A DNA stretch of 53,067 nucleotides, taken from NCBI GenBank assembly GCA_003222675.1, contig QHWT01000055.1, positions 111,210 to 164,276 of the forward strand. Direction: 5' to 3'. Of the stretch, positions 1-53,067 are shown one piece after another. Each line of letters starts with the position of its first letter. Positions within the stretch are counted from its first letter, which is position 1. The position numbers and the translations under genes are program-made. The stretch is from Acidobacteriota bacterium (GTDB lineage Bacteria > Acidobacteriota > Vicinamibacteria > Vicinamibacterales > 2-12-FULL-66-21). The notes under the pieces were generated by a model. That model made no database searches. It saw only the letters and a list, made by a program, of their open reading frames with translations, and had not been told where the DNA came from.

Positions 1-2
1 CT

Positions 3-473
3 GGGCCCTTCACCACCGACTTCGAGCGACTGATAAAAGCAGGAGTGGAACTGCCCGAGCCGGGTTCCATGGATGATGCGAGGCTCACCCCGAGGTTGTG
101 GGAGATCATTGGCGCTCTCGCCAGGCTGCACGTGTTTGTCAGCCAGACCGACCACTTGACTGACCGCGAGCTGTACTCGCACCTCTGGAACGAGTCGCTG
201 CGGCAAGAAATCCCACTGACGGATCTCGATCCAGCCTCGGCTTGGCATGTGGATCTGCTCGGCACTTGGAGCGAGGAGGACACATATATCTATCTGAAGT
301 TCTACGCTGACGACGAAGAGCGACTGCACTGGGTCGAGAGCTTTCCGGATTATGTTGTGCCGCCACACGAAGATCCCCCGTACGACCGCGACCGGCATCT
401 GCCGCAGCCCCACGCGAATCCCGACATCGATCACACGTGGGCGGCCGGCTCCGAGGACCGGACGCGACGGTGA
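3..473 (+). CDS. Hypothetical protein, 5'-truncated by window edge
   Basis: The reading frame is open from the first bases of the window to a TGA at 471-473, so the gene very likely begins upstream; an internal GTG at 45 is only the first in-frame start codon inside the window. The visible 156 residues are acidic and aromatic, with DEEDTYIY-type stretches, and end in a polar Asp/His/Pro-rich tail. There is no signal peptide, membrane segment or recognised motif in the visible part. It is followed by a decayed kinase fragment, so there is no operon context. I do not recognise the family. That it is coding rests on the long open frame and its plausible amino-acid composition. Confidence 0.55.
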
Positions 474-479
474 CCTGTA

Positions 480-999
480 TATGTCCGACCATGCTTTCGC
501 GTTGGGTGCGATGGTGGATTGCATCCGCGCTGGTCGGTTCACGAAGGAGCATCAACGCGCAGGACATGTCTCCGTACGCCTCGACGTCCAGGCATCGCTG
601 CGCCGGCATGCCAACGAGCTGATGATGGAGCGCATGCGACGAAGCATGGACGTCGTCGACGTTCCCGTCGCTCCTCGAGGGGAAGACGTTCGTGGAACGG
701 CTGCCGGGACGCGTCAACCGGCTACTCGGCGCCCTCGTCAACCAGGAACTCAAGGTCAAGGTCGAGATGATCGACGACGGAGCGATGATCGAACGGCTGC
801 AGAAGGTCGCCAATCGCATCACGCTCGGTCTGCTGATCGCGGCAATGATCGTTGGCGCCGCAATGCTGATGCGCGTCGAGATCTCGTTCCGCATCCTTGG
901 CTACCCGGTCTCGCGATGCTCTTCTTCATGCTGGCGGCGTGCGGCGACACATGGCTCGGCCCCACGATCATCAGGAACGATCGGCCGCAGCACACGTGA
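480..999 (+). pseudogene. Frameshifted C-terminal remnant of an ABC1/UbiB (AarF) family kinase
   Basis: Three collinear pieces read like the C-terminal tail of ABC1/AarF-type kinases but lie in two frames. HANELMMERMRRSM (about 610-650) is in one frame. LLEGKTFVERLPGRVNRLL and the following stretch to IAAMIVGAAMLMRVEISFR (about 671-900) are in another. GLAMLFFMLAACGDTWL (about 905-960) is back in the first, ending at a stop near 999. The LPGRVNRLL motif and the terminal pair of hydrophobic helices are typical of the membrane-anchored end of the family. The catalytic kinase core is absent, so this is a dead fragment with at least two frameshifts. The family assignment comes from recalled family patterns and is fairly secure; the 5' limit is uncertain. 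Confidence 0.6.
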
Positions 1000-1111
1000 C
1001 GGCGACGTCAGCCTCTCGCCGCGAGCATCCGCTTGATTTCGTCCAGCCTCACGAGAATCTCCTCGTGGGTCGCGGGCGGTTCCCAGGTTCTTCAGTGTTC
1101 TTCCGTGGTCC

Positions 1112-1543
1112 TCAGTGCGATGAATTTTCGATCGTGCGGTGGCGATCGACGACGAGCTCGGGATGCTGACGGCGGAGCGTCTCGATGGTCAGACAGTTCG
1201 AGCAGATCGGCACATGACTCGCGAGCGTTGCGGACAGGTTCGCCGCCGGAATCGCGTCCCAGGTCATCGCCTCGTGCGTGTTCGTATTGAGCAGCCCGGG
1301 GCGCAGCTCGCCAGCGTGCACCGGCGGAATCGTCCGGCCGCAGGAGGCGCACTGCTTGCCTTCGAAGTAGTGCTTGAGCGCGGCGGTGGTCGCTGCATCG
1401 TGCGGATTGCTCCAGGAGTGCCTCGGCTTTGCTTCGACCGGCGTACGGTTCTCCGCTCTGAAACTCCGCAGGGTGACGAAGATGCCTGTGCAAACGATGG
1501 CGGCGGTGGCGAGGAGGACAATGACGAGGACCACAGTAGTCAT
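1112..1543 (-). CDS. Small membrane-anchored protein with two CxxC pairs (zinc-ribbon-like)
   Basis: This 143-residue protein starts at the ATG at 1543 with TTVVLVIVLLATAAIVCTG, a single N-terminal membrane anchor. A soluble domain follows, holding CASC (near residue 71) and CSNC (near residue 120), spaced like a treble-clef or zinc-ribbon metal site. I chose this start because the frame upstream runs into the dispersed leader repeat, whose translation (Arg-rich) is not protein-like. The gene stands alone on the minus strand between the kinase remnant and the metallo-beta-lactamase gene. Its function is unknown; binding zinc or another metal through the four cysteines is an inference. Confidence 0.6.
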   Translation of the reverse strand: MTTVVLVIVLLATAAIVCTGIFVTLRSFRAENRTPVEAKPRHSWSNPHDAATTAALKHYFEGKQCASCGRTIPPVHAGELRPGLLNTNTHEAMTWDAIPAANLSATLASHVPICSNCLTIETLRRQHPELVVDRHRTIENSSH

Positions 1544-1648
1544 GCCGGGCCTCCAGGTGAGATGCCCGCCTAGTCTACCGCTTTTCGCCGCGTGCCGCGT
1601 CCGCCGGTGAGACCGATGGCGCTGTGTCGGCCGACAGCGAGGCGCGGC

Positions 1649-1794
1649 ACGCTTGACCCTGGTCCGAGTTCGTGGATAGGATTCCACCTTCGATCGACGG
1701 CATCCCGGTCGTTCCTTGCGAAGAATTCTTCGGTGCGCGAGGATGTCGCAAAATTCCATTCCCGACTCGCGGTCCGGGCAGCTGTTCTCCGACG
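1649..1794 (+). repeat. Leader repeat, copy 1
   Basis: About 145 bp repeated with few changes at 2905-3049, in the same orientation and 1255 bp apart. The repeat begins at a promoter-like TTGACC box and contains the perfect 12-bp palindrome GAAGAATTCTTC (1720-1731). It ends about 50 bp before the metallo-beta-lactamase start codon. Its minus strand happens to be open and adds a spurious N-terminus to the neighbouring minus-strand gene. It behaves like a dispersed intergenic element carrying its own promoter. Confidence 0.75.
1653..1682 (+). promoter_or_regulatory. Predicted sigma70-like promoter in leader repeat 1
   Basis: TTGACC (1653-1658) and TAGGAT (1677-1682) are separated by 18 bp, a good match to a housekeeping promoter. 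The spacing is identical in the second copy, where the -10 box is TAAGAT. It would drive the metallo-beta-lactamase gene at 1843 through a leader of roughly 150 nt. This is a sequence-based prediction only. Confidence 0.4.
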
Positions 1795-1842
1795 GCTGCA
1801 GACCGGATCTTTAAACCCGGCAGCAGTTTAGGAGAAGCACAC

Positions 1843-2805
1843 ATGAAACGAGGACTCGTTCTCGGTGCGCTCGTGATCCTGACTGCGTTGTCGGCGGCCC
1901 TGGCTGCGGCGGCGCGCGTCGGGCAAGGCGGCAACCAGCAGCCGTCGTCGGGCGCCCTTCAGGTCGATAAAGTCGCGGATAGGTTGTACGTGCTCCGCGG
2001 CGGCGGTGGGAACACCGCGGCGTTCATCACCACCAATGGCGTGGTTCTGGTCGACACGAAGCTTTCCGGCTGGGGCAAGCCGATCCTCGACAGGGTCAAA
2101 GAGCTCACCGACAAACCGGTGACCATGATCATCAACACCCACACGCATTTCGACCACGTGAGCGGCAACGTGGAATTCCCGGCAACGGTCGAAGTGATCA
2201 CGCAGGACAACACCGCGAAATTGATGCGCGAGATGCGCGCGCCCACGGGTGTGACAAACGCTCCCCAACAGAACATCTTCGACGAGAACAAGGGACGTGG
2301 CCTGCCCACGCGCACCTTCAAGGACGAGATGACGTTGGGTAAGGGCAACGATCGTGTCGAGCTGCACTACTTTGGCCGCGCGCACACCAGTGGCGACGCG
2401 TTCGTGGTGTTTCCGTCGCTCCGTGTCATGCACACCGGCGATGTTTTTCCCAACAAAGGCATTCCGATAATCGATGCCAACAACGGCGGCAGTGGCATCG
2501 AATACGCTGACACGCTCGCGGGAGCTGCGGCGCTGCAGAACATCGACAGCGTGATCACAGGCCACAATGCGACGACGCTCATGATGGCGGACCTGAAGCT
2601 GTATACCGACTTCATTCGTGAGTTCACCGAGGCCGTGCGGGCAGCGAAGAAGGCGGGCCGGACCATCGATGACGTGGCGAGCACCTGGAAAGTACCCACC
2701 CGTTTCCTGGAAGCGGGTTACGCCCAACCGCCGCCCGATACCAGCGGGCAAAGCATGAGGCGACTGCGCATGAACGTGGAAGTCATCTGGAACGAGCTGA
2801 AGTAG
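1843..2805 (+). CDS. Secreted metallo-beta-lactamase-fold hydrolase
   Basis: A 320-residue protein beginning at an ATG preceded by AGGAG. The first 25 or so residues (MKRGLVLGALVILTALSAAL) form a signal peptide, so it should act in the periplasm. The metal-binding motif HTHFDH is at residues 100-105, with further ligand candidates at His181 (GRAHTSGD), Asp200 (MHTGD) and His241 (GHNATT). This is the complete dinuclear zinc set of the MBL fold. The substrate cannot be read from sequence: the family includes lactonases, beta-lactamase-like proteins and other hydrolases. The gene is monocistronic and flanked on both sides by the 145-bp leader repeats, which raises the possibility that it was inserted or excised as a cassette. 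Confidence 0.85.
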   Translation: MKRGLVLGALVILTALSAALAAAARVGQGGNQQPSSGALQVDKVADRLYVLRGGGGNTAAFITTNGVVLVDTKLSGWGKPILDRVKELTDKPVTMIINTHTHFDHVSGNVEFPATVEVITQDNTAKLMREMRAPTGVTNAPQQNIFDENKGRGLPTRTFKDEMTLGKGNDRVELHYFGRAHTSGDAFVVFPSLRVMHTGDVFPNKGIPIIDANNGGSGIEYADTLAGAAALQNIDSVITGHNATTLMMADLKLYTDFIREFTEAVRAAKKAGRTIDDVASTWKVPTRFLEAGYAQPPPDTSGQSMRRLRMNVEVIWNELK

Positions 2806-2904
2806 CTGGACGTCGAATTCCCATTCGTCTTTGGGTGGCCGGGTCGCCATGTGTGAACCCGATCGTCTACATGCGAGTAGTCCCACTCACGAGGGGCCGC
2901 GGCG

Positions 2905-3049
2905 CGCTTGACCCTGGTCCGAGTTCGTGGATAAGATTCCGGCTTCGATCGACGGCATCCCGGTCGTTCCTTGCGAAGAATTCTTCGGTGCGCGAGGATG
3001 TGGCAAAATTCCATTCCGGACTCGAGGTCTGGGCAACTGTCCTCCGGCG
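2905..3049 (+). repeat. Leader repeat, copy 2
   Basis: Second copy of the 145-bp repeat at 1649-1794, lying just before actA. The promoter boxes, the palindrome GAAGAATTCTTC (2975-2986) and the GGATGTNGCAAAATTCCATT segment are all kept. Differences are scattered substitutions only. Confidence 0.75.
2908..2937 (+). promoter_or_regulatory. Predicted promoter for the actAB-actE/bd-like operon
   Basis: TTGACC (2908-2913), an 18-bp spacer and TAAGAT (2932-2937) lie about 130 bp upstream of the actA GTG start. It is the only strong promoter-like sequence seen before the seven-gene respiratory operon. The same promoter and leader precede the metallo-beta-lactamase gene. Confidence 0.4.
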
Positions 3050-3066
3050 CCCCGGAGTCCTAGCCA

Positions 3067-3714
3067 GTGGGCCAGATCTTTGCCCCTTGGTGGAACAAGC
3101 TCCCGATCGTGGCCGCCATCGCGGGCAGCCTCGGCCCGACGCTCGCGATCGCGGGCGTCTGGTACTACTTTTCCCCGTGGTACACCGACGTGGGCTACCG
3201 TCCCGTTCAGCCCGTCCCGTACAGCCACAGGCTCCACGTCGGCGAGCTCGGTCTCGATTGCCGATACTGTCACGCCTCGGTCGAGACTTCTGCTGTCGCG
3301 AACGTTCCGCCCACCCAGACCTGCATGAACTGCCATCAGCTCGTGAAGAGGGACAGCGCAACGCTCGCACCGATTCGGGACAGTGCCGCCACAGGGCGGC
3401 CGATGCGCTGGATTCGCGTCCACAAGCTTCCCGACTTCGCCTATTTCCCCCACAACATGCACGTGAGGGCAGGAATCGGCTGCGTCACCTGCCACGGCCG
3501 CATCGACGAGATGGAAACGGTCACGCAGATGACGCCTCTCAGTATGAGCTGGTGCCTCGACTGCCACCGCAACCCGGGTCCCAACAGACGTCCCGTCTCG
3601 GAGGTCACGAACATGAAGTGGAACCCTCCCCGGGACGGCCGCGTGCTCGCTGCGCAGCTCGATCGCGAACGACCGGTCAATCCGCCGACTGAATGTTCGG
3701 GGTGCCACCGGTGA
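3067..3714 (+). CDS. actA: Alternative complex III subunit ActA, pentaheme cytochrome c
   Basis: A 215-residue protein with an N-terminal membrane anchor (VAAIAGSLGPTLAIAGVWYY) and five CxxCH heme motifs: CRYCH, CMNCH, CVTCH, CLDCH and CSGCH. Five c-type hemes with one anchor is the pattern of ActA. It carries electrons in the periplasmic part of ACIII, the quinol:cytochrome c (or oxidase) oxidoreductase that replaces the bc1 complex. The start is GTG; a more upstream start would run into the leader repeat. Its stop overlaps the next start as GTGA, so actA and actB are translationally coupled. The last heme motif lies directly before the stop codon. Confidence 0.93.
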   Translation: MGQIFAPWWNKLPIVAAIAGSLGPTLAIAGVWYYFSPWYTDVGYRPVQPVPYSHRLHVGELGLDCRYCHASVETSAVANVPPTQTCMNCHQLVKRDSATLAPIRDSAATGRPMRWIRVHKLPDFAYFPHNMHVRAGIGCVTCHGRIDEMETVTQMTPLSMSWCLDCHRNPGPNRRPVSEVTNMKWNPPRDGRVLAAQLDRERPVNPPTECSGCHR

Positions 3715-6700
3715 GTCGGACCTATTGGCGAAGTCTCGCGCAGATCGAGGAACGCCCGGAATTCCGCGCCGCTCTCGAGCGGGAGTTCCCGGAAGGCGCC
3801 TCGGAGCTTCCCGAAGGGGTCACCCGGCGCGATATGATGATGCTCCTGGGCGCCTCGCTGTCGCTCGCGGGCCTCGCTGGGTGCCGGCGTCCTGTCGAAG
3901 AGATTGTTCCCTATGTCACCGCGCCCGAGGAGATCGTCCCCGGGATCCCCCGCTACTACGCGACGACCATGCCGTTCCGCCGGAGCGCCTACGGCCTGAT
4001 CGTCGAGAGCCACGAGGGGCGACCGACGAAGATCGAGGGAAACCCCTCGCATCCCTCGACCCTCGGGGCCTCGAGCTCGCGCGTCCAGGCGTCCGTGCTC
4101 GGCCTCTACGATCCCGACCGCTCGCAATCGGTCACGCTGCACGGTGCGCGGAAGTCCTGGAGCGATTTCGTGACGGCCTGGGCGCAGCTGTCCGAGGCTC
4201 ATGCCGCGGATGGCGGCGCCAGCCTTGCGGTCCTCTCCGAGTCCTTCTCCTCCCCCACCCTGGCGCGCCTGGCCTCCGAGCTCCGTGCCCGCTACCCCCG
4301 GTTGCAGTGGACGACCTACGACGCCGTCAGCGACGAGAGCCGGCTCGCGGGCCTGCGGTCCGCTACGGGGCGCGACCTCGATCTCATGCTCCGGCTCGAT
4401 CGAGCCTCGGTGATTCTCGCCCTCGACGCCGACCCGCTCCTGACGGATCCGGAGATGATCCGTCACGCGCGAGGCTTCGCGGACGGAAGGCGTGCGGGAG
4501 CCTCCGGTGATGCCCCTTCGACAGGCTCAGGGCAGGCGATGAACCGCCTCTACGCCGTTGAAGGCGTCTACTCGCTGACCGGGGCGATGGCGGATCACCG
4601 GCTCCGTCTCGAGAGCCGGCAGATTGCTCCCTTCCTCGCGGCGCTCGGTGCACGCCTTGCTCCTCGCGAGGCTGGAGCCCATTCGACAAGCTCAGGGCAG
4701 GCCCATTCGACAAGCTCAGGGCAGGCTGCGAGCGTGGCGGGAGCCGGCGTCCCAGGTGTCGACCCGCGCTGGATCGACGCCCTTGCCAAGGATCTTCTGG
4801 CGAACCGCGGCAAGGGATTGATCGTGGCTGGGGAACGCCAGCCCGCCGCCGTCCACGCCGCGGTCTGCGCGCTGAACACGTATCTCGGCAACGCGGGCAG
4901 GACGGTCAGCTACTACGAGACGAAGGACGCGGCGCTTCCGAGCATCAGCTCGCTGGCCTCACTCGTCTCGGCGATGAAGGCGGGCGCGATAAAGACGCTC
5001 GTCGTCCTGGGCGGCAATCCTGTGTTCGATGCCCCCGCCGATCTCGACTTCGCCTCGGCCATGGCGAAGGTCCCTCAGTCGATCGCGCTCGGGCACACGG
5101 TCGACGAAACATCCGTCAAGGCGACCTGGCACATTCCCCGCGCGCATTACCTCGAATCGTGGGGAGACGCGCGCGCGGTTGGAGGCACGCTCAGCCTCGT
5201 CCAACCACTGATCCTTCCCCTGTTTGGCGGACGGACCTCCGTCGAAGTGCTGGCGTTGATGGTGGGGGGCCAGGATCGTCCCGGCTACGACACCGTGCGG
5301 GAGACCTGGAAACCGATCCTGGGCGAGGGCGAGTTCGACAGGAAGTGGAACCGCGTCCTGCATGATGGATTCCTTTCCGGCAGCGAGCTCCCAGAAGTTG
5401 TCCCCGATCTCACCGTGAAGCCCCTGGCGGAGCTCGGCCGCCTTCGCGCCGGAGGCGCTTCGGCGGGCCAAGCCGCGCCGGGATCTTCGGGTGAGCTGGA
5501 GATCGTGTTCCTCCCCTCCCCCTCGCTTCACGACGGCCGATTCGCGAACGACGGGTGGCTGCAGGAGCTTCCGGATCCCCTCACCAAGCTGACTTGGGAC
5601 AATCCGGCGCTCGTGAGCCCGAAGACGGCCGAAGCGCTCGGCCTCGCAAACGAGGATTGGGTCCGCCTCGACTATGCCGGCCGCTCGCTCGAGATCCCCG
5701 TTTGGCTCCTCCCCGGAATGACGGACAACGTGGTCGCCTTAACGGTCGGCTACGGCCGTTCGAACGCGGGTCGGATCGGCTCGCGGGTCGGGTTCGACAC
5801 GTTCACGGTCCGAAGCTCCAAAGCACCTGGCTTCGACAGCGGGGTCAGACTCACGAAGCTCGCGCGCACTTACCCGCTCTCGGCGACCCAGGAGCACGGC
5901 AGCATGGAGGGGCGCCCCGTCGTGCGCGAGTCGACCCTGACCGCGCTTCGATCGAAATCGGCTGCCGAAGGAGGAGAAGTCACCGGCGCGCTCGGCGTCT
6001 TCGAAAAAGAATCGCCTCACTTCTCCCTCTGGAAGGAGCATGCCTACGATCAGGGGCCGCAGTGGGGGATGACGATCGACCTGAACGCGTGCATCGGGTG
6101 CAACGCGTGCATGGTCGCCTGCCAGAGCGAGAACAACGTGCCGGTCGTCGGCAAGATCCAGGTCGCGAAGGGGCGCGAGATGCACTGGCTCCGGGTCGAC
6201 CGGTACTTCTCCGGCGAGCCCTCCGGCAGCCCGGAGATGGTCTTTCAGCCAATTCCCTGCATGCAGTGCGAGGATGCGCCCTGCGAGCAGGTCTGCCCTG
6301 TGGCCGCGACCGTTCACGACGGGCAGGGCCTCAACGTGATGGTGTACAACCGGTGCATCGGGACCCGCTACTGCTCGAACAACTGTCCGTACAAGGTGCG
6401 CCACTTCAATTTCTTCAACTTCACCAAGGACACGCCCGACATCCTCAAGCTCGCGATGAACCCGGACGTCACGGTTCGCGCGAGGGGCGTCATGGAGAAG
6501 TGCACGTACTGCACGCAGAGGATCAACCGAGGGAAGATCGATGCGAAGCTCGCAGGACGTCCGCTTCGTGACGGCGACGTCAAGACCGCCTGCCAGCAGG
6601 CCTGCCCGGCCTCGGCAATCGAGTTCGGAGATATTCGGGATCGATCGAGCCGGGTCGTGAAGGCGAAGGCCGATCCGCGCAACTACGCGCTCCTCGAAGA

Positions 6701-6776
6701 GCTGAACACCAAGCCGCGGACGACCTATCTGGCCAAGGTTCGCAATCCGAATCCCGATCTCCAGGGCGTGGTATGA
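3711..6776 (+). CDS. actB: Alternative complex III subunit ActB, molybdopterin-like/Fe-S fusion
   Basis: A 1021-residue fusion. The GTG at 3711 overlaps the actA stop, and the N-terminus SRTYWRSLAQIEERPEF is typical of ActB; an ATG at 3693 is also in frame. A Tat-type signal (RRDMMMLLGASLSLAGLAGC) is followed by a lipobox-like cysteine. The first about 750 residues form the molybdopterin-oxidoreductase-like B1 domain. From about residue 780 the ferredoxin-like B2 domain carries CIGCNACMVAC, CMQCEDAPCEQVCP, CIGTRYCSNNCP and CTYC...ACQQACP, enough for four clusters. Three low-complexity inserts interrupt B1: STGSGQA near residue 270, two tandem HSTSSGQA copies near 322-338, and RLRAGGASAGQA near 580. 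These are copies of dispersed repeats and are translated through. The stop overlaps actE (ATGA). Confidence 0.93.
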   Translation: MSRTYWRSLAQIEERPEFRAALEREFPEGASELPEGVTRRDMMMLLGASLSLAGLAGCRRPVEEIVPYVTAPEEIVPGIPRYYATTMPFRRSAYGLIVESHEGRPTKIEGNPSHPSTLGASSSRVQASVLGLYDPDRSQSVTLHGARKSWSDFVTAWAQLSEAHAADGGASLAVLSESFSSPTLARLASELRARYPRLQWTTYDAVSDESRLAGLRSATGRDLDLMLRLDRASVILALDADPLLTDPEMIRHARGFADGRRAGASGDAPSTGSGQAMNRLYAVEGVYSLTGAMADHRLRLESRQIAPFLAALGARLAPREAGAHSTSSGQAHSTSSGQAASVAGAGVPGVDPRWIDALAKDLLANRGKGLIVAGERQPAAVHAAVCALNTYLGNAGRTVSYYETKDAALPSISSLASLVSAMKAGAIKTLVVLGGNPVFDAPADLDFASAMAKVPQSIALGHTVDETSVKATWHIPRAHYLESWGDARAVGGTLSLVQPLILPLFGGRTSVEVLALMVGGQDRPGYDTVRETWKPILGEGEFDRKWNRVLHDGFLSGSELPEVVPDLTVKPLAELGRLRAGGASAGQAAPGSSGELEIVFLPSPSLHDGRFANDGWLQELPDPLTKLTWDNPALVSPKTAEALGLANEDWVRLDYAGRSLEIPVWLLPGMTDNVVALTVGYGRSNAGRIGSRVGFDTFTVRSSKAPGFDSGVRLTKLARTYPLSATQEHGSMEGRPVVRESTLTALRSKSAAEGGEVTGALGVFEKESPHFSLWKEHAYDQGPQWGMTIDLNACIGCNACMVACQSENNVPVVGKIQVAKGREMHWLRVDRYFSGEPSGSPEMVFQPIPCMQCEDAPCEQVCPVAATVHDGQGLNVMVYNRCIGTRYCSNNCPYKVRHFNFFNFTKDTPDILKLAMNPDVTVRARGVMEKCTYCTQRINRGKIDAKLAGRPLRDGDVKTACQQACPASAIEFGDIRDRSSRVVKAKADPRNYALLEELNTKPRTTYLAKVRNPNPDLQGVV
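4512..4536 (+). repeat. Family C repeat in actB (single copy)
   Basis: The core CCTTCGACAGGCTCAGGGCA is read in frame as PSTGSGQA inside the ActB B1 domain. The same core occurs twice at 4678-4725 and, in a diverged form on the opposite strand, at the start of actD (about 26685-26714). Confidence 0.7.
4678..4725 (+). repeat. Family C repeat in actB (two tandem 24-bp copies)
   Basis: Two identical adjacent 24-bp units with the core CATTCGACAAGCTCAGGGCA, together 48 bp, so the frame is preserved and HSTSSGQA is encoded twice. They probably sit in a surface loop of the B1 domain, because flanking conserved sequence resumes on each side. Confidence 0.8.
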
Positions 6777-7423
6777 CCGCCAGGCCGCGCGTGCTCGGCG
6801 CCCTCGCGCTCACGTCCGTTATCGCCCTCACCGGCTGCGCGCGCGGCTGCACGTCGAGCCGCCCTCCCATCCATCCCAATCCGAGCATGGACGACCAGCC
6901 GAAGGTGCTCCCCCAGACGGCCAGCACGTTTTTCTACGACGGCGCGTCCATGCGCCAGCCGGTTCCGGGAACGGTCCCGATCGGCGGGCTGAAAGAGGAC
7001 GCGGCGTTCTTCACAGGCAAGGGAGCGGACGGGCAGTTCGTCGCGACGATCCCCGTGACCGTGGACGAGGCGGTTCGCGAGCGCGGCCGCCAGCGGTATG
7101 GGATCTACTGCCAGCCGTGCCACGACGCACGGGGCGACGGCAAGGGGATCCTGTTCCAGCGAGGCAACGTCCCCACCGCCTCGTTCCACCAGGACAAGAT
7201 CCTGAAGTACCCGGACGGACAGATCTTCGATGTCATCACGAACGGGCAAGGGCTGATGCCGTCGTACCGCTGGCCGATCCCTCCGGCGGACAGGTGGGCA
7301 ATCGTCACCTACGTGCGAGAGCTCGAACGCAAGCGGCTGGCGAGCGCTACGGGCGTGTCCACCTCCGCTGAAGCTCCCGCCTCCGCTGAGGCTACGGCGG
7401 GCAAGCCCGCAGGCAATAAGTGA
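6773..7423 (+). CDS. actE: Alternative complex III subunit ActE, monoheme cytochrome c
   Basis: A 216-residue lipoprotein: the signal LGALALTSVIALTGC ends at a lipobox cysteine. One heme site, CQPCH, lies near residue 113. Family-typical stretches are MDDQPKVLPQTASTFF, the VPGTVPIGG segment, RGRQRYGIYCQPCHD and ITNGQGLMPSYRWPIPPADR, all as in ActE. In ACIII this subunit hands electrons to the terminal acceptor. The start codon overlaps the actB stop (ATGA). Position is unusual: ActE normally follows actC and actD, which here are on the opposite strand 19 kb away. The last about 25 residues (SAEAPASAEATAGKPAG) are encoded by a family B repeat and are unlikely to be part of the native fold. Confidence 0.88.
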   Translation: MTARPRVLGALALTSVIALTGCARGCTSSRPPIHPNPSMDDQPKVLPQTASTFFYDGASMRQPVPGTVPIGGLKEDAAFFTGKGADGQFVATIPVTVDEAVRERGRQRYGIYCQPCHDARGDGKGILFQRGNVPTASFHQDKILKYPDGQIFDVITNGQGLMPSYRWPIPPADRWAIVTYVRELERKRLASATGVSTSAEAPASAEATAGKPAGNK

Positions 7424-7433
7424 GGGTGCCACC

Positions 7434-9335
7434 GTGACGAACGGAATAATGAACGGCGCGATGAACCGCAGGGTGCTGATCCTTCTCGGTCCCGTTGCCG
7501 GTATTGTGATGTTCCTCGGCGTCGTCTGGATGGCGTCGGTCTTCGTGGGGCACAACGAATACAAAGAGCCGTACCGGGCGCCTGCGGCGACCGCCGACGC
7601 CACGCCTCGCGCAGAAGGTGTGGCCGCCGAGAAGGCCGCGGCGGAGACCAAGGCCAAGGCGACACCCTACACCGAGGCTGAGTACCGGAGGTTTCCCGGC
7701 GTCGGAAGCCGCGTGGCGATCTGGTCGGTCGCGCAGCTCCACCTGCTGTTCGCGGCATTCGTCCTTGCGGTTCCAATGTTCGCGTTCATCATCGAGGTGA
7801 TCGGCTACAAGACCGGAGATGAGCGATACGACCGGCTCGCGCACGAATTCACGAACCTCCTCTCGGTCTCCTTTTCGCTCACCGCGACCTTCGGGGCGTT
7901 CCTGACGTTCATGCTCATCATCTTGTATCCGAAGTTCACGAACTACTTGATGAGCGTGTTCTCGCCGACGTTTCTGCCATACGTGCTGCTCTTCTTCTTT
8001 GAGGCGTTCTTCCTCTACACCTATTACTACGGCTGGGGAAAGTTCCATCCGCTGGTTCATCTCGGCCTGGGGCTCGGACTCAACGTCGTGGGCACGGCGA
8101 TCATGATGATTGCCAATGCCTGGCTCACGTTCATGATGTCGCCGCGCGGGATCTCGGACACGGGGGCGGTTCTCTCCGTCCGCGACGCCATCTTCAACTA
8201 CACCTGGCTGCCGATCAACGTCCATCGGTTCATCGCGAACATCGCGTTCGGCGGATCGGTCGCCGCCGCCTACGCGGCCTTCAAGTTCCTGCAGGCGGAA
8301 ACCGACGAGGAGCGCGCGCACTACGACTGGATGGGATATATCGGCAACTTCGTCGCGATCAGCGCCTTCCTGCCGCTCCCCTTCGCCGGCTACTGGCTCG
8401 CGAAGGAGATTTACGCCTTCTCGCAGACGCTCGGGCTCACGATGATGGGTGGTGCCTTCTCGTGGCTCTTCATCATTCAGGCCGTCTTGATCGGGAATCT
8501 CTTCCTCGCTGCCAACTACTACCTCTGGCTCGGGATGGGACGGGTCGAGGGGGTGCAGCCGCTTCAGAAGTTCATCAAGTACCTTCTGATCGGCATCACC
8601 CTCTGCTTCGCAGTGTGGGCGACGCCGCGGTCGATCATCGCCACAGTCTCCGAAATCCGTGCGATGGGCGGATCGGCGCACCCGATTCTGGGCTACCTCG
8701 GTGTGATGTCTGCCAAGAACACCGCCGTGAACATCCTGATCCTCACGACCTTCATGAGTTTCCTTCTGTACCGCCGGACGGGGAAGGTCGCAACGGTGGC
8801 ATGGGCGAAGATCGGCCACGCGGCGCAGCTCGCGATATTCGCGACCGCCGCGTTCATCGTCATCTTTCTCGGCGTGTACGGGTACTTCGTCGAGGCGACC
8901 GTGCGGATCCGGCTTTCGGTGCCCCAGGTCAGCTCGGTCCTGATGGCGATGGTGTCGATCACCGCCATCGACGTCTTCCTCTTCCGCGGCGCGACGCGGA
9001 CGGGCGAAGTACGTTGGGGAAGGATCCCGCGGATCTCGCAATACGTGCTGATCTTCATCGCGGTCACGTTCACGTGGCTCATGGGACTCATGGGCTACGT
9101 TCGCTCGGGGCTCCGCCAGCACTGGCACGTCTACGGCGTCGTTCGGGACACGTCGCCGGACGCGTTCACGCCCACACTCGGCTTCGCGACGAAGGTCGTT
9201 TCCGTGACCGTGCTCGAGTTCTTCCTGCTGATCGGTGTTGTGTTCTGGATCGCGAGCCTGCACGACCGGCCCGACTTCCAGCGGCAGGCCAAGACGACCC
9301 GTCGGACCGGGGCGCATGAAGCGGAGCTGACATGA
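7434..9335 (+). CDS. Cytochrome bd-like oxidase subunit I (CydA-like), no CydB partner
   Basis: A 633-residue protein with at least a dozen predicted membrane helices. GTG at 7434 is preceded by GAGGG; ATG codons at 7449 and 7461 are alternatives. The segment from QLHLLFAAFVLAVPMF onward follows the CydA pattern. His103 lines up with the distal heme ligand, Glu190 in LLFFFEAFFLYTYYYGWGKF with the conserved glutamate of helix III, and His264 in INVHRFIANIAFGG with the second conserved histidine. The N-terminus has an extra helix and an Ala-rich linker. No cydB follows; instead there are three cytochrome c genes. It may be a bd-like oxidase fed by cytochrome c or ACIII, comparable to bd-like proteins reported in Nitrospira. 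Heme content and electron donor are inferences. Confidence 0.75.
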   Translation: MTNGIMNGAMNRRVLILLGPVAGIVMFLGVVWMASVFVGHNEYKEPYRAPAATADATPRAEGVAAEKAAAETKAKATPYTEAEYRRFPGVGSRVAIWSVAQLHLLFAAFVLAVPMFAFIIEVIGYKTGDERYDRLAHEFTNLLSVSFSLTATFGAFLTFMLIILYPKFTNYLMSVFSPTFLPYVLLFFFEAFFLYTYYYGWGKFHPLVHLGLGLGLNVVGTAIMMIANAWLTFMMSPRGISDTGAVLSVRDAIFNYTWLPINVHRFIANIAFGGSVAAAYAAFKFLQAETDEERAHYDWMGYIGNFVAISAFLPLPFAGYWLAKEIYAFSQTLGLTMMGGAFSWLFIIQAVLIGNLFLAANYYLWLGMGRVEGVQPLQKFIKYLLIGITLCFAVWATPRSIIATVSEIRAMGGSAHPILGYLGVMSAKNTAVNILILTTFMSFLLYRRTGKVATVAWAKIGHAAQLAIFATAAFIVIFLGVYGYFVEATVRIRLSVPQVSSVLMAMVSITAIDVFLFRGATRTGEVRWGRIPRISQYVLIFIAVTFTWLMGLMGYVRSGLRQHWHVYGVVRDTSPDAFTPTLGFATKVVSVTVLEFFLLIGVVFWIASLHDRPDFQRQAKTTRRTGAHEAELT

Positions 9336-9895
9336 CAGTCCCTCTCATTGCCCGCATCGGCGCGCTCGTCCTCGCAACGACCGCGTTCTATGGCTATGTC
9401 GGCCAGATGGTGCCGCAGAAGGAAGTGCAGCCTCCTGCCGAGGTCGTCCTGAAGAGCGACCTGACAACGGCGGACATGGTGAAGGTCGGGCGCGAGATCA
9501 TGGAGGGCAAAGGACTCTGCCTGACCTGTCACACGATAGGCAAGAGCGGGGCGCTGCGGTTCCCCGACCTCGCAGGGGTTGATGGCCGCGCGAAGAGCCG
9601 CGTCGCGGGCCTGAGCGATGTCGAGTACTTCGCCCAATCGATGTACGAACCGTGGGCTTTCATCGTGCCGGGATTCAATCCCGGGATGCCCCCGATCAAC
9701 AAGCCGCCCGTCGGCCTCACCGATCAGGAGATCCTCTGCGTGATCGCGTACCTGCAGACGCTTGGCGGCACACCAACGGTGACGCTCCAGACGAAACATC
9801 ATTACAACTCCGGCACGACAGCCGCTCCTCCGAGCCAGGGTGTGTCGCCGGGTGGAACGCAGCCTGAGGCTCCCCTCAAGGGGGAGAAACGATGA
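9332..9895 (+). CDS. Membrane-anchored monoheme cytochrome c
   Basis: A 187-residue protein with an N-terminal anchor (IARIGALVLATTAFYGYVG) and one heme motif, CLTCH, near residue 64. Downstream sequence FNPGMPPINKPP can supply the methionine ligand of a class I cytochrome c fold, and DQEILCVIAYLQTLGG is the usual C-terminal helix. It overlaps the bd-like gene and the next cytochrome gene by four bases each (ATGA). It is probably an electron donor or integral subunit for the CydA-like protein. The Ser/Pro-rich tail after residue 160 looks disordered. Confidence 0.8.
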   Translation: MTVPLIARIGALVLATTAFYGYVGQMVPQKEVQPPAEVVLKSDLTTADMVKVGREIMEGKGLCLTCHTIGKSGALRFPDLAGVDGRAKSRVAGLSDVEYFAQSMYEPWAFIVPGFNPGMPPINKPPVGLTDQEILCVIAYLQTLGGTPTVTLQTKHHYNSGTTAAPPSQGVSPGGTQPEAPLKGEKR

Positions 9896-10704
9896 AGATT
9901 CCAATCGTTCTCGCCGTGGCCGTTGCCTTCGGGCTGCTTCGGTTCCTGCGGGTCAAGCTGCTGATATGGGCCGCCGCATGGTGGATCGGCATTTACATCC
10001 TCCTGCGATTCGGATTCACGGCCCCGATTCCCTCGTCCGTCATCACGATCTACATGGGGATCGTCTCGATCGCCATCCTCGCCTACGTGTCCTCCAGCCA
10101 GGAGCGCCGCGACGAAATCTCCGGGCCGCTCATCCGGTTCATGACGGAGAAGCGGTACACCCTGCTCCTCGCCGTGGCCGTCGTCGCTATCCCGGCGCTC
10201 GCGGCCGCGAACGTCTATGTGAGGATGAATGTTTCCATCGAACCGCCGCTCTTCTCGCGCACGGTGCATCCCGCATCCCCTGCGGACATCACGGTTCACG
10301 ACAAGAGGATCGATCTCGATGCCGGAGAGAATCCCTTCCGTCATCTTGAGACGTCGAATCCGCAGGAGTTCCGCAAACACGTCGAGAACGGGCGCCGCGT
10401 CTATTACCAGAACTGCGTCTTCTGCCACGGCGATACCATGTCCGCCAACGGCATGTTCGTGCACGGGCTGGACCCGATCCCGACCAACTTCCACGACACG
10501 ATCGCGCAACTTCGCGAGACATTTCTGTTCTGGCGGATTTCCAAGGGGGGCCCCGGGCTGCCTGACGAGGGCGGTCCCTGGGACACAGCAATGCCCGCGT
10601 GGGAAAAGTTCCTGCAGGAGGACGAGATGTGGGATGCCGTCCTCTTTCTCTACGATTTTACGGGCCAAAGGCCTCGCGGCAGGGAGGAAGTCGCCACAAA
10701 ATGA
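9892..10704 (+). CDS. Cytochrome c with N-terminal membrane helices
   Basis: A 270-residue protein. The first 110 residues contain three to four hydrophobic helices (PIVLAVAVAFGLLRFL, LIWAAAWWIGIYILL, SSVITIYMGIVSIAIL, TLLLAVAVVAIPALAA). A periplasmic cytochrome c domain follows with one heme site, CVFCH, near residue 180, and candidate Met ligands in AMPAWEKFL. The multi-helix anchor on a monoheme c domain is unusual and suggests a structural subunit of the oxidase complex rather than a soluble carrier. Both ends overlap their neighbours by ATGA, so it should be made in a fixed ratio with them. Confidence 0.78.
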   Translation: MKIPIVLAVAVAFGLLRFLRVKLLIWAAAWWIGIYILLRFGFTAPIPSSVITIYMGIVSIAILAYVSSSQERRDEISGPLIRFMTEKRYTLLLAVAVVAIPALAAANVYVRMNVSIEPPLFSRTVHPASPADITVHDKRIDLDAGENPFRHLETSNPQEFRKHVENGRRVYYQNCVFCHGDTMSANGMFVHGLDPIPTNFHDTIAQLRETFLFWRISKGGPGLPDEGGPWDTAMPAWEKFLQEDEMWDAVLFLYDFTGQRPRGREEVATK

Positions 10705-12437
10705 GCTTCCGTTTGAGCGGGCCGCGCTCGTCTCTGTCGGCGTATGCCGCTGTCTTGATCGCCGTGTCGTGCGTCGCGACGACACGATCGGTGCGCGCGG
10801 CGGGCGCCCAAGCCGGCACCGCCGCGCAGCTCGAGCCGGGCAGGGTGATCTATCTCGAATACTGCGCGCAGTGCCACGGCGAGAAGGGTGACGGTGAAGG
10901 CTACGCCGCCTCGCATCTGCACCCGAGGCCCCGCAACTTCACCACCGGCAAGTTCAAGATTCGAACGACTCCCAACGGAGCGCTCCCGACGCACGAGGAT
11001 CTGGTCCGCATCATCAGGCGCGGCATGCCTTACACGTCGATGCCCGCCTGGCCCGACCTCTCCGACCAGGAAGTATCGGCGCTCGCCAACTTCATTACGA
11101 CGTTCTCTCCCGACTTCTCCAATCCTGAGAATGCTCCCAAGCCCGTTCCGCTCCCGAGCGCGCCGAGATCGACGAAAGAGTCAATCGACCAGGGAAAGAA
11201 ACTCTACGAGGAGAACGGTTGCGTAAAGTGCCACGGCGCGCTCGGGCGAGGTGATGGACCGTCGGCTCCGACCCTGGTAGACGACTGGGGCAATCCCATA
11301 CGTCCTGCGGACCTCACGCAACGCTGGACCTTCCGCGGAGGGTCGTCTCGCGAGGACATCTTCAGGACGATGAGCACAGGGCTCAACGGCACGCCGATGC
11401 CGTCGTTTCTCGACGCCCTGAAGGACGAGCAACGATGGGCGATCACAGACTTCATCGATTCCCTCTCGGAACCGAGCGGGCCAGGCTACACCAACGTCGT
11501 CATCACCAAGCACGTCGACGATCCGATCGACTTGGCCAAGGGGACAGCGAACTTTGAATCCGCCCGTGTCGCGCGCCTTCCGATCATCGGACAGATCACC
11601 GAGCCCGTACGCGAGTTCCATCCTCCGGCGACCTCGGTGACCGTGCAGGCCATCTACGATGCCGAGTCAATCGCGCTGCTCGTTCGATGGCACGACATGA
11701 GCGCAGAAAGAACGGGAAAAAACGGGCCGTCGCTTCCGGTCCCTCGGGAAGAGGAAGAGGAGGGGGCGCCGGCAGGTGTCCAGGTCGGAAAGAGTCCTTT
11801 CGGCGAGGAGGAAGTAGCGCCAACGGGTGCCCAGCAGGCCGGAAAGGATCCGTTTGCGGAGGAAGCGGCCGCGCCGTCCGGCCCGGCGTCCGAGTTCTCG
11901 GACGCCGTCGCGATCCAGATTCCCTCGCAGGTGCCGACTGGCACGCGCAAGCCTTACTTCATCTTCGGCGACGCCCAGAACCCGGTGGATCTCTGGTTCT
12001 TCGATCTGGCCCGCCCCGCTCCCCTTCAGTTCACCGCGAAAGGAAGCGCAGACATCGCGCCGAACGACACGGGCGATGTCACTGGTGTCGCGAGCTACGA
12101 GCAGGGAGAATGGTCGGTCATCTTCAAGCGGCCTCTTCGCCCGGCGTCAGGCGCCCCGTTCTCGCCCGGACAGTTCATGCCGGTCGCGCTCTCGGTCTGG
12201 GACGGGTTCTCACGCGAGCGTGGCAACAGGCGAGGTCTCACGGTCTGGTACTCCCTTTACGCCGAGCCAGAAAATATCCCGTCGGCCGTAGGGCCGATGG
12301 TGAAGACGGCGCTGCTCATTCTCGCCATCGAGCTGGCCATCATCGGCTGGGTGCGGTGGCGTTACGCGTCTCGCGGCCGCGAAGAACTCGGCGGTGCCCG
12401 CCTTCGCGCCGGAGGCGCTACGGCGGGTCCGCCGTAG
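10701..12437 (+). CDS. Diheme cytochrome c fused to ethylbenzene-dehydrogenase-like heme-binding domain
   Basis: A 578-residue protein with an N-terminal signal or anchor (SAYAAVLIAVSCVA), then two cytochrome c domains with CAQCH (near residue 54) and CVKCH (near residue 175). After about residue 290 comes a beta-rich domain resembling the gamma-subunit/EB_dh fold, with LLVRWHD, DAVAIQIP and NPVDLWFFD segments; such domains bind a b-type heme. The protein ends in a single membrane helix (TALLILAIELAIIGWV). Between the domains is an acidic linker made of two imperfect repeats (PFGEEE and PFAEEA). The final residues, ARLRAGGATAGPP, come from a family B repeat. It could collect electrons for the bd-like oxidase. 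The EB_dh assignment is from pattern memory. Confidence 0.75.
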   Translation: MSFRLSGPRSSLSAYAAVLIAVSCVATTRSVRAAGAQAGTAAQLEPGRVIYLEYCAQCHGEKGDGEGYAASHLHPRPRNFTTGKFKIRTTPNGALPTHEDLVRIIRRGMPYTSMPAWPDLSDQEVSALANFITTFSPDFSNPENAPKPVPLPSAPRSTKESIDQGKKLYEENGCVKCHGALGRGDGPSAPTLVDDWGNPIRPADLTQRWTFRGGSSREDIFRTMSTGLNGTPMPSFLDALKDEQRWAITDFIDSLSEPSGPGYTNVVITKHVDDPIDLAKGTANFESARVARLPIIGQITEPVREFHPPATSVTVQAIYDAESIALLVRWHDMSAERTGKNGPSLPVPREEEEEGAPAGVQVGKSPFGEEEVAPTGAQQAGKDPFAEEAAAPSGPASEFSDAVAIQIPSQVPTGTRKPYFIFGDAQNPVDLWFFDLARPAPLQFTAKGSADIAPNDTGDVTGVASYEQGEWSVIFKRPLRPASGAPFSPGQFMPVALSVWDGFSRERGNRRGLTVWYSLYAEPENIPSAVGPMVKTALLILAIELAIIGWVRWRYASRGREELGGARLRAGGATAGPP

Positions 12438-12460
12438 CTTTAGCGAAGGCGGAAGCGGAG
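12396..12460. repeat. Family B repeat pair at the end of the respiratory operon
   Basis: Two facing copies of the family B motif: CCGCCTTCGCGCCGGAGGCG plus CTACGGCGGG, followed by its inverse CCGCCGTAGCTTTAGCGAAG. Together they form an inverted repeat that spans the stop codon of the EB_dh-type gene. They could fold into a hairpin between this operon and the Usp gene; no T-run follows. Confidence 0.6.
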
Positions 12461-12506
12461 ATAGCGCCACGAGCGTTTGATTTCCCGGGACCTTGCGGAG
12501 GAATGA

Positions 12507-14738
12507 ATGTACAAGAGCATCTACGTTCCCGTCGATAACTCCGACCACTCCAACCGCGCCGTCGCCTGCGCCATCGCGCTGGGGAAGACCTTCACCGCAA
12601 AACTGGTCGGCTGCCACGTGTACGCGGCAGCCCTGCACGACTATCGATTCAGGCAGATGGAGTACACGCTGCCCGAGGAGTACCTCGACGAGGTGGAACT
12701 GGAGCGCCAGCGGAAGATCCACGATAGCCTCATCACGATGGGTCTCAAGCTGATCTCCGACAGCTATCTCGATGGCATGTCGCGCCTCTGTCGAGCGTCG
12801 AGCCTCGAGTTCGAGCCGAGGATGATGGACGGGAAGCATCACGTCGAGATCCTCAAGGATCTCGCCGGCTCACACCACGACCTGGTCGTGATCGGCGCGC
12901 TCGGGATCGGGCGCGCACGCGACAGCGTGATCGGATCGGTGTGCGAGCGCGTTGCGCGCCAGTCGGATCGTGATGTCTGGGTGGTGAAGCACGTCCCCGA
13001 GCCGGGCGAGCCGGAGCGCGACACGATCCTGGTCGGCATCGACGGAAGTCCCCAGTCCTTCGGCGCGCTGATGACCGCCGTAGAACTGGCCCGCGCGTTC
13101 GGCAAGAAGGTCGAGACGATCGCCGTGTACGATCCCTATCTGCACTACTCCGTCTTCAACGGCATCGTCAACGTCCTCACCGAGCAGGCGGCGAAGGTCT
13201 TCCGCTTCGAGGAGCAGAATCAGCTCCACGAGGAGATCATCGACACCGGGCTCGCGCAGATCTATCAGTCTCATCTCGAGGTGGGCGAGCGGATGGGGAC
13301 CGAGATGGGCATCACGATCAAGAAAACGCTCCTCGACGGCAAGCCCTTCCAGAAGATCCTCGACCACGCGCGCAAGACCAATCCTTGGCTCCTCGTGCTG
13401 GGGCGGATCGGCGTTGACAGCGCGCAGGACGAGAAGGGGCTGGGGAGCAACACGGAGAACATTCTCCGCGGCGCGCCCTGCGATGTCCTCCTTTCGACGC
13501 GCCTCGAGGTGCCGCGGCTCGACCTGCGCGCCGAGGAGAGCGTCCGATGGACGCCCGAAGCCGAGGAGCGGATGAAGCACGTGCCGGAGCAGGTCAAGGG
13601 GATCGCCCGCACGGGCGTCCTTCGCCTGGCGCTCGAGAAGGGGCATTCGGTGGTCACGAGCGCAGTGATTGACGAAGCGATGGATCGGTTCATGCCGAAG
13701 CGCGCGTCGGATGCGACCAAGGCGCTGGCCGAGGCGGTGGCCCTCGAGCGGGCGAGGTCTCGCCCCGTGTCGATGTGCCGCGCCTGCGGCGTCACGGCCA
13801 CGCAGACCGACCCGGTGCGCTGCACCGTCTGCGGGGCCGCGGATTTCGAGGTGATCTCCCAGGAGATGATCGAGAAGATCGCGGCGGTGGAGGGAGGTCT
13901 TCAGGAAGAGACCACCTACGACGGGCGCAAGCTTCGCTGGACGGAGGAGGCCAGGAAGGGCCTCTGGACCATGAAGAACGCCTATCAGCGCCGCCGCACC
14001 AAGGCGCGTGTCGAGAAGCGCGCGCGCATGAAGAAGCTCGACGCGATCACGCTCGAATTCGCCCGTCAGGTGATCGAGGAGGAGACTGGAGCGCCGCTCG
14101 AGATTCTTTCTAGACCGGGGGGCTTCGCCCCGCCGGACCCCCCAACGCCGTCGCTCGCGGGGGCCCCGGGGCCCCGCTCTGCTCCGGCGGGGCGCGCCCT
14201 TGGCGCGCCTGGCGCTCACGCCTCCACGGACGCGACCCAGCCCCGGTTGATTGCGCGCGACGAGCGAAACAACCCGCTGATCTCGACATTCGAGTGGACG
14301 AACGAAGCCGCGCAGAGGATCTTCCGGGTTCCGGCCGGGTTCATGCGGAACAAAACACAGGAGAGGATCGAGGAGCTTGCGCGGGAGCGCGCTGCGGCCT
14401 GCCGCGACGAAGCCTTTGGCGAAGGCGGCACGGCGATCGACCTTGCGCTCGTCGAGGAGGGCATCGAGATCGGTAAGCGGATGATGGCCGAGATGATCGC
14501 GACCTACCCGTCACAGGGCAAGAGCCCTGGAGCCGCAGCCTCGGGTGCGCCCGCTCCGGAAGCCCCGGGGGCAGCTCGGGACGCGGGGGCAACGCCGAGT
14601 CCGGCGGCCCCGGCCGCGAAGGGGAACGGGTACCTCAACGAAGTGAGCTCGCTATCGGCGAGGGCATCCGGGCTTGGCGCTCTCGGCGATGTTCCTCGTG
14701 GGACCGTGCCTGACGAACGGGCTCCTCGCCAGGGTTGA
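12507..14738 (+). CDS. Fusion protein: two Usp domains, PCP_red-like domains and a rubredoxin-like zinc motif
   Basis: A 743-residue cytoplasmic protein; the ATG follows GCGGAGGA. Residues 1-165 and about 172-335 are universal stress protein domains (IYVPVDNSDHSNRA, TILVGIDGSPQSF). About 346-397 (WTPEAEERMKHVPEQVKG...VIDEAMDRF) matches the PCP_red domain of DPOR subunit B. Residues 422-448 hold CRACG...CTVCG, a rubredoxin-like metal site. Two more PCP_red-like stretches start with WTEEARKGLW (near 477) and WTNEAAQRIF (near 595). Residues about 536-572 (RPGGFAPPDPPT...) are a family A repeat inserted between the second and third. The Pro/Ala tail is probably disordered. It opens the accessory block behind the oxidase operon and may bind nucleotide and a tetrapyrrole or metal; that role is inferred. 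Confidence 0.78.
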   Translation: MYKSIYVPVDNSDHSNRAVACAIALGKTFTAKLVGCHVYAAALHDYRFRQMEYTLPEEYLDEVELERQRKIHDSLITMGLKLISDSYLDGMSRLCRASSLEFEPRMMDGKHHVEILKDLAGSHHDLVVIGALGIGRARDSVIGSVCERVARQSDRDVWVVKHVPEPGEPERDTILVGIDGSPQSFGALMTAVELARAFGKKVETIAVYDPYLHYSVFNGIVNVLTEQAAKVFRFEEQNQLHEEIIDTGLAQIYQSHLEVGERMGTEMGITIKKTLLDGKPFQKILDHARKTNPWLLVLGRIGVDSAQDEKGLGSNTENILRGAPCDVLLSTRLEVPRLDLRAEESVRWTPEAEERMKHVPEQVKGIARTGVLRLALEKGHSVVTSAVIDEAMDRFMPKRASDATKALAEAVALERARSRPVSMCRACGVTATQTDPVRCTVCGAADFEVISQEMIEKIAAVEGGLQEETTYDGRKLRWTEEARKGLWTMKNAYQRRRTKARVEKRARMKKLDAITLEFARQVIEEETGAPLEILSRPGGFAPPDPPTPSLAGAPGPRSAPAGRALGAPGAHASTDATQPRLIARDERNNPLISTFEWTNEAAQRIFRVPAGFMRNKTQERIEELARERAAACRDEAFGEGGTAIDLALVEEGIEIGKRMMAEMIATYPSQGKSPGAAASGAPAPEAPGAARDAGATPSPAAPAAKGNGYLNEVSSLSARASGLGALGDVPRGTVPDERAPRQG
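14112..14223 (-). repeat. Family A element in the Usp/PCP_red gene
   Basis: Begins TAGACCGGGGGGCTTCGCCC, the reverse complement of the standard terminus, and is read in frame as RPGGFAPPDPP. The remainder is GC-rich and palindromic (GGGGCCCCGGGGCCCC and GGCGCGCC pairs). It separates two PCP_red-like stretches without breaking the frame. Confidence 0.8.
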
Positions 14739-14932
14739 TCCATCGAACGCTGTCTGTAAGGCCGTGAGTGTCGTCTCAGTGTCGGGCAATGTTCACCTGT
14801 CACGTACGACCTCACGCCGAGGACGCGGCGAGCCTTTGTACAAATTGAAATTCTCTGCGCGCTCTGCGACCTCAGCGTGAGTACGCCCGTGGTACGCAAC
14901 AGCTCCGGGCTGCACCTGTAGGTTTCGATACT
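14739..14932. other. Intergenic spacer between Usp fusion and GNAT gene
   Basis: 194 bp with lower GC than its surroundings. It contains TTGTACAAATTGAAATTCTC followed by a CTCTGCG-rich stretch, but I see no open frame, terminator or clear promoter. The GNAT gene may be transcribed separately from the Usp gene. Confidence 0.4.
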
Positions 14933-16153
14933 ATGTCAGCGTATCGCTTCTGCCGTACGGACGACATTGCGCTTCTCGTTGACGCGCTGAATCGCTGCTG
15001 GTCTCCGTACTCTCCCGACGAACCGCCCATGACGCCGGCCGCGTTCAAGCGCTCCATCCGCGACCTTCAGGTCTGGTGCAGCAGCTGCATGGTCGCCTTC
15101 TCGGACTCGGACCCGGTCGGTGTCCTGATCGGCGCCAAGCGACCCTCCGGTACCCTCGTCCACAGGATCGCGGTCCATCCCGATCATCGGCGACAGGGTC
15201 ACGGCCGTCACCTGCTCGCGTCGCTCGGCTCGAAGCTCGCGATTCTCGGCCCCCCCCGAATCATCGCCGAAGTCCCCGAGACTCTCGCCCCTGCCTGCGA
15301 GCTGTTCAGCGCAAGCGGATATGTCCAGGAAGCCCTCCTGACGGACTACGTCCTGCAGGGTGAAGAGAATGATGTGCGGGAGCCGGCGAACGAGCGACAG
15401 CGAGTGAGCCACGCGAGCGGAGCGGGGAACGGGGGCCCCGCGAACGAGCGTGTAGGGGGATCCGGCGGGGCGAAGCCCCCCGGACTACACGATGGCCGGT
15501 TCGTGATCCCTGTCACGGTCGACGATCTCGCCGCCAATGGTCTCCTTGGAGACGCTCATCCGCAGGTTTGCTGGAAGCGCTCGGTCGAGACCCTCACGGC
15601 AAGGAAGGACGACATCGCAGGACTCGCCGTCGCTTCCGACGAGCGAATCGAGGCCTATCTCCTTTACTTGAAGCGCGGAGTGGGCCCGGAGGGGAACGCA
15701 GAGGCGGGTCCGCGAGCGAGCGCCCCGATGGCGGAGATTGTGTCGCTCCGCACTTTTATCGAGGACGATGGAGCCGGTCTGAAGCAACTGCTCTCTCAAC
15801 TCGGCGCGCGAGGAGCGGGAATTACTTGTGCGCGTGCCCGCGAACGGAGCGGAGCGAGCTGCGAAGAGCGAGCGCAGCGCAGTGAATCCTGGTCAGAGCG
15901 AACGAGCGCAGCGAGTGAGCCACGCGAGCCGCCTCCGCCGCAAGGCGGCTACGGCGGGCCAAGGCGGAGCGGGAATTACTTGTGCGCGTGCCCGCGAGCG
16001 GAGCGCGGGGCCCATGGGGCCCCCGCGAGCAAGCGTGTAGGGGGGTCCGGCGGGGCGAAGCCCCCCGGTTTAATAATGAAGCGCTACCACGACGACATCG
16101 TCGGCGAGGGCGGGTCCAGAATCCTGGTCAGAGCGAACGAGCGCAGCGAGTGA
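14933..16153 (+). CDS. GNAT-family acetyltransferase-like protein with repeat-derived inserts and tail
   Basis: The open frame is 406 residues, but only about 1-145 and 185-293 look native. The N-terminal part has the GNAT acetyl-CoA signature, VHRIAVHPDHRRQGHGRHLL (near residues 72-91), and FSASGYVQEALLTDYVL. The second half (VIPVTVDDLAANGLLG, IASDERIEAYLLY-like) resembles a second acyltransferase-like lobe. A family A element (about 152-184, VGGSGGAKPPGL) separates them. After residue about 293 the frame runs into repeat units and a duplicated copy of the mrp start (MKRYHDDIVGEGGSRIL), so the native C-terminus is probably lost or displaced. It sits directly before mrp. The substrate of the acetyltransferase is unknown. 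Confidence 0.65.
   Translation: MSAYRFCRTDDIALLVDALNRCWSPYSPDEPPMTPAAFKRSIRDLQVWCSSCMVAFSDSDPVGVLIGAKRPSGTLVHRIAVHPDHRRQGHGRHLLASLGSKLAILGPPRIIAEVPETLAPACELFSASGYVQEALLTDYVLQGEENDVREPANERQRVSHASGAGNGGPANERVGGSGGAKPPGLHDGRFVIPVTVDDLAANGLLGDAHPQVCWKRSVETLTARKDDIAGLAVASDERIEAYLLYLKRGVGPEGNAEAGPRASAPMAEIVSLRTFIEDDGAGLKQLLSQLGARGAGITCARARERSGASCEERAQRSESWSERTSAASEPREPPPPQGGYGGPRRSGNYLCACPRAERGAHGAPASKRVGGSGGAKPPGLIMKRYHDDIVGEGGSRILVRANERSE
15385..15486 (+). repeat. Family A element in the GNAT gene
   Basis: Starts with the AGCGAGTGAGCCACGCGAGC segment, continues through a GGGGGCCCC palindrome and ends GGCGAAGCCCCCCGGACTAC. It is read as VGGSGGAKPPGL in frame between the two halves of the acetyltransferase. 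Confidence 0.8.
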
Positions 16154-16670
16154 GCCACGCGAGCCGCCTCCGCCGCAAGGCGGCTACGGCGGCCAAGGCG
16201 GAGCGGGAATTACTTGTGCGCGTGCCCGCGAACGGAGCGGAGCGAGCTGCGAAGAGCGAGCGCAGCGCAGTGAATCCTGGTCAGAGCGAACGAGCGCAGC
16301 GAGTGAGCCACGCGAGCCGCCTCCGCCGCAAGGCGGCTACGGCGGGCCAAGGCGGAGCGGGAATTACTTGTGCGCGTGCCCGCGACGCAGCGCAGTGAAT
16401 CCTGGTCAGAGCGAACGAGCGCAGCGAGTGAGCCACGCGAGCCGCCTCCGCCGCAAGGCGGCTACGGCGGGCCAAGGCGGAGCGGGAATTACTTGTGCGC
16501 GTGCCCGCGAACGGAGCGGAGCGAGCTGCGAAGAGCGAGCGCAGCGCAGTGAATCCTGGTCAGAGCGAACGAGCGCAGCGAGTGAGCCACGCGAGCGGAG
16601 CGGGGCCCATGGGGCCCCCGCGAGCAAGCGTGTAGGGGGGTCCGGCGGGGCGAAGCCCCCCGGTTTAATA
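15812..16670 (+). repeat. Amplified repeat block (154-bp units) between GNAT and mrp
   Basis: The marker GCGGGAATTACTTGTGCGCG occurs at 15815, 15969, 16203, 16357 and 16482. Spacings of 154, 234, 154 and 125 bp show a 154-bp unit, one interrupted copy and one copy with a 29-bp deletion. Each full unit contains a family B core (CCGCAAGGCGGCTACGGCGG) and the AGCGAGTGAGCCACGCGAGC segment of family A. Two units end in a complete family A terminus followed by ATGAAGCGCTACCACGAC, at 16075 and 16671. The first is an aborted copy of the mrp start and the second is the real gene. Confidence 0.85.
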
Positions 16671-17672
16671 ATGAAGCGCTACCACGACATCGTCGGCGAC
16701 GGAGGGTCCAGAATCCTCGAGCAGGTTGCCGAGCAGCGCACCCGCATCACCGACGGGCTCGCCGGGGTGCGTCATCTCGTCGCCGTGGGTTCCGGCAAGG
16801 GGGGAGTCGGCAAGAGCACCTTGACGCTGCATCTCGCGGGCGCTCTGCGCGCCCGGGGGCTTCGGATTGCGATCCTGGACGCGGACTTCAACGGCCCCTC
16901 ACAGGCGCGCATGGCAGGTGTCCAGGGGGCACTGTTCGTTCCCGGCAGTCACAAGGTCGCGCTTCCGCGGACCGGGAACGGGATCGCGGTCTTCTCGATG
17001 GGCTCGCTGATCCCGGAGTCGGAGGCGCTCGAGTTCGAGAGCGCGGCGCACGGAGACTCCCATACGTGGCGCGCCACGAGGGAGTTCGCTCTCCTCGGCG
17101 AGATCCTCGGGTCGTTCGACTGGGGAGCGCTCGATCTGCTGATGTTCGATCTGCCGCCGGGAGCCGAGCGGACCGTCCAGTACGCCGATTTTCTCGGGCC
17201 GCGGACCTCGTTCCTGCTCGTGACGATCCCTTCCGAGGTGGCACGGGGCGTGGTCGCGCGCTCGGTGGCAGCTCTGTCGAAGGGACCCAATCGCCTCCTC
17301 GGTTACGTCGAGAACATGAGCGGCTACTACTGCCGCGACTGCAACGCCATCAAGCCACTCTTTTCAGACCGGGGGGCTTCGCCCCGCCGGACCCCCCTAC
17401 GCGCTCACTCGCGGGGACCCCATGATCCCCGCTCCGTTCGCGCGGGGTGCGCCGTTGGCGCACCCGAACCATCGGGCCTGGAGATTCCCTGCCTCGGGAC
17501 CGTCCCATTCGATCCCGAGCTTGCACGGCACTGCGATCGGGGGATCCCTCTCGCGGAACTGCCCGAAACACCCGTTGGCCTGGCCCTGGAGTACGTTGCG
17601 CTGCAACTTCTGGACAGTCTCGAAACGACAGGGAGCATTCCCGATGAAGTTCCTCTGCATCCCCTGCGATAG
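16671..17672 (+). CDS. mrp: Mrp/NBP35-type P-loop ATPase with in-frame repeat insert
   Basis: A 333-residue MinD/Mrp-like ATPase. The deviant Walker A GSGKGGVGKST lies at residues 40-50, followed by ILDADFNGPSQ, the Mrp switch region; FDLPPGAERTVQ is the second conserved loop. CRDC at 221-224 matches the CxxC that binds a bridging Fe-S cluster in Mrp/Nbp35 carriers. Residues about 232-265 are a family A element read in a different frame (DRGASPRRTP), placed between the CxxC and LGTVPFDPELARHCD. The family normally delivers Fe-S clusters or acts on cofactor biogenesis. It overlaps the next gene by 29 bp. Here it may serve the radical SAM and rubredoxin-like proteins next to it, which is inference. 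The ATG at 16671 is chosen because upstream sequence is repeat. Confidence 0.85.
   Translation: MKRYHDIVGDGGSRILEQVAEQRTRITDGLAGVRHLVAVGSGKGGVGKSTLTLHLAGALRARGLRIAILDADFNGPSQARMAGVQGALFVPGSHKVALPRTGNGIAVFSMGSLIPESEALEFESAAHGDSHTWRATREFALLGEILGSFDWGALDLLMFDLPPGAERTVQYADFLGPRTSFLLVTIPSEVARGVVARSVAALSKGPNRLLGYVENMSGYYCRDCNAIKPLFSDRGASPRRTPLRAHSRGPHDPRSVRAGCAVGAPEPSGLEIPCLGTVPFDPELARHCDRGIPLAELPETPVGLALEYVALQLLDSLETTGSIPDEVPLHPLR
17366..17465 (-). repeat. Family A element in mrp
   Basis: Starts CAGACCGGGGGGCTTCGCCC (reverse orientation) and continues through a GGGGACCCC...GGGGTGCGCC palindromic part. It is translated in the +1 frame relative to the copy in the Usp gene yet contains no stop, so the element is open in more than one frame. 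Confidence 0.8.
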
Positions 17673-18177
17673 CCCGATGAAGCTGCAAACCATCGGTCCG
17701 CCAGAGGGCGGCTCGCTCTCGGTCGTCTACTCTTGTCCTGAGTGCGGCTACGAGATCGCCATGCTCACCAATGCGTACGAAACACAGATCGTCCAGTCAC
17801 TCGGCGTGCGGATCGGCCCTGCGGTCGGCGCGGAGCCGTGGAATGGGTCCGGCGCCGGCTGCCCGTTCACCGCGATGATTCCATCGACTCCGGACGAAGG
17901 GAGCAAGGATCTCGCACCAGCGAGCGAGCGCGAGCGAGTGAGCCACGCGAACGGAGCGGGGCCAGGGGGCCCCGCGAGTGAGCGTGTAGGGGGGACCGGC
18001 GGGGCGAAGCCCCCCGGTCTAAGCTGGACTGCCGCTGCGGAAATGCGGCTCGCGAACATTCCCGCGTTCGTCCGCCCCATGGCGCGGACCGGCATCGAGA
18101 GTTTCGCCCGAGAGCGGGGGGCCCTCGAAGTGGACGAGAAGATCCTGGACGCGGCGCGCGAGTTTTTCGGCATGTAA
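17644..18177 (+). CDS. Zinc-ribbon protein with C-terminal PCP_red domain
   Basis: A 177-residue protein whose ATG lies inside the end of mrp. Two cysteine pairs, CIPC (5-8) and CPECG (31-34), form a zinc ribbon or rubredoxin-like site; another Cys is at GAGCPF near residue 72. Residues about 92-127 are a family A element (ERVGGTGGAKPPGL). The C-terminal 50 residues (SWTAAAEMRLANIPAFVRPM, IESFARE, VDEKILDAAREFF) form a clear PCP_red domain, the module found at the C-terminus of protochlorophyllide reductase subunit B. The same domain ends the next gene. Its role is unknown; a carrier or chaperone for a tetrapyrrole or metal cofactor is my inference. Confidence 0.78.
   Translation: MKFLCIPCDSPMKLQTIGPPEGGSLSVVYSCPECGYEIAMLTNAYETQIVQSLGVRIGPAVGAEPWNGSGAGCPFTAMIPSTPDEGSKDLAPASERERVSHANGAGPGGPASERVGGTGGAKPPGLSWTAAAEMRLANIPAFVRPMARTGIESFARERGALEVDEKILDAAREFFGM
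17918..18022 (+). repeat. Family A element in the zinc-ribbon/PCP_red gene
   Basis: A complete forward copy: a GAGCGAGCGCGAGCGAGTGA start, a CCAGGGGGCCCCGCGAG palindrome, and the terminus GGGGCGAAGCCCCCCGGTCT followed by AA. It lies exactly in the linker between zinc ribbon and PCP_red domain. Confidence 0.85.
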
Positions 18178-18194
18178 TTCGTCGCTTGATTCAA

Positions 18195-19745
18195 ATGAAC
18201 ATGCCGAATATGAACGGGACCCCCTTCGCCCGGCCCTACGTCGTCTCCTGGAACCTCACTTACCGCTGCAACCTCGCCTGCGAGCACTGCTATCTCGACG
18301 CCGGGGGCGCGCCTCGGGTCGACACGGAGAACTTCGCGGACCGGAGCGAGCTCGACACCGACGAGTGCTTCAGGGTCATCGACGAACTCGCCGCCTTCGC
18401 GCCTGAATGCCTGACAATCCTGACGGGCGGCGAGCCGCTTCTGCGGCGCGACATCCTCGAGATCGTCCGGCGCGCGTCGGAGCGCCGACTTTGGGTCGTC
18501 GTCGGCACCAACGGCGTGAGCATCACGGAGAACCTGGCGAGCCGCCTCGCGGAGGCCGGAGCGCGCGGGCTCTCGCTCTCGCTCGATGCTCTCGATCCCG
18601 ATCGTCACGACCGCTTCAGGAGAGTGCGTGGCGCGTGGCGGAACACGGTGGAAGGAGCGGAGATTCTCAACAGGACCGGGCTCCCTTTCATCGTGCAGAC
18701 GACCGCGGGCTCGCACAATCTCGGCGAGCTCGAAGCGATCGCCGACTTCGCGCACGATCGGCTCGCCGCCAAGGTTTGGAACCTCTACTTCCTGGTGCCG
18801 ACGGGGCGCGGGCAGTTCGTGTCGGACATCACCCCCGCGCAGTACGACGAGGTCCTCGCCTCGCTCTACCGGATCCAGAGGAAGTACGATCGCCGGATGC
18901 TCGTGAACGCGAAGTGTGCTCCGCACTTCATCAAGACCGTTCTGGAGAGCGCGAGCGGGGGTGGGGCCCCGCGAGCACTGGAGAATGCTGGCGCCGAGAC
19001 CGATCCGATCCCGACGGATGCCCGCCTTCGCCAAGGCTACGGCGGGCAAGCCGAATCGGCGATGCCCGGTATGTCCCAGATCAGGACCTACTCCGGAGGG
19101 GCCGGCGGGTGCCCGGCGGGGACCCATTACATGGGGATACGGCCGAACGGAGATGTCACCCCTTGCCCCTATCTCCCGGTCTTCGCGGGCACTCTGCGCA
19201 ACTCGAGTCTCGCGGACCTCTGGACGTCCTCAGGGCTGTTCGTCGGCATTCGCCGCCGCACCTCGCTCGGCGGGCGATGCGGCGAGTGCGAGATGAACGG
19301 CCACTGTGGGGGCTGCCGCGCCCGAGCCTACGGGATGACCGGCGATCTGATGGCTGAAGATCCGCTCTGCACCCACACGCCCGGCAAATTCGTCGGGTCT
19401 CCCCTTCTCACGCTCATTGGCGCCGGAGCGGAGCGGGGCTATGGGGTCCCCGCGAGCGACGGCGATGCCGGGGTCCCCAACGCGCCTGCGCGTTGGAGTG
19501 GAGGTGGGGGGTCCGGCGGGGCGAAGCCACCCGGGCTAACGATCGAGTATGGCCCCGACTCGCCAACGAGCATCGCATGGGACGATGCGGCCGCTGCGCG
19601 CATGAGGAAAATCCCCGCGTTCGTCCGGGGCATGGTTGTCAGGGCGGTCGAGGACTCCTGCCGCAGGAACGGCATCGGCCGCGTCACTGCGGAGGAGTTG
19701 GAGAAGATCCGCGCGCGGATGCCGACGCCGAAACTTTTCGGCTAG
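18195..19745 (+). CDS. Radical SAM/SPASM protein, NirJ/AhbC-like, with C-terminal PCP_red domain
   Basis: A 516-residue protein. SWNLTYRCNLACEHCYLDAG carries the CxxxCxxC cluster site (Cys25, Cys29, Cys32), followed by TILTGGEPLLRRD and LSLSLDALD. KVWNLYFLVPTGRGQ is characteristic of the heme-modifying branch (NirJ, AhbC/AhbD). The SPASM region has CPAGTHYMGIRPNGDVTPCP, CGECEMNGHCGGCRARAYG and CTH, giving cysteines for auxiliary clusters. Two repeat tracts lie near residues 252-287 and a family A element near 409-448. The last 60 residues (IAWDDAAAARMRKIPAFVRG) form a PCP_red domain. Known relatives remove or change propionate groups of siroheme-derived tetrapyrroles; the substrate here is unknown. 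An upstream TTG at 18186 is also possible. Confidence 0.85.
   Translation: MNMPNMNGTPFARPYVVSWNLTYRCNLACEHCYLDAGGAPRVDTENFADRSELDTDECFRVIDELAAFAPECLTILTGGEPLLRRDILEIVRRASERRLWVVVGTNGVSITENLASRLAEAGARGLSLSLDALDPDRHDRFRRVRGAWRNTVEGAEILNRTGLPFIVQTTAGSHNLGELEAIADFAHDRLAAKVWNLYFLVPTGRGQFVSDITPAQYDEVLASLYRIQRKYDRRMLVNAKCAPHFIKTVLESASGGGAPRALENAGAETDPIPTDARLRQGYGGQAESAMPGMSQIRTYSGGAGGCPAGTHYMGIRPNGDVTPCPYLPVFAGTLRNSSLADLWTSSGLFVGIRRRTSLGGRCGECEMNGHCGGCRARAYGMTGDLMAEDPLCTHTPGKFVGSPLLTLIGAGAERGYGVPASDGDAGVPNAPARWSGGGGSGGAKPPGLTIEYGPDSPTSIAWDDAAAARMRKIPAFVRGMVVRAVEDSCRRNGIGRVTAEELEKIRARMPTPKLFG
18950..19055 (+). repeat. Partial family A plus family B repeat inside the radical SAM gene
   Basis: A GC-rich fragment (GCGAGCGGGGGTGGGGCCCC) is followed by the family B core GCCCGCCTTCGCCAAGGCTA plus CGGCGGGCA. 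Both are read through in frame (ESASGGGAPRA, then ARLRQGYGGQA), ahead of the SPASM cysteines. Confidence 0.65.
19421..19539 (+). repeat. Family A element in the radical SAM gene
   Basis: A forward copy ending GGCGAAGCCACCCGGGCTAA, with an extra internal GATGCCGGGGTCCCC stretch. It separates the SPASM region from the PCP_red domain and is read as GGSGGAKPPGL. Confidence 0.8.
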
Positions 19746-19748
19746 CTG

Positions 19749-19846
19749 CGGCGAGCGGAACGGAGCGGGGCGGAAGGCCCCGCGAGTGGAGCGAGCCGAG
19801 GGGGTCCGGGGGAAGCGCCGAGTCTTCGAGGCGATATTCCCCCGGC
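19749..19846. repeat. Degenerate family A element between convergent operons
   Basis: Fills most of the gap between the radical SAM stop and the coxB stop. It keeps GCGAGCGGAACGGAGCGGGG, the GGGGCGGAAGGCCCC hairpin and a CCCCCGGCCTAC end. By position and hairpin content it may help end transcription from both sides, but no T-run is present. Confidence 0.5.
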
Positions 19847-20647
19847 CTACTTAAAGACGTCCGATTCGCCCTTCAGCTTTTCCTCTTCGGCATCCATCCA
19901 CTTCTGGAACTCCTCGGCGGTCTGGACGGTGACAAATCCCCGCATCCGATAATGGCCCAGACCGCAGAGCTGCGCGCAGGCAATCTCGTACTGGAACTCG
20001 GGATTCCCTGTCCGGATCCGCATCTCCGCGGTCGTCACGTTGGGCACGAACCAGATGGGAATCGTGAGGCCCGGCACGGCGTCCTGCTTCACGCGAAACT
20101 CGGGCACGCCGAAGCTGTGGATCATGTCCTTGCTTCTGAGCCTCACGATAATCGGCTTGTTCACGGGCAGATAAAGCTGATTGAGAGTCGTGACGTCGTC
20201 CTTCGCGGCAGGATCGGAGCGATCGAGTCCCAGGGGGTTCGACTGGAGGTCGATCAGCTTGATGTCCGTGCGGCCGAATTTCCTGTCGGGACCGGCATAG
20301 TGGACGTTCCAGGCGAACTGCTCGCCGGTTACCTGAACGACCAGCGCTTCGCTCTCCGGTGGAACGTGGTCGACCCTCGCGGCCCAGATCGGGATCGAGA
20401 ATGCGAACAGCAGAATCGCTTCGACCACAGCCACGCCGATCTCGGAATACTTCGACGTGTTCGACTTGACCCCCGTGTAGTTCGCCACCGGATGCCGCGA
20501 TCCCCGGAAACGGATCAGGGCGTAGGCAAAGAACCCTCCCCACCCGACGAACAGGATGAGCATGAACACGTGCGTCCAGCCGATCAGGCTGTCGATCTGC
20601 CCGCCATGAGCCGACGCGAGCGCCGGGAGTCCGAGCCACTCAGTCAT
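19847..20647 (-). CDS. coxB: Cytochrome c oxidase subunit II
   Basis: A 266-residue protein with two N-terminal helices (HVFMLILFVGWGGFFAYALI and VAVVEAILLFAFSIPIWA) and a periplasmic CuA domain. The copper ligands are seen in HSFGVPEFRVKQDAVPG and CAQLCGLGHYRM (Cys-x3-Cys-x3-His-x2-Met). There is no fused cytochrome c, so electrons must come from a separate carrier or directly from ACIII. It is last in the minus-strand oxidase operon rather than first, and its ATG overlaps the preceding stop (ATGA). Confidence 0.93.
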   Translation of the reverse strand: MTEWLGLPALASAHGGQIDSLIGWTHVFMLILFVGWGGFFAYALIRFRGSRHPVANYTGVKSNTSKYSEIGVAVVEAILLFAFSIPIWAARVDHVPPESEALVVQVTGEQFAWNVHYAGPDRKFGRTDIKLIDLQSNPLGLDRSDPAAKDDVTTLNQLYLPVNKPIIVRLRSKDMIHSFGVPEFRVKQDAVPGLTIPIWFVPNVTTAEMRIRTGNPEFQYEIACAQLCGLGHYRMRGFVTVQTAEEFQKWMDAEEEKLKGESDVFK

Positions 20648-21150
20648 GATGTTTTCGACGCCCCTTGGAGCTCCGACCATTCGGTGTCGAGCTCGACGTC
20701 CGCGATGCGCTTCGCGCGCTTGCGGAGATAGAGAAAGAAGGCAACGAACCCGCCCTGCACCGCAAGCAGGACGCCGAGCATCACCAGGACGCCGAGCTTC
20801 GTCCCGTCGACCATCGAGGTCTCCTCGGCCCCGAAGCACATCGGGCAGGCGAGGACGCTCGAGCCCCCGCCGATCACCACTGCCGCCGCCGTGAAGGCCC
20901 GTTGCAACCCCCAGTAGCGTGTCGTTCTTGTCCGGGGGGCTTCGCCCCGCCGGTCCCCCCTATACTTCTCTGGATCGCCGGGGACCCCTGCACCCCGGCT
21001 GGCTCGCTCCATTACGCGGCCGTGCACGGGCCGCTCCATTCCGCTCGCGTGCTCGCGGGGACCGTTTCCCCGCTCCGCCTTGTGCACCGTAGCTGCGAGC
21101 AGCGAAGGTGCATCGCGTGGCTCACTCGCCGCGCTCGTTCGCGCTTTCAT
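20644..21150 (-). CDS. Small CPMCFGA membrane protein of the oxidase operon, N-terminus interrupted by a repeat
   Basis: The reading frame of 168 residues starts at ATG 21150, which overlaps the upstream stop and follows GACGAGGA. Immediately after MKA a family A element encodes about 73 residues (SAASEPRD..., ending in GDRRGEAPRTRTT). The native-looking part is only the last about 75 residues: YWGLQRAFTAAAVV, LACPMCFGAEET and a membrane helix LGVLVMLGVLLAVQGGFVAF, then a basic RKRAKR cytoplasmic end. Small proteins with CPMCF and one helix do occur in ACIII/oxidase clusters. A role in copper or heme assembly is a guess. If the element is not tolerated, this gene is dead. Confidence 0.6.
   Translation of the reverse strand: MKARTSAASEPRDAPSLLAATVHKAERGNGPREHASGMERPVHGRVMERASRGAGVPGDPEKYRGDRRGEAPRTRTTRYWGLQRAFTAAAVVIGGGSSVLACPMCFGAEETSMVDGTKLGVLVMLGVLLAVQGGFVAFFLYLRKRAKRIADVELDTEWSELQGASKTS
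20931..21147 (-). repeat. Extended family A element after the start codon of the CPMCFGA gene
   Basis: Terminus TCCGGGGGGCTTCGCCCCGC at 20931, then palindromic sequence, then GTGGCTCACTCGCCGCGCTC near 21118. At about 217 bp it is about twice the usual element length and is open in the gene frame. Confidence 0.7.
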
Positions 21151-21347
21151 CGCAGCGTCCTCGTCTTGCGCAGGAACCACGAGTCGTAGACGATCAGGCC
21201 GGCCGACAGGGCGAAAGCCGCGATGGCTGCGAGCAGCCTTACGACCCCGCCCTCCCGCCCGTACAGGCCCAGGCACCAGACACCGAACAGCACCGCGAGG
21301 GCCGCGGATAGAAGGATCACCATCGCGTGGACCGACCTGAGGTTCAT
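21147..21347 (-). CDS. Small two-helix membrane protein in the oxidase operon
   Basis: 66 residues starting at the ATG at 21347. Two helices (AMVILLSAALAVLFGVWCLG and LLAAIAAFALSAGLIVYDSW) are joined by a short GREGG loop, with a basic end (FLRKTRTLR). It overlaps the coxD-like stop by one base and the next gene by four bases. It is probably an assembly or small accessory subunit of the oxidase; I do not recognise a named family. Confidence 0.6.
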   Translation of the reverse strand: MNLRSVHAMVILLSAALAVLFGVWCLGLYGREGGVVRLLAAIAAFALSAGLIVYDSWFLRKTRTLR

Positions 21348-21652
21348 TAATGAATCCAGTAGCCGTTGTGGACGGTGACGGCAGGAAGGGCCAGCAGCGC
21401 GACGAAGAAGACAGCGGTCAGCATGAGGACCGCGTAGATCAGCTTCTTCTCGGAGATCAGGTGCATGAAGTAGCACGCCACCAGCGATCCCTTGATGGTC
21501 GCGACGAGCAGCGCCACGGAAACGGCAATCGGCACGGGAAGGTGAAAGCGAGAAACTACCACGGTGATGATTGTCAGCGCCATGAGCGCGCCGAAGACGG
21601 TGATGTAGACCCTGACGTGTCTGTCGATATCAGCTGCGTGGTCGCTCGTCAT
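21347..21652 (-). CDS. Cytochrome c oxidase subunit IV-like protein
   Basis: 101 residues with three hydrophobic helices (ITVFGALMALTIITVVV, VALLVATIKGSLVACYFMHL and YAVLMLTAVFFVALLAL). The segment IKGSLVACYFMHL is diagnostic of the prokaryotic subunit IV (CoxD/CtaF) family. It lies between coxC and the small membrane protein, as usual in caa3/ACIII-associated operons. Confidence 0.85.
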   Translation of the reverse strand: MTSDHAADIDRHVRVYITVFGALMALTIITVVVSRFHLPVPIAVSVALLVATIKGSLVACYFMHLISEKKLIYAVLMLTAVFFVALLALPAVTVHNGYWIH

Positions 21653-21661
21653 GGATGCTGC

Positions 21662-22252
21662 CTACAGAAGGTACAGGGTCGGGAAGAGGAAGATCCAGAC
21701 CAGATCCACGAAATGCCAGAAAAGGCCCGAGTGCTCGACCCGGTTGGCGAACCACTCCGGGTTCGTCTTCCACAGCTTCGAGCCGGGGCCCAAGAAATAG
21801 GCGTTCACCATCATCCCGCCGAACACGTGGAGCATGTGCAGGCCGGTCAGGGTGAAGTAGATGGCGAGGAAGTTGTTCGTGCTGGGATAGAGCCCGTTCT
21901 CGAACTTGTGGCTGTATTCGAAGTACTTGACCACGAGGAAGACGAACCCGAGCAGGATCGTCGCCCCCATGTAGATCCGAAAGGTCCCGAAGCGGTGGCG
22001 CATCAGCGACGCCCAGGCCATGACCATCGTGACGGAGGACGAAATCAGGACGAGGGTATTGAACGTGGCGAGCGGGACGTTCAGAATCGTGTCTCCCCGT
22101 GGCCAGCTCGGCGCCCCTGTCCGGATCAGGATGTAGCTCGCAAACAGGGCGCCGAACAGCATGACCTCCGAGGCCAGGAAGAGCCAGATACCGATCTTGC
22201 CGTTGGTGAGACCGGTGTCCCGGCGCACCTCCACGGTGTACGGAATGTCCAT
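21662..22252 (-). CDS. coxC: Cytochrome c oxidase subunit III
   Basis: 196 residues starting with MDIPYTVEVRRDTGLTNGKI at 22252; frame upstream belongs to coxA antisense. Five helices; IGIWLFLASEVMLFGALFAS and TLTGLHMLHVFGGMMVNAYF are family signatures, and FWHFVDLVWIFLFPTLYLL is the canonical end. It starts six bases after coxA ends. Confidence 0.92.
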   Translation of the reverse strand: MDIPYTVEVRRDTGLTNGKIGIWLFLASEVMLFGALFASYILIRTGAPSWPRGDTILNVPLATFNTLVLISSSVTMVMAWASLMRHRFGTFRIYMGATILLGFVFLVVKYFEYSHKFENGLYPSTNNFLAIYFTLTGLHMLHVFGGMMVNAYFLGPGSKLWKTNPEWFANRVEHSGLFWHFVDLVWIFLFPTLYLL

Positions 22253-22257
22253 CTCGA

Positions 22258-24021
22258 TCAGGCCTCGTATTGCGGCAGGAAGTCCTTGGCCGCACCGGGG
22301 ACGCTGTACTCGTAGGGTCCCCGGTACGCTTCCGGGGCAACAGGGAAATTGCCGTGCGGCGGAGGCGAGGGAGCCGCCCACTCGATCGTCGTAGCCTGCC
22401 ACGGGTTCCCGTCAGTCTGCTCCCCCTTCCAGATGCTCCAGAAGAAATTGAAGATGAAGGGAATCTGGAAGATCGCGAGCGTCCACGCGCCCCAGGAGGA
22501 AACGACGTTCAAGTGGAGGACCGGCTGCGCAAAGGCGTAGCTCGCCCCACCGTCGAACAGTCGCCGCGAGACGCCGGCCAGCCCCATGAGGAACATCGGC
22601 ATGAAAACGACGTTCATGCAGACGAGCGAGCCGAAGAAATGGATCTTGCCGAGCGTCTCGTTCATTTTCCGCCCGGTTGCCTTCGGAAACCAGTAGTAGA
22701 TCCCCGCGAAGAGGGCGAAGATCGTCCCGGGAGCCACGACGTAGTGGAAGTGGGCGATGACATAGTACGTGTCGTGCAGCGGGATGTCCGCGACGTTCAA
22801 GCCAAGCGGAAGCCCCGTCAGCCCGCCGATGCCGAACATCGGGAGAAAGGCGACCGCGAAGAGCATGGGCGTGTTAAAGCGTATCGATCCGCCCCACAGC
22901 GAGATGATCAGGGCCGTGAGGATCACGACGGATGGGATCGAGATGATCATCGTGGTCGTCTGGAAGAACGCCGCCATCGCCGTCCCCATGCCGGTCATGA
23001 ACATGTGGTGGGCCCAGACGATGAATGACATGAAGCCGAGGAAGACGAGCGAGTAGACCATCGAGCGGTAGCCCCACAGCGGCTTCCGCGTGTTGTTCGC
23101 GATGATCTCGGCCACGATTCCCATCCCGGGAAGGATCAGGACGTAGACTTCCGGGTGCGCCAGGAACCAGAACAGGTGCTGCCAGAGCAGCGGGTTGCCT
23201 CCGCCAGCCACGGCGACGACCTGGCCGCTGACGACGAGGCCGCTCGGGAGGAAGAAGCTCGTGCCGGCCACACGATCCATCAACTGCATGACCGCCGCGG
23301 CCTCGAGCGGCGGGAAGGCCAGGAGCAGCAGGAACGCCGTGACGAACTGAGTCCACACAAAGAAGGGGAATCGCAGGAAGGTGAGCCCCTTGGCGCGCAG
23401 CTGGATAATGGTCGTGATGAAGTTAATCGCTCCGAGCAGCGACGAGGTGATCAAGAAGATCATCCCGATGAGCCACATCGTCTGGCCCGTGCCCGCCAGG
23501 ACGGAGAGGGGCGTGTAGGAGGTCCACCCCCCCTGCGCGGCTCCCCCCGGGACGAGAAAACTGGCCAGCATCGTCACGCCGCCGAGGAAGAAGGACCAGT
23601 AGCTCGCCATGTTCAGTCTCGGGAACGCCATGTCCTGGGCTCCAATCTGGAGCGGGACCACGAAATTCCCGAACCCTCCGACGGCGAGGGGGACCACCCC
23701 GAGGAAGACCATGATGGTGCCGTGCATCGCCCCGAGCTCGTTGTAGAACTCAGGGAGCATCGTCCCGCCAGGCATGCGCGCTTCGCCGAGGAGCCTGCCG
23801 AGCAGCGGCAGCGCGGCGCCCGGGTAGGCGAGCTGCCAGCGCATGAGCATCATCAGCGAAAAGCCAAAGAGGAGGAACAGGAGGCCGGTGATGGCGTACT
23901 GGATGCCGATGACTTTGTGGTCGGTGGAGAAGACGTACTTGCGCCAGAAGCCGAGCGCCTCGTGAGGGACTTCGTGCGCGATGTGCGGCTTGGGTGCGGC
24001 AACAGCTGCTGGCTCAGTCAT
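22258..24021 (-). CDS. coxA: Cytochrome c oxidase subunit I, A-type heme-copper oxidase
   Basis: A 587-residue protein; ATG at 24021 gives MTEPAAVAAPKPHIAHEVP. The ligands are visible: His in LGAMHGTIMVF for the low-spin heme, HPEVY for CuB and the cross-linked tyrosine, HHMFMTGM for the other CuB histidines, and HDTYYVIAHFHYV for the two heme ligands. The glutamate in HPEVY marks an A1-type D-channel end. It reduces O2 and pumps protons. The order cupredoxin-like protein, coxA, coxC, coxD-like and small proteins, then coxB follows actC-actD-actF, as in organisms where ACIII and the oxidase form a supercomplex. Confidence 0.95.
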   Translation of the reverse strand: MTEPAAVAAPKPHIAHEVPHEALGFWRKYVFSTDHKVIGIQYAITGLLFLLFGFSLMMLMRWQLAYPGAALPLLGRLLGEARMPGGTMLPEFYNELGAMHGTIMVFLGVVPLAVGGFGNFVVPLQIGAQDMAFPRLNMASYWSFFLGGVTMLASFLVPGGAAQGGWTSYTPLSVLAGTGQTMWLIGMIFLITSSLLGAINFITTIIQLRAKGLTFLRFPFFVWTQFVTAFLLLLAFPPLEAAAVMQLMDRVAGTSFFLPSGLVVSGQVVAVAGGGNPLLWQHLFWFLAHPEVYVLILPGMGIVAEIIANNTRKPLWGYRSMVYSLVFLGFMSFIVWAHHMFMTGMGTAMAAFFQTTTMIISIPSVVILTALIISLWGGSIRFNTPMLFAVAFLPMFGIGGLTGLPLGLNVADIPLHDTYYVIAHFHYVVAPGTIFALFAGIYYWFPKATGRKMNETLGKIHFFGSLVCMNVVFMPMFLMGLAGVSRRLFDGGASYAFAQPVLHLNVVSSWGAWTLAIFQIPFIFNFFWSIWKGEQTDGNPWQATTIEWAAPSPPPHGNFPVAPEAYRGPYEYSVPGAAKDFLPQYEA

Positions 24022-24040
24022 GCGGCTGTTCTCCGGATCG

Positions 24041-24769
24041 CTACTTCGCGGCGGGGACGGCGAACTTGAAGTTCTGGGTCTTCGTATCGCTGGCGCCAAC
24101 CGTGACCGAGGCGGTCTGCGTCCCCAGCTTCTCGTGCCAGGCCGTGATCTCGTAGGTCCCCGGATCGAGGCCCGAAATCGTGAACTTCCCGTCCGTGCTC
24201 GTCGCCGAGAAGAAGGGATGGGTGAAGACGGCCATGTAGGCGCTCATCCATGGGTGGACGTCGCACTTGATGTGGAAGACCCCCTCCTCTTTGTCGAACT
24301 TCGTGGTCGCCTCCTTGACCGTCGCCGGCATTGCCCGATTGAAGGCCGGGTTGATCTTGGGAAGCGTGTGGATATTGTGGAGGACGCCGTCGGAGTTGAG
24401 GATCTTGTAGGTCTGACCGACCATGATCCCCATCACGTGCGGCTTGTACTGACAGCCATTCTGATCAAGGACCACCGGAGTGCTGGGAACGGGCCATTTC
24501 TTCCCGGGCGGGAGCCCCTTCGAGACCCAGACCAGGATGTTCGCCATGGTGTTGCCGTTGCCGAGGACCAGCGCCTCGTTCGGCACCGGTGCCGAGTGCT
24601 TCTTGGCGCACACGGGGTCGGCGTCCATGGCGAGCGGCCTGAGAGCGGGGACTTTCCCGTCGAAGGTGACGGTTCCGGTGATGGACGAGGCGGCGAAAGC
24701 CACGCCGGGCCACGTCGCCGCTACTATCAAACTCGCCGCCAGGGACAACCGGGTCGCCGTCCTGCGCAT
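24041..24769 (-). CDS. Secreted cupredoxin-like protein with carboxypeptidase-regulatory-like region
   Basis: A 242-residue protein with a signal peptide (RLSLAASLIVAATWPGVAFA). The core has NSDGVLHNIHTL and HIKCDVHPWMSAYM: a His followed by Cys-x2-His-x2-Met, the ligand pattern of type 1 copper (plastocyanin/azurin-like) sites. A C-terminal beta domain (DGKFTISGLDPGTYEITAWH) resembles the carboxypeptidase regulatory fold. It lies 19 bp before coxA. A periplasmic copper electron carrier between ACIII and the oxidase is an attractive reading, since CoxB lacks a fused cytochrome c. A copper delivery or structural role is the alternative. Copper binding has been inferred from motif only. Confidence 0.75.
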   Translation of the reverse strand: MRRTATRLSLAASLIVAATWPGVAFAASSITGTVTFDGKVPALRPLAMDADPVCAKKHSAPVPNEALVLGNGNTMANILVWVSKGLPPGKKWPVPSTPVVLDQNGCQYKPHVMGIMVGQTYKILNSDGVLHNIHTLPKINPAFNRAMPATVKEATTKFDKEEGVFHIKCDVHPWMSAYMAVFTHPFFSATSTDGKFTISGLDPGTYEITAWHEKLGTQTASVTVGASDTKTQNFKFAVPAAK

Positions 24770-24819
24770 CGTGGTCTCCTTCGTGAAGGAATGCGATTCT
24801 CGTGCGAACTCTACACCGG

Positions 24820-24872
24820 ACCCGCCTTCGCGCGCTAGCCTCTCTGACGCGCTACGGCGGGCAGGCCCGCCC
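24820..24872. repeat. Family B repeat between actF and the cupredoxin gene
   Basis: GACCCGCCTTCGCGCGCTAG, a CTCTCTGACG spacer and GCTACGGCGGGCAGGCCCGC: the usual family B halves separated by a longer centre. It occupies half of the 109-bp gap after actF. Confidence 0.55.
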
Positions 24873-24878
24873 CAGCCC

Positions 24879-26123
24879 TCAGACGTTCTCAAATGCCAGC
24901 GACTCGGCAAGCCTCGGGTCGCGCAGTGGAACGAGCGCCTGCCGTCGCATCAGCCAGCTCGCCGCCGCCACGAAGCACCCGCCGATGGCAACGAGCGCGG
25001 CCACGTCCAGAGCTGACGGACGGAGCCCCTCGGGATGGAACGTCGGCATGACCTGCCAGTAGAGATCCACGAAGTGCATGGCGAGGAGCCACGCTCCTCC
25101 GACGGCCAGTGTCGCTGCCTTCCGCTTGACGGTCCGCCCCATCAGGTAGAAGAACGGAGCCACGAAATGTCCAGCCATGAGGAAAAGCGAGACCGGCATC
25201 CAGGACCCCTCGATCCGCGCCTTGTACCAAATCGTCTCCTCCGGGAGGTTCGCGTACCACATGAGGAAGAACTGGGAGAAGGCGATATAGGCCCAGAACG
25301 CCGTGAACGCGAAGAGAAGCTTTCCAATATCGTGCAGGTGCTCGGCGCTGATGACCGTATCGAGCAGCCCCGCCCCGCGCATCGCCGCCACGATGACCGA
25401 GAGAAGCGCGATGAACCCCACGAAGGAACCCGCAAAGAAATAGACGCCGAACATGGTCGAGTACCAGTGCGGGGTGAGCGACATGATCCAGTCGATCGAG
25501 GCGAAGGTCTGGGTCAGCGCGAGGACGATGATGGCGGGCCCGGCGAGGCGGCGCAGGCGGGCCGACACCTCGGGATCGCCCGTGACGTCCTGACCGCGCG
25601 AGCCGCGGTAGTAGAGGAGGGCGATGAAGGACCAGATGAGGAAGTAGAGCGCCGCCCGGATCAGGAAGAACGGTACGTTGAGGTATGGCGCCTTCCAGCG
25701 AAGCAGCGCATCGTGCTCGGCCGCGCCGGGGACGGTCCACGAGTAGAGATCGTGTAGACCGAGGAGCAACGGGAGGAAAAGAGCTGCCATCACGGGAAGC
25801 GTTACGAAGATCGTCTCCCCGATCCGTCGCAGCACGATCCCCCATCCTCCCTGGGTCGCGTACTGGATCAGCACGAAGAAGAGCGCACCGAGGGCCAGGC
25901 TCAGAAAGAACAGGAACGACACGAGCCACGAGAAGAAGAACTGCTTCGGATTCGCCGCCCCCAGAATCGCGCAGGCCACCGCGCCCAGCAGGGCGGAGAC
26001 GGTACCAATGACCGGAATGCGGTTCCACGAGTGCCCCGGCGGGATAGTGGCCTTGCCCACCATAGCTTCAGCGAAGGTGGGCTGCTCGGGCCGCAGCGCG
26101 ACGCGATCGCCTTCGGGGATCAT
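24879..26123 (-). CDS. actF: Alternative complex III subunit ActF, quinol-side membrane protein
   Basis: A 414-residue protein with about ten helices, related to ActC/NrfD. Family segments include PKQFFFSWLVSFLFFLSLAL, FASIDWIMSLTPHWYSTMFG and HDIGKLLFAFTAFWAYIAFS, followed by SQFFLMWYANLPEET. The ATG directly abuts the actD stop (TGAATG). Residues 12-28 (PEQPTFAEAMVGKATIPP) are a family B repeat in frame, just before the first native residues (HSWNRIPVIG). ActF and ActC are the quinone-binding membrane halves of ACIII. Confidence 0.92.
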   Translation of the reverse strand: MIPEGDRVALRPEQPTFAEAMVGKATIPPGHSWNRIPVIGTVSALLGAVACAILGAANPKQFFFSWLVSFLFFLSLALGALFFVLIQYATQGGWGIVLRRIGETIFVTLPVMAALFLPLLLGLHDLYSWTVPGAAEHDALLRWKAPYLNVPFFLIRAALYFLIWSFIALLYYRGSRGQDVTGDPEVSARLRRLAGPAIIVLALTQTFASIDWIMSLTPHWYSTMFGVYFFAGSFVGFIALLSVIVAAMRGAGLLDTVISAEHLHDIGKLLFAFTAFWAYIAFSQFFLMWYANLPEETIWYKARIEGSWMPVSLFLMAGHFVAPFFYLMGRTVKRKAATLAVGGAWLLAMHFVDLYWQVMPTFHPEGLRPSALDVAALVAIGGCFVAAASWLMRRQALVPLRDPRLAESLAFENV

Positions 26124-26714
26124 TCAGGACTCCACGAGCTCGACGCTTCGTGCGCCCAGGGACTCCAGCAGCTTCCCGGTGGCCGACGGATCGAACAGGG
26201 GATCCCACGATTCGATAGAGATGAAGAAGGCGTCGTCGGTCACCCGCTCGAAGACTTTGGATCGGAAGAGCGGATGGTAGTGCATTGGGAGCCGGTTCAG
26301 GCCGAGCATGCCGAAGACGGCGCCGAGCGCGCCGAAGAGGACTCCGAGCTCGAAGGTGATCGGAATATAGGCGGGCCAGGAGAAGTACGGTTTGCCGCTG
26401 ATCACGAGGGGGTAAGCGGAAGCGTGGACCCACCACTGCAGGCCGAACCCGAGCGCGGCCCCCATCAGTCCCATGCCGAGGACGATCCAGGGAAGCGGGG
26501 AGCGTCGGAGCCCCATCGCTACCGCGAGGCCGTGGACAGGGAACGGGCTGTGGGCGTCCCACTGGGTGAAGCCCGCGTCACGCACCCGCTCGCACGCGTG
26601 ATAGAGGTCCGCCGGCGTCGCGAATTCGGCGAGGATTCCGTAGTAGGGCCCCTTCGGGAGCCGATTCACGAGCAGCGGCCTTGTCCTGAGCGAGCGAAGC
26701 GAGTCGAAGGGCAT
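26124..26714 (-). CDS. actD: Alternative complex III subunit ActD
   Basis: A 196-residue protein with a soluble N-terminal part (YYGILAEFATPADLYHACER, AGFTQWDAHSPFPVHGL) and two helices (LPWIVLGMGLMGAALGFGL and ITFELGVLFGALGAVFGMLG), typical of ActD, a structural subunit of ACIII. Its start codon belongs to a family C repeat (PFDSLRSLRT), so the first ten residues are repeat-derived. The ATG overlaps the actC stop. Confidence 0.9.
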   Translation of the reverse strand: MPFDSLRSLRTRPLLVNRLPKGPYYGILAEFATPADLYHACERVRDAGFTQWDAHSPFPVHGLAVAMGLRRSPLPWIVLGMGLMGAALGFGLQWWVHASAYPLVISGKPYFSWPAYIPITFELGVLFGALGAVFGMLGLNRLPMHYHPLFRSKVFERVTDDAFFISIESWDPLFDPSATGKLLESLGARSVELVES

Positions 26715-28228
26715 CAGGAGGCTCCTTCGGGAGCGGCCTCCCGCGCCCCACGGGGTCGCGCGACTCGGTGGTCCTTGATCTCGCGTTGTGGGCCGGGCTT
26801 CCAATGCGGATCGGCCTGCGGCAGGACGGTCTTGACCTCGGCGGTTGCGACCAACGGAAAAAAGCGCACGAACAGGCAGAACATCGTGAAGAAGAGCCCG
26901 AAGCTCCCGAGCAGGCACGACACGTCCCAGATCGTGGGAATGAAGTAGCCCCAGGCTGAGGGAAGGAAGTCACGGTGCAGCGACGTCACGATGATCACGA
27001 ACCGCTCGAACCACATCCCGACGTTGATGACGATCGACAGAACGAACAGGATCGGGATGCTCGTGCGCGCCTTCTTGAACCAGAAGATCTGGGGACTGAT
27101 TACGTTGCAGGTGACCATGATCCAGTAGGCCCACGCGTACGGTCCGAGCGCGCGGTTCCGGAACGCGAAGAACTCGTAGGGATTCCCGCTGTACCAAGCG
27201 GTAAAGAACTCCGTGGCATAGGCGTAGCCGACCATCGACCCGGTCACGAGCATGATCTTCGCCATGTAGTCGAAGTGCCGGAGAGTGATGATGTTCTCGA
27301 GGCGGAACGCCTTGCGGCAGATCACCATGAGCGTCACCACCATGGCGAACCCGGAGAAGATCGCGCCCGCGACGAAGTAGGGCGGGACGATCGTCGTATG
27401 CCATCCAGGGAGAAGGGAGACCGCGAAATCCATCGAGACGATCGAATGAACCGAGAGGACCAGCGGCGTCGCGAGGGCTGCGAGAATGAGGTAGGCGGAC
27501 TCGTAGTGATGCCACTGCCGCACGGAACCCCGCCATCCGAGGGCCAGGAGACCGTAGACGAACCTCCGGGTCGGGGTTTTCGCCCGATCGCGAATCGTCG
27601 CCACGTCCGGGATCAGGCCGACGTACCAGAACAGGACCGAGACGGTTCCGTAGATGCTGACCGCGAAGACGTCCCAGAGAAGAGGGCTCCTGAAGTTGGG
27701 CCACACGCCCATCTGGTTCGGGATCGGGAACATCCAGTAGGCGACCCAGACGCGTCCCACGTGGATCCCCGGGAACGTCAGGGCGCACATGACCGCGAAG
27801 ATGGTCATCGCCTCCGCCGAGCGGTTGATCGAGGTGCGCCATTTCTGGCGGAAGAGGAAGAGGATCGCCGAGATGAGCGTCCCGGCGTGCCCTATCCCGA
27901 CCCAGAACACGAAGTTCGTGATGTCCCACGCCCAGCCGACGGGGACGTTGAGGCCCCAGATGCCGATTCCCTCCCAGAAAAGCCACGAGACCGCCACGCC
28001 GAGGAGGCCGAGGAGCGCGAAGGCAGGGATGAAGAAGAGCCACCAGCCGATCGGTGTCCGCCGCTCGACCGGCTCCGCGACGACCTCGGTGATTGAGTGG
28101 AAATCCGGCGAGCGCAGAATGAGCGTGGGACGGCCCGCGACAGGGTTGTCGAGCAGCTCTGCTTCCGTCTGGGCCAAGCCGGTTCCCCGCTTCGACTGTT
28201 TAAAGCGGCTGTTTGTATCATCGTGCAT
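26714..28228 (-). CDS. actC: Alternative complex III subunit ActC (NrfD-like quinol oxidoreductase)
   Basis: A 504-residue membrane protein with ten helices. Conserved parts are [40 protein letters not shown] and [20 protein letters not shown]. The His and Asp residues in these segments form the quinol site and proton path in characterised ACIII. It is the first gene of the minus-strand operon; the start at 28228 has no strong ribosome site, so translation may begin a little later. No actA or actB precedes it, which is unusual: they are in the converging operon beginning at 3067. Confidence 0.93.
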
Positions 28229-28669
28229 CGCCGGGAGTCAAGCGCCGAGGTCGCGCCGTCGCGGCGTGCCGTGAGACCGACTGCCCGAGAAGCGGTTCGA
28301 GGTCGTCGCCCGAGGCTGAAACCGGCGAGGATCCTCGCCCGGGTCTGTCGGACCAACGGGTCTGCCCCGGACGCGCGCACCCGGCCGCCGCCGAGGAGTT
28401 CATCGTTGCGCGCGCGATGCCGTGGACACGCTCGCCTCAGACGCGGCGTCGCTAATCCATGAATGGCCGTCGGTCACCTGGGATCATCGGCAACCCGCGT
28501 CCACACCAACGGCTCGAATTTCCGGAAATCCACAATGTGCATTGCCTTACGGTCCGGGGCCATCACAAAGATCCATATTAGAGCCGTGACGAGAACCACA
28601 GCGCTCGAACGATTCGCTGGCGGCAAAGGCGCGTCGCAACTTCCATCCTTTTCGCTCCCGTTCCACAGC
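28229..28669. other. Non-coding region upstream of actC
   Basis: About 440 bp upstream of actC and before a peptidase remnant. It should contain the actC operon promoter on the minus strand, but I see no convincing -35/-10 pair. Short open frames here are Arg/Pro-rich and not protein-like. Confidence 0.4.
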
Positions 28670-28850
28670 TCAGCGTCGTGCCCGCGACCGCGCGGCCCGC
28701 ATGGCCTTCTCTATATCCTCCGGCTCATAGGGAGCGGCGGATTGAGCAAGTCCGATCCATTGCGGGTAATCACCACGCAATCCTCGACGAAGTAGGACTG
28801 GTTGATCCCAAGCCACGGCGTTTCACAGCGCAGAGGGCCGAGCCGACCGT
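28670..28850 (-). pseudogene. C-terminal remnant of an M24-type metallopeptidase
   Basis: On the minus strand GINQSYFVEDCVVITRNGSD followed by LLNPPLP reads like the end of M24 (creatinase/Xaa-Pro peptidase) proteins. One missing base then shifts YEPEDIEKAMRAARSRARR out of frame, before a stop at 28670-28672. The upstream part of the gene is absent, replaced by the aminotransferase remnant on the other strand. The identification is from a short stretch only. Confidence 0.45.
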
Positions 28851-29640
28851 AATGGCGGCTCGAGTCGGATTCGACCTTCTGGGAGCGCCGCAGGCCGAGC
28901 TCCCACACGACGTGCCGCGCGGAAGCCTCTTGTTCGCACCAGGGCGACCCGACGTTCGCCTCGCGCCCGGCGCGGCGCTCGGCCGTGCGTATCGACGCGC
29001 GTTGAGCCGATCGGGCGGTGCGCTGCTGTCGTATGCCGCGCCGGAAGGTCACGTACGTCTGCGCGAAGCGGTCGCAGCGATGTTGCGGGCCACACGAGGT
29101 CTGGCCGCCGCCGCATCGAACGTGTGCATTACCCGCGGCAGCCAGATGGCGATTTCACTGGTGGCGCGCTCGCTGCTGCGCCCCGGCGACATCGTGGCAG
29201 TGGAACAACTTGGATATCGCCCCGCGTGGGAGTCGTTCCGGCTGGCTGGCGCCAGAGTCGTTGGCATTCCGGTCGACGCTGGGGGACTGCGCATCAACGT
29301 TTGCAAGGCGACCAGGTCCTCGAGTACGCCGTGGCGGAACTGCTCGAGGAAGGAGAAATCCAGCGACATATCCGGCGCGTTCGTCGTGAATACGCGACGC
29401 GGCGCGACGTGCTGGTCAAAGCGCTGCGCGAGCACCTTGCTGAGCGGATCACGTTCGAGGTTCCAGCGGGAGGGATCGCGCTGTGGGTCAGAGCGATTGG
29501 CGTTGACGTCGACGTCTGGGCACGTTCCGCGCGCGAGAAGGGGGCCATCGTGGTCACCGCCGCCGAGATGGGCCCACCGATCAGTGTCCTGCTGACCGCA
29601 CCGCGCGTTCTGACGTTGGCGCGGCGGCACCCGGCGGTGA
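28851..29640 (+). pseudogene. MocR/PdxR-type aminotransferase-like regulator remnant with internal deletion
   Basis: The first part (RGSLLFAPGRPDVRLAP, RAYRRALSRSGGALLSYAAP, ITRGSQMAISLVARSLLRPG) matches the aminotransferase domain of GntR/MocR regulators. At about 29300 the frame jumps directly to GDQVLEYAVAELLEEGEIQR, HIRRVRREYATRRDVL and PAGGIALWVR, the C-terminal part. The intervening roughly 100 residues, which contain the PLP-binding lysine, are missing, and the two pieces are in different frames. The N-terminal DNA-binding domain is also absent. This is a doubly truncated dead gene. Its end overlaps a minus-strand membrane protein gene. Confidence 0.7.
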
Positions 29641-30087
29641 GGCCGGCGCAGCAGACCTCCATCGATCGCCCGGCTTCCGCACGTAATTCTCTACAACGTA
29701 CGGCCACGGGATCACGAGCAGATCAAGAACAAGCCCGGTGATCATCGCGAAGGCGACCCCGGACGCCTCAGGAGGAAAGTGCCCACCAGACCGCAGCGGC
29801 AGGCCAACGAAGAGCAGCCACACGGCTTTGTACAGGAACTGCAGAATCAGCACGGGCACCATCTTCAGCGGATACCGAATTCCGAGAATGCCCAGCGTCG
29901 ACAAAGCGGCCCAGAAGCTATACGCGACGCCGTCCAACGGACCGAGCGGCTTGTGCGGGTGAATGAGCACAGGCCATACGTCCAGTCCCAGCATCAGCAC
30001 CAGGAGCAAGTAGAGCACTCGCATGACGTACAGGCGCAACGTCGAAACATCATCACGGCGTTCTCGCTTTGTGTTGTACGAGGTCAT
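29581..30087 (-). CDS. Small membrane protein with four helices, C-terminus extended into a pseudogene
   Basis: A 168-residue protein; ATG at 30087 follows TGAGGACG. Four helices are visible (LYVMRVLYLLLVLMLGLDVW, GVAYSFWAALSTLGILGI, MVPVLILQFLYKAVWLLFVG and GVAFAMITGLVLDLLVIPWP). The last 25 residues (SAAPASPPGAAAPTSER) are antisense to the aminotransferase remnant and differ in character, so the native stop was probably lost when the two sequences were joined. No family recognised; it may be a DoxX-like or uncharacterised membrane protein. Confidence 0.6.
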   Translation of the reverse strand: MTSYNTKRERRDDVSTLRLYVMRVLYLLLVLMLGLDVWPVLIHPHKPLGPLDGVAYSFWAALSTLGILGIRYPLKMVPVLILQFLYKAVWLLFVGLPLRSGGHFPPEASGVAFAMITGLVLDLLVIPWPYVVENYVRKPGDRWRSAAPASPPGAAAPTSERAVRSAGH

Positions 30088-30348
30088 CGCGTTCGTCCTC
30101 ACAGGATGATCGAGTGTACGGGAGTGCTCTATCGCTGCGCGGCGAGCGATCGGCCATCAGCTCAGCTCTCGACTGTGCAGGGTGTGTGCCATCCTCGAGA
30201 TGCCGAACTTCGGCGCACGGTGCTGCGATCTTCTCGTCCAGTTAGAACCAGATCGGCGAATCGCTGAGGCGTATTGACGGCGTTGCGGCAAGCAGCCTGA
30301 GCCGGTTCATTTCGAATACCCGCCGAGAACCCCTCCCGGCTTCGTCTA
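30088..30348. other. Intergenic region
   Basis: 261 bp between two minus-strand genes. I see no open frame with protein-like composition, no RNA gene and no clear terminator. Confidence 0.4.
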
Positions 30349-30909
30349 CTACTTCAAGCCAAGCTTTTTTCCGGCCGCCAGCAGTGCGATCGATTCGCGA
30401 ATGCGCCTTTCGCGCGTTTCCGGTCGTTTCGCTGTGTGAATCCAAACGACGAAGTCACGTCGGTAGGTGGGCGCCAGCTCGCGAAAGAATTCCCACGCTT
30501 TGGAATTTGCCTTCAGCGCTTTGGCGATGTAGACCGGTAGGTCGGGGATTATCGGTCGTGGCGCGTAAGTGTTGTTCGTTGGTGCCGCCGCGAGACCGGC
30601 CGAGGTGAGCAGGCCGGCCGCCTCGAGTTCTACCCACCGTTTCCGATTGATGTCCGACCACTTGCTCGTGGGCTGTCGCGGCGTGACCTTGAGGGCGTAT
30701 CGGTCGTCATCGAGACGTTTGACGAGACTGTCGATCCATCCGAAGCAAAGCGCCTCACGAACGGTGTCTTCGTGGCGGATCGACTTTACCTCTGTGTGGG
30801 CCTTGTAGAACACGAGCCAGACCCCTGGACTGGACGTGTGATGCTTTGCCAGCCACGCCCGCCATTGTCGGCGACTCCGAACTTGCAGCGTCATGAGTTC
30901 TGCCGTCAT
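30349..30909 (-). CDS. YdeI/OmpD-associated family protein
   Basis: A 186-residue soluble protein. HTSSPGVWLVFYKAHTEVKS, REALCFGWIDSLVKRLDDDR and ALKVTPRQPTSKWSDINRKR are the family pattern; the C-terminus (AWEFFRELAPTYRRDFVVWI, KRPETRERRIRESI) is the conserved helical end of the YdeI/OmpD-associated family. Its biochemical role is not established. ATG at 30909 is used; a second in-frame ATG lies five codons later. It stands alone in a region of decaying genes. Confidence 0.85.
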   Translation of the reverse strand: MTAELMTLQVRSRRQWRAWLAKHHTSSPGVWLVFYKAHTEVKSIRHEDTVREALCFGWIDSLVKRLDDDRYALKVTPRQPTSKWSDINRKRWVELEAAGLLTSAGLAAAPTNNTYAPRPIIPDLPVYIAKALKANSKAWEFFRELAPTYRRDFVVWIHTAKRPETRERRIRESIALLAAGKKLGLK

Positions 30910-30985
30910 GCTGACTGGCCTCCGCTACGCCTTTCAATGGTCAATAGCGCTTTGCCCGCAACTGAACGTTAGGAACCCGGCTGCC

Positions 30986-31186
30986 TCAGTTCCGCTTGTA
31001 TGAATGACCAATTGACCTGCCGGCATTCTTCGGACCAGCAGGTTCGAATGGGCGGCCTCTTCTGCGAAAGAAAATCGCGACGTTATCGCGCGAGACGGCA
31101 CCCATATCGCCTACTGGATATAACCAACCAATCTCAAAGCCGAGCGCATCGCGGTAATGCTGCTGAGCCCGCTCGCTGGGGCGTCG
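30986..31186 (-). pseudogene. Glyoxalase/bleomycin-resistance (VOC) domain fragment
   Basis: Only the piece QQHYRDALGFEIGWLYPVGD, AVSRDNVAIFFRR and a short tail is recognisable: a beta-alpha-beta unit of the vicinal-oxygen-chelate fold, including the YRDALGFE helix. The N-terminal strand and the second half of the domain are missing, and upstream sequence switches into an IS3-type transposase fragment at about 31180. Confidence 0.55.
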
Positions 31187-31296
31187 CGCACCGTCAACCG
31201 CGATTGGTACCCCAGCGTGGATCGAGCGGCGGCCAGCAAGGCGCACGCGCGGCGGCTCGACAAGCCGCGTGATCGGGTGTACGCGACTGCTGCCGG
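31177..31296 (-). mobile_element. Fragment of an IS3-family transposase OrfB
   Basis: VAYTRSRGLSSRRACALLAA plus ARSTLGYQSR and RDAP match the N-terminal helical region of IS3-group OrfB (RRACxLLG...RSTxxYxxR). No catalytic DDE core, OrfA or terminal inverted repeats are visible. It is joined directly to the VOC fragment, so it marks an old insertion and deletion. Confidence 0.5.
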
Positions 31297-31527
31297 CACA
31301 TGCGTGCGCCTCCATTTTTTCGCGTGATCTCCCTTCAACATGCGCGAAGGATTCCTTCATTCGCACCCGTCTAAGCGAATGGAAGGTCTGGAGAGCGAGA
31401 CAGCCACATGACATCGTCTGTACGCAGCTCGACTGAATCAATCGTGTCACACCGATTCCTGCCGCTCGCGACATAAGATCGGGACCATCGGAGCCTGCGG
31501 CTTTCCGTTCAGCCGACAGTGTCCTCA

Positions 31528-32100
31528 ATGAACGATCTCGCACTCGCGCGCCGATTGCTCGCCGGTGATGAAGCAGCGTTCGATGCTTTTTTCGCCGCCT
31601 ACTTTCCTCGCCTGTACCGGTTTGCCCTCGCTCAACTCGACGGGAATGCCGATGCTGCCGAGGACGTGGCGCAGGCTACGTTAATTCGCGGCGTACAGAA
31701 ACTCCGGACCTACAGAGGTGAATCGGCGATATTTACATGGCTCTGCACCCTGTGCCGCCATGAAGCGTCGGGATGGCTGCAACGGCGCGGCCGCCAATCA
31801 GATGTGTTGCTGATCGATGATCGCCCTGAGATTCGGGCCGCGCTCGACAGAGTCGCTGCGACGATCATCGATGATCCCGAAACGACGTTGCGCCGACGCG
31901 AGCTGTCGCGCCTGGTACAGGTGACGCTCGATCATCTGCCGGGGCATTACGGCGATGCGCTCGAATGGCGATACATGCAGAACTTGTCCGTGGAGGAGAT
32001 CGCAAGTCGACTCGGTCTCGGATACAAAGCAACGGAGTCGCTGCTGTCCCGAGCGCGTCAGGCGTTCCGGCTCGGCTTCGCCCAGGTGCCAGGCACCTGA
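31528..32100 (+). CDS. ECF-type RNA polymerase sigma factor
   Basis: A 190-residue sigma factor. Region 2 contains FFAAYFPRLYRFALAQLDGN, DVAQATLIRG and FTWLCTLCRHEASGW; region 4 contains LPGHYGDALEWRYMQNLSVE and the helix-turn-helix EIASRLGLGYKATESLLSRA. There is no region 3. ATG at 31528 is preferred; a GTG at 31519 is in frame. The FecR and TonB-receptor genes lie 1.4 kb downstream on the same strand, so it may be their cognate sigma factor, although two other genes intervene. Confidence 0.88.
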   Translation: MNDLALARRLLAGDEAAFDAFFAAYFPRLYRFALAQLDGNADAAEDVAQATLIRGVQKLRTYRGESAIFTWLCTLCRHEASGWLQRRGRQSDVLLIDDRPEIRAALDRVAATIIDDPETTLRRRELSRLVQVTLDHLPGHYGDALEWRYMQNLSVEEIASRLGLGYKATESLLSRARQAFRLGFAQVPGT

Positions 32101-32131
32101 GCGCCACGTCGGCTGCTGCAACGGCTCGTAC

Positions 32132-32626
32132 TCACCGCGCGGTCGGCTCCATCAGCCTCTCCGCCGACGGAATCTGCCTCTCCAACTCGCGAAGGAGATC
32201 GCGGGCGCGGGCGAGAATAGCAGCGCGATGCCGTCCCTTCCGCGGTTTTAGATCCATTCCCACTGCTCCAATCAGCGTTCCCGCGCTGTCGTGCAGCGGT
32301 TGCGTGATGTCATACACGGGGTCGTCCTTCGTGGGTGCTTCAACGAAGGGTTCGTTCTTACGCATCGCGGTCATCTCGTCCTTATCGCACTTTTCGCCAA
32401 TATCCTCGATGTGCGTCGCGGCGACCGTCCTGCAGCTCCGACCTGTGCCAATCGCAAGCTCGAGCGCCTCGAGATCATCGTTGTGTTGGCTCGTAAACTG
32501 TGTCACCAATTCCTGCGCAAAGATCTTTGGTGCGACTGTCGTGGTTTTCGATTTTGTCTGTGCCGCGAGCGACGCGGCGACCAGGATAATTGACGCCGAC
32601 GTCACGACCAGTAGCCTGCTTGTCAT
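32132..32626 (-). CDS. Secreted PDC/Cache-like sensor-domain protein
   Basis: A 164-residue protein with a signal peptide (LLVVTSASIILVAASLAA). The end YDITQPLHDSAGTLIGAVGM is the conserved last strand pair of the PDC (Cache) ligand-sensing fold; GRSCRTVAATHIEDIGEKCD has two cysteines that may pair. No transmitter domain follows, so it is a free periplasmic ligand-binding module. It lies antisense between the sigma factor and the next plus-strand gene. Confidence 0.65.
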   Translation of the reverse strand: MTSRLLVVTSASIILVAASLAAQTKSKTTTVAPKIFAQELVTQFTSQHNDDLEALELAIGTGRSCRTVAATHIEDIGEKCDKDEMTAMRKNEPFVEAPTKDDPVYDITQPLHDSAGTLIGAVGMDLKPRKGRHRAAILARARDLLRELERQIPSAERLMEPTAR

Positions 32627-32828
32627 CTGTGGACCTCCTGTTCCCGGCTGGACACGCCTCGTAGGTCAGACCGTTCCACCCCGCAACATCCTTTGTCGTC
32701 TTCACAGCACAGACACATTCCCCACGGCGCGAAGGATTGCCGCCGCCGGATCACTCTAACGGACGGAGAGCTGGAAGCCGAGCGCGATGGAAGGCTTCTC
32801 CCGATTTCGCCCAACATCGAGGTGATCC

Positions 32829-33551
32829 ATGCCCCCTAAAGGTGTTCAGTGTCTGTCAGTCGCGATGTCGCTCGTCGCAGTCGCGGTTCCGAGTGCACAG
32901 CAACCAGCGGCGTCGGCGGAGACACGGCCGCAGTTCGTACGGAACGTCTACAACAGATTCTTTCCACTGCAGCCCGGAACAACGTTCTACTACAAAGGCC
33001 AGAAGGATGGCGTGCCCGCCAGCAATATCGTCACCGTCACTGCTGACATCAAACGCATTTTGGGTGTCGACTGCACCGTCGTTCACGACCGGGCATTCGA
33101 GAACCACACACTCATCGAGGACACGTTTGATTGGTACGCCCATGATGCGAAGGGAAACGTGTGGTACTTCGGTGAGGACGCGAAGGAACTGGCGCCGAAC
33201 GGCGCGGTCATCAGCACCGAAGGCTCGTGGCAAGCGGGCATCGATGGTGCCAAACCGGGCATCATCATGGAGGCCCATCCCCGCCCCGGCGATCGATACT
33301 TTCAGGAGTTCGCACCGGACGTTGCTGAAGACCAGGCGCAGGTGCTCAGCCTCGACAAGGAGGCGTGCGTGCAGTACGGCTGTTTCGAGGACGTGCTCCT
33401 CACGAAAGAGTGGAGCCGTCTGACACGGGGCGAGGTCGAGCACAAATACTACGCGCGGGATGTCGGGTTCATTGTGGGCGTCATGGTCAAAGGGGGCAAC
33501 GAACGCACCGAACTGGTTCGGATTACGCACGGCACGCCTCGCCGTGACTGA
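32829..33551 (+). CDS. Secreted protein of unknown function (conserved)
   Basis: A 240-residue protein with a signal peptide (LSVAMSLVAVAVPSAQQ). The body NRFFPLQPGTTFYYKGQKDG, FDWYAHDAKGNVWYFGEDAK and EGSWQAGIDGAKPGIIMEAH belongs to a conserved secreted family I have seen in several phyla without an assigned function. Cys near residues 79, 179 and 184 could form disulfides. The stop lies inside the start region of the fecR-like gene, so the two are likely co-translated. Confidence 0.75.
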   Translation: MPPKGVQCLSVAMSLVAVAVPSAQQPAASAETRPQFVRNVYNRFFPLQPGTTFYYKGQKDGVPASNIVTVTADIKRILGVDCTVVHDRAFENHTLIEDTFDWYAHDAKGNVWYFGEDAKELAPNGAVISTEGSWQAGIDGAKPGIIMEAHPRPGDRYFQEFAPDVAEDQAQVLSLDKEACVQYGCFEDVLLTKEWSRLTRGEVEHKYYARDVGFIVGVMVKGGNERTELVRITHGTPRRD

Positions 33552-34584
33552 CGAGATGCGCAGAGAGAATCCCGATTGGGAGCCAGGTGGCGACGACGAG
33601 GAGACCGCGGCTCGACTCCTGTGTCGTGCGACCGCTCGGCCTGACATTCCAGCAGAGCGGGCGGACCGCGTTAGAGACGCCGTCCGCGATGCCTGGCAGG
33701 CTTCAGTGGATCGCCGTCGCGTGCGTCGACTCGTCGTGGTCGCGGTTGTCGCGACTGCGGCGGCGATTGCGATTGCGATGGCGATCAGACCCTTGGAAAT
33801 TCGTCACCCTGCATCCGGGGCGGCCGCAGACCTCGTTGCGCGAGTCGAGCGAATCGAGGGACACGTCCGGCGATCCACGCCAGACCTCCGCTCCGCGCTG
33901 ACGCCCATCGATTTGCGACAGGACGATCGTGTCGTCTCTGGCGACGTGCTTGAAACTGATGGCAGGTCGCGGACGGCCTTGCGCCTGAAGGACGGAACAT
34001 CCCTGAGACTCGACGGCGGCGCGCGCGCGCGGATGCTCTCCTCGACTATCATCGAGCTGACGAATGGCGCGGTATATATCGATTCCGTCCGGAATGACGG
34101 CGGCATCGAAGTGCGGACACCACTAGGGACGGCGCGCGACGTCGGCACACAGTTCGAAGTCCGAGTGAGTCATACGTTGCTCCGCGTGCGGGTTCGCTCC
34201 GGTTCCGTCGAGCTGCGGCATCGCGATCGTTCCGCGTCGGCCCTAGCAGGGACGGAGCTCGTTCTAGCGGACGGTGAAATCAGCCGCCGGGCGATTACCC
34301 CCTTCGGGCCAGAGTGGGAGTGGACTGCAAGCGTCGCTCCGCGGTTCGACATTGATGGCCGACCACTCGCATCCTTTATCGACCATCTCTGTCGCGAACA
34401 CGGCTGGACGGTGCACTACGAAGACGACGAGCTCGCACGGAGGTCGTGGACGATCATTCTCCATGGATCCGTCAGAGGACTGCCGCCGACTGAGGCCCTC
34501 GAGGTGGCGCTTGCGACTAGTGGCCTCGAGCATCGCTTTGATGGTGGGGACCTCAGCATTTACAGGTCACCCAATGCTCGATAG
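33544..34584 (+). CDS. FecR-like transmembrane regulator with C-terminal STN-like domain
   Basis: About 346 residues from the GTG at 33544 (or 342 from the ATG at 33556). A cytoplasmic N-terminal segment (EETAARLLCRATARPDIPAE) is followed by one membrane helix (RLVVVAVVATAAAIAIAMAI). The FecR core is periplasmic: VVSGDVLETDGRSRTALRLK, LTNGAVYIDS and VRTPLGTARDVGTQFEVRV. The last 75 residues (PLASFIDHLCREHGWTVHYE, LPPTEALEVALATSGLEHRF) form an STN-like fold, as at the end of FecR proteins. Such proteins pass a signal from the outer-membrane receptor to an ECF sigma factor. It overlaps the receptor gene by 11 bp. Confidence 0.8.
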   Translation: MTDEMRRENPDWEPGGDDEETAARLLCRATARPDIPAERADRVRDAVRDAWQASVDRRRVRRLVVVAVVATAAAIAIAMAIRPLEIRHPASGAAADLVARVERIEGHVRRSTPDLRSALTPIDLRQDDRVVSGDVLETDGRSRTALRLKDGTSLRLDGGARARMLSSTIIELTNGAVYIDSVRNDGGIEVRTPLGTARDVGTQFEVRVSHTLLRVRVRSGSVELRHRDRSASALAGTELVLADGEISRRAITPFGPEWEWTASVAPRFDIDGRPLASFIDHLCREHGWTVHYEDDELARRSWTIILHGSVRGLPPTEALEVALATSGLEHRFDGGDLSIYRSPNAR

Positions 34585-36907
34585 GGTTGGCTGGATCATG
34601 GTCGCCGCATTGTTTTTCGTCTCGCTCTGCGGTGCGACGGCACTCGCGCAGGGCAGGTACGCCGGACGACGCCTCGAGGAGGCGCTTCGACTGCTGCAGG
34701 CCGGCGGGCTCCGCATCGTTTATAGCTCGGAGATAGTCCGGCCGGACATGCGTGTCGTGACCGAGCCACGCGCCCACGGGATGCGAGCCGTCCTCGACGA
34801 ATTGCTGAAGCCGTATCACCTCAAAGCTGAAGACGGCCCCGGAGGAACAATCAAGATCGTCCGCGCGAAACCCACTGAGCCTGCGCCAGCATCGGTCCGC
34901 CCGCCAGACTCGCGATCGAAGGCGAAGAACGCACGGCACACCGATGACGCTGCAGGCCTGACAACATACATAGAACATGTTGCCGTGACCGCCCCGCTGC
35001 CCCGTCCGCATGAACCTGCGGTGGGTTCCGAGATGAGCGTGGCGCGGGCCGATTTGCCAGTGCTCTCGAGCGCCGGCGGTGCAGACGATCCCATGCGTGC
35101 TGTTCAGGCGATGCCCTTTGCGGCGGCCAGCGATGATTTCGGCACGGAGCTGTCGGTACGAGGCAGCCCATATCAGCAGGCAGCTGTGGTCATCGACGGC
35201 GTGGCAACGCCCTGGTTGCGACACGCCATGTACGGGACCAGTGAACTCGCGTCGCTTGGCATGGTCAACAGCCTTGTCGTCGAGAACGCCACGCTTCGAG
35301 CAGGAGTCTACCCACACCGGTACGACAATCGACTGGGACCGCAAATCGATCTGACGCTTCGCGAGGGATCGCGGACCTCGCGGCACTGGCGTGCAGTGCT
35401 TGGCGTTACCGATGCGACCGTTGCGGGCGAAGGACCGCTTGGATCCGACCGGCGCGGTTCGTGGCTGATAGGGCTACGTCAGAGTTATCGCGAATGGCCG
35501 AACACATGGACGGCGGACTTCAGCGGCAAGGCATTCGGCTTTTCGGACGGTGCGGCGAAGCTTGTACACGATGTCACGTCAAGACACCAGGTCAGCTTCA
35601 CGGCGCTTGCGGGTCGCTCCGTCATCGACGAGCGCGGCAACGGTGGTCCGGACGACCTGGCCGTCGCGGCAAACCACGCGGCCATGTTGAATTTCAGATG
35701 GCGCTCGACGTTCGCGTCGAACACCGTTCTGAACCAGCAGTTGTCGCTCGTTACTCACAACTTCAACGAGACCGACCAGAGGAACCGCGAGATCACACGC
35801 AGCGCGGATAAGCATCTGTCGTACCGTGCGAGTGTCACACGCAAAATGCGGTCAGGCGTACTCGATGGCGGCATCCAGACTGAGCGCGTCGACAGTCTAC
35901 GGTTCCTGACGCCTGATATTGCATCCGTCCACCCTCACGTGCTGCTAGGTTTGCAGCCCGGCGAAGAGCTCTCAGGATCGTCGTGGCTCCGCTCAGGATT
36001 CGCGCACTTCACATGGATGCCCGCGGCACACCTGACATTGGCTCCTGGGGCTCGTTTCACCGATTCGACGTTACTCGACCGTCGCGCCGTCAGTCGTTGG
36101 ATTCTCTCGGAATGGTCCCTCGGGCGCTGGACTCTCCATGCATCTGCAGGCGTTTCCCACCAGTTTCCTGAGATCGATCAAACGCTGGTCGGTGGTCTCC
36201 CCAACAATCTGAAACCCCAGCGGGCCGTCGAATTCGATACGGGAGTCGAGCGCCGCGTGACGGAATCGACGCGTTGGCAGGCGACGCTGTTTCGCCGGGA
36301 CGAACATGACGGGCTCCGCGAGCCAGACATGGCGCCCAGATTCATTCGGGGAATTCTGACCGACCCATTGACGGCGAATCGATATCAAAACGCTCTTTCG
36401 GCTTCATCCCACGGTGTTGAGTTGCTCGTCCAGCACTCGTCATCGATGGCTCTGTCTGGATGGATCGCGTATGCGTACGGCAGCAGTCGTTATCACGACG
36501 TGGAGCGCGGCGAGAGGTACTGGGGGGACTTCGATCAGCGCCATGGATTCAACGCAGCCGCAATCTATCGCGTCTCTGTGCGGACGATGTTGTCGGTGAA
36601 GTTTCGCGGCGGTACCAACTTTCCGGTTGCCGGATACCTGACTGCGCGTGAGGAGGCATTGTTCGCTGGTGACAACCGTAATCAGGTGCGACTGCCCGCG
36701 TATGCCCGGCTCGACGTCCGGGCAAGTCGGCGCTTTGATTATTCGACACATCGACTGACGGTCTTCGTCGACGTCCTGAACGTGCTCAATCGACGCAACG
36801 TCGGTTCGGGGAATGGTTTCATCGACCCGGCCACACGCCAGGCGACGGGATTCACGCGAACACTGCTTCCTCGTCTCCCATCAGCAGGGGTCATCATTGA
36901 GTTCTGA
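34574..36907 (+). CDS. TonB-dependent receptor with N-terminal STN signalling domain
   Basis: A 777-residue outer-membrane protein. The signal peptide is IMVAALFFVSLCGATALAQG. Residues about 30-100 are an STN domain (RLEEALRLLQAGGLRIVYSS, GMRAVLDELLKPYHLKAEDG). A plug follows (LSVRGSPYQQAAVVIDGVAT, RAGVYPHRYDNRLGPQIDL) and then a beta-barrel ending in LPRLPSAGVIIEF with a terminal Phe. The STN domain would contact the FecR-like protein encoded just upstream. The substrate cannot be told. The barrel is at the small end for the family. Confidence 0.82.
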   Translation: MLDRVGWIMVAALFFVSLCGATALAQGRYAGRRLEEALRLLQAGGLRIVYSSEIVRPDMRVVTEPRAHGMRAVLDELLKPYHLKAEDGPGGTIKIVRAKPTEPAPASVRPPDSRSKAKNARHTDDAAGLTTYIEHVAVTAPLPRPHEPAVGSEMSVARADLPVLSSAGGADDPMRAVQAMPFAAASDDFGTELSVRGSPYQQAAVVIDGVATPWLRHAMYGTSELASLGMVNSLVVENATLRAGVYPHRYDNRLGPQIDLTLREGSRTSRHWRAVLGVTDATVAGEGPLGSDRRGSWLIGLRQSYREWPNTWTADFSGKAFGFSDGAAKLVHDVTSRHQVSFTALAGRSVIDERGNGGPDDLAVAANHAAMLNFRWRSTFASNTVLNQQLSLVTHNFNETDQRNREITRSADKHLSYRASVTRKMRSGVLDGGIQTERVDSLRFLTPDIASVHPHVLLGLQPGEELSGSSWLRSGFAHFTWMPAAHLTLAPGARFTDSTLLDRRAVSRWILSEWSLGRWTLHASAGVSHQFPEIDQTLVGGLPNNLKPQRAVEFDTGVERRVTESTRWQATLFRRDEHDGLREPDMAPRFIRGILTDPLTANRYQNALSASSHGVELLVQHSSSMALSGWIAYAYGSSRYHDVERGERYWGDFDQRHGFNAAAIYRVSVRTMLSVKFRGGTNFPVAGYLTAREEALFAGDNRNQVRLPAYARLDVRASRRFDYSTHRLTVFVDVLNVLNRRNVGSGNGFIDPATRQATGFTRTLLPRLPSAGVIIEF

Positions 36908-38255
36908 CTATCGCAGGAAACGCGATCGTCGTCTGCTGAGCAGCAGCGCCTTTCTGCTGGCGCTCGCGATCAGCACTCCGGCGCCCGCACAGTCCGCCGC
37001 GCCTTCCATCCGGCTCGTCGTCGACGCTGGTCGGCCGCTGCGGCTTGCACTCGATCGGAACATCCGAGTGAAGCGGGTCGGTCAGGCGGTGACCGCAATC
37101 CTGCTCGAACCGGTCTACGCGTACGATCGACTCGTCGTCCCGGCCGGAACCAAGGCGCTTGGCCACATCTACACTATCGAGAGTGGCTCGAAGAAAGGTC
37201 GCGTTCGATTGCTGTTGGCCAGAGACCTCACACCGCGGCACCGCGTGCTTCTTCAGTTTGACACGCTGATGTTGCGCGACGGCCGAGCGATTTCGATCAA
37301 GACGAACGTGACACCTGGACGCGATCCCGTCGTCTGGCGGGTCGCGGAGCCATCGCGCCGGGACAACGTCGCATTACGGGCGCGGGAGGATCTCGCGCGT
37401 GAGATCAAGCAGGCGGTCGCAGTCGCAACGGCGCCCGGAAAGCTGGAACGCTTGAAAGACGCGGCGATTGCATCCCTGCCATATCACCCCGAGTTCCTCC
37501 GGAAGGGCGCAGTTTTTACCGCGACCTTACGGGCGCCTCTTGACTTCGGATCGGCGACACCAACCGACCGTGCATCGCTCGGAACGGCACCAGCCCCGGA
37601 CAGCATTTTGAACGCCCGCTTGACGACGTCACTGAGTTCCGAACGTTCCCAGCGAGGAACACGGATAGAAGCGATTCTCACTCAGCCGGTGTTTTCAGCG
37701 GACAGTCGTTTGATTTTTGCAGAGGGGACCCGACTGATCGGCCAAGTCACGTTTGCAAGAAGCGCGAGGCGATTTCACCGCAACGGGCAATTGCGTTTTC
37801 TGTTCGAGCGCGTCGAGCTGCCGGCGCACGCGTCGGAGAAGCTTCTCGCATCGCTGTATTCCGTCGAGTCCGACAGCGGGAACCGGCTCGTTGTTGATGA
37901 CGAAGGCGGGACGCGCATGACGAGCTCCAGAGCGCGCTTCGCCGCTCCTGCGCTCGGCACGCTGGCGCTCGTCGCCTCACTGCACGGGAGACTCGACTAC
38001 GACACCGACGGCGCAGGCCCCGAAACTGAGTACGGAGGCGTCGGCAGCAGCAGTCTCGGTGGGTGGTTGGGCCTTGCCGGCCTCGGCGTGGGGCTCGGTC
38101 AGATTTCCAGACCGGTCTCGCTCATGCTGACGGTGGCGGGACTCGCGCGCACCACGTACACGAGCATCTTCGGGCGGGGCCGGAACGTCACGTTTCCGCC
38201 ACAGACCTCCATCCAGCTCCAACTCGCACCGCGGGGAAACGTGAAGTCGCAATGA
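36897..38255 (+). CDS. Secreted protein of unknown function in the receptor operon
   Basis: The frame is 452 residues from a TTG at 36897 that overlaps the receptor stop by 11 bp, the same overlap as between the FecR-like and receptor genes; this is why I chose it over the ATG inside the receptor gene. A signal peptide (RLLSSSAFLLALAISTPAPA) precedes a beta-rich body with two copies of a module around VVPAGTKALGHIYTIESGSK and IFAEGTRLIGQVTFARSARR. This is a TrbI/VirB10-like beta pattern but without other hallmarks. A Gly-rich hydrophobic segment (SSLGGWLGLAGLGVGLGQI) lies near the end. Function unknown. Confidence 0.6.
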   Translation: MSSDYRRKRDRRLLSSSAFLLALAISTPAPAQSAAPSIRLVVDAGRPLRLALDRNIRVKRVGQAVTAILLEPVYAYDRLVVPAGTKALGHIYTIESGSKKGRVRLLLARDLTPRHRVLLQFDTLMLRDGRAISIKTNVTPGRDPVVWRVAEPSRRDNVALRAREDLAREIKQAVAVATAPGKLERLKDAAIASLPYHPEFLRKGAVFTATLRAPLDFGSATPTDRASLGTAPAPDSILNARLTTSLSSERSQRGTRIEAILTQPVFSADSRLIFAEGTRLIGQVTFARSARRFHRNGQLRFLFERVELPAHASEKLLASLYSVESDSGNRLVVDDEGGTRMTSSRARFAAPALGTLALVASLHGRLDYDTDGAGPETEYGGVGSSSLGGWLGLAGLGVGLGQISRPVSLMLTVAGLARTTYTSIFGRGRNVTFPPQTSIQLQLAPRGNVKSQ

Positions 38256-39178
38256 TTCCCAAAGGTTCGCGAAGCGTCCTGCTTTCCGCGCTGGTGCTGA
38301 TGGGACTCACGACTTCACTCGCACTGGGCCAGCCGGCAGCGGTGTTCCACGCCGAAACTCGACTCGTCGTCGTCCAACTGTCCGTTCACAACAGCCGCGG
38401 AGAGGCCGTGACGAACCTTGACCGGCGCGCGTTCACTGTGTACGAGAACGGCAAACAGCAGCCGGTCCCCCTCTTTCTGGGCGATGACGCTCCCGTATCG
38501 CTCGGCATCGTGATCGACAACAGCGGCAGCATGCGCGGCAGACGCGCGGCGGTGGAAGCCGCAGCATTGAGCTTCGCCCGCGCCGCGAATTCGCTGGACG
38601 AGTTGTTCGTCGTCAATTTCGCGGACACCCCACATCTCGATGTCGAGATGACCACCGACCTTCACGCAGTGGAAGCGGGCATCTCACGGGCAGATTCGAT
38701 TGGAGGCACGGCCCTCCGGGATGCAGTGGATCTCGCGGAACGGTACCTCTGCGCTCGCGCGAAGCGGGAGCGGCGGGTACTTCTGGTGATTACCGACGGT
38801 GATGACAACGCGAGCACGATATCGCTGCGTAAGACTCAACAACAGGCCGTCCAGAACAATATTGCCATCTACAGCATTGGGCTGCCGCATGCGGATCGGT
38901 CGAACGCCGCCCGTGCGGGCCGCGAGGTCGATGAGTTGGCTGAACGCACCGGAGGCCTTGCCGTCCACGTCTCCGACCTAAGCAGCGTCGGCTGGACAGC
39001 GATCGATCTGGCGCATCAAATCCGTCAACAGTATACGCTCGGCTATACGCCGATGAATCCGCGGCTTGATGGCTCATACCGCCGAATTCGAGTGGTCGTC
39101 AAATCTGCGGGGCGATTGACGGTTCACACACGTGCAGGGTACTTCGCAACGGCGCTTTCTCCGAAAAACGACAGCTGA
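38252..39178 (+). CDS. Secreted VWFA-domain protein (acidobacterial VWFA-related type)
   Basis: A 308-residue protein with signal peptide (VLLSALVLMGLTTSLALG). After an N-terminal strand region (RLVVVQLSVHNSRGEAVTNL, FTVYENGKQQPV) comes the von Willebrand A domain with a MIDAS motif, IVIDNSGSM, then VLLVITDGDDN and QQYTLGYTPMNPRLDGSYRR. This layout is that of the VWFA-related domain family abundant in Acidobacteria. ATG overlaps the previous stop (ATGA). It may bind extracellular or outer-membrane partners through a metal ion. Confidence 0.85.
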   Translation: MIPKGSRSVLLSALVLMGLTTSLALGQPAAVFHAETRLVVVQLSVHNSRGEAVTNLDRRAFTVYENGKQQPVPLFLGDDAPVSLGIVIDNSGSMRGRRAAVEAAALSFARAANSLDELFVVNFADTPHLDVEMTTDLHAVEAGISRADSIGGTALRDAVDLAERYLCARAKRERRVLLVITDGDDNASTISLRKTQQQAVQNNIAIYSIGLPHADRSNAARAGREVDELAERTGGLAVHVSDLSSVGWTAIDLAHQIRQQYTLGYTPMNPRLDGSYRRIRVVVKSAGRLTVHTRAGYFATALSPKNDS

Positions 39179-39366
39179 GGCCGTGGCAGGCAGTAAAGGT
39201 GAGCCGCGCGTCAGCAGGCGCGCGCTACGTACGTGTCACCTTGTAACTCGACGCGGCCGGAGAGCTGCACAAGAAGAATGATCACTCGATTTTCCATGTC
39301 GTCTATCGGCACAGCGCGATCGAATTGCCGGAATAGTTCGTAAGGATTCGCAGCGGCCGTGTGTCG
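39179..39366. other. Convergent intergenic region
   Basis: 188 bp between the VWFA gene and the convergent YncE-like gene. It contains the inverted pair CGCGCG/CGCGCG around 39208-39228 but no T-run; otherwise nothing recognised. Confidence 0.35.
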
Positions 39367-40428
39367 CTACTGCTTAATCACGATAAACCATGCCGCGATG
39401 ATCGGCCCTTGGGGGCCGCGGCCACGGCCGCCCCGTCCTGGCGCCGGTGTCGGCGCGTCAGGCGCTGGCGGCGGAGCAGGGCCGCGCTCGGGCTGGAAAA
39501 GGTATGCGTTGTGGGTCACCGGATCAACGGCTATGGTCTTCGCGCCCGCAAACGTCGGGACCGTCGCGACTACGGTATACGTGTCTGGCGAGTCTTGGTG
39601 GACGACAGTGACGTTGCCTTCGCCGCCATTCGGAATGTAGATCAGTTTCCTCGACGGGTCCCACCCTAAAGCGTCGACGCGCGTACCGTTCTTGATGGAC
39701 GCCACGACTTTGCCCGTGCTCGCGTCCACGACGACTGAAGTATTGCTGCAACCTGAAAAAATGCGGTTCGTGCCTTTGTCATACGCGATACCGGTCGGCC
39801 CTTCGCACGGCGAGAGCGGCCACGATGCCGTCACCTTCCAGGATTTGGCGTCGATCACCTGAATCGTGTTCTTGCCTTCGTTGTTGACGAAGATGTGTCC
39901 CTGCCCATCAGCAGCGGCGCCTTCTGGAGACGTGTCCTCGAGCTCGACGGTCGCCGCGATGTCGCCGGTCTTCGGATCGATCGCGGTGAGGGTTCCGATC
40001 GGGCGGCTGTGGTTCGTGAGGATGATCTTGTCGTCGGCTTCATCGTACATAACACCGTCAAGGCCGGGCCCAACCTTAATCTGCTTGACGACATCCAGCG
40101 TCTTCAGGTCGAACATGGTGACGGTCTGGTCGCCGCCATTTGTCGTAAACCCGTGACCGGCCTTCGTGGCGATGCCGGCACCGTGCACGCCCGGTGTATT
40201 CGGAATATCCCCGAGCACCTTGCCGCTGGCACCTTCGACCACCATCATGTGAGTGGCCCGTGACACAAACACCCGGCCCGTGGCGGCTTCCACTGTGATG
40301 TAGTCGGTGCCGCCTTCGCCTTTGATATCGACCTTCTCAACTTTGAACGTCTGCGGGTATCCGGCGGTGGGCGTCATGAGGCTCACCGCGGACAAAAAGA
40401 TCAAGGCAGTGATTACGCGTCTGGCCAT
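39367..40428 (-). CDS. Secreted YncE-like beta-propeller protein
   Basis: A 353-residue protein; the ATG at 40428 follows TTGAGGTCATCC. Signal peptide: VITALIFLSAVSLMTPTAG. Repeats such as DQTVTMFDLKTLDVVKQIKV, IGTLTAIDPKTGDIAATVEL and NTIQVIDAKSWKVTASWPL are blades of a YncE/NHL-type seven-bladed propeller. The C-terminus has a Pro/Gly-rich stretch (PPPAPDAPTPAPGRGGRGRG). There is no catalytic signature; such proteins are often binding or scaffold proteins. Confidence 0.85.
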   Translation of the reverse strand: MARRVITALIFLSAVSLMTPTAGYPQTFKVEKVDIKGEGGTDYITVEAATGRVFVSRATHMMVVEGASGKVLGDIPNTPGVHGAGIATKAGHGFTTNGGDQTVTMFDLKTLDVVKQIKVGPGLDGVMYDEADDKIILTNHSRPIGTLTAIDPKTGDIAATVELEDTSPEGAAADGQGHIFVNNEGKNTIQVIDAKSWKVTASWPLSPCEGPTGIAYDKGTNRIFSGCSNTSVVVDASTGKVVASIKNGTRVDALGWDPSRKLIYIPNGGEGNVTVVHQDSPDTYTVVATVPTFAGAKTIAVDPVTHNAYLFQPERGPAPPPAPDAPTPAPGRGGRGRGPQGPIIAAWFIVIKQ

Positions 40429-40623
40429 GGATGACCTCAATCGTGGAGTACGAACTCAAATTCAGCGTGCAACGTACGGTATGTCAGCAGCTGTCGATAA
40501 TAGCCGTCACGACATGTCGGCCAGATTAACACGCGACAGTTGTGGCTGCTCTGGAGACGCCGAGGGATCGATCTGCCGGTTCAGACTCGCGCCTCACGTG
40601 CGGAGCGCACTCCGCAGCCGATT

Positions 40624-41202
40624 CTAATCCGAGGAGCACGCCGGTGGGACTAGTCGGCGGCCCGCGGAGTCGGCGCGCGTGACCCACATCAACAACTCGA
40701 GCCTTACGGTTTCGTAGTAGACAGTGATTGCTTCAGGTGACGTCAAGCCTCGATGACTGAGCTCGCGTCTATAGTAGCGCCGGAGCTGCGTAACCAACCG
40801 GTATGCCTGTGGATTGGCGTGGCGTGTCCAGGCCAGGTCGTCAATCGGATCGCTTTCGAGCAGCGCCTCGAGCGCATCCCGACTGCCCTGGGCCATGTTG
40901 TCGAGCAGGGGAACAGCAGTGCAGTCGTCGCCTTCGTGGACGGATGTGCAGACGCGTAGCGGCGGATGAATCCGATGAAGTCGACTTGGTCGGCGGCGAT
41001 CCCCAACTGCACCCACAGCCGCGGATCTCGGATCGTTGTGACTGCGTAGGGCTGCAGTGAGTTCTGATCGCAGTATCTCTGCAACAGAATCGGGAGTCGC
41101 CGTCAACGCGGTCTGAACTGATCGAACGAAGTGCCGGTCGTGTTCGGTGCGCCATCGGTGGGCCGCGTTCAAGCCGATTATGAGACTTGCCGAGACACAC
41201 AA
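40624..41202 (-). pseudogene. Frameshifted hypothetical membrane-anchored protein
   Basis: Protein-like sequence alternates between two frames. MCVSASLIIGLNAAHRW and HFVRSVQTALTATPDSVAEI come first. YCDQNSLQPYAVTTIRDPRL and QVDFIGFIRRYASAH then lie in another frame (about 40950-41080). DNMAQGSRDALEALLESDPI, AYRLVTQLRRYYRREL and ITVYYETVRLELLMWV return to the first. Two frameshifts therefore break one gene, unless sequencing errors are responsible. The family is not recognised. Confidence 0.5.
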
Positions 41203-41532
41203 CGCGAATTCGGGCCGGCGGGCATCGCGGTCGCTGTATTGGCACTGTTCTGGTTAACGCTCCCGGTCGTGTCAGTGAAACCACTCCAGCCGCCACGGCG
41301 AGCCGCGTTAGCCCGCGAACGGAAACCGCTGCCCCCGCCGCCGCCTCCACCCCTCTGCAATCCGCCCCGCATTGGGCTGCCAGTGATTTCTCCGTGCACG
41401 CCATAGCCAGGCGCCACGAACGCCTGACTCAGCGTCGCGGGATTCGGTAAAACACCGCGGCGTTACTAAGGATGTTTCGGAGGTCCGTGATAGAGACCCT
41501 CGCGAGTGGAGACAGGAGCGCTGTACTTCCAT
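41203..41532. other. Region without a convincing gene
   Basis: 330 bp between the broken protein and the methyltransferase. A plus-strand frame carries a run of prolines and the minus strand a matching run of glycines (about 41328-41352); both look like low-complexity sequence. It may include the missing 5' part of the broken gene. Confidence 0.35.
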
Positions 41533-42291
41533 TCACAGTCTGGTCGAACAAAAGACTTCGGTCTCGTACACCAATGTCACGAAGCCGCTTCCATCGGCAT
41601 AGCGCTCATGCAACGCGCGAAGGAGACGGACCAGTCGTTCGCCCGCGGCGCCGCTCTTGGGCACATACGATGCGCTTCTTGCTCTACCAATGAGTCCGGC
41701 GAGATCGAGGCGCTGGAAGTTGGGAAAGCTTCTTCGTTCGGGCGATGAAAACAATCCGCTCTTACCAATGACATTGGGATTGAAAGTTCGACTCTCGGCG
41801 GCAATCTCACCGCCGACATCGACAATCGCCTGTCGGTAGCCGGCCGTGAGCGGGTCGCTCGTGCTGCGGCGGTTCCAGCTGATGGCAAGACGCCGTCGCT
41901 CTTTGAGAATGCGACCAAATTCAGACAGCGCGTCGGCCGTTCGAAACCAGTGAAACGATTGGGCACAGAGGACGAGGTCGACGGTCTGCGAACACAGCCC
42001 AGTGGCTTCGGCGCGTCCCGCCAGCCACGCGACGTTCGGGTGGGGTGCGGCTGCGCGCCGCATGGCTTCCCCCGGTTCGACGGCGATGACGCGAACCCCC
42101 CGTTCGCCGAGCAAACGCGCCGAGATTCCGGTTCCCGCCCCCACATCTGCAGCGACGAGCCGCGGGGGCGGTCCGAGGCCATCGAGAATCGCCTGAACCG
42201 CTTCGGCAGGGTAGGTTGGACGATATCGGACGTAGTCGACTGCTCGATCGCTGAATCGCCCAACCATGTCGCGATCAGTACGGTGTGCCAT
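41533..42291 (-). CDS. Class I SAM-dependent methyltransferase
   Basis: A 252-residue protein. Motif I is AADVGAGTGISARLLGERG, followed by VIAVEPGEAMR (acidic loop), GRAEATGLCSQTVDLVLCAQ and SFHWF, the pattern of the UbiE/Methyltransf_11 group. The N-terminus, GRFSDRAVDYVRYRPTYPAE, is shared by a broad bacterial set acting on small molecules. The substrate is unknown. The gene is single, followed by the ADOP gene on the same strand after 78 bp. Confidence 0.88.
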   Translation of the reverse strand: MAHRTDRDMVGRFSDRAVDYVRYRPTYPAEAVQAILDGLGPPPRLVAADVGAGTGISARLLGERGVRVIAVEPGEAMRRAAAPHPNVAWLAGRAEATGLCSQTVDLVLCAQSFHWFRTADALSEFGRILKERRRLAISWNRRSTSDPLTAGYRQAIVDVGGEIAAESRTFNPNVIGKSGLFSSPERRSFPNFQRLDLAGLIGRARSASYVPKSGAAGERLVRLLRALHERYADGSGFVTLVYETEVFCSTRL

Positions 42292-42369
42292 TCCGCTCGA
42301 GCATCACTTTTAGCACGAGCCCGAACCATCGCCCCTGTGTAGTTGCCTTGTTTACAAAAAGAAGAAATC

Positions 42370-44838
42370 TTAGGTCCCGCGCACGGCTTCCAGCGGGTTG
42401 ATTCGTGTCGCGCGCCAGGCGGGCACCCACGCGGCGATCAACGCCACGACGCTCAGGAGCGCGGCAACGCCGGCGAAGACTCCTGGATCGTAGGTCTTCA
42501 CGCCGAAGACGAGTCCGACCATCAGACGCGTGAGCACGAGCGCGGCGCCGATGCCGAGCGTGACGCCCGTCAGCGCGAGACGGAGGCCCTGCACCAGCAC
42601 GAGGTTGCGCACGTCGCCGGGCACGGCGCCGAGCGCCATCCGGATACCGATCTCCTGGGTGCGCTGCTGCACTGAGTACGACATGAGGCCATAGAGACCG
42701 ACGATTGCGAGCAGCAGCGCGATCGCGGCGAACCCCGTCAGCAAGGTCATGTTGAACGCCGCGCGCTGTGTGGGCGCAGCGAGCAACTCTTCCATCGATC
42801 TGGCTCGCGCGATCGCCAGGCCCCCGGTAGCGGCCCGCACCTCGCGGGCGATCGTCGATGACAGAAGCCGCGGCTCCACATCGGTGCGTGCGACCCACGT
42901 CAACGGAAAGAGCCGGTTGTTGCGCGCCGTCATCGCGTCGCTGACCTGCGCGAGCGGCACGTACGCGATCGGCTCGGGGTTCCGATTCCACTCCGCATCG
43001 CGCGGGTCGGCAACGGCGCCGACAATCTGGCGCGGCAGATCGCGGAACTCCGCTCCCGCGCCAGTCCCGATCGTGATGCGTTCGCCGACCGGATCGCGAT
43101 GCTGCCAGTAACGCCGCGCGAACGCGTCGTTGATGATCACGACAGGCAGCGCACCGTTCTCGTCGTGGTCCGAGAACACGCGCCCGCGCAGCAGCTTGAT
43201 GCGGAACACACTGAAGTAAGCGGGCGAGATGCAGCGCCAGTTCACCGTGCCCTCGAACGGCGCATTGAGGGGACGCCGCGCAATGGTGAACGGCAGCGCG
43301 AAGCTCGGTTCGAGCGGCAGCGCGCGCGCCGCAGCAAACGCGGCAATGCCGCCCGTGCCGTCGAGACGCTGCCGCGCGTTGCGGAACATCCGCATCACCG
43401 ACGCCGTGTCGTCGTGCGACGTTCCGCTCAGCGACGTGTCGAGCGTCAGCACGCGTGCCGCATCGAAGCCGCGGTCGATGTCACGCACCGCGGTAAAGGT
43501 CCTGATCATCAGGCCCGCGCCTACGAGGAGCACCAGCGCGAGCGCAACCTCGGCAATCACCAGGAGAGACTGCGCGCGGTAACGGCGCCACCCGCCATCC
43601 GCGGGAGAGCCGGACTCCTTGAACGCCGCGCTGAGATTCACGTGCGACGTGTTGATCGCTGGCAGCACGCCGAACAAGACGGCTGTCAGCACCGCGACGC
43701 CGATCGCGAACAGGACTACGCGAGTATCGAGCCCCGGATCCGCGCCGGGGACGCTCAGGGACGGGATCGCATCTGCGGCCGCCCGGGCGATGCCGCGCAG
43801 TCCGATCGCGCCGGCAATCAGGCCGAGCACGCCGCCACCAGCGGCGAGGAGGGCGCTTTCCGTAAGGAGCTGCCGCACGACGCGCGAGCGGCGTGCGCCC
43901 AGCGCCGTCCGCATCGCGATCTCCTGCCGGCGCCGCTGCCCGCGCGCGAGCAGCAGATTGGCGACGTTCGCGCAACCGATCAGCAGGACGAACGCGACGG
44001 CCGCCGTAATCATCTGGAGTGCCGGCTTCACATCTCCCACGAGCGCCTCGCGCAGCGGGATTGCAGAGAAGTCTTCCCAGAACCCCATCGCGAACGGGTG
44101 TGTGCGCCGGAAGTTCGGTGCGGTGTCCGCCATCTCGCGCTGGGCGGCCCGCAGTGTGGCGCTTGGGAGAAGCCGCGCGGCGACGCGCACGACGTTCGCG
44201 AAATCGCCGCTGAAGCGGTCGGCCTGCAGCGGCAGATAGACGTCCACTGAGGGCTCGGTCTGGAAGTCGGACGCCAGCACCCCGATCACCTCGTATCCAT
44301 CGCCACCGAACGGGATTACGCGTCCGACGAGCGATCGATCGCTGCCGAACCGTCGCTTCCAGACGCCGTCACTGATGACGGCGACGTGAGGTCCGCGAAG
44401 CCGATCCTCGTCGGGCGTGAAGGTGCGGCCGAGCGCCGCGCGCGCACCGAACACGTCGAAGTACCCTGCGGACACGTGCATGGCGCGCAGGTGCTCGGGC
44501 GCATCGGTGCCCGTCAGATTGACGCCCGGATCCGAGGACTGGTACGCGCCGATGCTCTGGAAGACGCGCGTCTCGTCGCGCCACATGGTGAATTTTGGAA
44601 TCGATGTCTGAATGACCCAGCTGTTGCGCGTCGTGCTGACGAGCTGAACGATTCGGTCCGCGTCACGGTAGGGCAACGGTCTCAGAAGGACCGAGTTAAC
44701 CACCGAGAACACGGCCGTATTGGCGCCGATGCTGATCGCGAGGACGGCGAGCACGGTGAGCGTGAACCCGCGCGCCCGTCGCAGCAGGCGTGACGCGTGG
44801 CGCAGGTCGCGCGCGAGATCGTCAGCGAGGAATCTCAT
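42370..44838 (-). CDS. ADOP-type (acidobacterial duplicated orphan permease) MacB/FtsX-like protein
   Basis: An 822-residue protein starting at ATG 44838 (MRFLADDLARDLRHASRLL). It has two MacB_PCD/FtsX repeats: the first with LAISIGANTAVFSVVNSVLL and later ANVANLLLARGQRRRQEIAM; the second starting RAQSLLVIAEVALALVLLVG and ending LYGLMSYSVQQRTQEIGIRM with three more helices. Large periplasmic domains lie between. No ATPase is encoded beside it, hence orphan permease. The family is strongly expanded in Acidobacteria; substrates (possibly antibiotics or lipopeptides) are not established. Confidence 0.9.
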   Translation of the reverse strand: MRFLADDLARDLRHASRLLRRARGFTLTVLAVLAISIGANTAVFSVVNSVLLRPLPYRDADRIVQLVSTTRNSWVIQTSIPKFTMWRDETRVFQSIGAYQSSDPGVNLTGTDAPEHLRAMHVSAGYFDVFGARAALGRTFTPDEDRLRGPHVAVISDGVWKRRFGSDRSLVGRVIPFGGDGYEVIGVLASDFQTEPSVDVYLPLQADRFSGDFANVVRVAARLLPSATLRAAQREMADTAPNFRRTHPFAMGFWEDFSAIPLREALVGDVKPALQMITAAVAFVLLIGCANVANLLLARGQRRRQEIAMRTALGARRSRVVRQLLTESALLAAGGGVLGLIAGAIGLRGIARAAADAIPSLSVPGADPGLDTRVVLFAIGVAVLTAVLFGVLPAINTSHVNLSAAFKESGSPADGGWRRYRAQSLLVIAEVALALVLLVGAGLMIRTFTAVRDIDRGFDAARVLTLDTSLSGTSHDDTASVMRMFRNARQRLDGTGGIAAFAAARALPLEPSFALPFTIARRPLNAPFEGTVNWRCISPAYFSVFRIKLLRGRVFSDHDENGALPVVIINDAFARRYWQHRDPVGERITIGTGAGAEFRDLPRQIVGAVADPRDAEWNRNPEPIAYVPLAQVSDAMTARNNRLFPLTWVARTDVEPRLLSSTIAREVRAATGGLAIARARSMEELLAAPTQRAAFNMTLLTGFAAIALLLAIVGLYGLMSYSVQQRTQEIGIRMALGAVPGDVRNLVLVQGLRLALTGVTLGIGAALVLTRLMVGLVFGVKTYDPGVFAGVAALLSVVALIAAWVPAWRATRINPLEAVRGT

Positions 44839-45235
44839 GCCGATCCGCGATGCGATCGTACCCGGGACGAGCTCGGCACGTCCACCTGCATTTCGTTGGT
44901 TGGCCGCACAATCGTCAACCCGCTTCTCGACCATCCTCGTTTTTCGTCGTAATTCCTATGTTCTTCAGGTCGTTGTCGAGCGGGCGGCTTGGCTGCCGTG
45001 TGTTTATCGCGAGCTGATCATCTGCATCGGCTTCGACCAGTCACCGCTGCGACGCTACGGCGCGATCGACTTCGCCGCAAATGCTCGCACCTCGCGAAGC
45101 ACGGCACTGGCCGTTGAGGTCGTTTGGCCGGTGAGAGTCAGTTCGGGTGGCGGGCTGCTTGCGGGCGGCACATCCACCGAGGTTTCCCAAATCACTCCTG
45201 TACGCTGGCGGGCTGGTGCTCAGTCGCTCTTCCGC
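44839..45235. other. Region upstream of the ADOP gene
   Basis: About 400 bp with no protein-like frame I can support. It should contain the minus-strand promoter of the ADOP gene. The plus-strand frame leading into the next feature is open here but its composition is poor. Confidence 0.35.
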
Positions 45236-45505
45236 ATGACGCGGGCGCAAGCCCAGGGATGTACCCCTCTTCAGGTCACCCTTGGCGCGACGAACGTCGA
45301 TCTCCTGGGCCTCCAAGTAGCGCTCGATCCCGTCGGCGTCACCGTGAACGGCGCGGCCGGCACAGCACTTGGCGATCTGGTGTGTGCCGCTTCGGATCTG
45401 CTGGGCAATGTGGCGGGACTCGTGACCCTTCTGAACAACTTGCTCGGCGTCGTCACAGGTTTGCTGGGCGGTTTAACAGGAGGCCTGGCCGGCATCGGCG
45501 CATAG
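45236..45505 (+). CDS. Short secreted-type protein fragment, Leu/Gly-rich C-terminal domain
   Basis: 89 residues from an ATG at 45236. TPLQVTLGATNVDLLGLQVA, LGDLVCAASDLLGN and a Leu/Gly-rich hydrophobic end (NNLLGVVTGLLGGLTGG) match the C-terminal domain of a small exported family (CxxLxLxLGPLxLxLLGLxV...LLGNLLC...). A normal member has a signal peptide and about 100 further residues, which are not visible in any frame just upstream. I therefore suspect a 5'-truncated remnant. Confidence 0.4.
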   Translation: MTRAQAQGCTPLQVTLGATNVDLLGLQVALDPVGVTVNGAAGTALGDLVCAASDLLGNVAGLVTLLNNLLGVVTGLLGGLTGGLAGIGA

Positions 45506-45724
45506 GCCGCTTACCCGAGACACGCAAAACATAGGATACTGAATACCAAGGCGACGCGGACTTCAGCGATCGTCGGCGACTTGCTCGAGGTCGCGTCGCC
45601 AAGATCGTGTCGCCTATCCAGCACGGGCTGCGCGGCTTCTGTGACTCAAGCGAACCTCTACACATCTTGAGATGGCGCCCTATACGCGCTTGCCGCCGTA
45701 TGAAGGATCGATTGGGTGGTGTCG

Positions 45725-46147
45725 TCATTGCGCCGCACCCACCACTGCCAGTCCGTGCGCGTGCGCGGCAAGGGCCAGCGCGCCATCGTGGGTGGCGACC
45801 ACTAGATCGGTTCGCGTCACTTGCTTCCAGAGGAGCGCGGTCGCGAGATGAATGGCGTCGAGCGTGCCGAGCTCAGTTGGCATCGGCTGTGCGGCTCGAT
45901 CGAGCACGATCGCATCGACTTCGACGAGCTCGAGTGAAGCGATTAGCGCCAGGATCGTGGCTCGACGCTTCGCGACTTCCGCATCGGTGAGGTTCGCGCG
46001 CAGCCTGAGACGATCCAACGTGCGCAAGCTCTCGGTCATGATTAAGGCGCTCGAGACGCCTTGGTTGATCTGCCGCCATTCGGGGAGGGCATCCGGCTGC
46101 CCGAGCGCGACTCGAAGGAGCACAGAAGCATCGACGTACGCAATCAC
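45725..46147 (-). CDS. PIN-domain toxin of a type II toxin-antitoxin pair
   Basis: A 140-residue PIN nuclease. The acidic residues that bind Mg2+ are present: Asp6 (MIAYVDASVLL), Glu39 (LIMTESLRTL), Asp97 (LGTLDAIHLATALL) and Asp121 (VVATHDGAL). Such VapC-type toxins cleave RNA and are held by an antitoxin made from the same operon. Its start overlaps the antitoxin stop by four bases. Confidence 0.88.
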   Translation of the reverse strand: MIAYVDASVLLRVALGQPDALPEWRQINQGVSSALIMTESLRTLDRLRLRANLTDAEVAKRRATILALIASLELVEVDAIVLDRAAQPMPTELGTLDAIHLATALLWKQVTRTDLVVATHDGALALAAHAHGLAVVGAAQ

Positions 46148-46404
46148 CGATGTCCCTGGCGCTCTTCGAGAAGCAGTTTGACGATGTCGACCTTGAGCTT
46201 CGCTGTCTTGGGGAGTGGGACGCGATTTGGCGCCGGCGTGCCCGGTGCCGGCTTCCGAATGCGGAGGGCGGGTCGCTCCCGTACCGGCACAATCTGGGCG
46301 ACGGGTGTTTCACGATCGAGCACGTCGATGGTCTCGCCACGGCGCACGGCGCGAAGGTATTCGCTCAGCCGGGATTTCAGCTCAGCGATACGTACCTGCC
46401 TCAT
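46144..46404 (-). CDS. Phd/YefM-like antitoxin
   Basis: An 86-residue protein. The N-terminus RQVRIAELKSRLSEYLRAVR and ETIDVLDRETPVAQIVPVRE is the Phd/YefM DNA-binding fold; the Pro-rich middle and a C-terminal helix (VDIVKLLLEERQGHR) would wrap the PIN toxin. The pair likely represses its own promoter just upstream of 46404, where GGCCATTATGACCAGAAGTG-like sequence with an ATAAT-type palindromic feel occurs, but I cannot define an operator. Confidence 0.85.
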   Translation of the reverse strand: MRQVRIAELKSRLSEYLRAVRRGETIDVLDRETPVAQIVPVRERPALRIRKPAPGTPAPNRVPLPKTAKLKVDIVKLLLEERQGHR

Positions 46405-46581
46405 GGCCTATTATGACCAGAAGTGGTCATTTCAGCAATGGCGGGGGAGAGGAGTCTGTTGCTGAGCTGGGGACCCGGGGATTCGAACCGCCGGTCTTTG
46501 CGGGAATCAAGCTGCTACCCAAGAAACACCCAAACCCAATTTCGTTGAGCCTGGGACTCTGACGCCAGACGCGTGAAGAAT

Positions 46582-49449
46582 CTATTTCCTCCGCGCGTTC
46601 AGCGCATCCAGGGTTCGCTTCAGGTGTTCGAGCTTCTGCCCGGCCTCGCCGAGCTTCCCTTCCGCCGTCAGCCGCTGGTAGTCGTCGAGATCCTTTGCGG
46701 CTTCCGCAACCAACGCGCTGATGTCAGCGGACGGAGGCGCGCCCGTCCCGGGCGCCGTCGTCGCCGCCGCGGGCGGCCGTGTCCCCTCGGGTGCCGATGG
46801 CGCTTTCCCAAAGAGCCCCGCAAGCGCCTCTTCGAACGTCGGCGCGTATGCCAGACGATCCTGCATGGCGAGGACGACGAGGCGCAGCTCCGGCATCGGG
46901 CTGCGCTCCGCCTGCAGGTAAATGGCCTCGGCGTACAGCAGCGCCCGTCCGATCGGTATCACGAGCAATGACCCGCGGCGCACGCGGGAGCCCTGCTGGT
47001 TCCAGAGCGACAACTGTCCGGACAATTGCGCGTTCTGGTCGATCCGCGCCTCGATCTGAAGGGGGCCGTCCACCAGGCGCGTCTTCGGAAAATCGTACAC
47101 GACGACCTCGCCATAGTGCGTGCCGTCGCTGCGACCCGCCATCCAGCCAATGAGATTGTTCCGATTTGAGGGTGTGAACGGGAGCACCTCCACGAACTCC
47201 GTGCTCATCTCCCCCGGAAGCTTCATGAGCACGAAATTTGGCTCCATCGGCTGCGCGCCTTTGTCCGATTGGTTGTTTGGGGCGACGCTAACCACCGTCC
47301 ACAGGTCCTCGCGGTTGTAGAACACCTCGGGATTCGTCATGTGGTACAGGCCGAACACGTCGGCCTGCAGCGCGAGCAGCATCTCTGGATAGCGGACGTG
47401 CTTCCGCAGGTCCGCCGGCATCGCAGCAGCGTCCGTGAACAGTGTCGGAAACAACCGGCGGTAGACGCCGAGAACGGGGTCCGCGGTGTCGAAGACGTAG
47501 AACGTCGTCGTGCCGTTGTAGGCGTCGATGACCACCTTGACGCTGTTGCGGACGTAATTGATGCGGTGCGCTTCGAGCTGGTATGGACGCGAATACGGAT
47601 ACCGGTCGGAGATGGTGAACGCGTCCATGATCCACGACAGCCGCCCGTCCTCGCCGAGGACGATGTACGGGTCATCGTCGAAGACGAGGAACGGCGCCAT
47701 TGCGGCAACGCGCTCCCGTACGTTGCGCCGCATCAGCAGGCGGCTCTCGGCGGTTACGTCGTCGCTGAAGGGGAGCTTGCCGAGGTCCCCGCGATCGAGT
47801 GCGATGAGCAGGCGGCGCGGGAGCCCGCCGATCGCGATCCCGCCGGTTCCCTCGTACGACGTGAGATTGTTCGTTTGCCCCTGCGGGTAGTTGAACTCCT
47901 GCTGCCGCGTCTTCACGTAGACGTCGGTGTTGGTCATCTCGCCGAAATACACTTCCGGACGTCTGACCGTCAGCGCCGGCACCGTCGACTGGATCGGCAT
48001 ATCCCGCAGAATGAGCGCGGGCAGTCCCTCAGGCGTGAAGCCGTTCACCGGATTCATCGTGAGGCCGTAGCCGTGTGTGTAGATCAGCTTCTCGTTGATC
48101 CAGTTCCGGCTGCTGACCGGCAGCTTGTCGACGCTGATCTCGCGCGTCGCGAGCATCACTTGGCGCAGCGCGCCGTCGAGCACGTAGCGGTCGATATCGA
48201 TGTCCGGAAAGTCGTAGTACGTCCGGATCTCCTGGAGCTGGCGCAGCGTGTCCTGCAACGCGCGCCAGTCCCACAGGCGGATGTTCTGCAGCGTGTCCTG
48301 GTTGGCGGCCGGATCCGCCGCGTCGACGCCTGGATCCGCCGGGAACGCGCGCTGCGAGATGTGATCGAGTCCGTACGCCTGTCGCGTGAACGCGATGTTG
48401 TGCGCGATGTACGGCGCCTCGCGCACGAGCTCGTTCGGCTTGACGATGAAGCCGTTGATGTATCCGGTGACGAGGCTGAATCCGATATACAGCGCCGACG
48501 CCGGCAATGCCGATGCCGCGAGCCATCGCGGCCTGGGCAATACGAACGCGCTGAGGATCGCGAGGCCAGCGCCAACGAGCAGCGCAATCGACACGCACAA
48601 CGCGCCGAGCAGCGCGACGTGCGCGTCGGTATATGTGATGCCGGCAAAGATCGTGTGGTCGTCAAACAGGCGTTCGAAGCGGCCGAGATACGCCTCGACC
48701 GCCAGCATCACGAGCACGAACGCCCACGCGACGGCGAGGCCTCGCGCGCCGGTGCGGGCCCGTCCGAGGCGGCTGCGGCCCCCCATCACCTGGCCGGCGC
48801 CCGATGTGAGGCGGAAGAAAAGCGCCATCGCGCAGACGATCATCGCGAGCGTCGTCAACCATCCCGCGAGCAGCTGCCACGCTGGCAGCGTGAACAAATA
48901 GAACGGGATCGGACGCCCGAAGATGGGATCGGCTGCTTGCGGCGCAGCCGAGACCGGCGCGCCACGCGCGTACCACCAAAGCGCAAACGTCGGCCAGTCC
49001 GACATCATGCTCGCGCCCGTGACCAGTGCGATGACGAGCGACACCAGGATTGCGATGGCCCGCAGCACGGGTCCGACCGGCACCGTGATGGGGCGCCCGT
49101 TGATGAAAATGACGCCGCCGGAGCCCAGCTCTCCAAAAGTTGTCGGCTTCAGCGCCAGGAACGCGCCATACAACGCTGCGAACGTGGCGCCGGTGAACAC
49201 GGCGAACAACATGGCCTCGATGTTCAGCGTCGTCCAGAACACCTCGGCATACCCGAGCGATCCGAACCAGAGCGCCTCCACGTAGTAGGACGCCGCGGTA
49301 CCGGCCCCGAACAAGAGGGCAAGGATCAGCAGGAGGAGGAGCAACGCGCCGCGGCGGCGCGGCGGACGACGACCGGAGTACTCGATGGCGTCGACGGCTC
49401 GGTCATTCAGCACGATGGGCGCAACACTCCAGGCAGGCGCCTTCAGCAT
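46582..49449 (-). CDS. UPF0182 family membrane protein
   Basis: A 955-residue protein. About seven helices fill the first 350 residues, including LLLLLLILALLFGAGTAASY and the family signature YYVEALWFGSLGYAEVFWTT. A large extracytoplasmic domain follows, with IRLWDWRALQDTLRQLQEIR, YYDFPDIDIDRYVLDG, YTHGYGLTMNPVNGFTPEGL and SGQLSLWNQQGSRVRRGSLL, all typical of UPF0182. A Pro/Ala-rich linker and a terminal helix (DYQRLTAEGKLGEAGQKLEH) end the protein. The biological role of the family is unknown. It is a single-gene unit. Confidence 0.92.
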   Translation of the reverse strand: MLKAPAWSVAPIVLNDRAVDAIEYSGRRPPRRRGALLLLLLILALLFGAGTAASYYVEALWFGSLGYAEVFWTTLNIEAMLFAVFTGATFAALYGAFLALKPTTFGELGSGGVIFINGRPITVPVGPVLRAIAILVSLVIALVTGASMMSDWPTFALWWYARGAPVSAAPQAADPIFGRPIPFYLFTLPAWQLLAGWLTTLAMIVCAMALFFRLTSGAGQVMGGRSRLGRARTGARGLAVAWAFVLVMLAVEAYLGRFERLFDDHTIFAGITYTDAHVALLGALCVSIALLVGAGLAILSAFVLPRPRWLAASALPASALYIGFSLVTGYINGFIVKPNELVREAPYIAHNIAFTRQAYGLDHISQRAFPADPGVDAADPAANQDTLQNIRLWDWRALQDTLRQLQEIRTYYDFPDIDIDRYVLDGALRQVMLATREISVDKLPVSSRNWINEKLIYTHGYGLTMNPVNGFTPEGLPALILRDMPIQSTVPALTVRRPEVYFGEMTNTDVYVKTRQQEFNYPQGQTNNLTSYEGTGGIAIGGLPRRLLIALDRGDLGKLPFSDDVTAESRLLMRRNVRERVAAMAPFLVFDDDPYIVLGEDGRLSWIMDAFTISDRYPYSRPYQLEAHRINYVRNSVKVVIDAYNGTTTFYVFDTADPVLGVYRRLFPTLFTDAAAMPADLRKHVRYPEMLLALQADVFGLYHMTNPEVFYNREDLWTVVSVAPNNQSDKGAQPMEPNFVLMKLPGEMSTEFVEVLPFTPSNRNNLIGWMAGRSDGTHYGEVVVYDFPKTRLVDGPLQIEARIDQNAQLSGQLSLWNQQGSRVRRGSLLVIPIGRALLYAEAIYLQAERSPMPELRLVVLAMQDRLAYAPTFEEALAGLFGKAPSAPEGTRPPAAATTAPGTGAPPSADISALVAEAAKDLDDYQRLTAEGKLGEAGQKLEHLKRTLDALNARRK

Positions 49450-49857
49450 AGGCGATCTGTGAAGCCGTACTCGCTAATCTTGGAAATCGCCTCTGGCGTC
49501 ACGGAAATTGCCAGGATCATCTCGGCCGCCGAGACCTGACGTTCAACCAGATTGCGGTATGAGAGATTGCGCGTTATCGGCCCGCGGAGTGCAGGTCCGG
49601 CCGCGCTGCGGCCTTTCGGCCACCCGTCGCCTGGAGCTCGAGCGCCCGAAGCGGGATCCTGCAGCGTCATCGCGCGGCCGCGCATAAGACGTGAGATCCG
49701 TTCCGTTTGGATTCGATTTACGCACACGGCTTCCTGCGAGTAGAAGCGCAATTCACGGCCGGGCGCGACGCCGTGATTCGCGAGGTCGCCCTCTTTGGCG
49801 GACCGGGGCCTTTCGGCGCGCCGACCGATGCCGAGGCCGAGGTCTGGCTGCGCGAAC
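49450..49857. other. Non-coding or decayed region
   Basis: No complete gene. On the plus strand a stretch from about 49693 to 49883 reads DAVIREVALFGGPGPF and AEAEVWLRELSDYIPQS before a stop. It is protein-like but has no usable start and an in-frame stop at 49692, so it is probably the last piece of a lost gene. Confidence 0.35.
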
Positions 49858-50481
49858 TCAGCGACTATATTCCACAGTCTTGATATCTGCTGAGGAGCTT
49901 GGGAACAGACGTGAGAACACGGCGTGCGCCGGTAAGTGGAACGCGATCGGATAAAGCAGCATGACAAGCAGCAGGTACACGCGTGGATGGATTGACCGCT
50001 GCGGTGATCCGCTCAGACCGTAAACCCAATTGATATCGTCGGCCGGTTCCGTCAGCGCATACGTCGTTACGAGCAGCATCGACGTCAAGACGGTTTGTGC
50101 TCGAAACGCTCTCCGATCGTAGCCAAGCCTGCCTATCATCCACAGCAGCAACGGCGGGAGCCAGAGATGGAACAGCGACAGCGCACGCACCGGGCGCGGA
50201 ATCCTGCGGTCGAACATGTAGTCGGCCAGGCCGATCAGACGGACGCGGAAGCACTGGCCGACGAGATCAACCGTCCAGCCGGTCTCCGGAACCGTAACGC
50301 TCACGGCTTGCATGCTGGCGAGAAGGCGATGTTCGAGCCAGAGCGCTGGAACAGTGGCAAACAGCGCGACGTCGGAGAACCACAGGAAGTTGCGCCACCC
50401 ATACTGACGCAGATACGCCGGAATGATCGCGGCAACAAAGCTGGTGTGCGTTAGCTTCAGCCAGAGTGGGATTCGCCGCAT
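49858..50481 (-). CDS. Conserved multi-helix membrane-associated protein
   Basis: A 207-residue protein starting MRRIPLWLKLTHTSFVA at 50481. Helices include FLWFSDVALFATVPALWLEH and LSLFHLWLPPLLLWMIGRLG. The segments YMFDRRIPRPVRALSLFH and DDINWVYGLSGSPQ recur in a family of membrane proteins known to me from planctomycetes and acidobacteria without assigned function. The last residues overlap decayed plus-strand sequence. Confidence 0.72.
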   Translation of the reverse strand: MRRIPLWLKLTHTSFVAAIIPAYLRQYGWRNFLWFSDVALFATVPALWLEHRLLASMQAVSVTVPETGWTVDLVGQCFRVRLIGLADYMFDRRIPRPVRALSLFHLWLPPLLLWMIGRLGYDRRAFRAQTVLTSMLLVTTYALTEPADDINWVYGLSGSPQRSIHPRVYLLLVMLLYPIAFHLPAHAVFSRLFPSSSADIKTVEYSR

Positions 50482-50786
50482 GCGTCCAGCGCATGCAAGC
50501 AAGCCACCGGAGCCTGGACAACCTCGGCCCTTACCGGTGCGTGCACTGTCAAGCCGAAAAGACACGCGCGCTCGATGACGCGCGCGACGTCGAGGACGTC
50601 GTCCGCGTCGAAGACCACTTGACGGTTCGGGAGGTCTTCCGCTAATCGGAGATCGAGACGCCAATTGTTATGCTCGCTGCCGACGTTCTGATTGAGAGTT
50701 GCAGGACTCGGGCGTCGATATACCATCGTCGGTCTCGAACGGAGATCGATCCAGTCGACCTTAATCACTCGGCCAGCCGTATCCAC
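50457..50786 (-). CDS. Hypothetical 109-residue protein
   Basis: An open frame from a GTG at 50786, overlapping the next gene by 25 bp. Parts such as NNWRLDLRLAEDLPNRQVVF and DADDVLDVARVIERACLFG look like folded protein. No family recognised. An in-frame TAA lies just before the GTG. It follows a truncated superoxide dismutase, so it could be a gene damaged at its 5' end. Confidence 0.35.
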   Translation of the reverse strand: MDTAGRVIKVDWIDLRSRPTMVYRRPSPATLNQNVGSEHNNWRLDLRLAEDLPNRQVVFDADDVLDVARVIERACLFGLTVHAPVRAEVVQAPVACLHALDACGESHSG

Positions 50787-50839
50787 CAGTTCTTAGATGA
50801 CGGCCTGATGAGCGATTGGCCGAAAACCCATCCGCTCGT

Positions 50840-50964
50840 TCTCTGCGGGTGCCATGATGACCGCCTTGGTGAATCTCCATCGTCTGATGATCAATGTATG
50901 GTTCCAGTGCATCGGATGGATAGGGCAGCGGCAGCAGTAAAAGGACCAGCTGAATCCTAGTCAT
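50840..50964 (-). pseudogene. N-terminal fragment of Fe/Mn superoxide dismutase
   Basis: MTRIQLVLLLLPLPYPSDAL and EPYIDHQTMEIHQGGHHG are the start of an Fe/Mn SOD, including the first metal His (EIHxxxHH). The frame then turns into RRERADGFS and other unrelated residues, and none of the later metal-binding motifs occurs. Only about 40 residues of the roughly 200-residue protein remain. Confidence 0.6.
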
Positions 50965-51089
50965 GTCCTTGCGCGGGTGATGTGAAGCAATGTCCAATGC
51001 GGAGCAGTCCGCGTGCCCAGGCGGCGGATTCCATACGCTTCCATCACGTATTTTCGTGACCGCAGGATTCAGATGGATAGGAGGACGCG

Positions 51090-51503
51090 ATGGCGGAAAC
51101 TGTTCGGCAGATCGATTACTTCTATATTGAAGTTTCTAACAAGGTCGGCGAAGGCGCGAAGATCCTCCAGACGCTCAAGGACGCGGGCGTCAACTTGCTC
51201 GCGTTCTCCGGGTTTCCATCCGGCCGGCGGGCGCAGCTCGACTTCTTCCCGGCCGATCCCTCGGTGTTCAGGCAACTCGCCAAGACGCATCGCTGGAAGC
51301 TGGTCGGCCCGAAACGCGGCTTTCTGGTCCAGGGCGACGATCGCGTCGGCGCCGTGGCGGACCTCCTCGCCAAGCTGGCCGACGCGAAGATCAGCGTGAT
51401 CGCGATCGATGCCGTCAGTGTCGATAACCGATACGGGGCACTATGCTGGGTGTCACCGCGCGACGTCAAGAAGGCGGCCACGCTGCTCGGCGTCGGACAG
51501 TAG
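51090..51503 (+). CDS. ACT-domain protein
   Basis: A 137-residue protein with a strong ribosome site (AGGAGG, 8 bp before ATG). Two ACT-like units are visible: IDYFYIEVSNKVGEGAKILQ, TLKDAGVNLLAFSGFP and GAVADLLAKLADAKISVIAI, DAVSVDNRYGALCWV. ACT pairs bind amino acids or similar small ligands and regulate enzymes. Nothing suggests the partner. Single gene. Confidence 0.8.
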   Translation: MAETVRQIDYFYIEVSNKVGEGAKILQTLKDAGVNLLAFSGFPSGRRAQLDFFPADPSVFRQLAKTHRWKLVGPKRGFLVQGDDRVGAVADLLAKLADAKISVIAIDAVSVDNRYGALCWVSPRDVKKAATLLGVGQ

Positions 51504-51559
51504 ATGCAGGTTCCCGAACGCGTTTCTTCGCTTGCAGCACCAAGCGCCCGGTGCCGACT

Positions 51560-51754
51560 TTACTCCGTCTCTCGATCTTCATCGTCGTCGCCCTTGCGCG
51601 GGTACCGCTCGGCTCCAATCAGCTTCTGATCCTGGCCCGAACCGCGTTCCTGTGGCATTTGCCCACGGCTCGTCTGCTTCGGCTGCCGCTTGGCCGGGTT
51701 TCGACGAGCGCGCGCACTCGTCGTTTGAGTTTTTCGTGTTCGACTCTTTGCCAT
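51560..51754 (-). CDS. Small basic protein
   Basis: 64 codons from an ATG at 51754 behind a near-perfect AAGGAGGT. The N-terminus AKSRTRKTQTTSARARRNPA is Lys/Arg/Thr-rich and the C-terminus (YPRKGDDDEDRETE) acidic; the protein is predicted disordered. It could be a nucleic-acid-associated or stress protein. The strong ribosome site is the best evidence that it is real. Confidence 0.5.
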   Translation of the reverse strand: MAKSRTRKTQTTSARARRNPAKRQPKQTSRGQMPQERGSGQDQKLIGAERYPRKGDDDEDRETE

Positions 51755-52039
51755 GGGTGCACCTCCTTGTTGCCTCGGCTGCGAATTGGATGCCACGGCG
51801 AAATTAATCTGTCTGGAAGTTTGGGACCGCTCATGCGCGAGATCGCACCGCCGCATCTGTACGACGCCATCCGCTATCGCCCAACAAGGGTTTCGCCGGT
51901 GAAGTGGTGCTGTTTCCGGGCTGCCGCAGTACTCGAAACGCGCCCAACTCAGAATATGTCCTTATCCAGTCAGTCGGATTGGAGAGTGGACCTTCACATA
52001 TTTGATGCAGCCGAAAGGCGGCCGCTCTCGAAAATAATG

Positions 52040-52678
52040 TCAGGACCGCTTCTTTCGGGTGACCGATGCCTGGCGCTTGGACGCACGATGCGGCGCGCGC
52101 GGTGCGCTCTGACCGATCGGACCGGACACGTACCTGCGCTCTTTGCCTGCGCGCCGTTCAGTGTGACGCCGTCGCGCGTCTGCTTCACGCGCCTCCGCCC
52201 GCGCCGCGGCGGCTGCCCGTTCATGAAGATCGGCGGCCATGCGGGCCGCCACGGCGCGCTCTGCCATGAGCTGCTCCTCGGCTTCACGGCGTCGTTGCGC
52301 GGCCTCGTGCGCTTCGAGCCGTGCGACCGCGGCCGCCTCAGCGTAAGTCGTTGCCTCCGCGCGCGCCAGCTCCTCCTCCTGCTCCGCGTGTTGCGCCCTG
52401 CGGGCGAGACGCGCCTCGGGCAGCAGCGCGCGGCCGCGCTGGAGCGCACCCTCCAAGTACGTGGTCGAGATCCCGCTTGCCCAGTAGGAGACCGCGCCCA
52501 AACTGTTTTGGGTGGTTTCACGATCCGTGGCCACCTCGCGGCCGCCGCGAAGTGGAAAGAATACGAACCAACCATCCCAATGCCCTTCCGAGTGCGTAGC
52601 GGCATACACCCTGGCGACATATTCATTGTGATCCGGCGCGACCAGTACTTGTGAGTACTGCATGACGAAGTGAACCAT
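52040..52678 (-). CDS. Protein with small N-terminal domain and long coiled coil
   Basis: A 212-residue protein; the ATG at 52678 follows GGAGGAAGT. Residues 1-75 form a compact domain (EYVARVYAATHSEGHWDGWF, VFFPLRGGREVATDRETTQN, YWASGISTTYLEGALQRG). Residues 75-175 are Ala/Glu/Arg-rich heptads (EQEEELARAEATTYAEAAAV and similar), a long coiled coil. The last 35 residues are very basic (RHTERRAGKERR, SKRQASVTRKKRS). Function unknown. Confidence 0.7.
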   Translation of the reverse strand: MVHFVMQYSQVLVAPDHNEYVARVYAATHSEGHWDGWFVFFPLRGGREVATDRETTQNSLGAVSYWASGISTTYLEGALQRGRALLPEARLARRAQHAEQEEELARAEATTYAEAAAVARLEAHEAAQRRREAEEQLMAERAVAARMAADLHERAAAAARAEAREADARRRHTERRAGKERRYVSGPIGQSAPRAPHRASKRQASVTRKKRS

Positions 52679-52727
52679 ACTTCCTCCGCGACCCCTATGT
52701 GCAATATCCATGAGCAAATACGGTGCC

Positions 52728-52795
52728 GTCGCTATGCTTGTACGCTCAAGTAAGCGGGCCTCACGTATGCTTCTACGCTCAAGCAAGCGTTTCGG
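52728..52795 (+). repeat. Two direct copies of a 25-bp motif
   Basis: CTATGCTTGTACGCTCAAGT plus AAGCG, then after 8 bp GTATGCTTCTACGCTCAAGC plus AAGCG. They lie upstream of both the minus-strand coiled-coil gene and the plus-strand PAS gene, so they may be regulator binding sites. Too few copies to define more. Confidence 0.5.
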
Positions 52796-52960
52796 ACGCC
52801 GGTTCATCTTTCGTCGATCCGATCAGCGGCCGCGTGGCAGGTACCGAGCTTGCGTGTGTGCATCATCGCAACGAAGGAATCCGGCGCTTCCCGCCGCTGT
52901 GCTGCGTATCACAGGATCTGACCACACGTCTCGAATGTGTCTTGGGAGGATAACCACGCG

Positions 52961-53067
52961 ATGCCTGTCAAGATTGCGGCGCCAAACGGCAACCGGCCGG
53001 AGCTTGCCGCGGAACTGATTGTCGCCAACGCCCCTGACCCCGTATTCGTCTGCGACCTCAAAGGCAA
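52961..53067 (+). CDS. PAS-domain protein, 3'-truncated by window edge
   Basis: An ATG behind GGGAGGA opens a frame to the end of the window. The visible residues include PELAAELIVANAPDPVFVCD followed by LKG, the beginning of a PAS sensor domain. Proteins of this kind usually continue into a histidine kinase or GGDEF part, which cannot be seen here. Confidence 0.65.
   Translation, partial: MPVKIAAPNGNRPELAAELIVANAPDPVFVCDLKG

Follow-up and report, generated by a model that had tools for sequence, protein, structure and literature searches.

Nitrospira, Nitrospina and anammox bacteria are known to carry a gene cluster with a bd-like oxidase, an alternative NxrC and cytochromes c (PMC6606698, PMC3578206). 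All three groups conserve the bd-like complex, whose composition has been called unconfirmed and whose role enigmatic or undetermined (PMC6606698, PMC10839748, PMC12342949). The OR-N type of the cytochrome bd superfamily is also treated in two of these sources (PMC10839748, PMC12342949). The products listed for the bd-like cluster include a putative zinc-finger protein and others without a known function (PMC3578206), and a relative of the zinc-ribbon protein reported below could be among them. The terms “radical SAM” or “radical,” “universal stress” and “protochlorophyllide” are absent from the main texts of PMC6606698 and PMC3578206, and no module of the kind presented here was found in the accessible parts of the literature searched.

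The locus that we have analyzed has CydA-like, EB_dh-diheme and cytochrome c genes in common with that cluster. It also resembles the heme d1 nir operon (NirJ) and the AhbC/AhbD pathway in encoding a radical SAM/SPASM enzyme that belongs to the same branch and has AhbD-type auxiliary cysteine spacing. As in the nir operon, where NirJ adjoins NirS (PMC5748679), the radical SAM gene neighbors the genes of the respiratory complex for which its product would be required. However, the client there is cytochrome cd1 and here likely the bd-like complex, and the enzyme found here has a C-terminal PCP_red domain, has Usp, Mrp and zinc-ribbon partners and misses the equivalog cut-offs. The Mrp/ApbC Fe-S carriers are likewise P-loop ATPases with a CxxC, but their equivalog cut-offs were missed by the protein of this locus (MrpORP, 137.6 of 450 bits; ApbC, 101.6 of 348 bits). 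The TIGR04053 family, which includes a protein beside Thermus nirS, matched the radical SAM enzyme over nearly its full length (253 bits), whereas the two members examined carried neither PCP_red nor the full SPASM cysteine pattern. PCP_red is a domain from chlorophyll synthesis, and BchB/ChlB of DPOR share with the module proteins both this domain and its predicted helical fold (2kru, 2l09 and ChlB 2ynm_D). Unlike the BchB-type proteins, including those of two loci (L009 and L014) from genomes with PCP_red and no strong CydA-like match, the module proteins have no nitrogenase-like Oxidored_nitro domain.

The PCP_red module and its flanking genes

The window, i.e., the whole stretch of 53,067 nucleotides that was analyzed, carries five module genes, and these and the genes described below to their left are on the forward strand. 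The first encodes a 743-residue protein (12507..14738) made of two Usp stretches, a PCP_red domain (13548..13679, 40.4 bits), a zinc ribbon and a second, degenerate PCP_red copy (14295..14393) that scored below the gathering cut-off (28.1 bits, E 1.9e-5). The next gene codes for a GNAT-family protein (14933..16153); the last part of this frame is made up of inserted repeats together with a duplicate of the start of Mrp. The gene of the Mrp/ApbC-type P-loop ATPase (16671..17672) probably starts at 16671 and contains a repeat; several module proteins are longer owing to inserted GC-rich repeats. Its last 29 bases are overlapped by the gene of a 177-residue protein (17644..18177) with a zinc ribbon (two CxxC) and a PCP_red domain (18025..18159, 57.7 bits), and the last gene encodes the radical SAM/SPASM enzyme (18195..19745) with PCP_red at its C-terminus (19578..19709, 46.2 bits). 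From the gene spacing, we infer that the module is co-transcribed.

The original prediction had recognized PCP_red in three of these proteins. The PF08369 search bore this out, with 62.1, 54.1 and 42.5 bits for the proteins starting at 12507, 17644 and 18195, respectively, against a gathering cut-off of 32.5. Pfam also matched ParA/Mrp (158.4 bits), GNAT, Radical_SAM, SPASM and, in two stretches, Usp, confirming the accompanying Mrp ATPase, GNAT protein and radical SAM/SPASM enzyme. The zinc ribbons proposed at the same time were present as CxxC pairs, but what Pfam returned was limited to the first protein, with a weak match to HypA. The Mrp protein of the window has both the P-loop and the CxxC. 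With repeated loci counted (duplicates were removed for the radical SAM proteins alone), CxxC was found in 79 of 90 homologous Mrp frames and an exact GxGKGGVGKS in 53 of 90, and a G-2X-G-9X-G(S/T)-like motif occurred in all 68 homologous Usp frames.

A PCP_red search of the whole 7.16 Mb genome (E up to 0.001) gave four matches, all within the module. Thus, no BchB was found there, and chlorophyll synthesis was rejected as the role of the module. The BchB models matched the five module proteins near the model ends only (best 39.2 of 509 bits).

To the left of the module lie genes for a molybdopterin-dinucleotide/4Fe-4S fusion protein (3693..6776), presumably ActB-like, a cytochrome c (6773..7423), a CydA-like (bd-like) membrane protein (7434..9335), two further cytochromes c (9332..9895 and 9892..10704) and a diheme cytochrome c with EB_dh of the alternative NxrC type (10599..12437), whose true start may be further downstream. 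The cytochromes c were assigned with Pfam and the EB_dh protein with Pfam and NCBIfam. The protein encoded at 7434, the likely client of the module, matched Cyt_bd_oxida_I with 84.8 bits against a cut-off of 26.2; gene context and literature context suggest that it is of the OR-N type. In its alignment, H264 and E190 were invariant in 13 rows and the N-terminal His was replaced by Lys in one row; these three positions may correspond to canonical heme ligands. On the right flank, Pfam identified COX1, COX2, COX3, COX4, NrfD and ActD. The label of SCO copper chaperone was discarded for one profile, for which Pfam gave domains of the CarboxypepD_reg/fn3 type and a single weak match to plastocyanin.

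Gene order and co-occurrence with the CydA-like gene

In several phyla, the CydA-like gene is accompanied by the module, with its repeated PCP_red domains and its recurrent gene order. In Acidobacteriota MAGs, the recurring order is CydA-like, cytochromes c, EB_dh, Usp-PCP, GNAT, Mrp, ZnR-PCP and rSAM-PCP (Usp, zinc-ribbon and radical SAM proteins bearing PCP_red). Among 81 stretches, the window and 80 others, the close same-strand pairs were Mrp followed by ZnR-PCP (43), ZnR-PCP by rSAM-PCP (37) and EB_dh by Usp-PCP (18). A CydA-like or EB_dh gene was present in just 29 of the 81, many stretches ending early, and several genomes had the radical SAM gene apart from the rest. The labels used in these comparisons came from custom profiles built on 5 to 15 members, with some key ones checked with Pfam, and the greedy ORF caller missed some genes. 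Contiguous variants were found in Candidatus Kutchimonas, where Pfam confirmed the Usp-PCP and CydA-like genes, and in a member of Nitrospirota with the order CydA-like, cytochrome c, cytochrome c-EB_dh, Usp-PCP and a radical SAM gene with three PCP_red copies; a stop codon breaks the CydA-like gene of the latter. The bd-like cluster of Brocadia pituitae closes with a Usp-PCP gene, and according to the custom profiles the same gene is last in that of Kuenenia hertensis.

We have then compared the distributions of PCP_red and the CydA-like gene. In the Acidobacteriota draw, 29 genomes had both, 4 PCP_red only, 1 the CydA-like gene only and 263 neither; the corresponding numbers for Nitrospirota were 55, 23, 0 and 70. 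PCP_red proteins were therefore present in 29/30 and 55/55 genomes with a strong CydA-like match, respectively (84/85 combined). Strong matches were found in 30 of the 116 Acidobacteriota and 55 of the 90 Nitrospirota genomes with any match (E up to 0.001), by thresholds chosen post hoc within a wide gap, over which the best scores fell from 365 to 90 bits and the E-values rose from 2.5e-161 to 2.0e-23. The association is strong by counts that ignore kinship, 11 of the 29 Acidobacteriota positives belonging to one genus.

The genomes with PCP_red only were heterogeneous. Two of the four from Acidobacteriota encode true BchB-type proteins (Oxidored_nitro plus PCP_red), a third a protein as long as these and the fourth a short rSAM-PCP fragment. 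Six of the 23 from Nitrospirota were opened, and Pfam detected Chlor_dismutase fusions in two of them (G339 and G321); another Nitrospirota genome of this group had a lone 65-residue PCP_red frame (G331), and for one more (G346) ORF calling gave no PCP_red frame. Two Nitrospirota genomes (G313 and G319) had radical SAM and Usp genes with no strong CydA-like match, and among 15 genomes with the radical SAM gene one (G310) was without a CydA-like match.

The radical SAM/SPASM enzyme and the company of PCP_red

The KVWNLYFLVPTGRGQ signature, which had been pointed out in the radical SAM/SPASM enzyme, was verified in its sequence, and NLYFLV.TGRG was invariant across 15 homologues. Among the NCBIfam models, AhbD (TIGR04545) scored best (281.9 bits, cut-off 500), followed by NirJ2 (270, cut-off 500); TIGR04053 gave 253 bits (cut-off 395) and PqqE 117.6. 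The scores for AhbD, NirJ2 and TIGR04053 were thus below the equivalog cut-offs. CxxxCxxC was found in 87 of 88 distinct full-length rSAM-PCP proteins, and 76 of the 88 had the strict full-SPASM spacing of AhbD, as taken from PMC10452713. The eight auxiliary cysteines were invariant in 15 aligned rows, and in the window protein an insert stretches the first SPASM gap beyond the strict motif. Identity to plasmid-borne relatives was 33-36% among the 25 matches listed (the best 25 of 508 matching records), 22 of which are annotated as TIGR04053. One Thermus plasmid copy sits between nirS and cytochrome c-552.

Two structure models were compared with solved structures, both with relatives’ proteins as queries. 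The nearest structures to the radical SAM model were mainly the peptide-modifying SPASM enzymes PqqE, SkfB and SuiB, with no AhbD or NirJ structure among the matches listed, and the substrate may accordingly be a peptide. In the ZnR-PCP model, the PCP_red portion superposed on the solved PCP_red 2kru with an rmsd of 1.0 and a target TM of 0.81, at a Foldseek E of only 6.8e-3. In the suggested comparison with the BchB family, the predicted fold agreed with 2kru, 2l09 and ChlB 2ynm_D.

PCP_red was also found fused to Chlor_dismutase, of the chlorite-dismutase/ChdC family, at three loci and to NIR_SIR plus Fer4, of siroheme-reductase type, at another, indicating that this domain keeps company with tetrapyrrole enzymes. 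It also occurs in tandem arrays and joined to Usp and zinc ribbons, which have no tetrapyrrole-enzyme function, and its consensus contains no His or Cys as iron ligand. The earlier statement that PCP_red touches the tetrapyrrole in DPOR found no confirmation in the accessible parts of the DPOR literature, and the literature search on PCP_red gave nothing relevant.

Proposed role and alternative explanations

We consider it moderately probable that the module is a dedicated maturation set, which would modify a heme-type tetrapyrrole for the bd-like complex or deliver it there, along with Fe-S clusters. In this scheme, the radical SAM/SPASM enzyme would have, besides its catalytic cluster, two auxiliary clusters like those of AhbD and would alter side chains of an iron-tetrapyrrole, with coproheme or another heme precursor as candidate substrate. 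The PCP_red domains of the radical SAM, zinc-ribbon and Usp proteins would bind the tetrapyrrole or each other, and the product would thereby move by relay instead of being freely released. The Usp protein may tie one step to ATP, Mrp would provide Fe-S clusters for the radical SAM enzyme and for the Fe-S subunit where present, and the finished cofactor would pass to the CydA-like or EB_dh subunit; the GNAT protein may be an extra particular to the lineage. The original prediction that the block makes, carries or inserts a modified heme or metal cofactor gains on its tetrapyrrole side from the PCP_red fusions, the AhbD-type SPASM spacing and the closest relatives on plasmids, including the one beside Thermus nirS, its chemistry being deduced. 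The presence of the module in 84 of 85 genomes with the CydA-like gene suggests that the complex needs special assembly and probably a special cofactor, for which the module offers a handle for testing, and PCP_red would thereby gain a wide role beyond photosynthesis. More tentatively, anammox bacteria, nitrite oxidizers and Acidobacteriota might all equip their bd-like complex with an unrecognized heme-type cofactor made by a dedicated tetrapyrrole relay, in which PCP_red would be the common carrier or docking domain as well as a general tag of coproheme and siroheme enzymes.

The top rank of AhbD and its SPASM spacing in 76 of 88 proteins are also compatible with a cell-wide, AhbD-like heme b synthase (coproheme to heme b), whose gene would be kept beside the heme-rich complex as the biggest heme consumer, with the PCP_red proteins as general heme chaperones. 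The fusion of PCP_red to the chlorite-dismutase/ChdC family fits this idea, HemQ/ChdC performing the coproheme to heme b step (PMC5157759), as does the result for the two anammox genomes tested, in which PF06778 was not matched and nothing of HemY type scored above the cut-off. However, of the 30 module-bearing genomes tested, 17 had a PF06778 match, often a partial one, and 26 scored above the cut-off for a HemY-type oxidase, against 12 and 10, respectively, of 18 module-free Acidobacteriota, and the window’s own genome has both. Their presence with or without the module argues that it is no substitute for them, and the module follows the distribution of the CydA-like gene; a general heme b synthase is thus weakened and seems to us unlikely. 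We give similarly little credence to PCP_red serving protein docking only, with the radical SAM enzyme targeting a peptide side chain in one of the subunits, Mrp loading Fe-S clusters and no tetrapyrrole involved. PqqE- and SuiB-type enzymes act on peptides, and they and SkfB are the closest solved structures among those listed; the domain also sits in tandem arrays and on Usp and zinc-ribbon proteins, with a consensus lacking an iron ligand. Yet the sequence models for AhbD, NirJ2 and TIGR04053 (281.9, 270 and 253 bits) far outscored PqqE (117.6 bits), and docking leaves the ChdC/Cld- and siroheme-reductase-type fusions unexplained.

Finally, the position of the module in the window, between the Mo/Fe-S (ActB-like) gene and the COX, NrfD and ActD genes, raised the idea that in Acidobacteriota it serves the alternative complex III or the COX-type oxidase next door, which we regard as very improbable. 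An association with bd-like or alternative complex III loci across genomes had been predicted; its bd-like/EB_dh half was upheld by the co-occurrence, whereas the distribution of ActD spoke against the other half, and alternative complex III was rejected as client. ActD was found in all 21 tested Acidobacteriota with the module but also in 15 of the 17 without it. Of the 12 genomes from other phyla that carry the module and were tested, only 1 had ActD; there the module is thus seen without alternative complex III.

Module genes and their domains

The module consists of five genes, all on the forward strand (12507-19745), as established by sequence and Pfam. They encode a 743-residue Usp-Usp-PCP_red-zinc ribbon-degenerate PCP_red protein (Usp-PCP, from 12507), a GNAT protein, an Mrp protein, a 177-residue zinc ribbon-PCP_red protein (ZnR-PCP, from 17644) and a radical SAM/SPASM-PCP_red enzyme (rSAM-PCP, from 18195). 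The three proteins originally predicted to carry PCP_red (PF08369) all exceeded the Pfam cut-off. Beyond the module's four PCP_red stretches, the 7.16 Mb genome contained no further PCP_red with E up to 0.001, and the domain was found in one of 14 control genomes, Synechococcus alone.

The structure predicted for the rSAM-PCP protein of a relative was good (pLDDT 87.5, pTM 0.88). The ZnR-PCP model, likewise of a relative, had overall values of 74.5 and 0.40, with a confident PCP_red part (block means >90 at residues 91-140) that matched solved PCP_red domains and a linker scoring <50; its zinc ribbon gave weak matches alone, such as ZPR1 and NrdR. Cys-Pro motifs can act as heme-regulatory motifs; of 25 zinc-ribbon proteins examined, 22 contain a Cys-Pro-Phe that is a weak candidate for one.

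Tests of association with the bd-like cluster and with ACIII

The module is preceded by genes for a cytochrome c (6773), the CydA-like protein (7434), cytochromes c (9332 and 9892) and a diheme cytochrome c-EB_dh protein (10599), the Usp gene following 69 bases further on. Among the Acidobacteriota keeping this arrangement, loci L041, L048, L055 and L056 show the order CydA-like, cytochromes c, EB_dh, Usp-PCP, GNAT, Mrp, ZnR-PCP, rSAM-PCP, with COX and NrfD genes behind it on the opposite strand. The rSAM gene stands apart from the other module genes in L035, L038, L047, L050 and L053; in L038, L047 and L050 its product is 42-45% identical to that of the window and still carries PCP_red. A CydA-like or EB_dh gene was present in 29 of 81 stretches, many of which end early.

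The proposed association with the bd-like locus was borne out by the genome survey. Among 297 Acidobacteriota, PCP_red occurred in 33, a strong CydA-like match in 30 and both in 29 (Fisher p 9e-35, kinship uncorrected), the 29 spanning 14 families with 11 in a single genus. The only genome with a strong CydA-like match and no PCP_red (G226) is 77% complete, and at least two of the four with PCP_red and no strong CydA-like match have BchB. Among 148 Nitrospirota, PCP_red occurred in 78, including all 55 with a strong CydA-like match (p 3e-22, kinship uncorrected). A CydA-like match was also found in 14 of 15 genomes picked from rSAM loci.

An association with ACIII, also proposed originally, did not hold. 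Its marker ActD was present in all 21 module-bearing Acidobacteriota tested, but also in 15 of 17 module-free ones, and in only 1 of 12 module-bearing genomes tested elsewhere. Since ActD is common in the Acidobacteriota tested, with or without the module, and rare in the module-bearing genomes tested outside them, we reject ACIII as the module's partner: the bd-like link holds across phyla, whereas the ACIII link is specific to the phylum.

The bd-like cluster itself is known, its role being described as open in portions of PMC6606698, PMC3578206, PMC10839748 and PMC12342949; a section of PMC3578206 places a putative zinc-finger protein in it, along with proteins of unknown function. The terms "universal stress" and "protochlorophyllide" are absent from the main texts of PMC6606698 and PMC3578206, as are "radical" from the former and "radical SAM" from the latter; "universal stress" is also absent from the Kuenenia NXR paper (PMC8387239). 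No name for the module's gene content was found in the literature searched, and we class it as a probable cofactor-maturation operon, of the kind already known to serve respiratory complexes.

Probable tetrapyrrole handling and the heme b synthase alternative

We infer that the rSAM and PCP_red proteins handle a tetrapyrrole. The best rSAM scores were to AhbD, NirJ2 and TIGR04053, each below its cut-off. The full AhbD SPASM motif, C-X20-33-C-X17-C-X36-37-C-X2-C-X5-C-X2-C-X17-35-C (from a portion of PMC10452713), was strictly matched by 76 of 88 distinct rSAM homologues and in looser form by 86; two TIGR04053 proteins examined did not fit it. On a Thermus plasmid, the TIGR04053 gene is flanked by nirS and cytochrome c-552, and the relevant part of PMC5748679 describes the cytochrome NirM alongside NirS and NirJ in this genus. 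PCP_red is also fused to chlorite-dismutase/ChdC-family proteins in Nitrospinota and Nitrospirota (N-terminally in L196:6337-7293, L223:2035-3060 and L224:1551-2678) and, in Brocadia pituitae, to a siroheme-reductase-type NIR_SIR domain with Fer4 ferredoxin motifs (L190:8834-9724). With BchB and the rSAM enzyme, these fusions give four tetrapyrrole-related families bearing PCP_red. However, Usp and zinc ribbons are PCP_red partners too, the structural neighbours of the rSAM enzyme are PqqE/SkfB/SuiB, and the PCP_red consensus has no iron ligand.

Another reading, that the rSAM enzyme is the cell's heme b synthase, we judged not simply to apply, as PF06778 matches occurred in 17 and a HemY-type oxidase over cut-off in 26 of 30 module-bearing genomes tested, the window's genome having both. 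Among 18 module-free Acidobacteriota tested the counts were 12 and 10. The anammox genomes G297 and G298 had no PF06778 match and no HemY-type oxidase over cut-off, so the rSAM enzyme could serve as heme b synthase there.

Spread across phyla and local features

The rSAM alignment, scanned against one genome per species, yielded 216 relatives. Going by record titles, the best 80 of these include Acidobacteria (a few under unexpected names, Acidimicrobiia among them), Poribacteria, Elusimicrobia, one member of the Verrucomicrobia, Nitrospinia, Nitrospiria and Planctomycetes, the last with Brocadia and Kuenenia among them. This distribution suggests that the window comes from Acidobacteriota. 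An rSAM enzyme with three PCP_red domains was found in 11 of 12 loci labelled Planctomycetes, Brocadia or Kuenenia (L107, L109, L113, L117, L118, L120, L122, L125, L127, L128 and L130; L122 Pfam-checked), several from named anammox bacteria. In Brocadia pituitae (L189) the Usp-PCP gene ends the bd-like cluster and is followed by EB_dh and 4Fe-4S protein genes that look like nxrC and nxrB. In one Nitrospirota genome (L229), a two-PCP_red gene lies ~1.1 kb before a CydA-like gene. Single proteins carry four tandem PCP_red domains in Nitrospirota (L204:6710-7717) and three in Nitrospinota (L195:5558-6388).

Some PNPOx-like proteins degrade heme; L044:14224-15144 has a weak PNPOx_N match fused to PCP_red, near Usp and EB_dh genes. 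In L040:15349-18018, two cytochrome c motifs share a frame with the CydA-like protein. CarboxypepD_reg/fn3-type proteins (L189:6079-6828, L198:11573-12331, L198:4376-5245, window 24041-24910), one with a weak plastocyanin match, adjoin the bd-like cluster or COX genes and are possibly the cupredoxin-like proteins of a passage in PMC3578206.

Left of the module lie a five-heme cytochrome and a Mo/Fe-S protein (3067-6776, forward), and right of it NrfD and ActD proteins (24879-28228, reverse), as if the module had split one ACIII. A GC-rich 29-base element has eight copies at 14115-20960 (up to 3 mismatches; 0 in shuffles): six within the module's frames, which stay intact, one shortly 5' of the Mrp start and one within the right-hand oxidase locus. 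Exact 23-base copies number 14 genome-wide, 5 of them in this region. The element is reminiscent of the in-frame palindromic elements of Rickettsia. The GNAT/Mrp junction (15812-16717) looks rearranged: tandem repeats of 125 bases lie within the GNAT frame, as does a second version of the region where Mrp starts.
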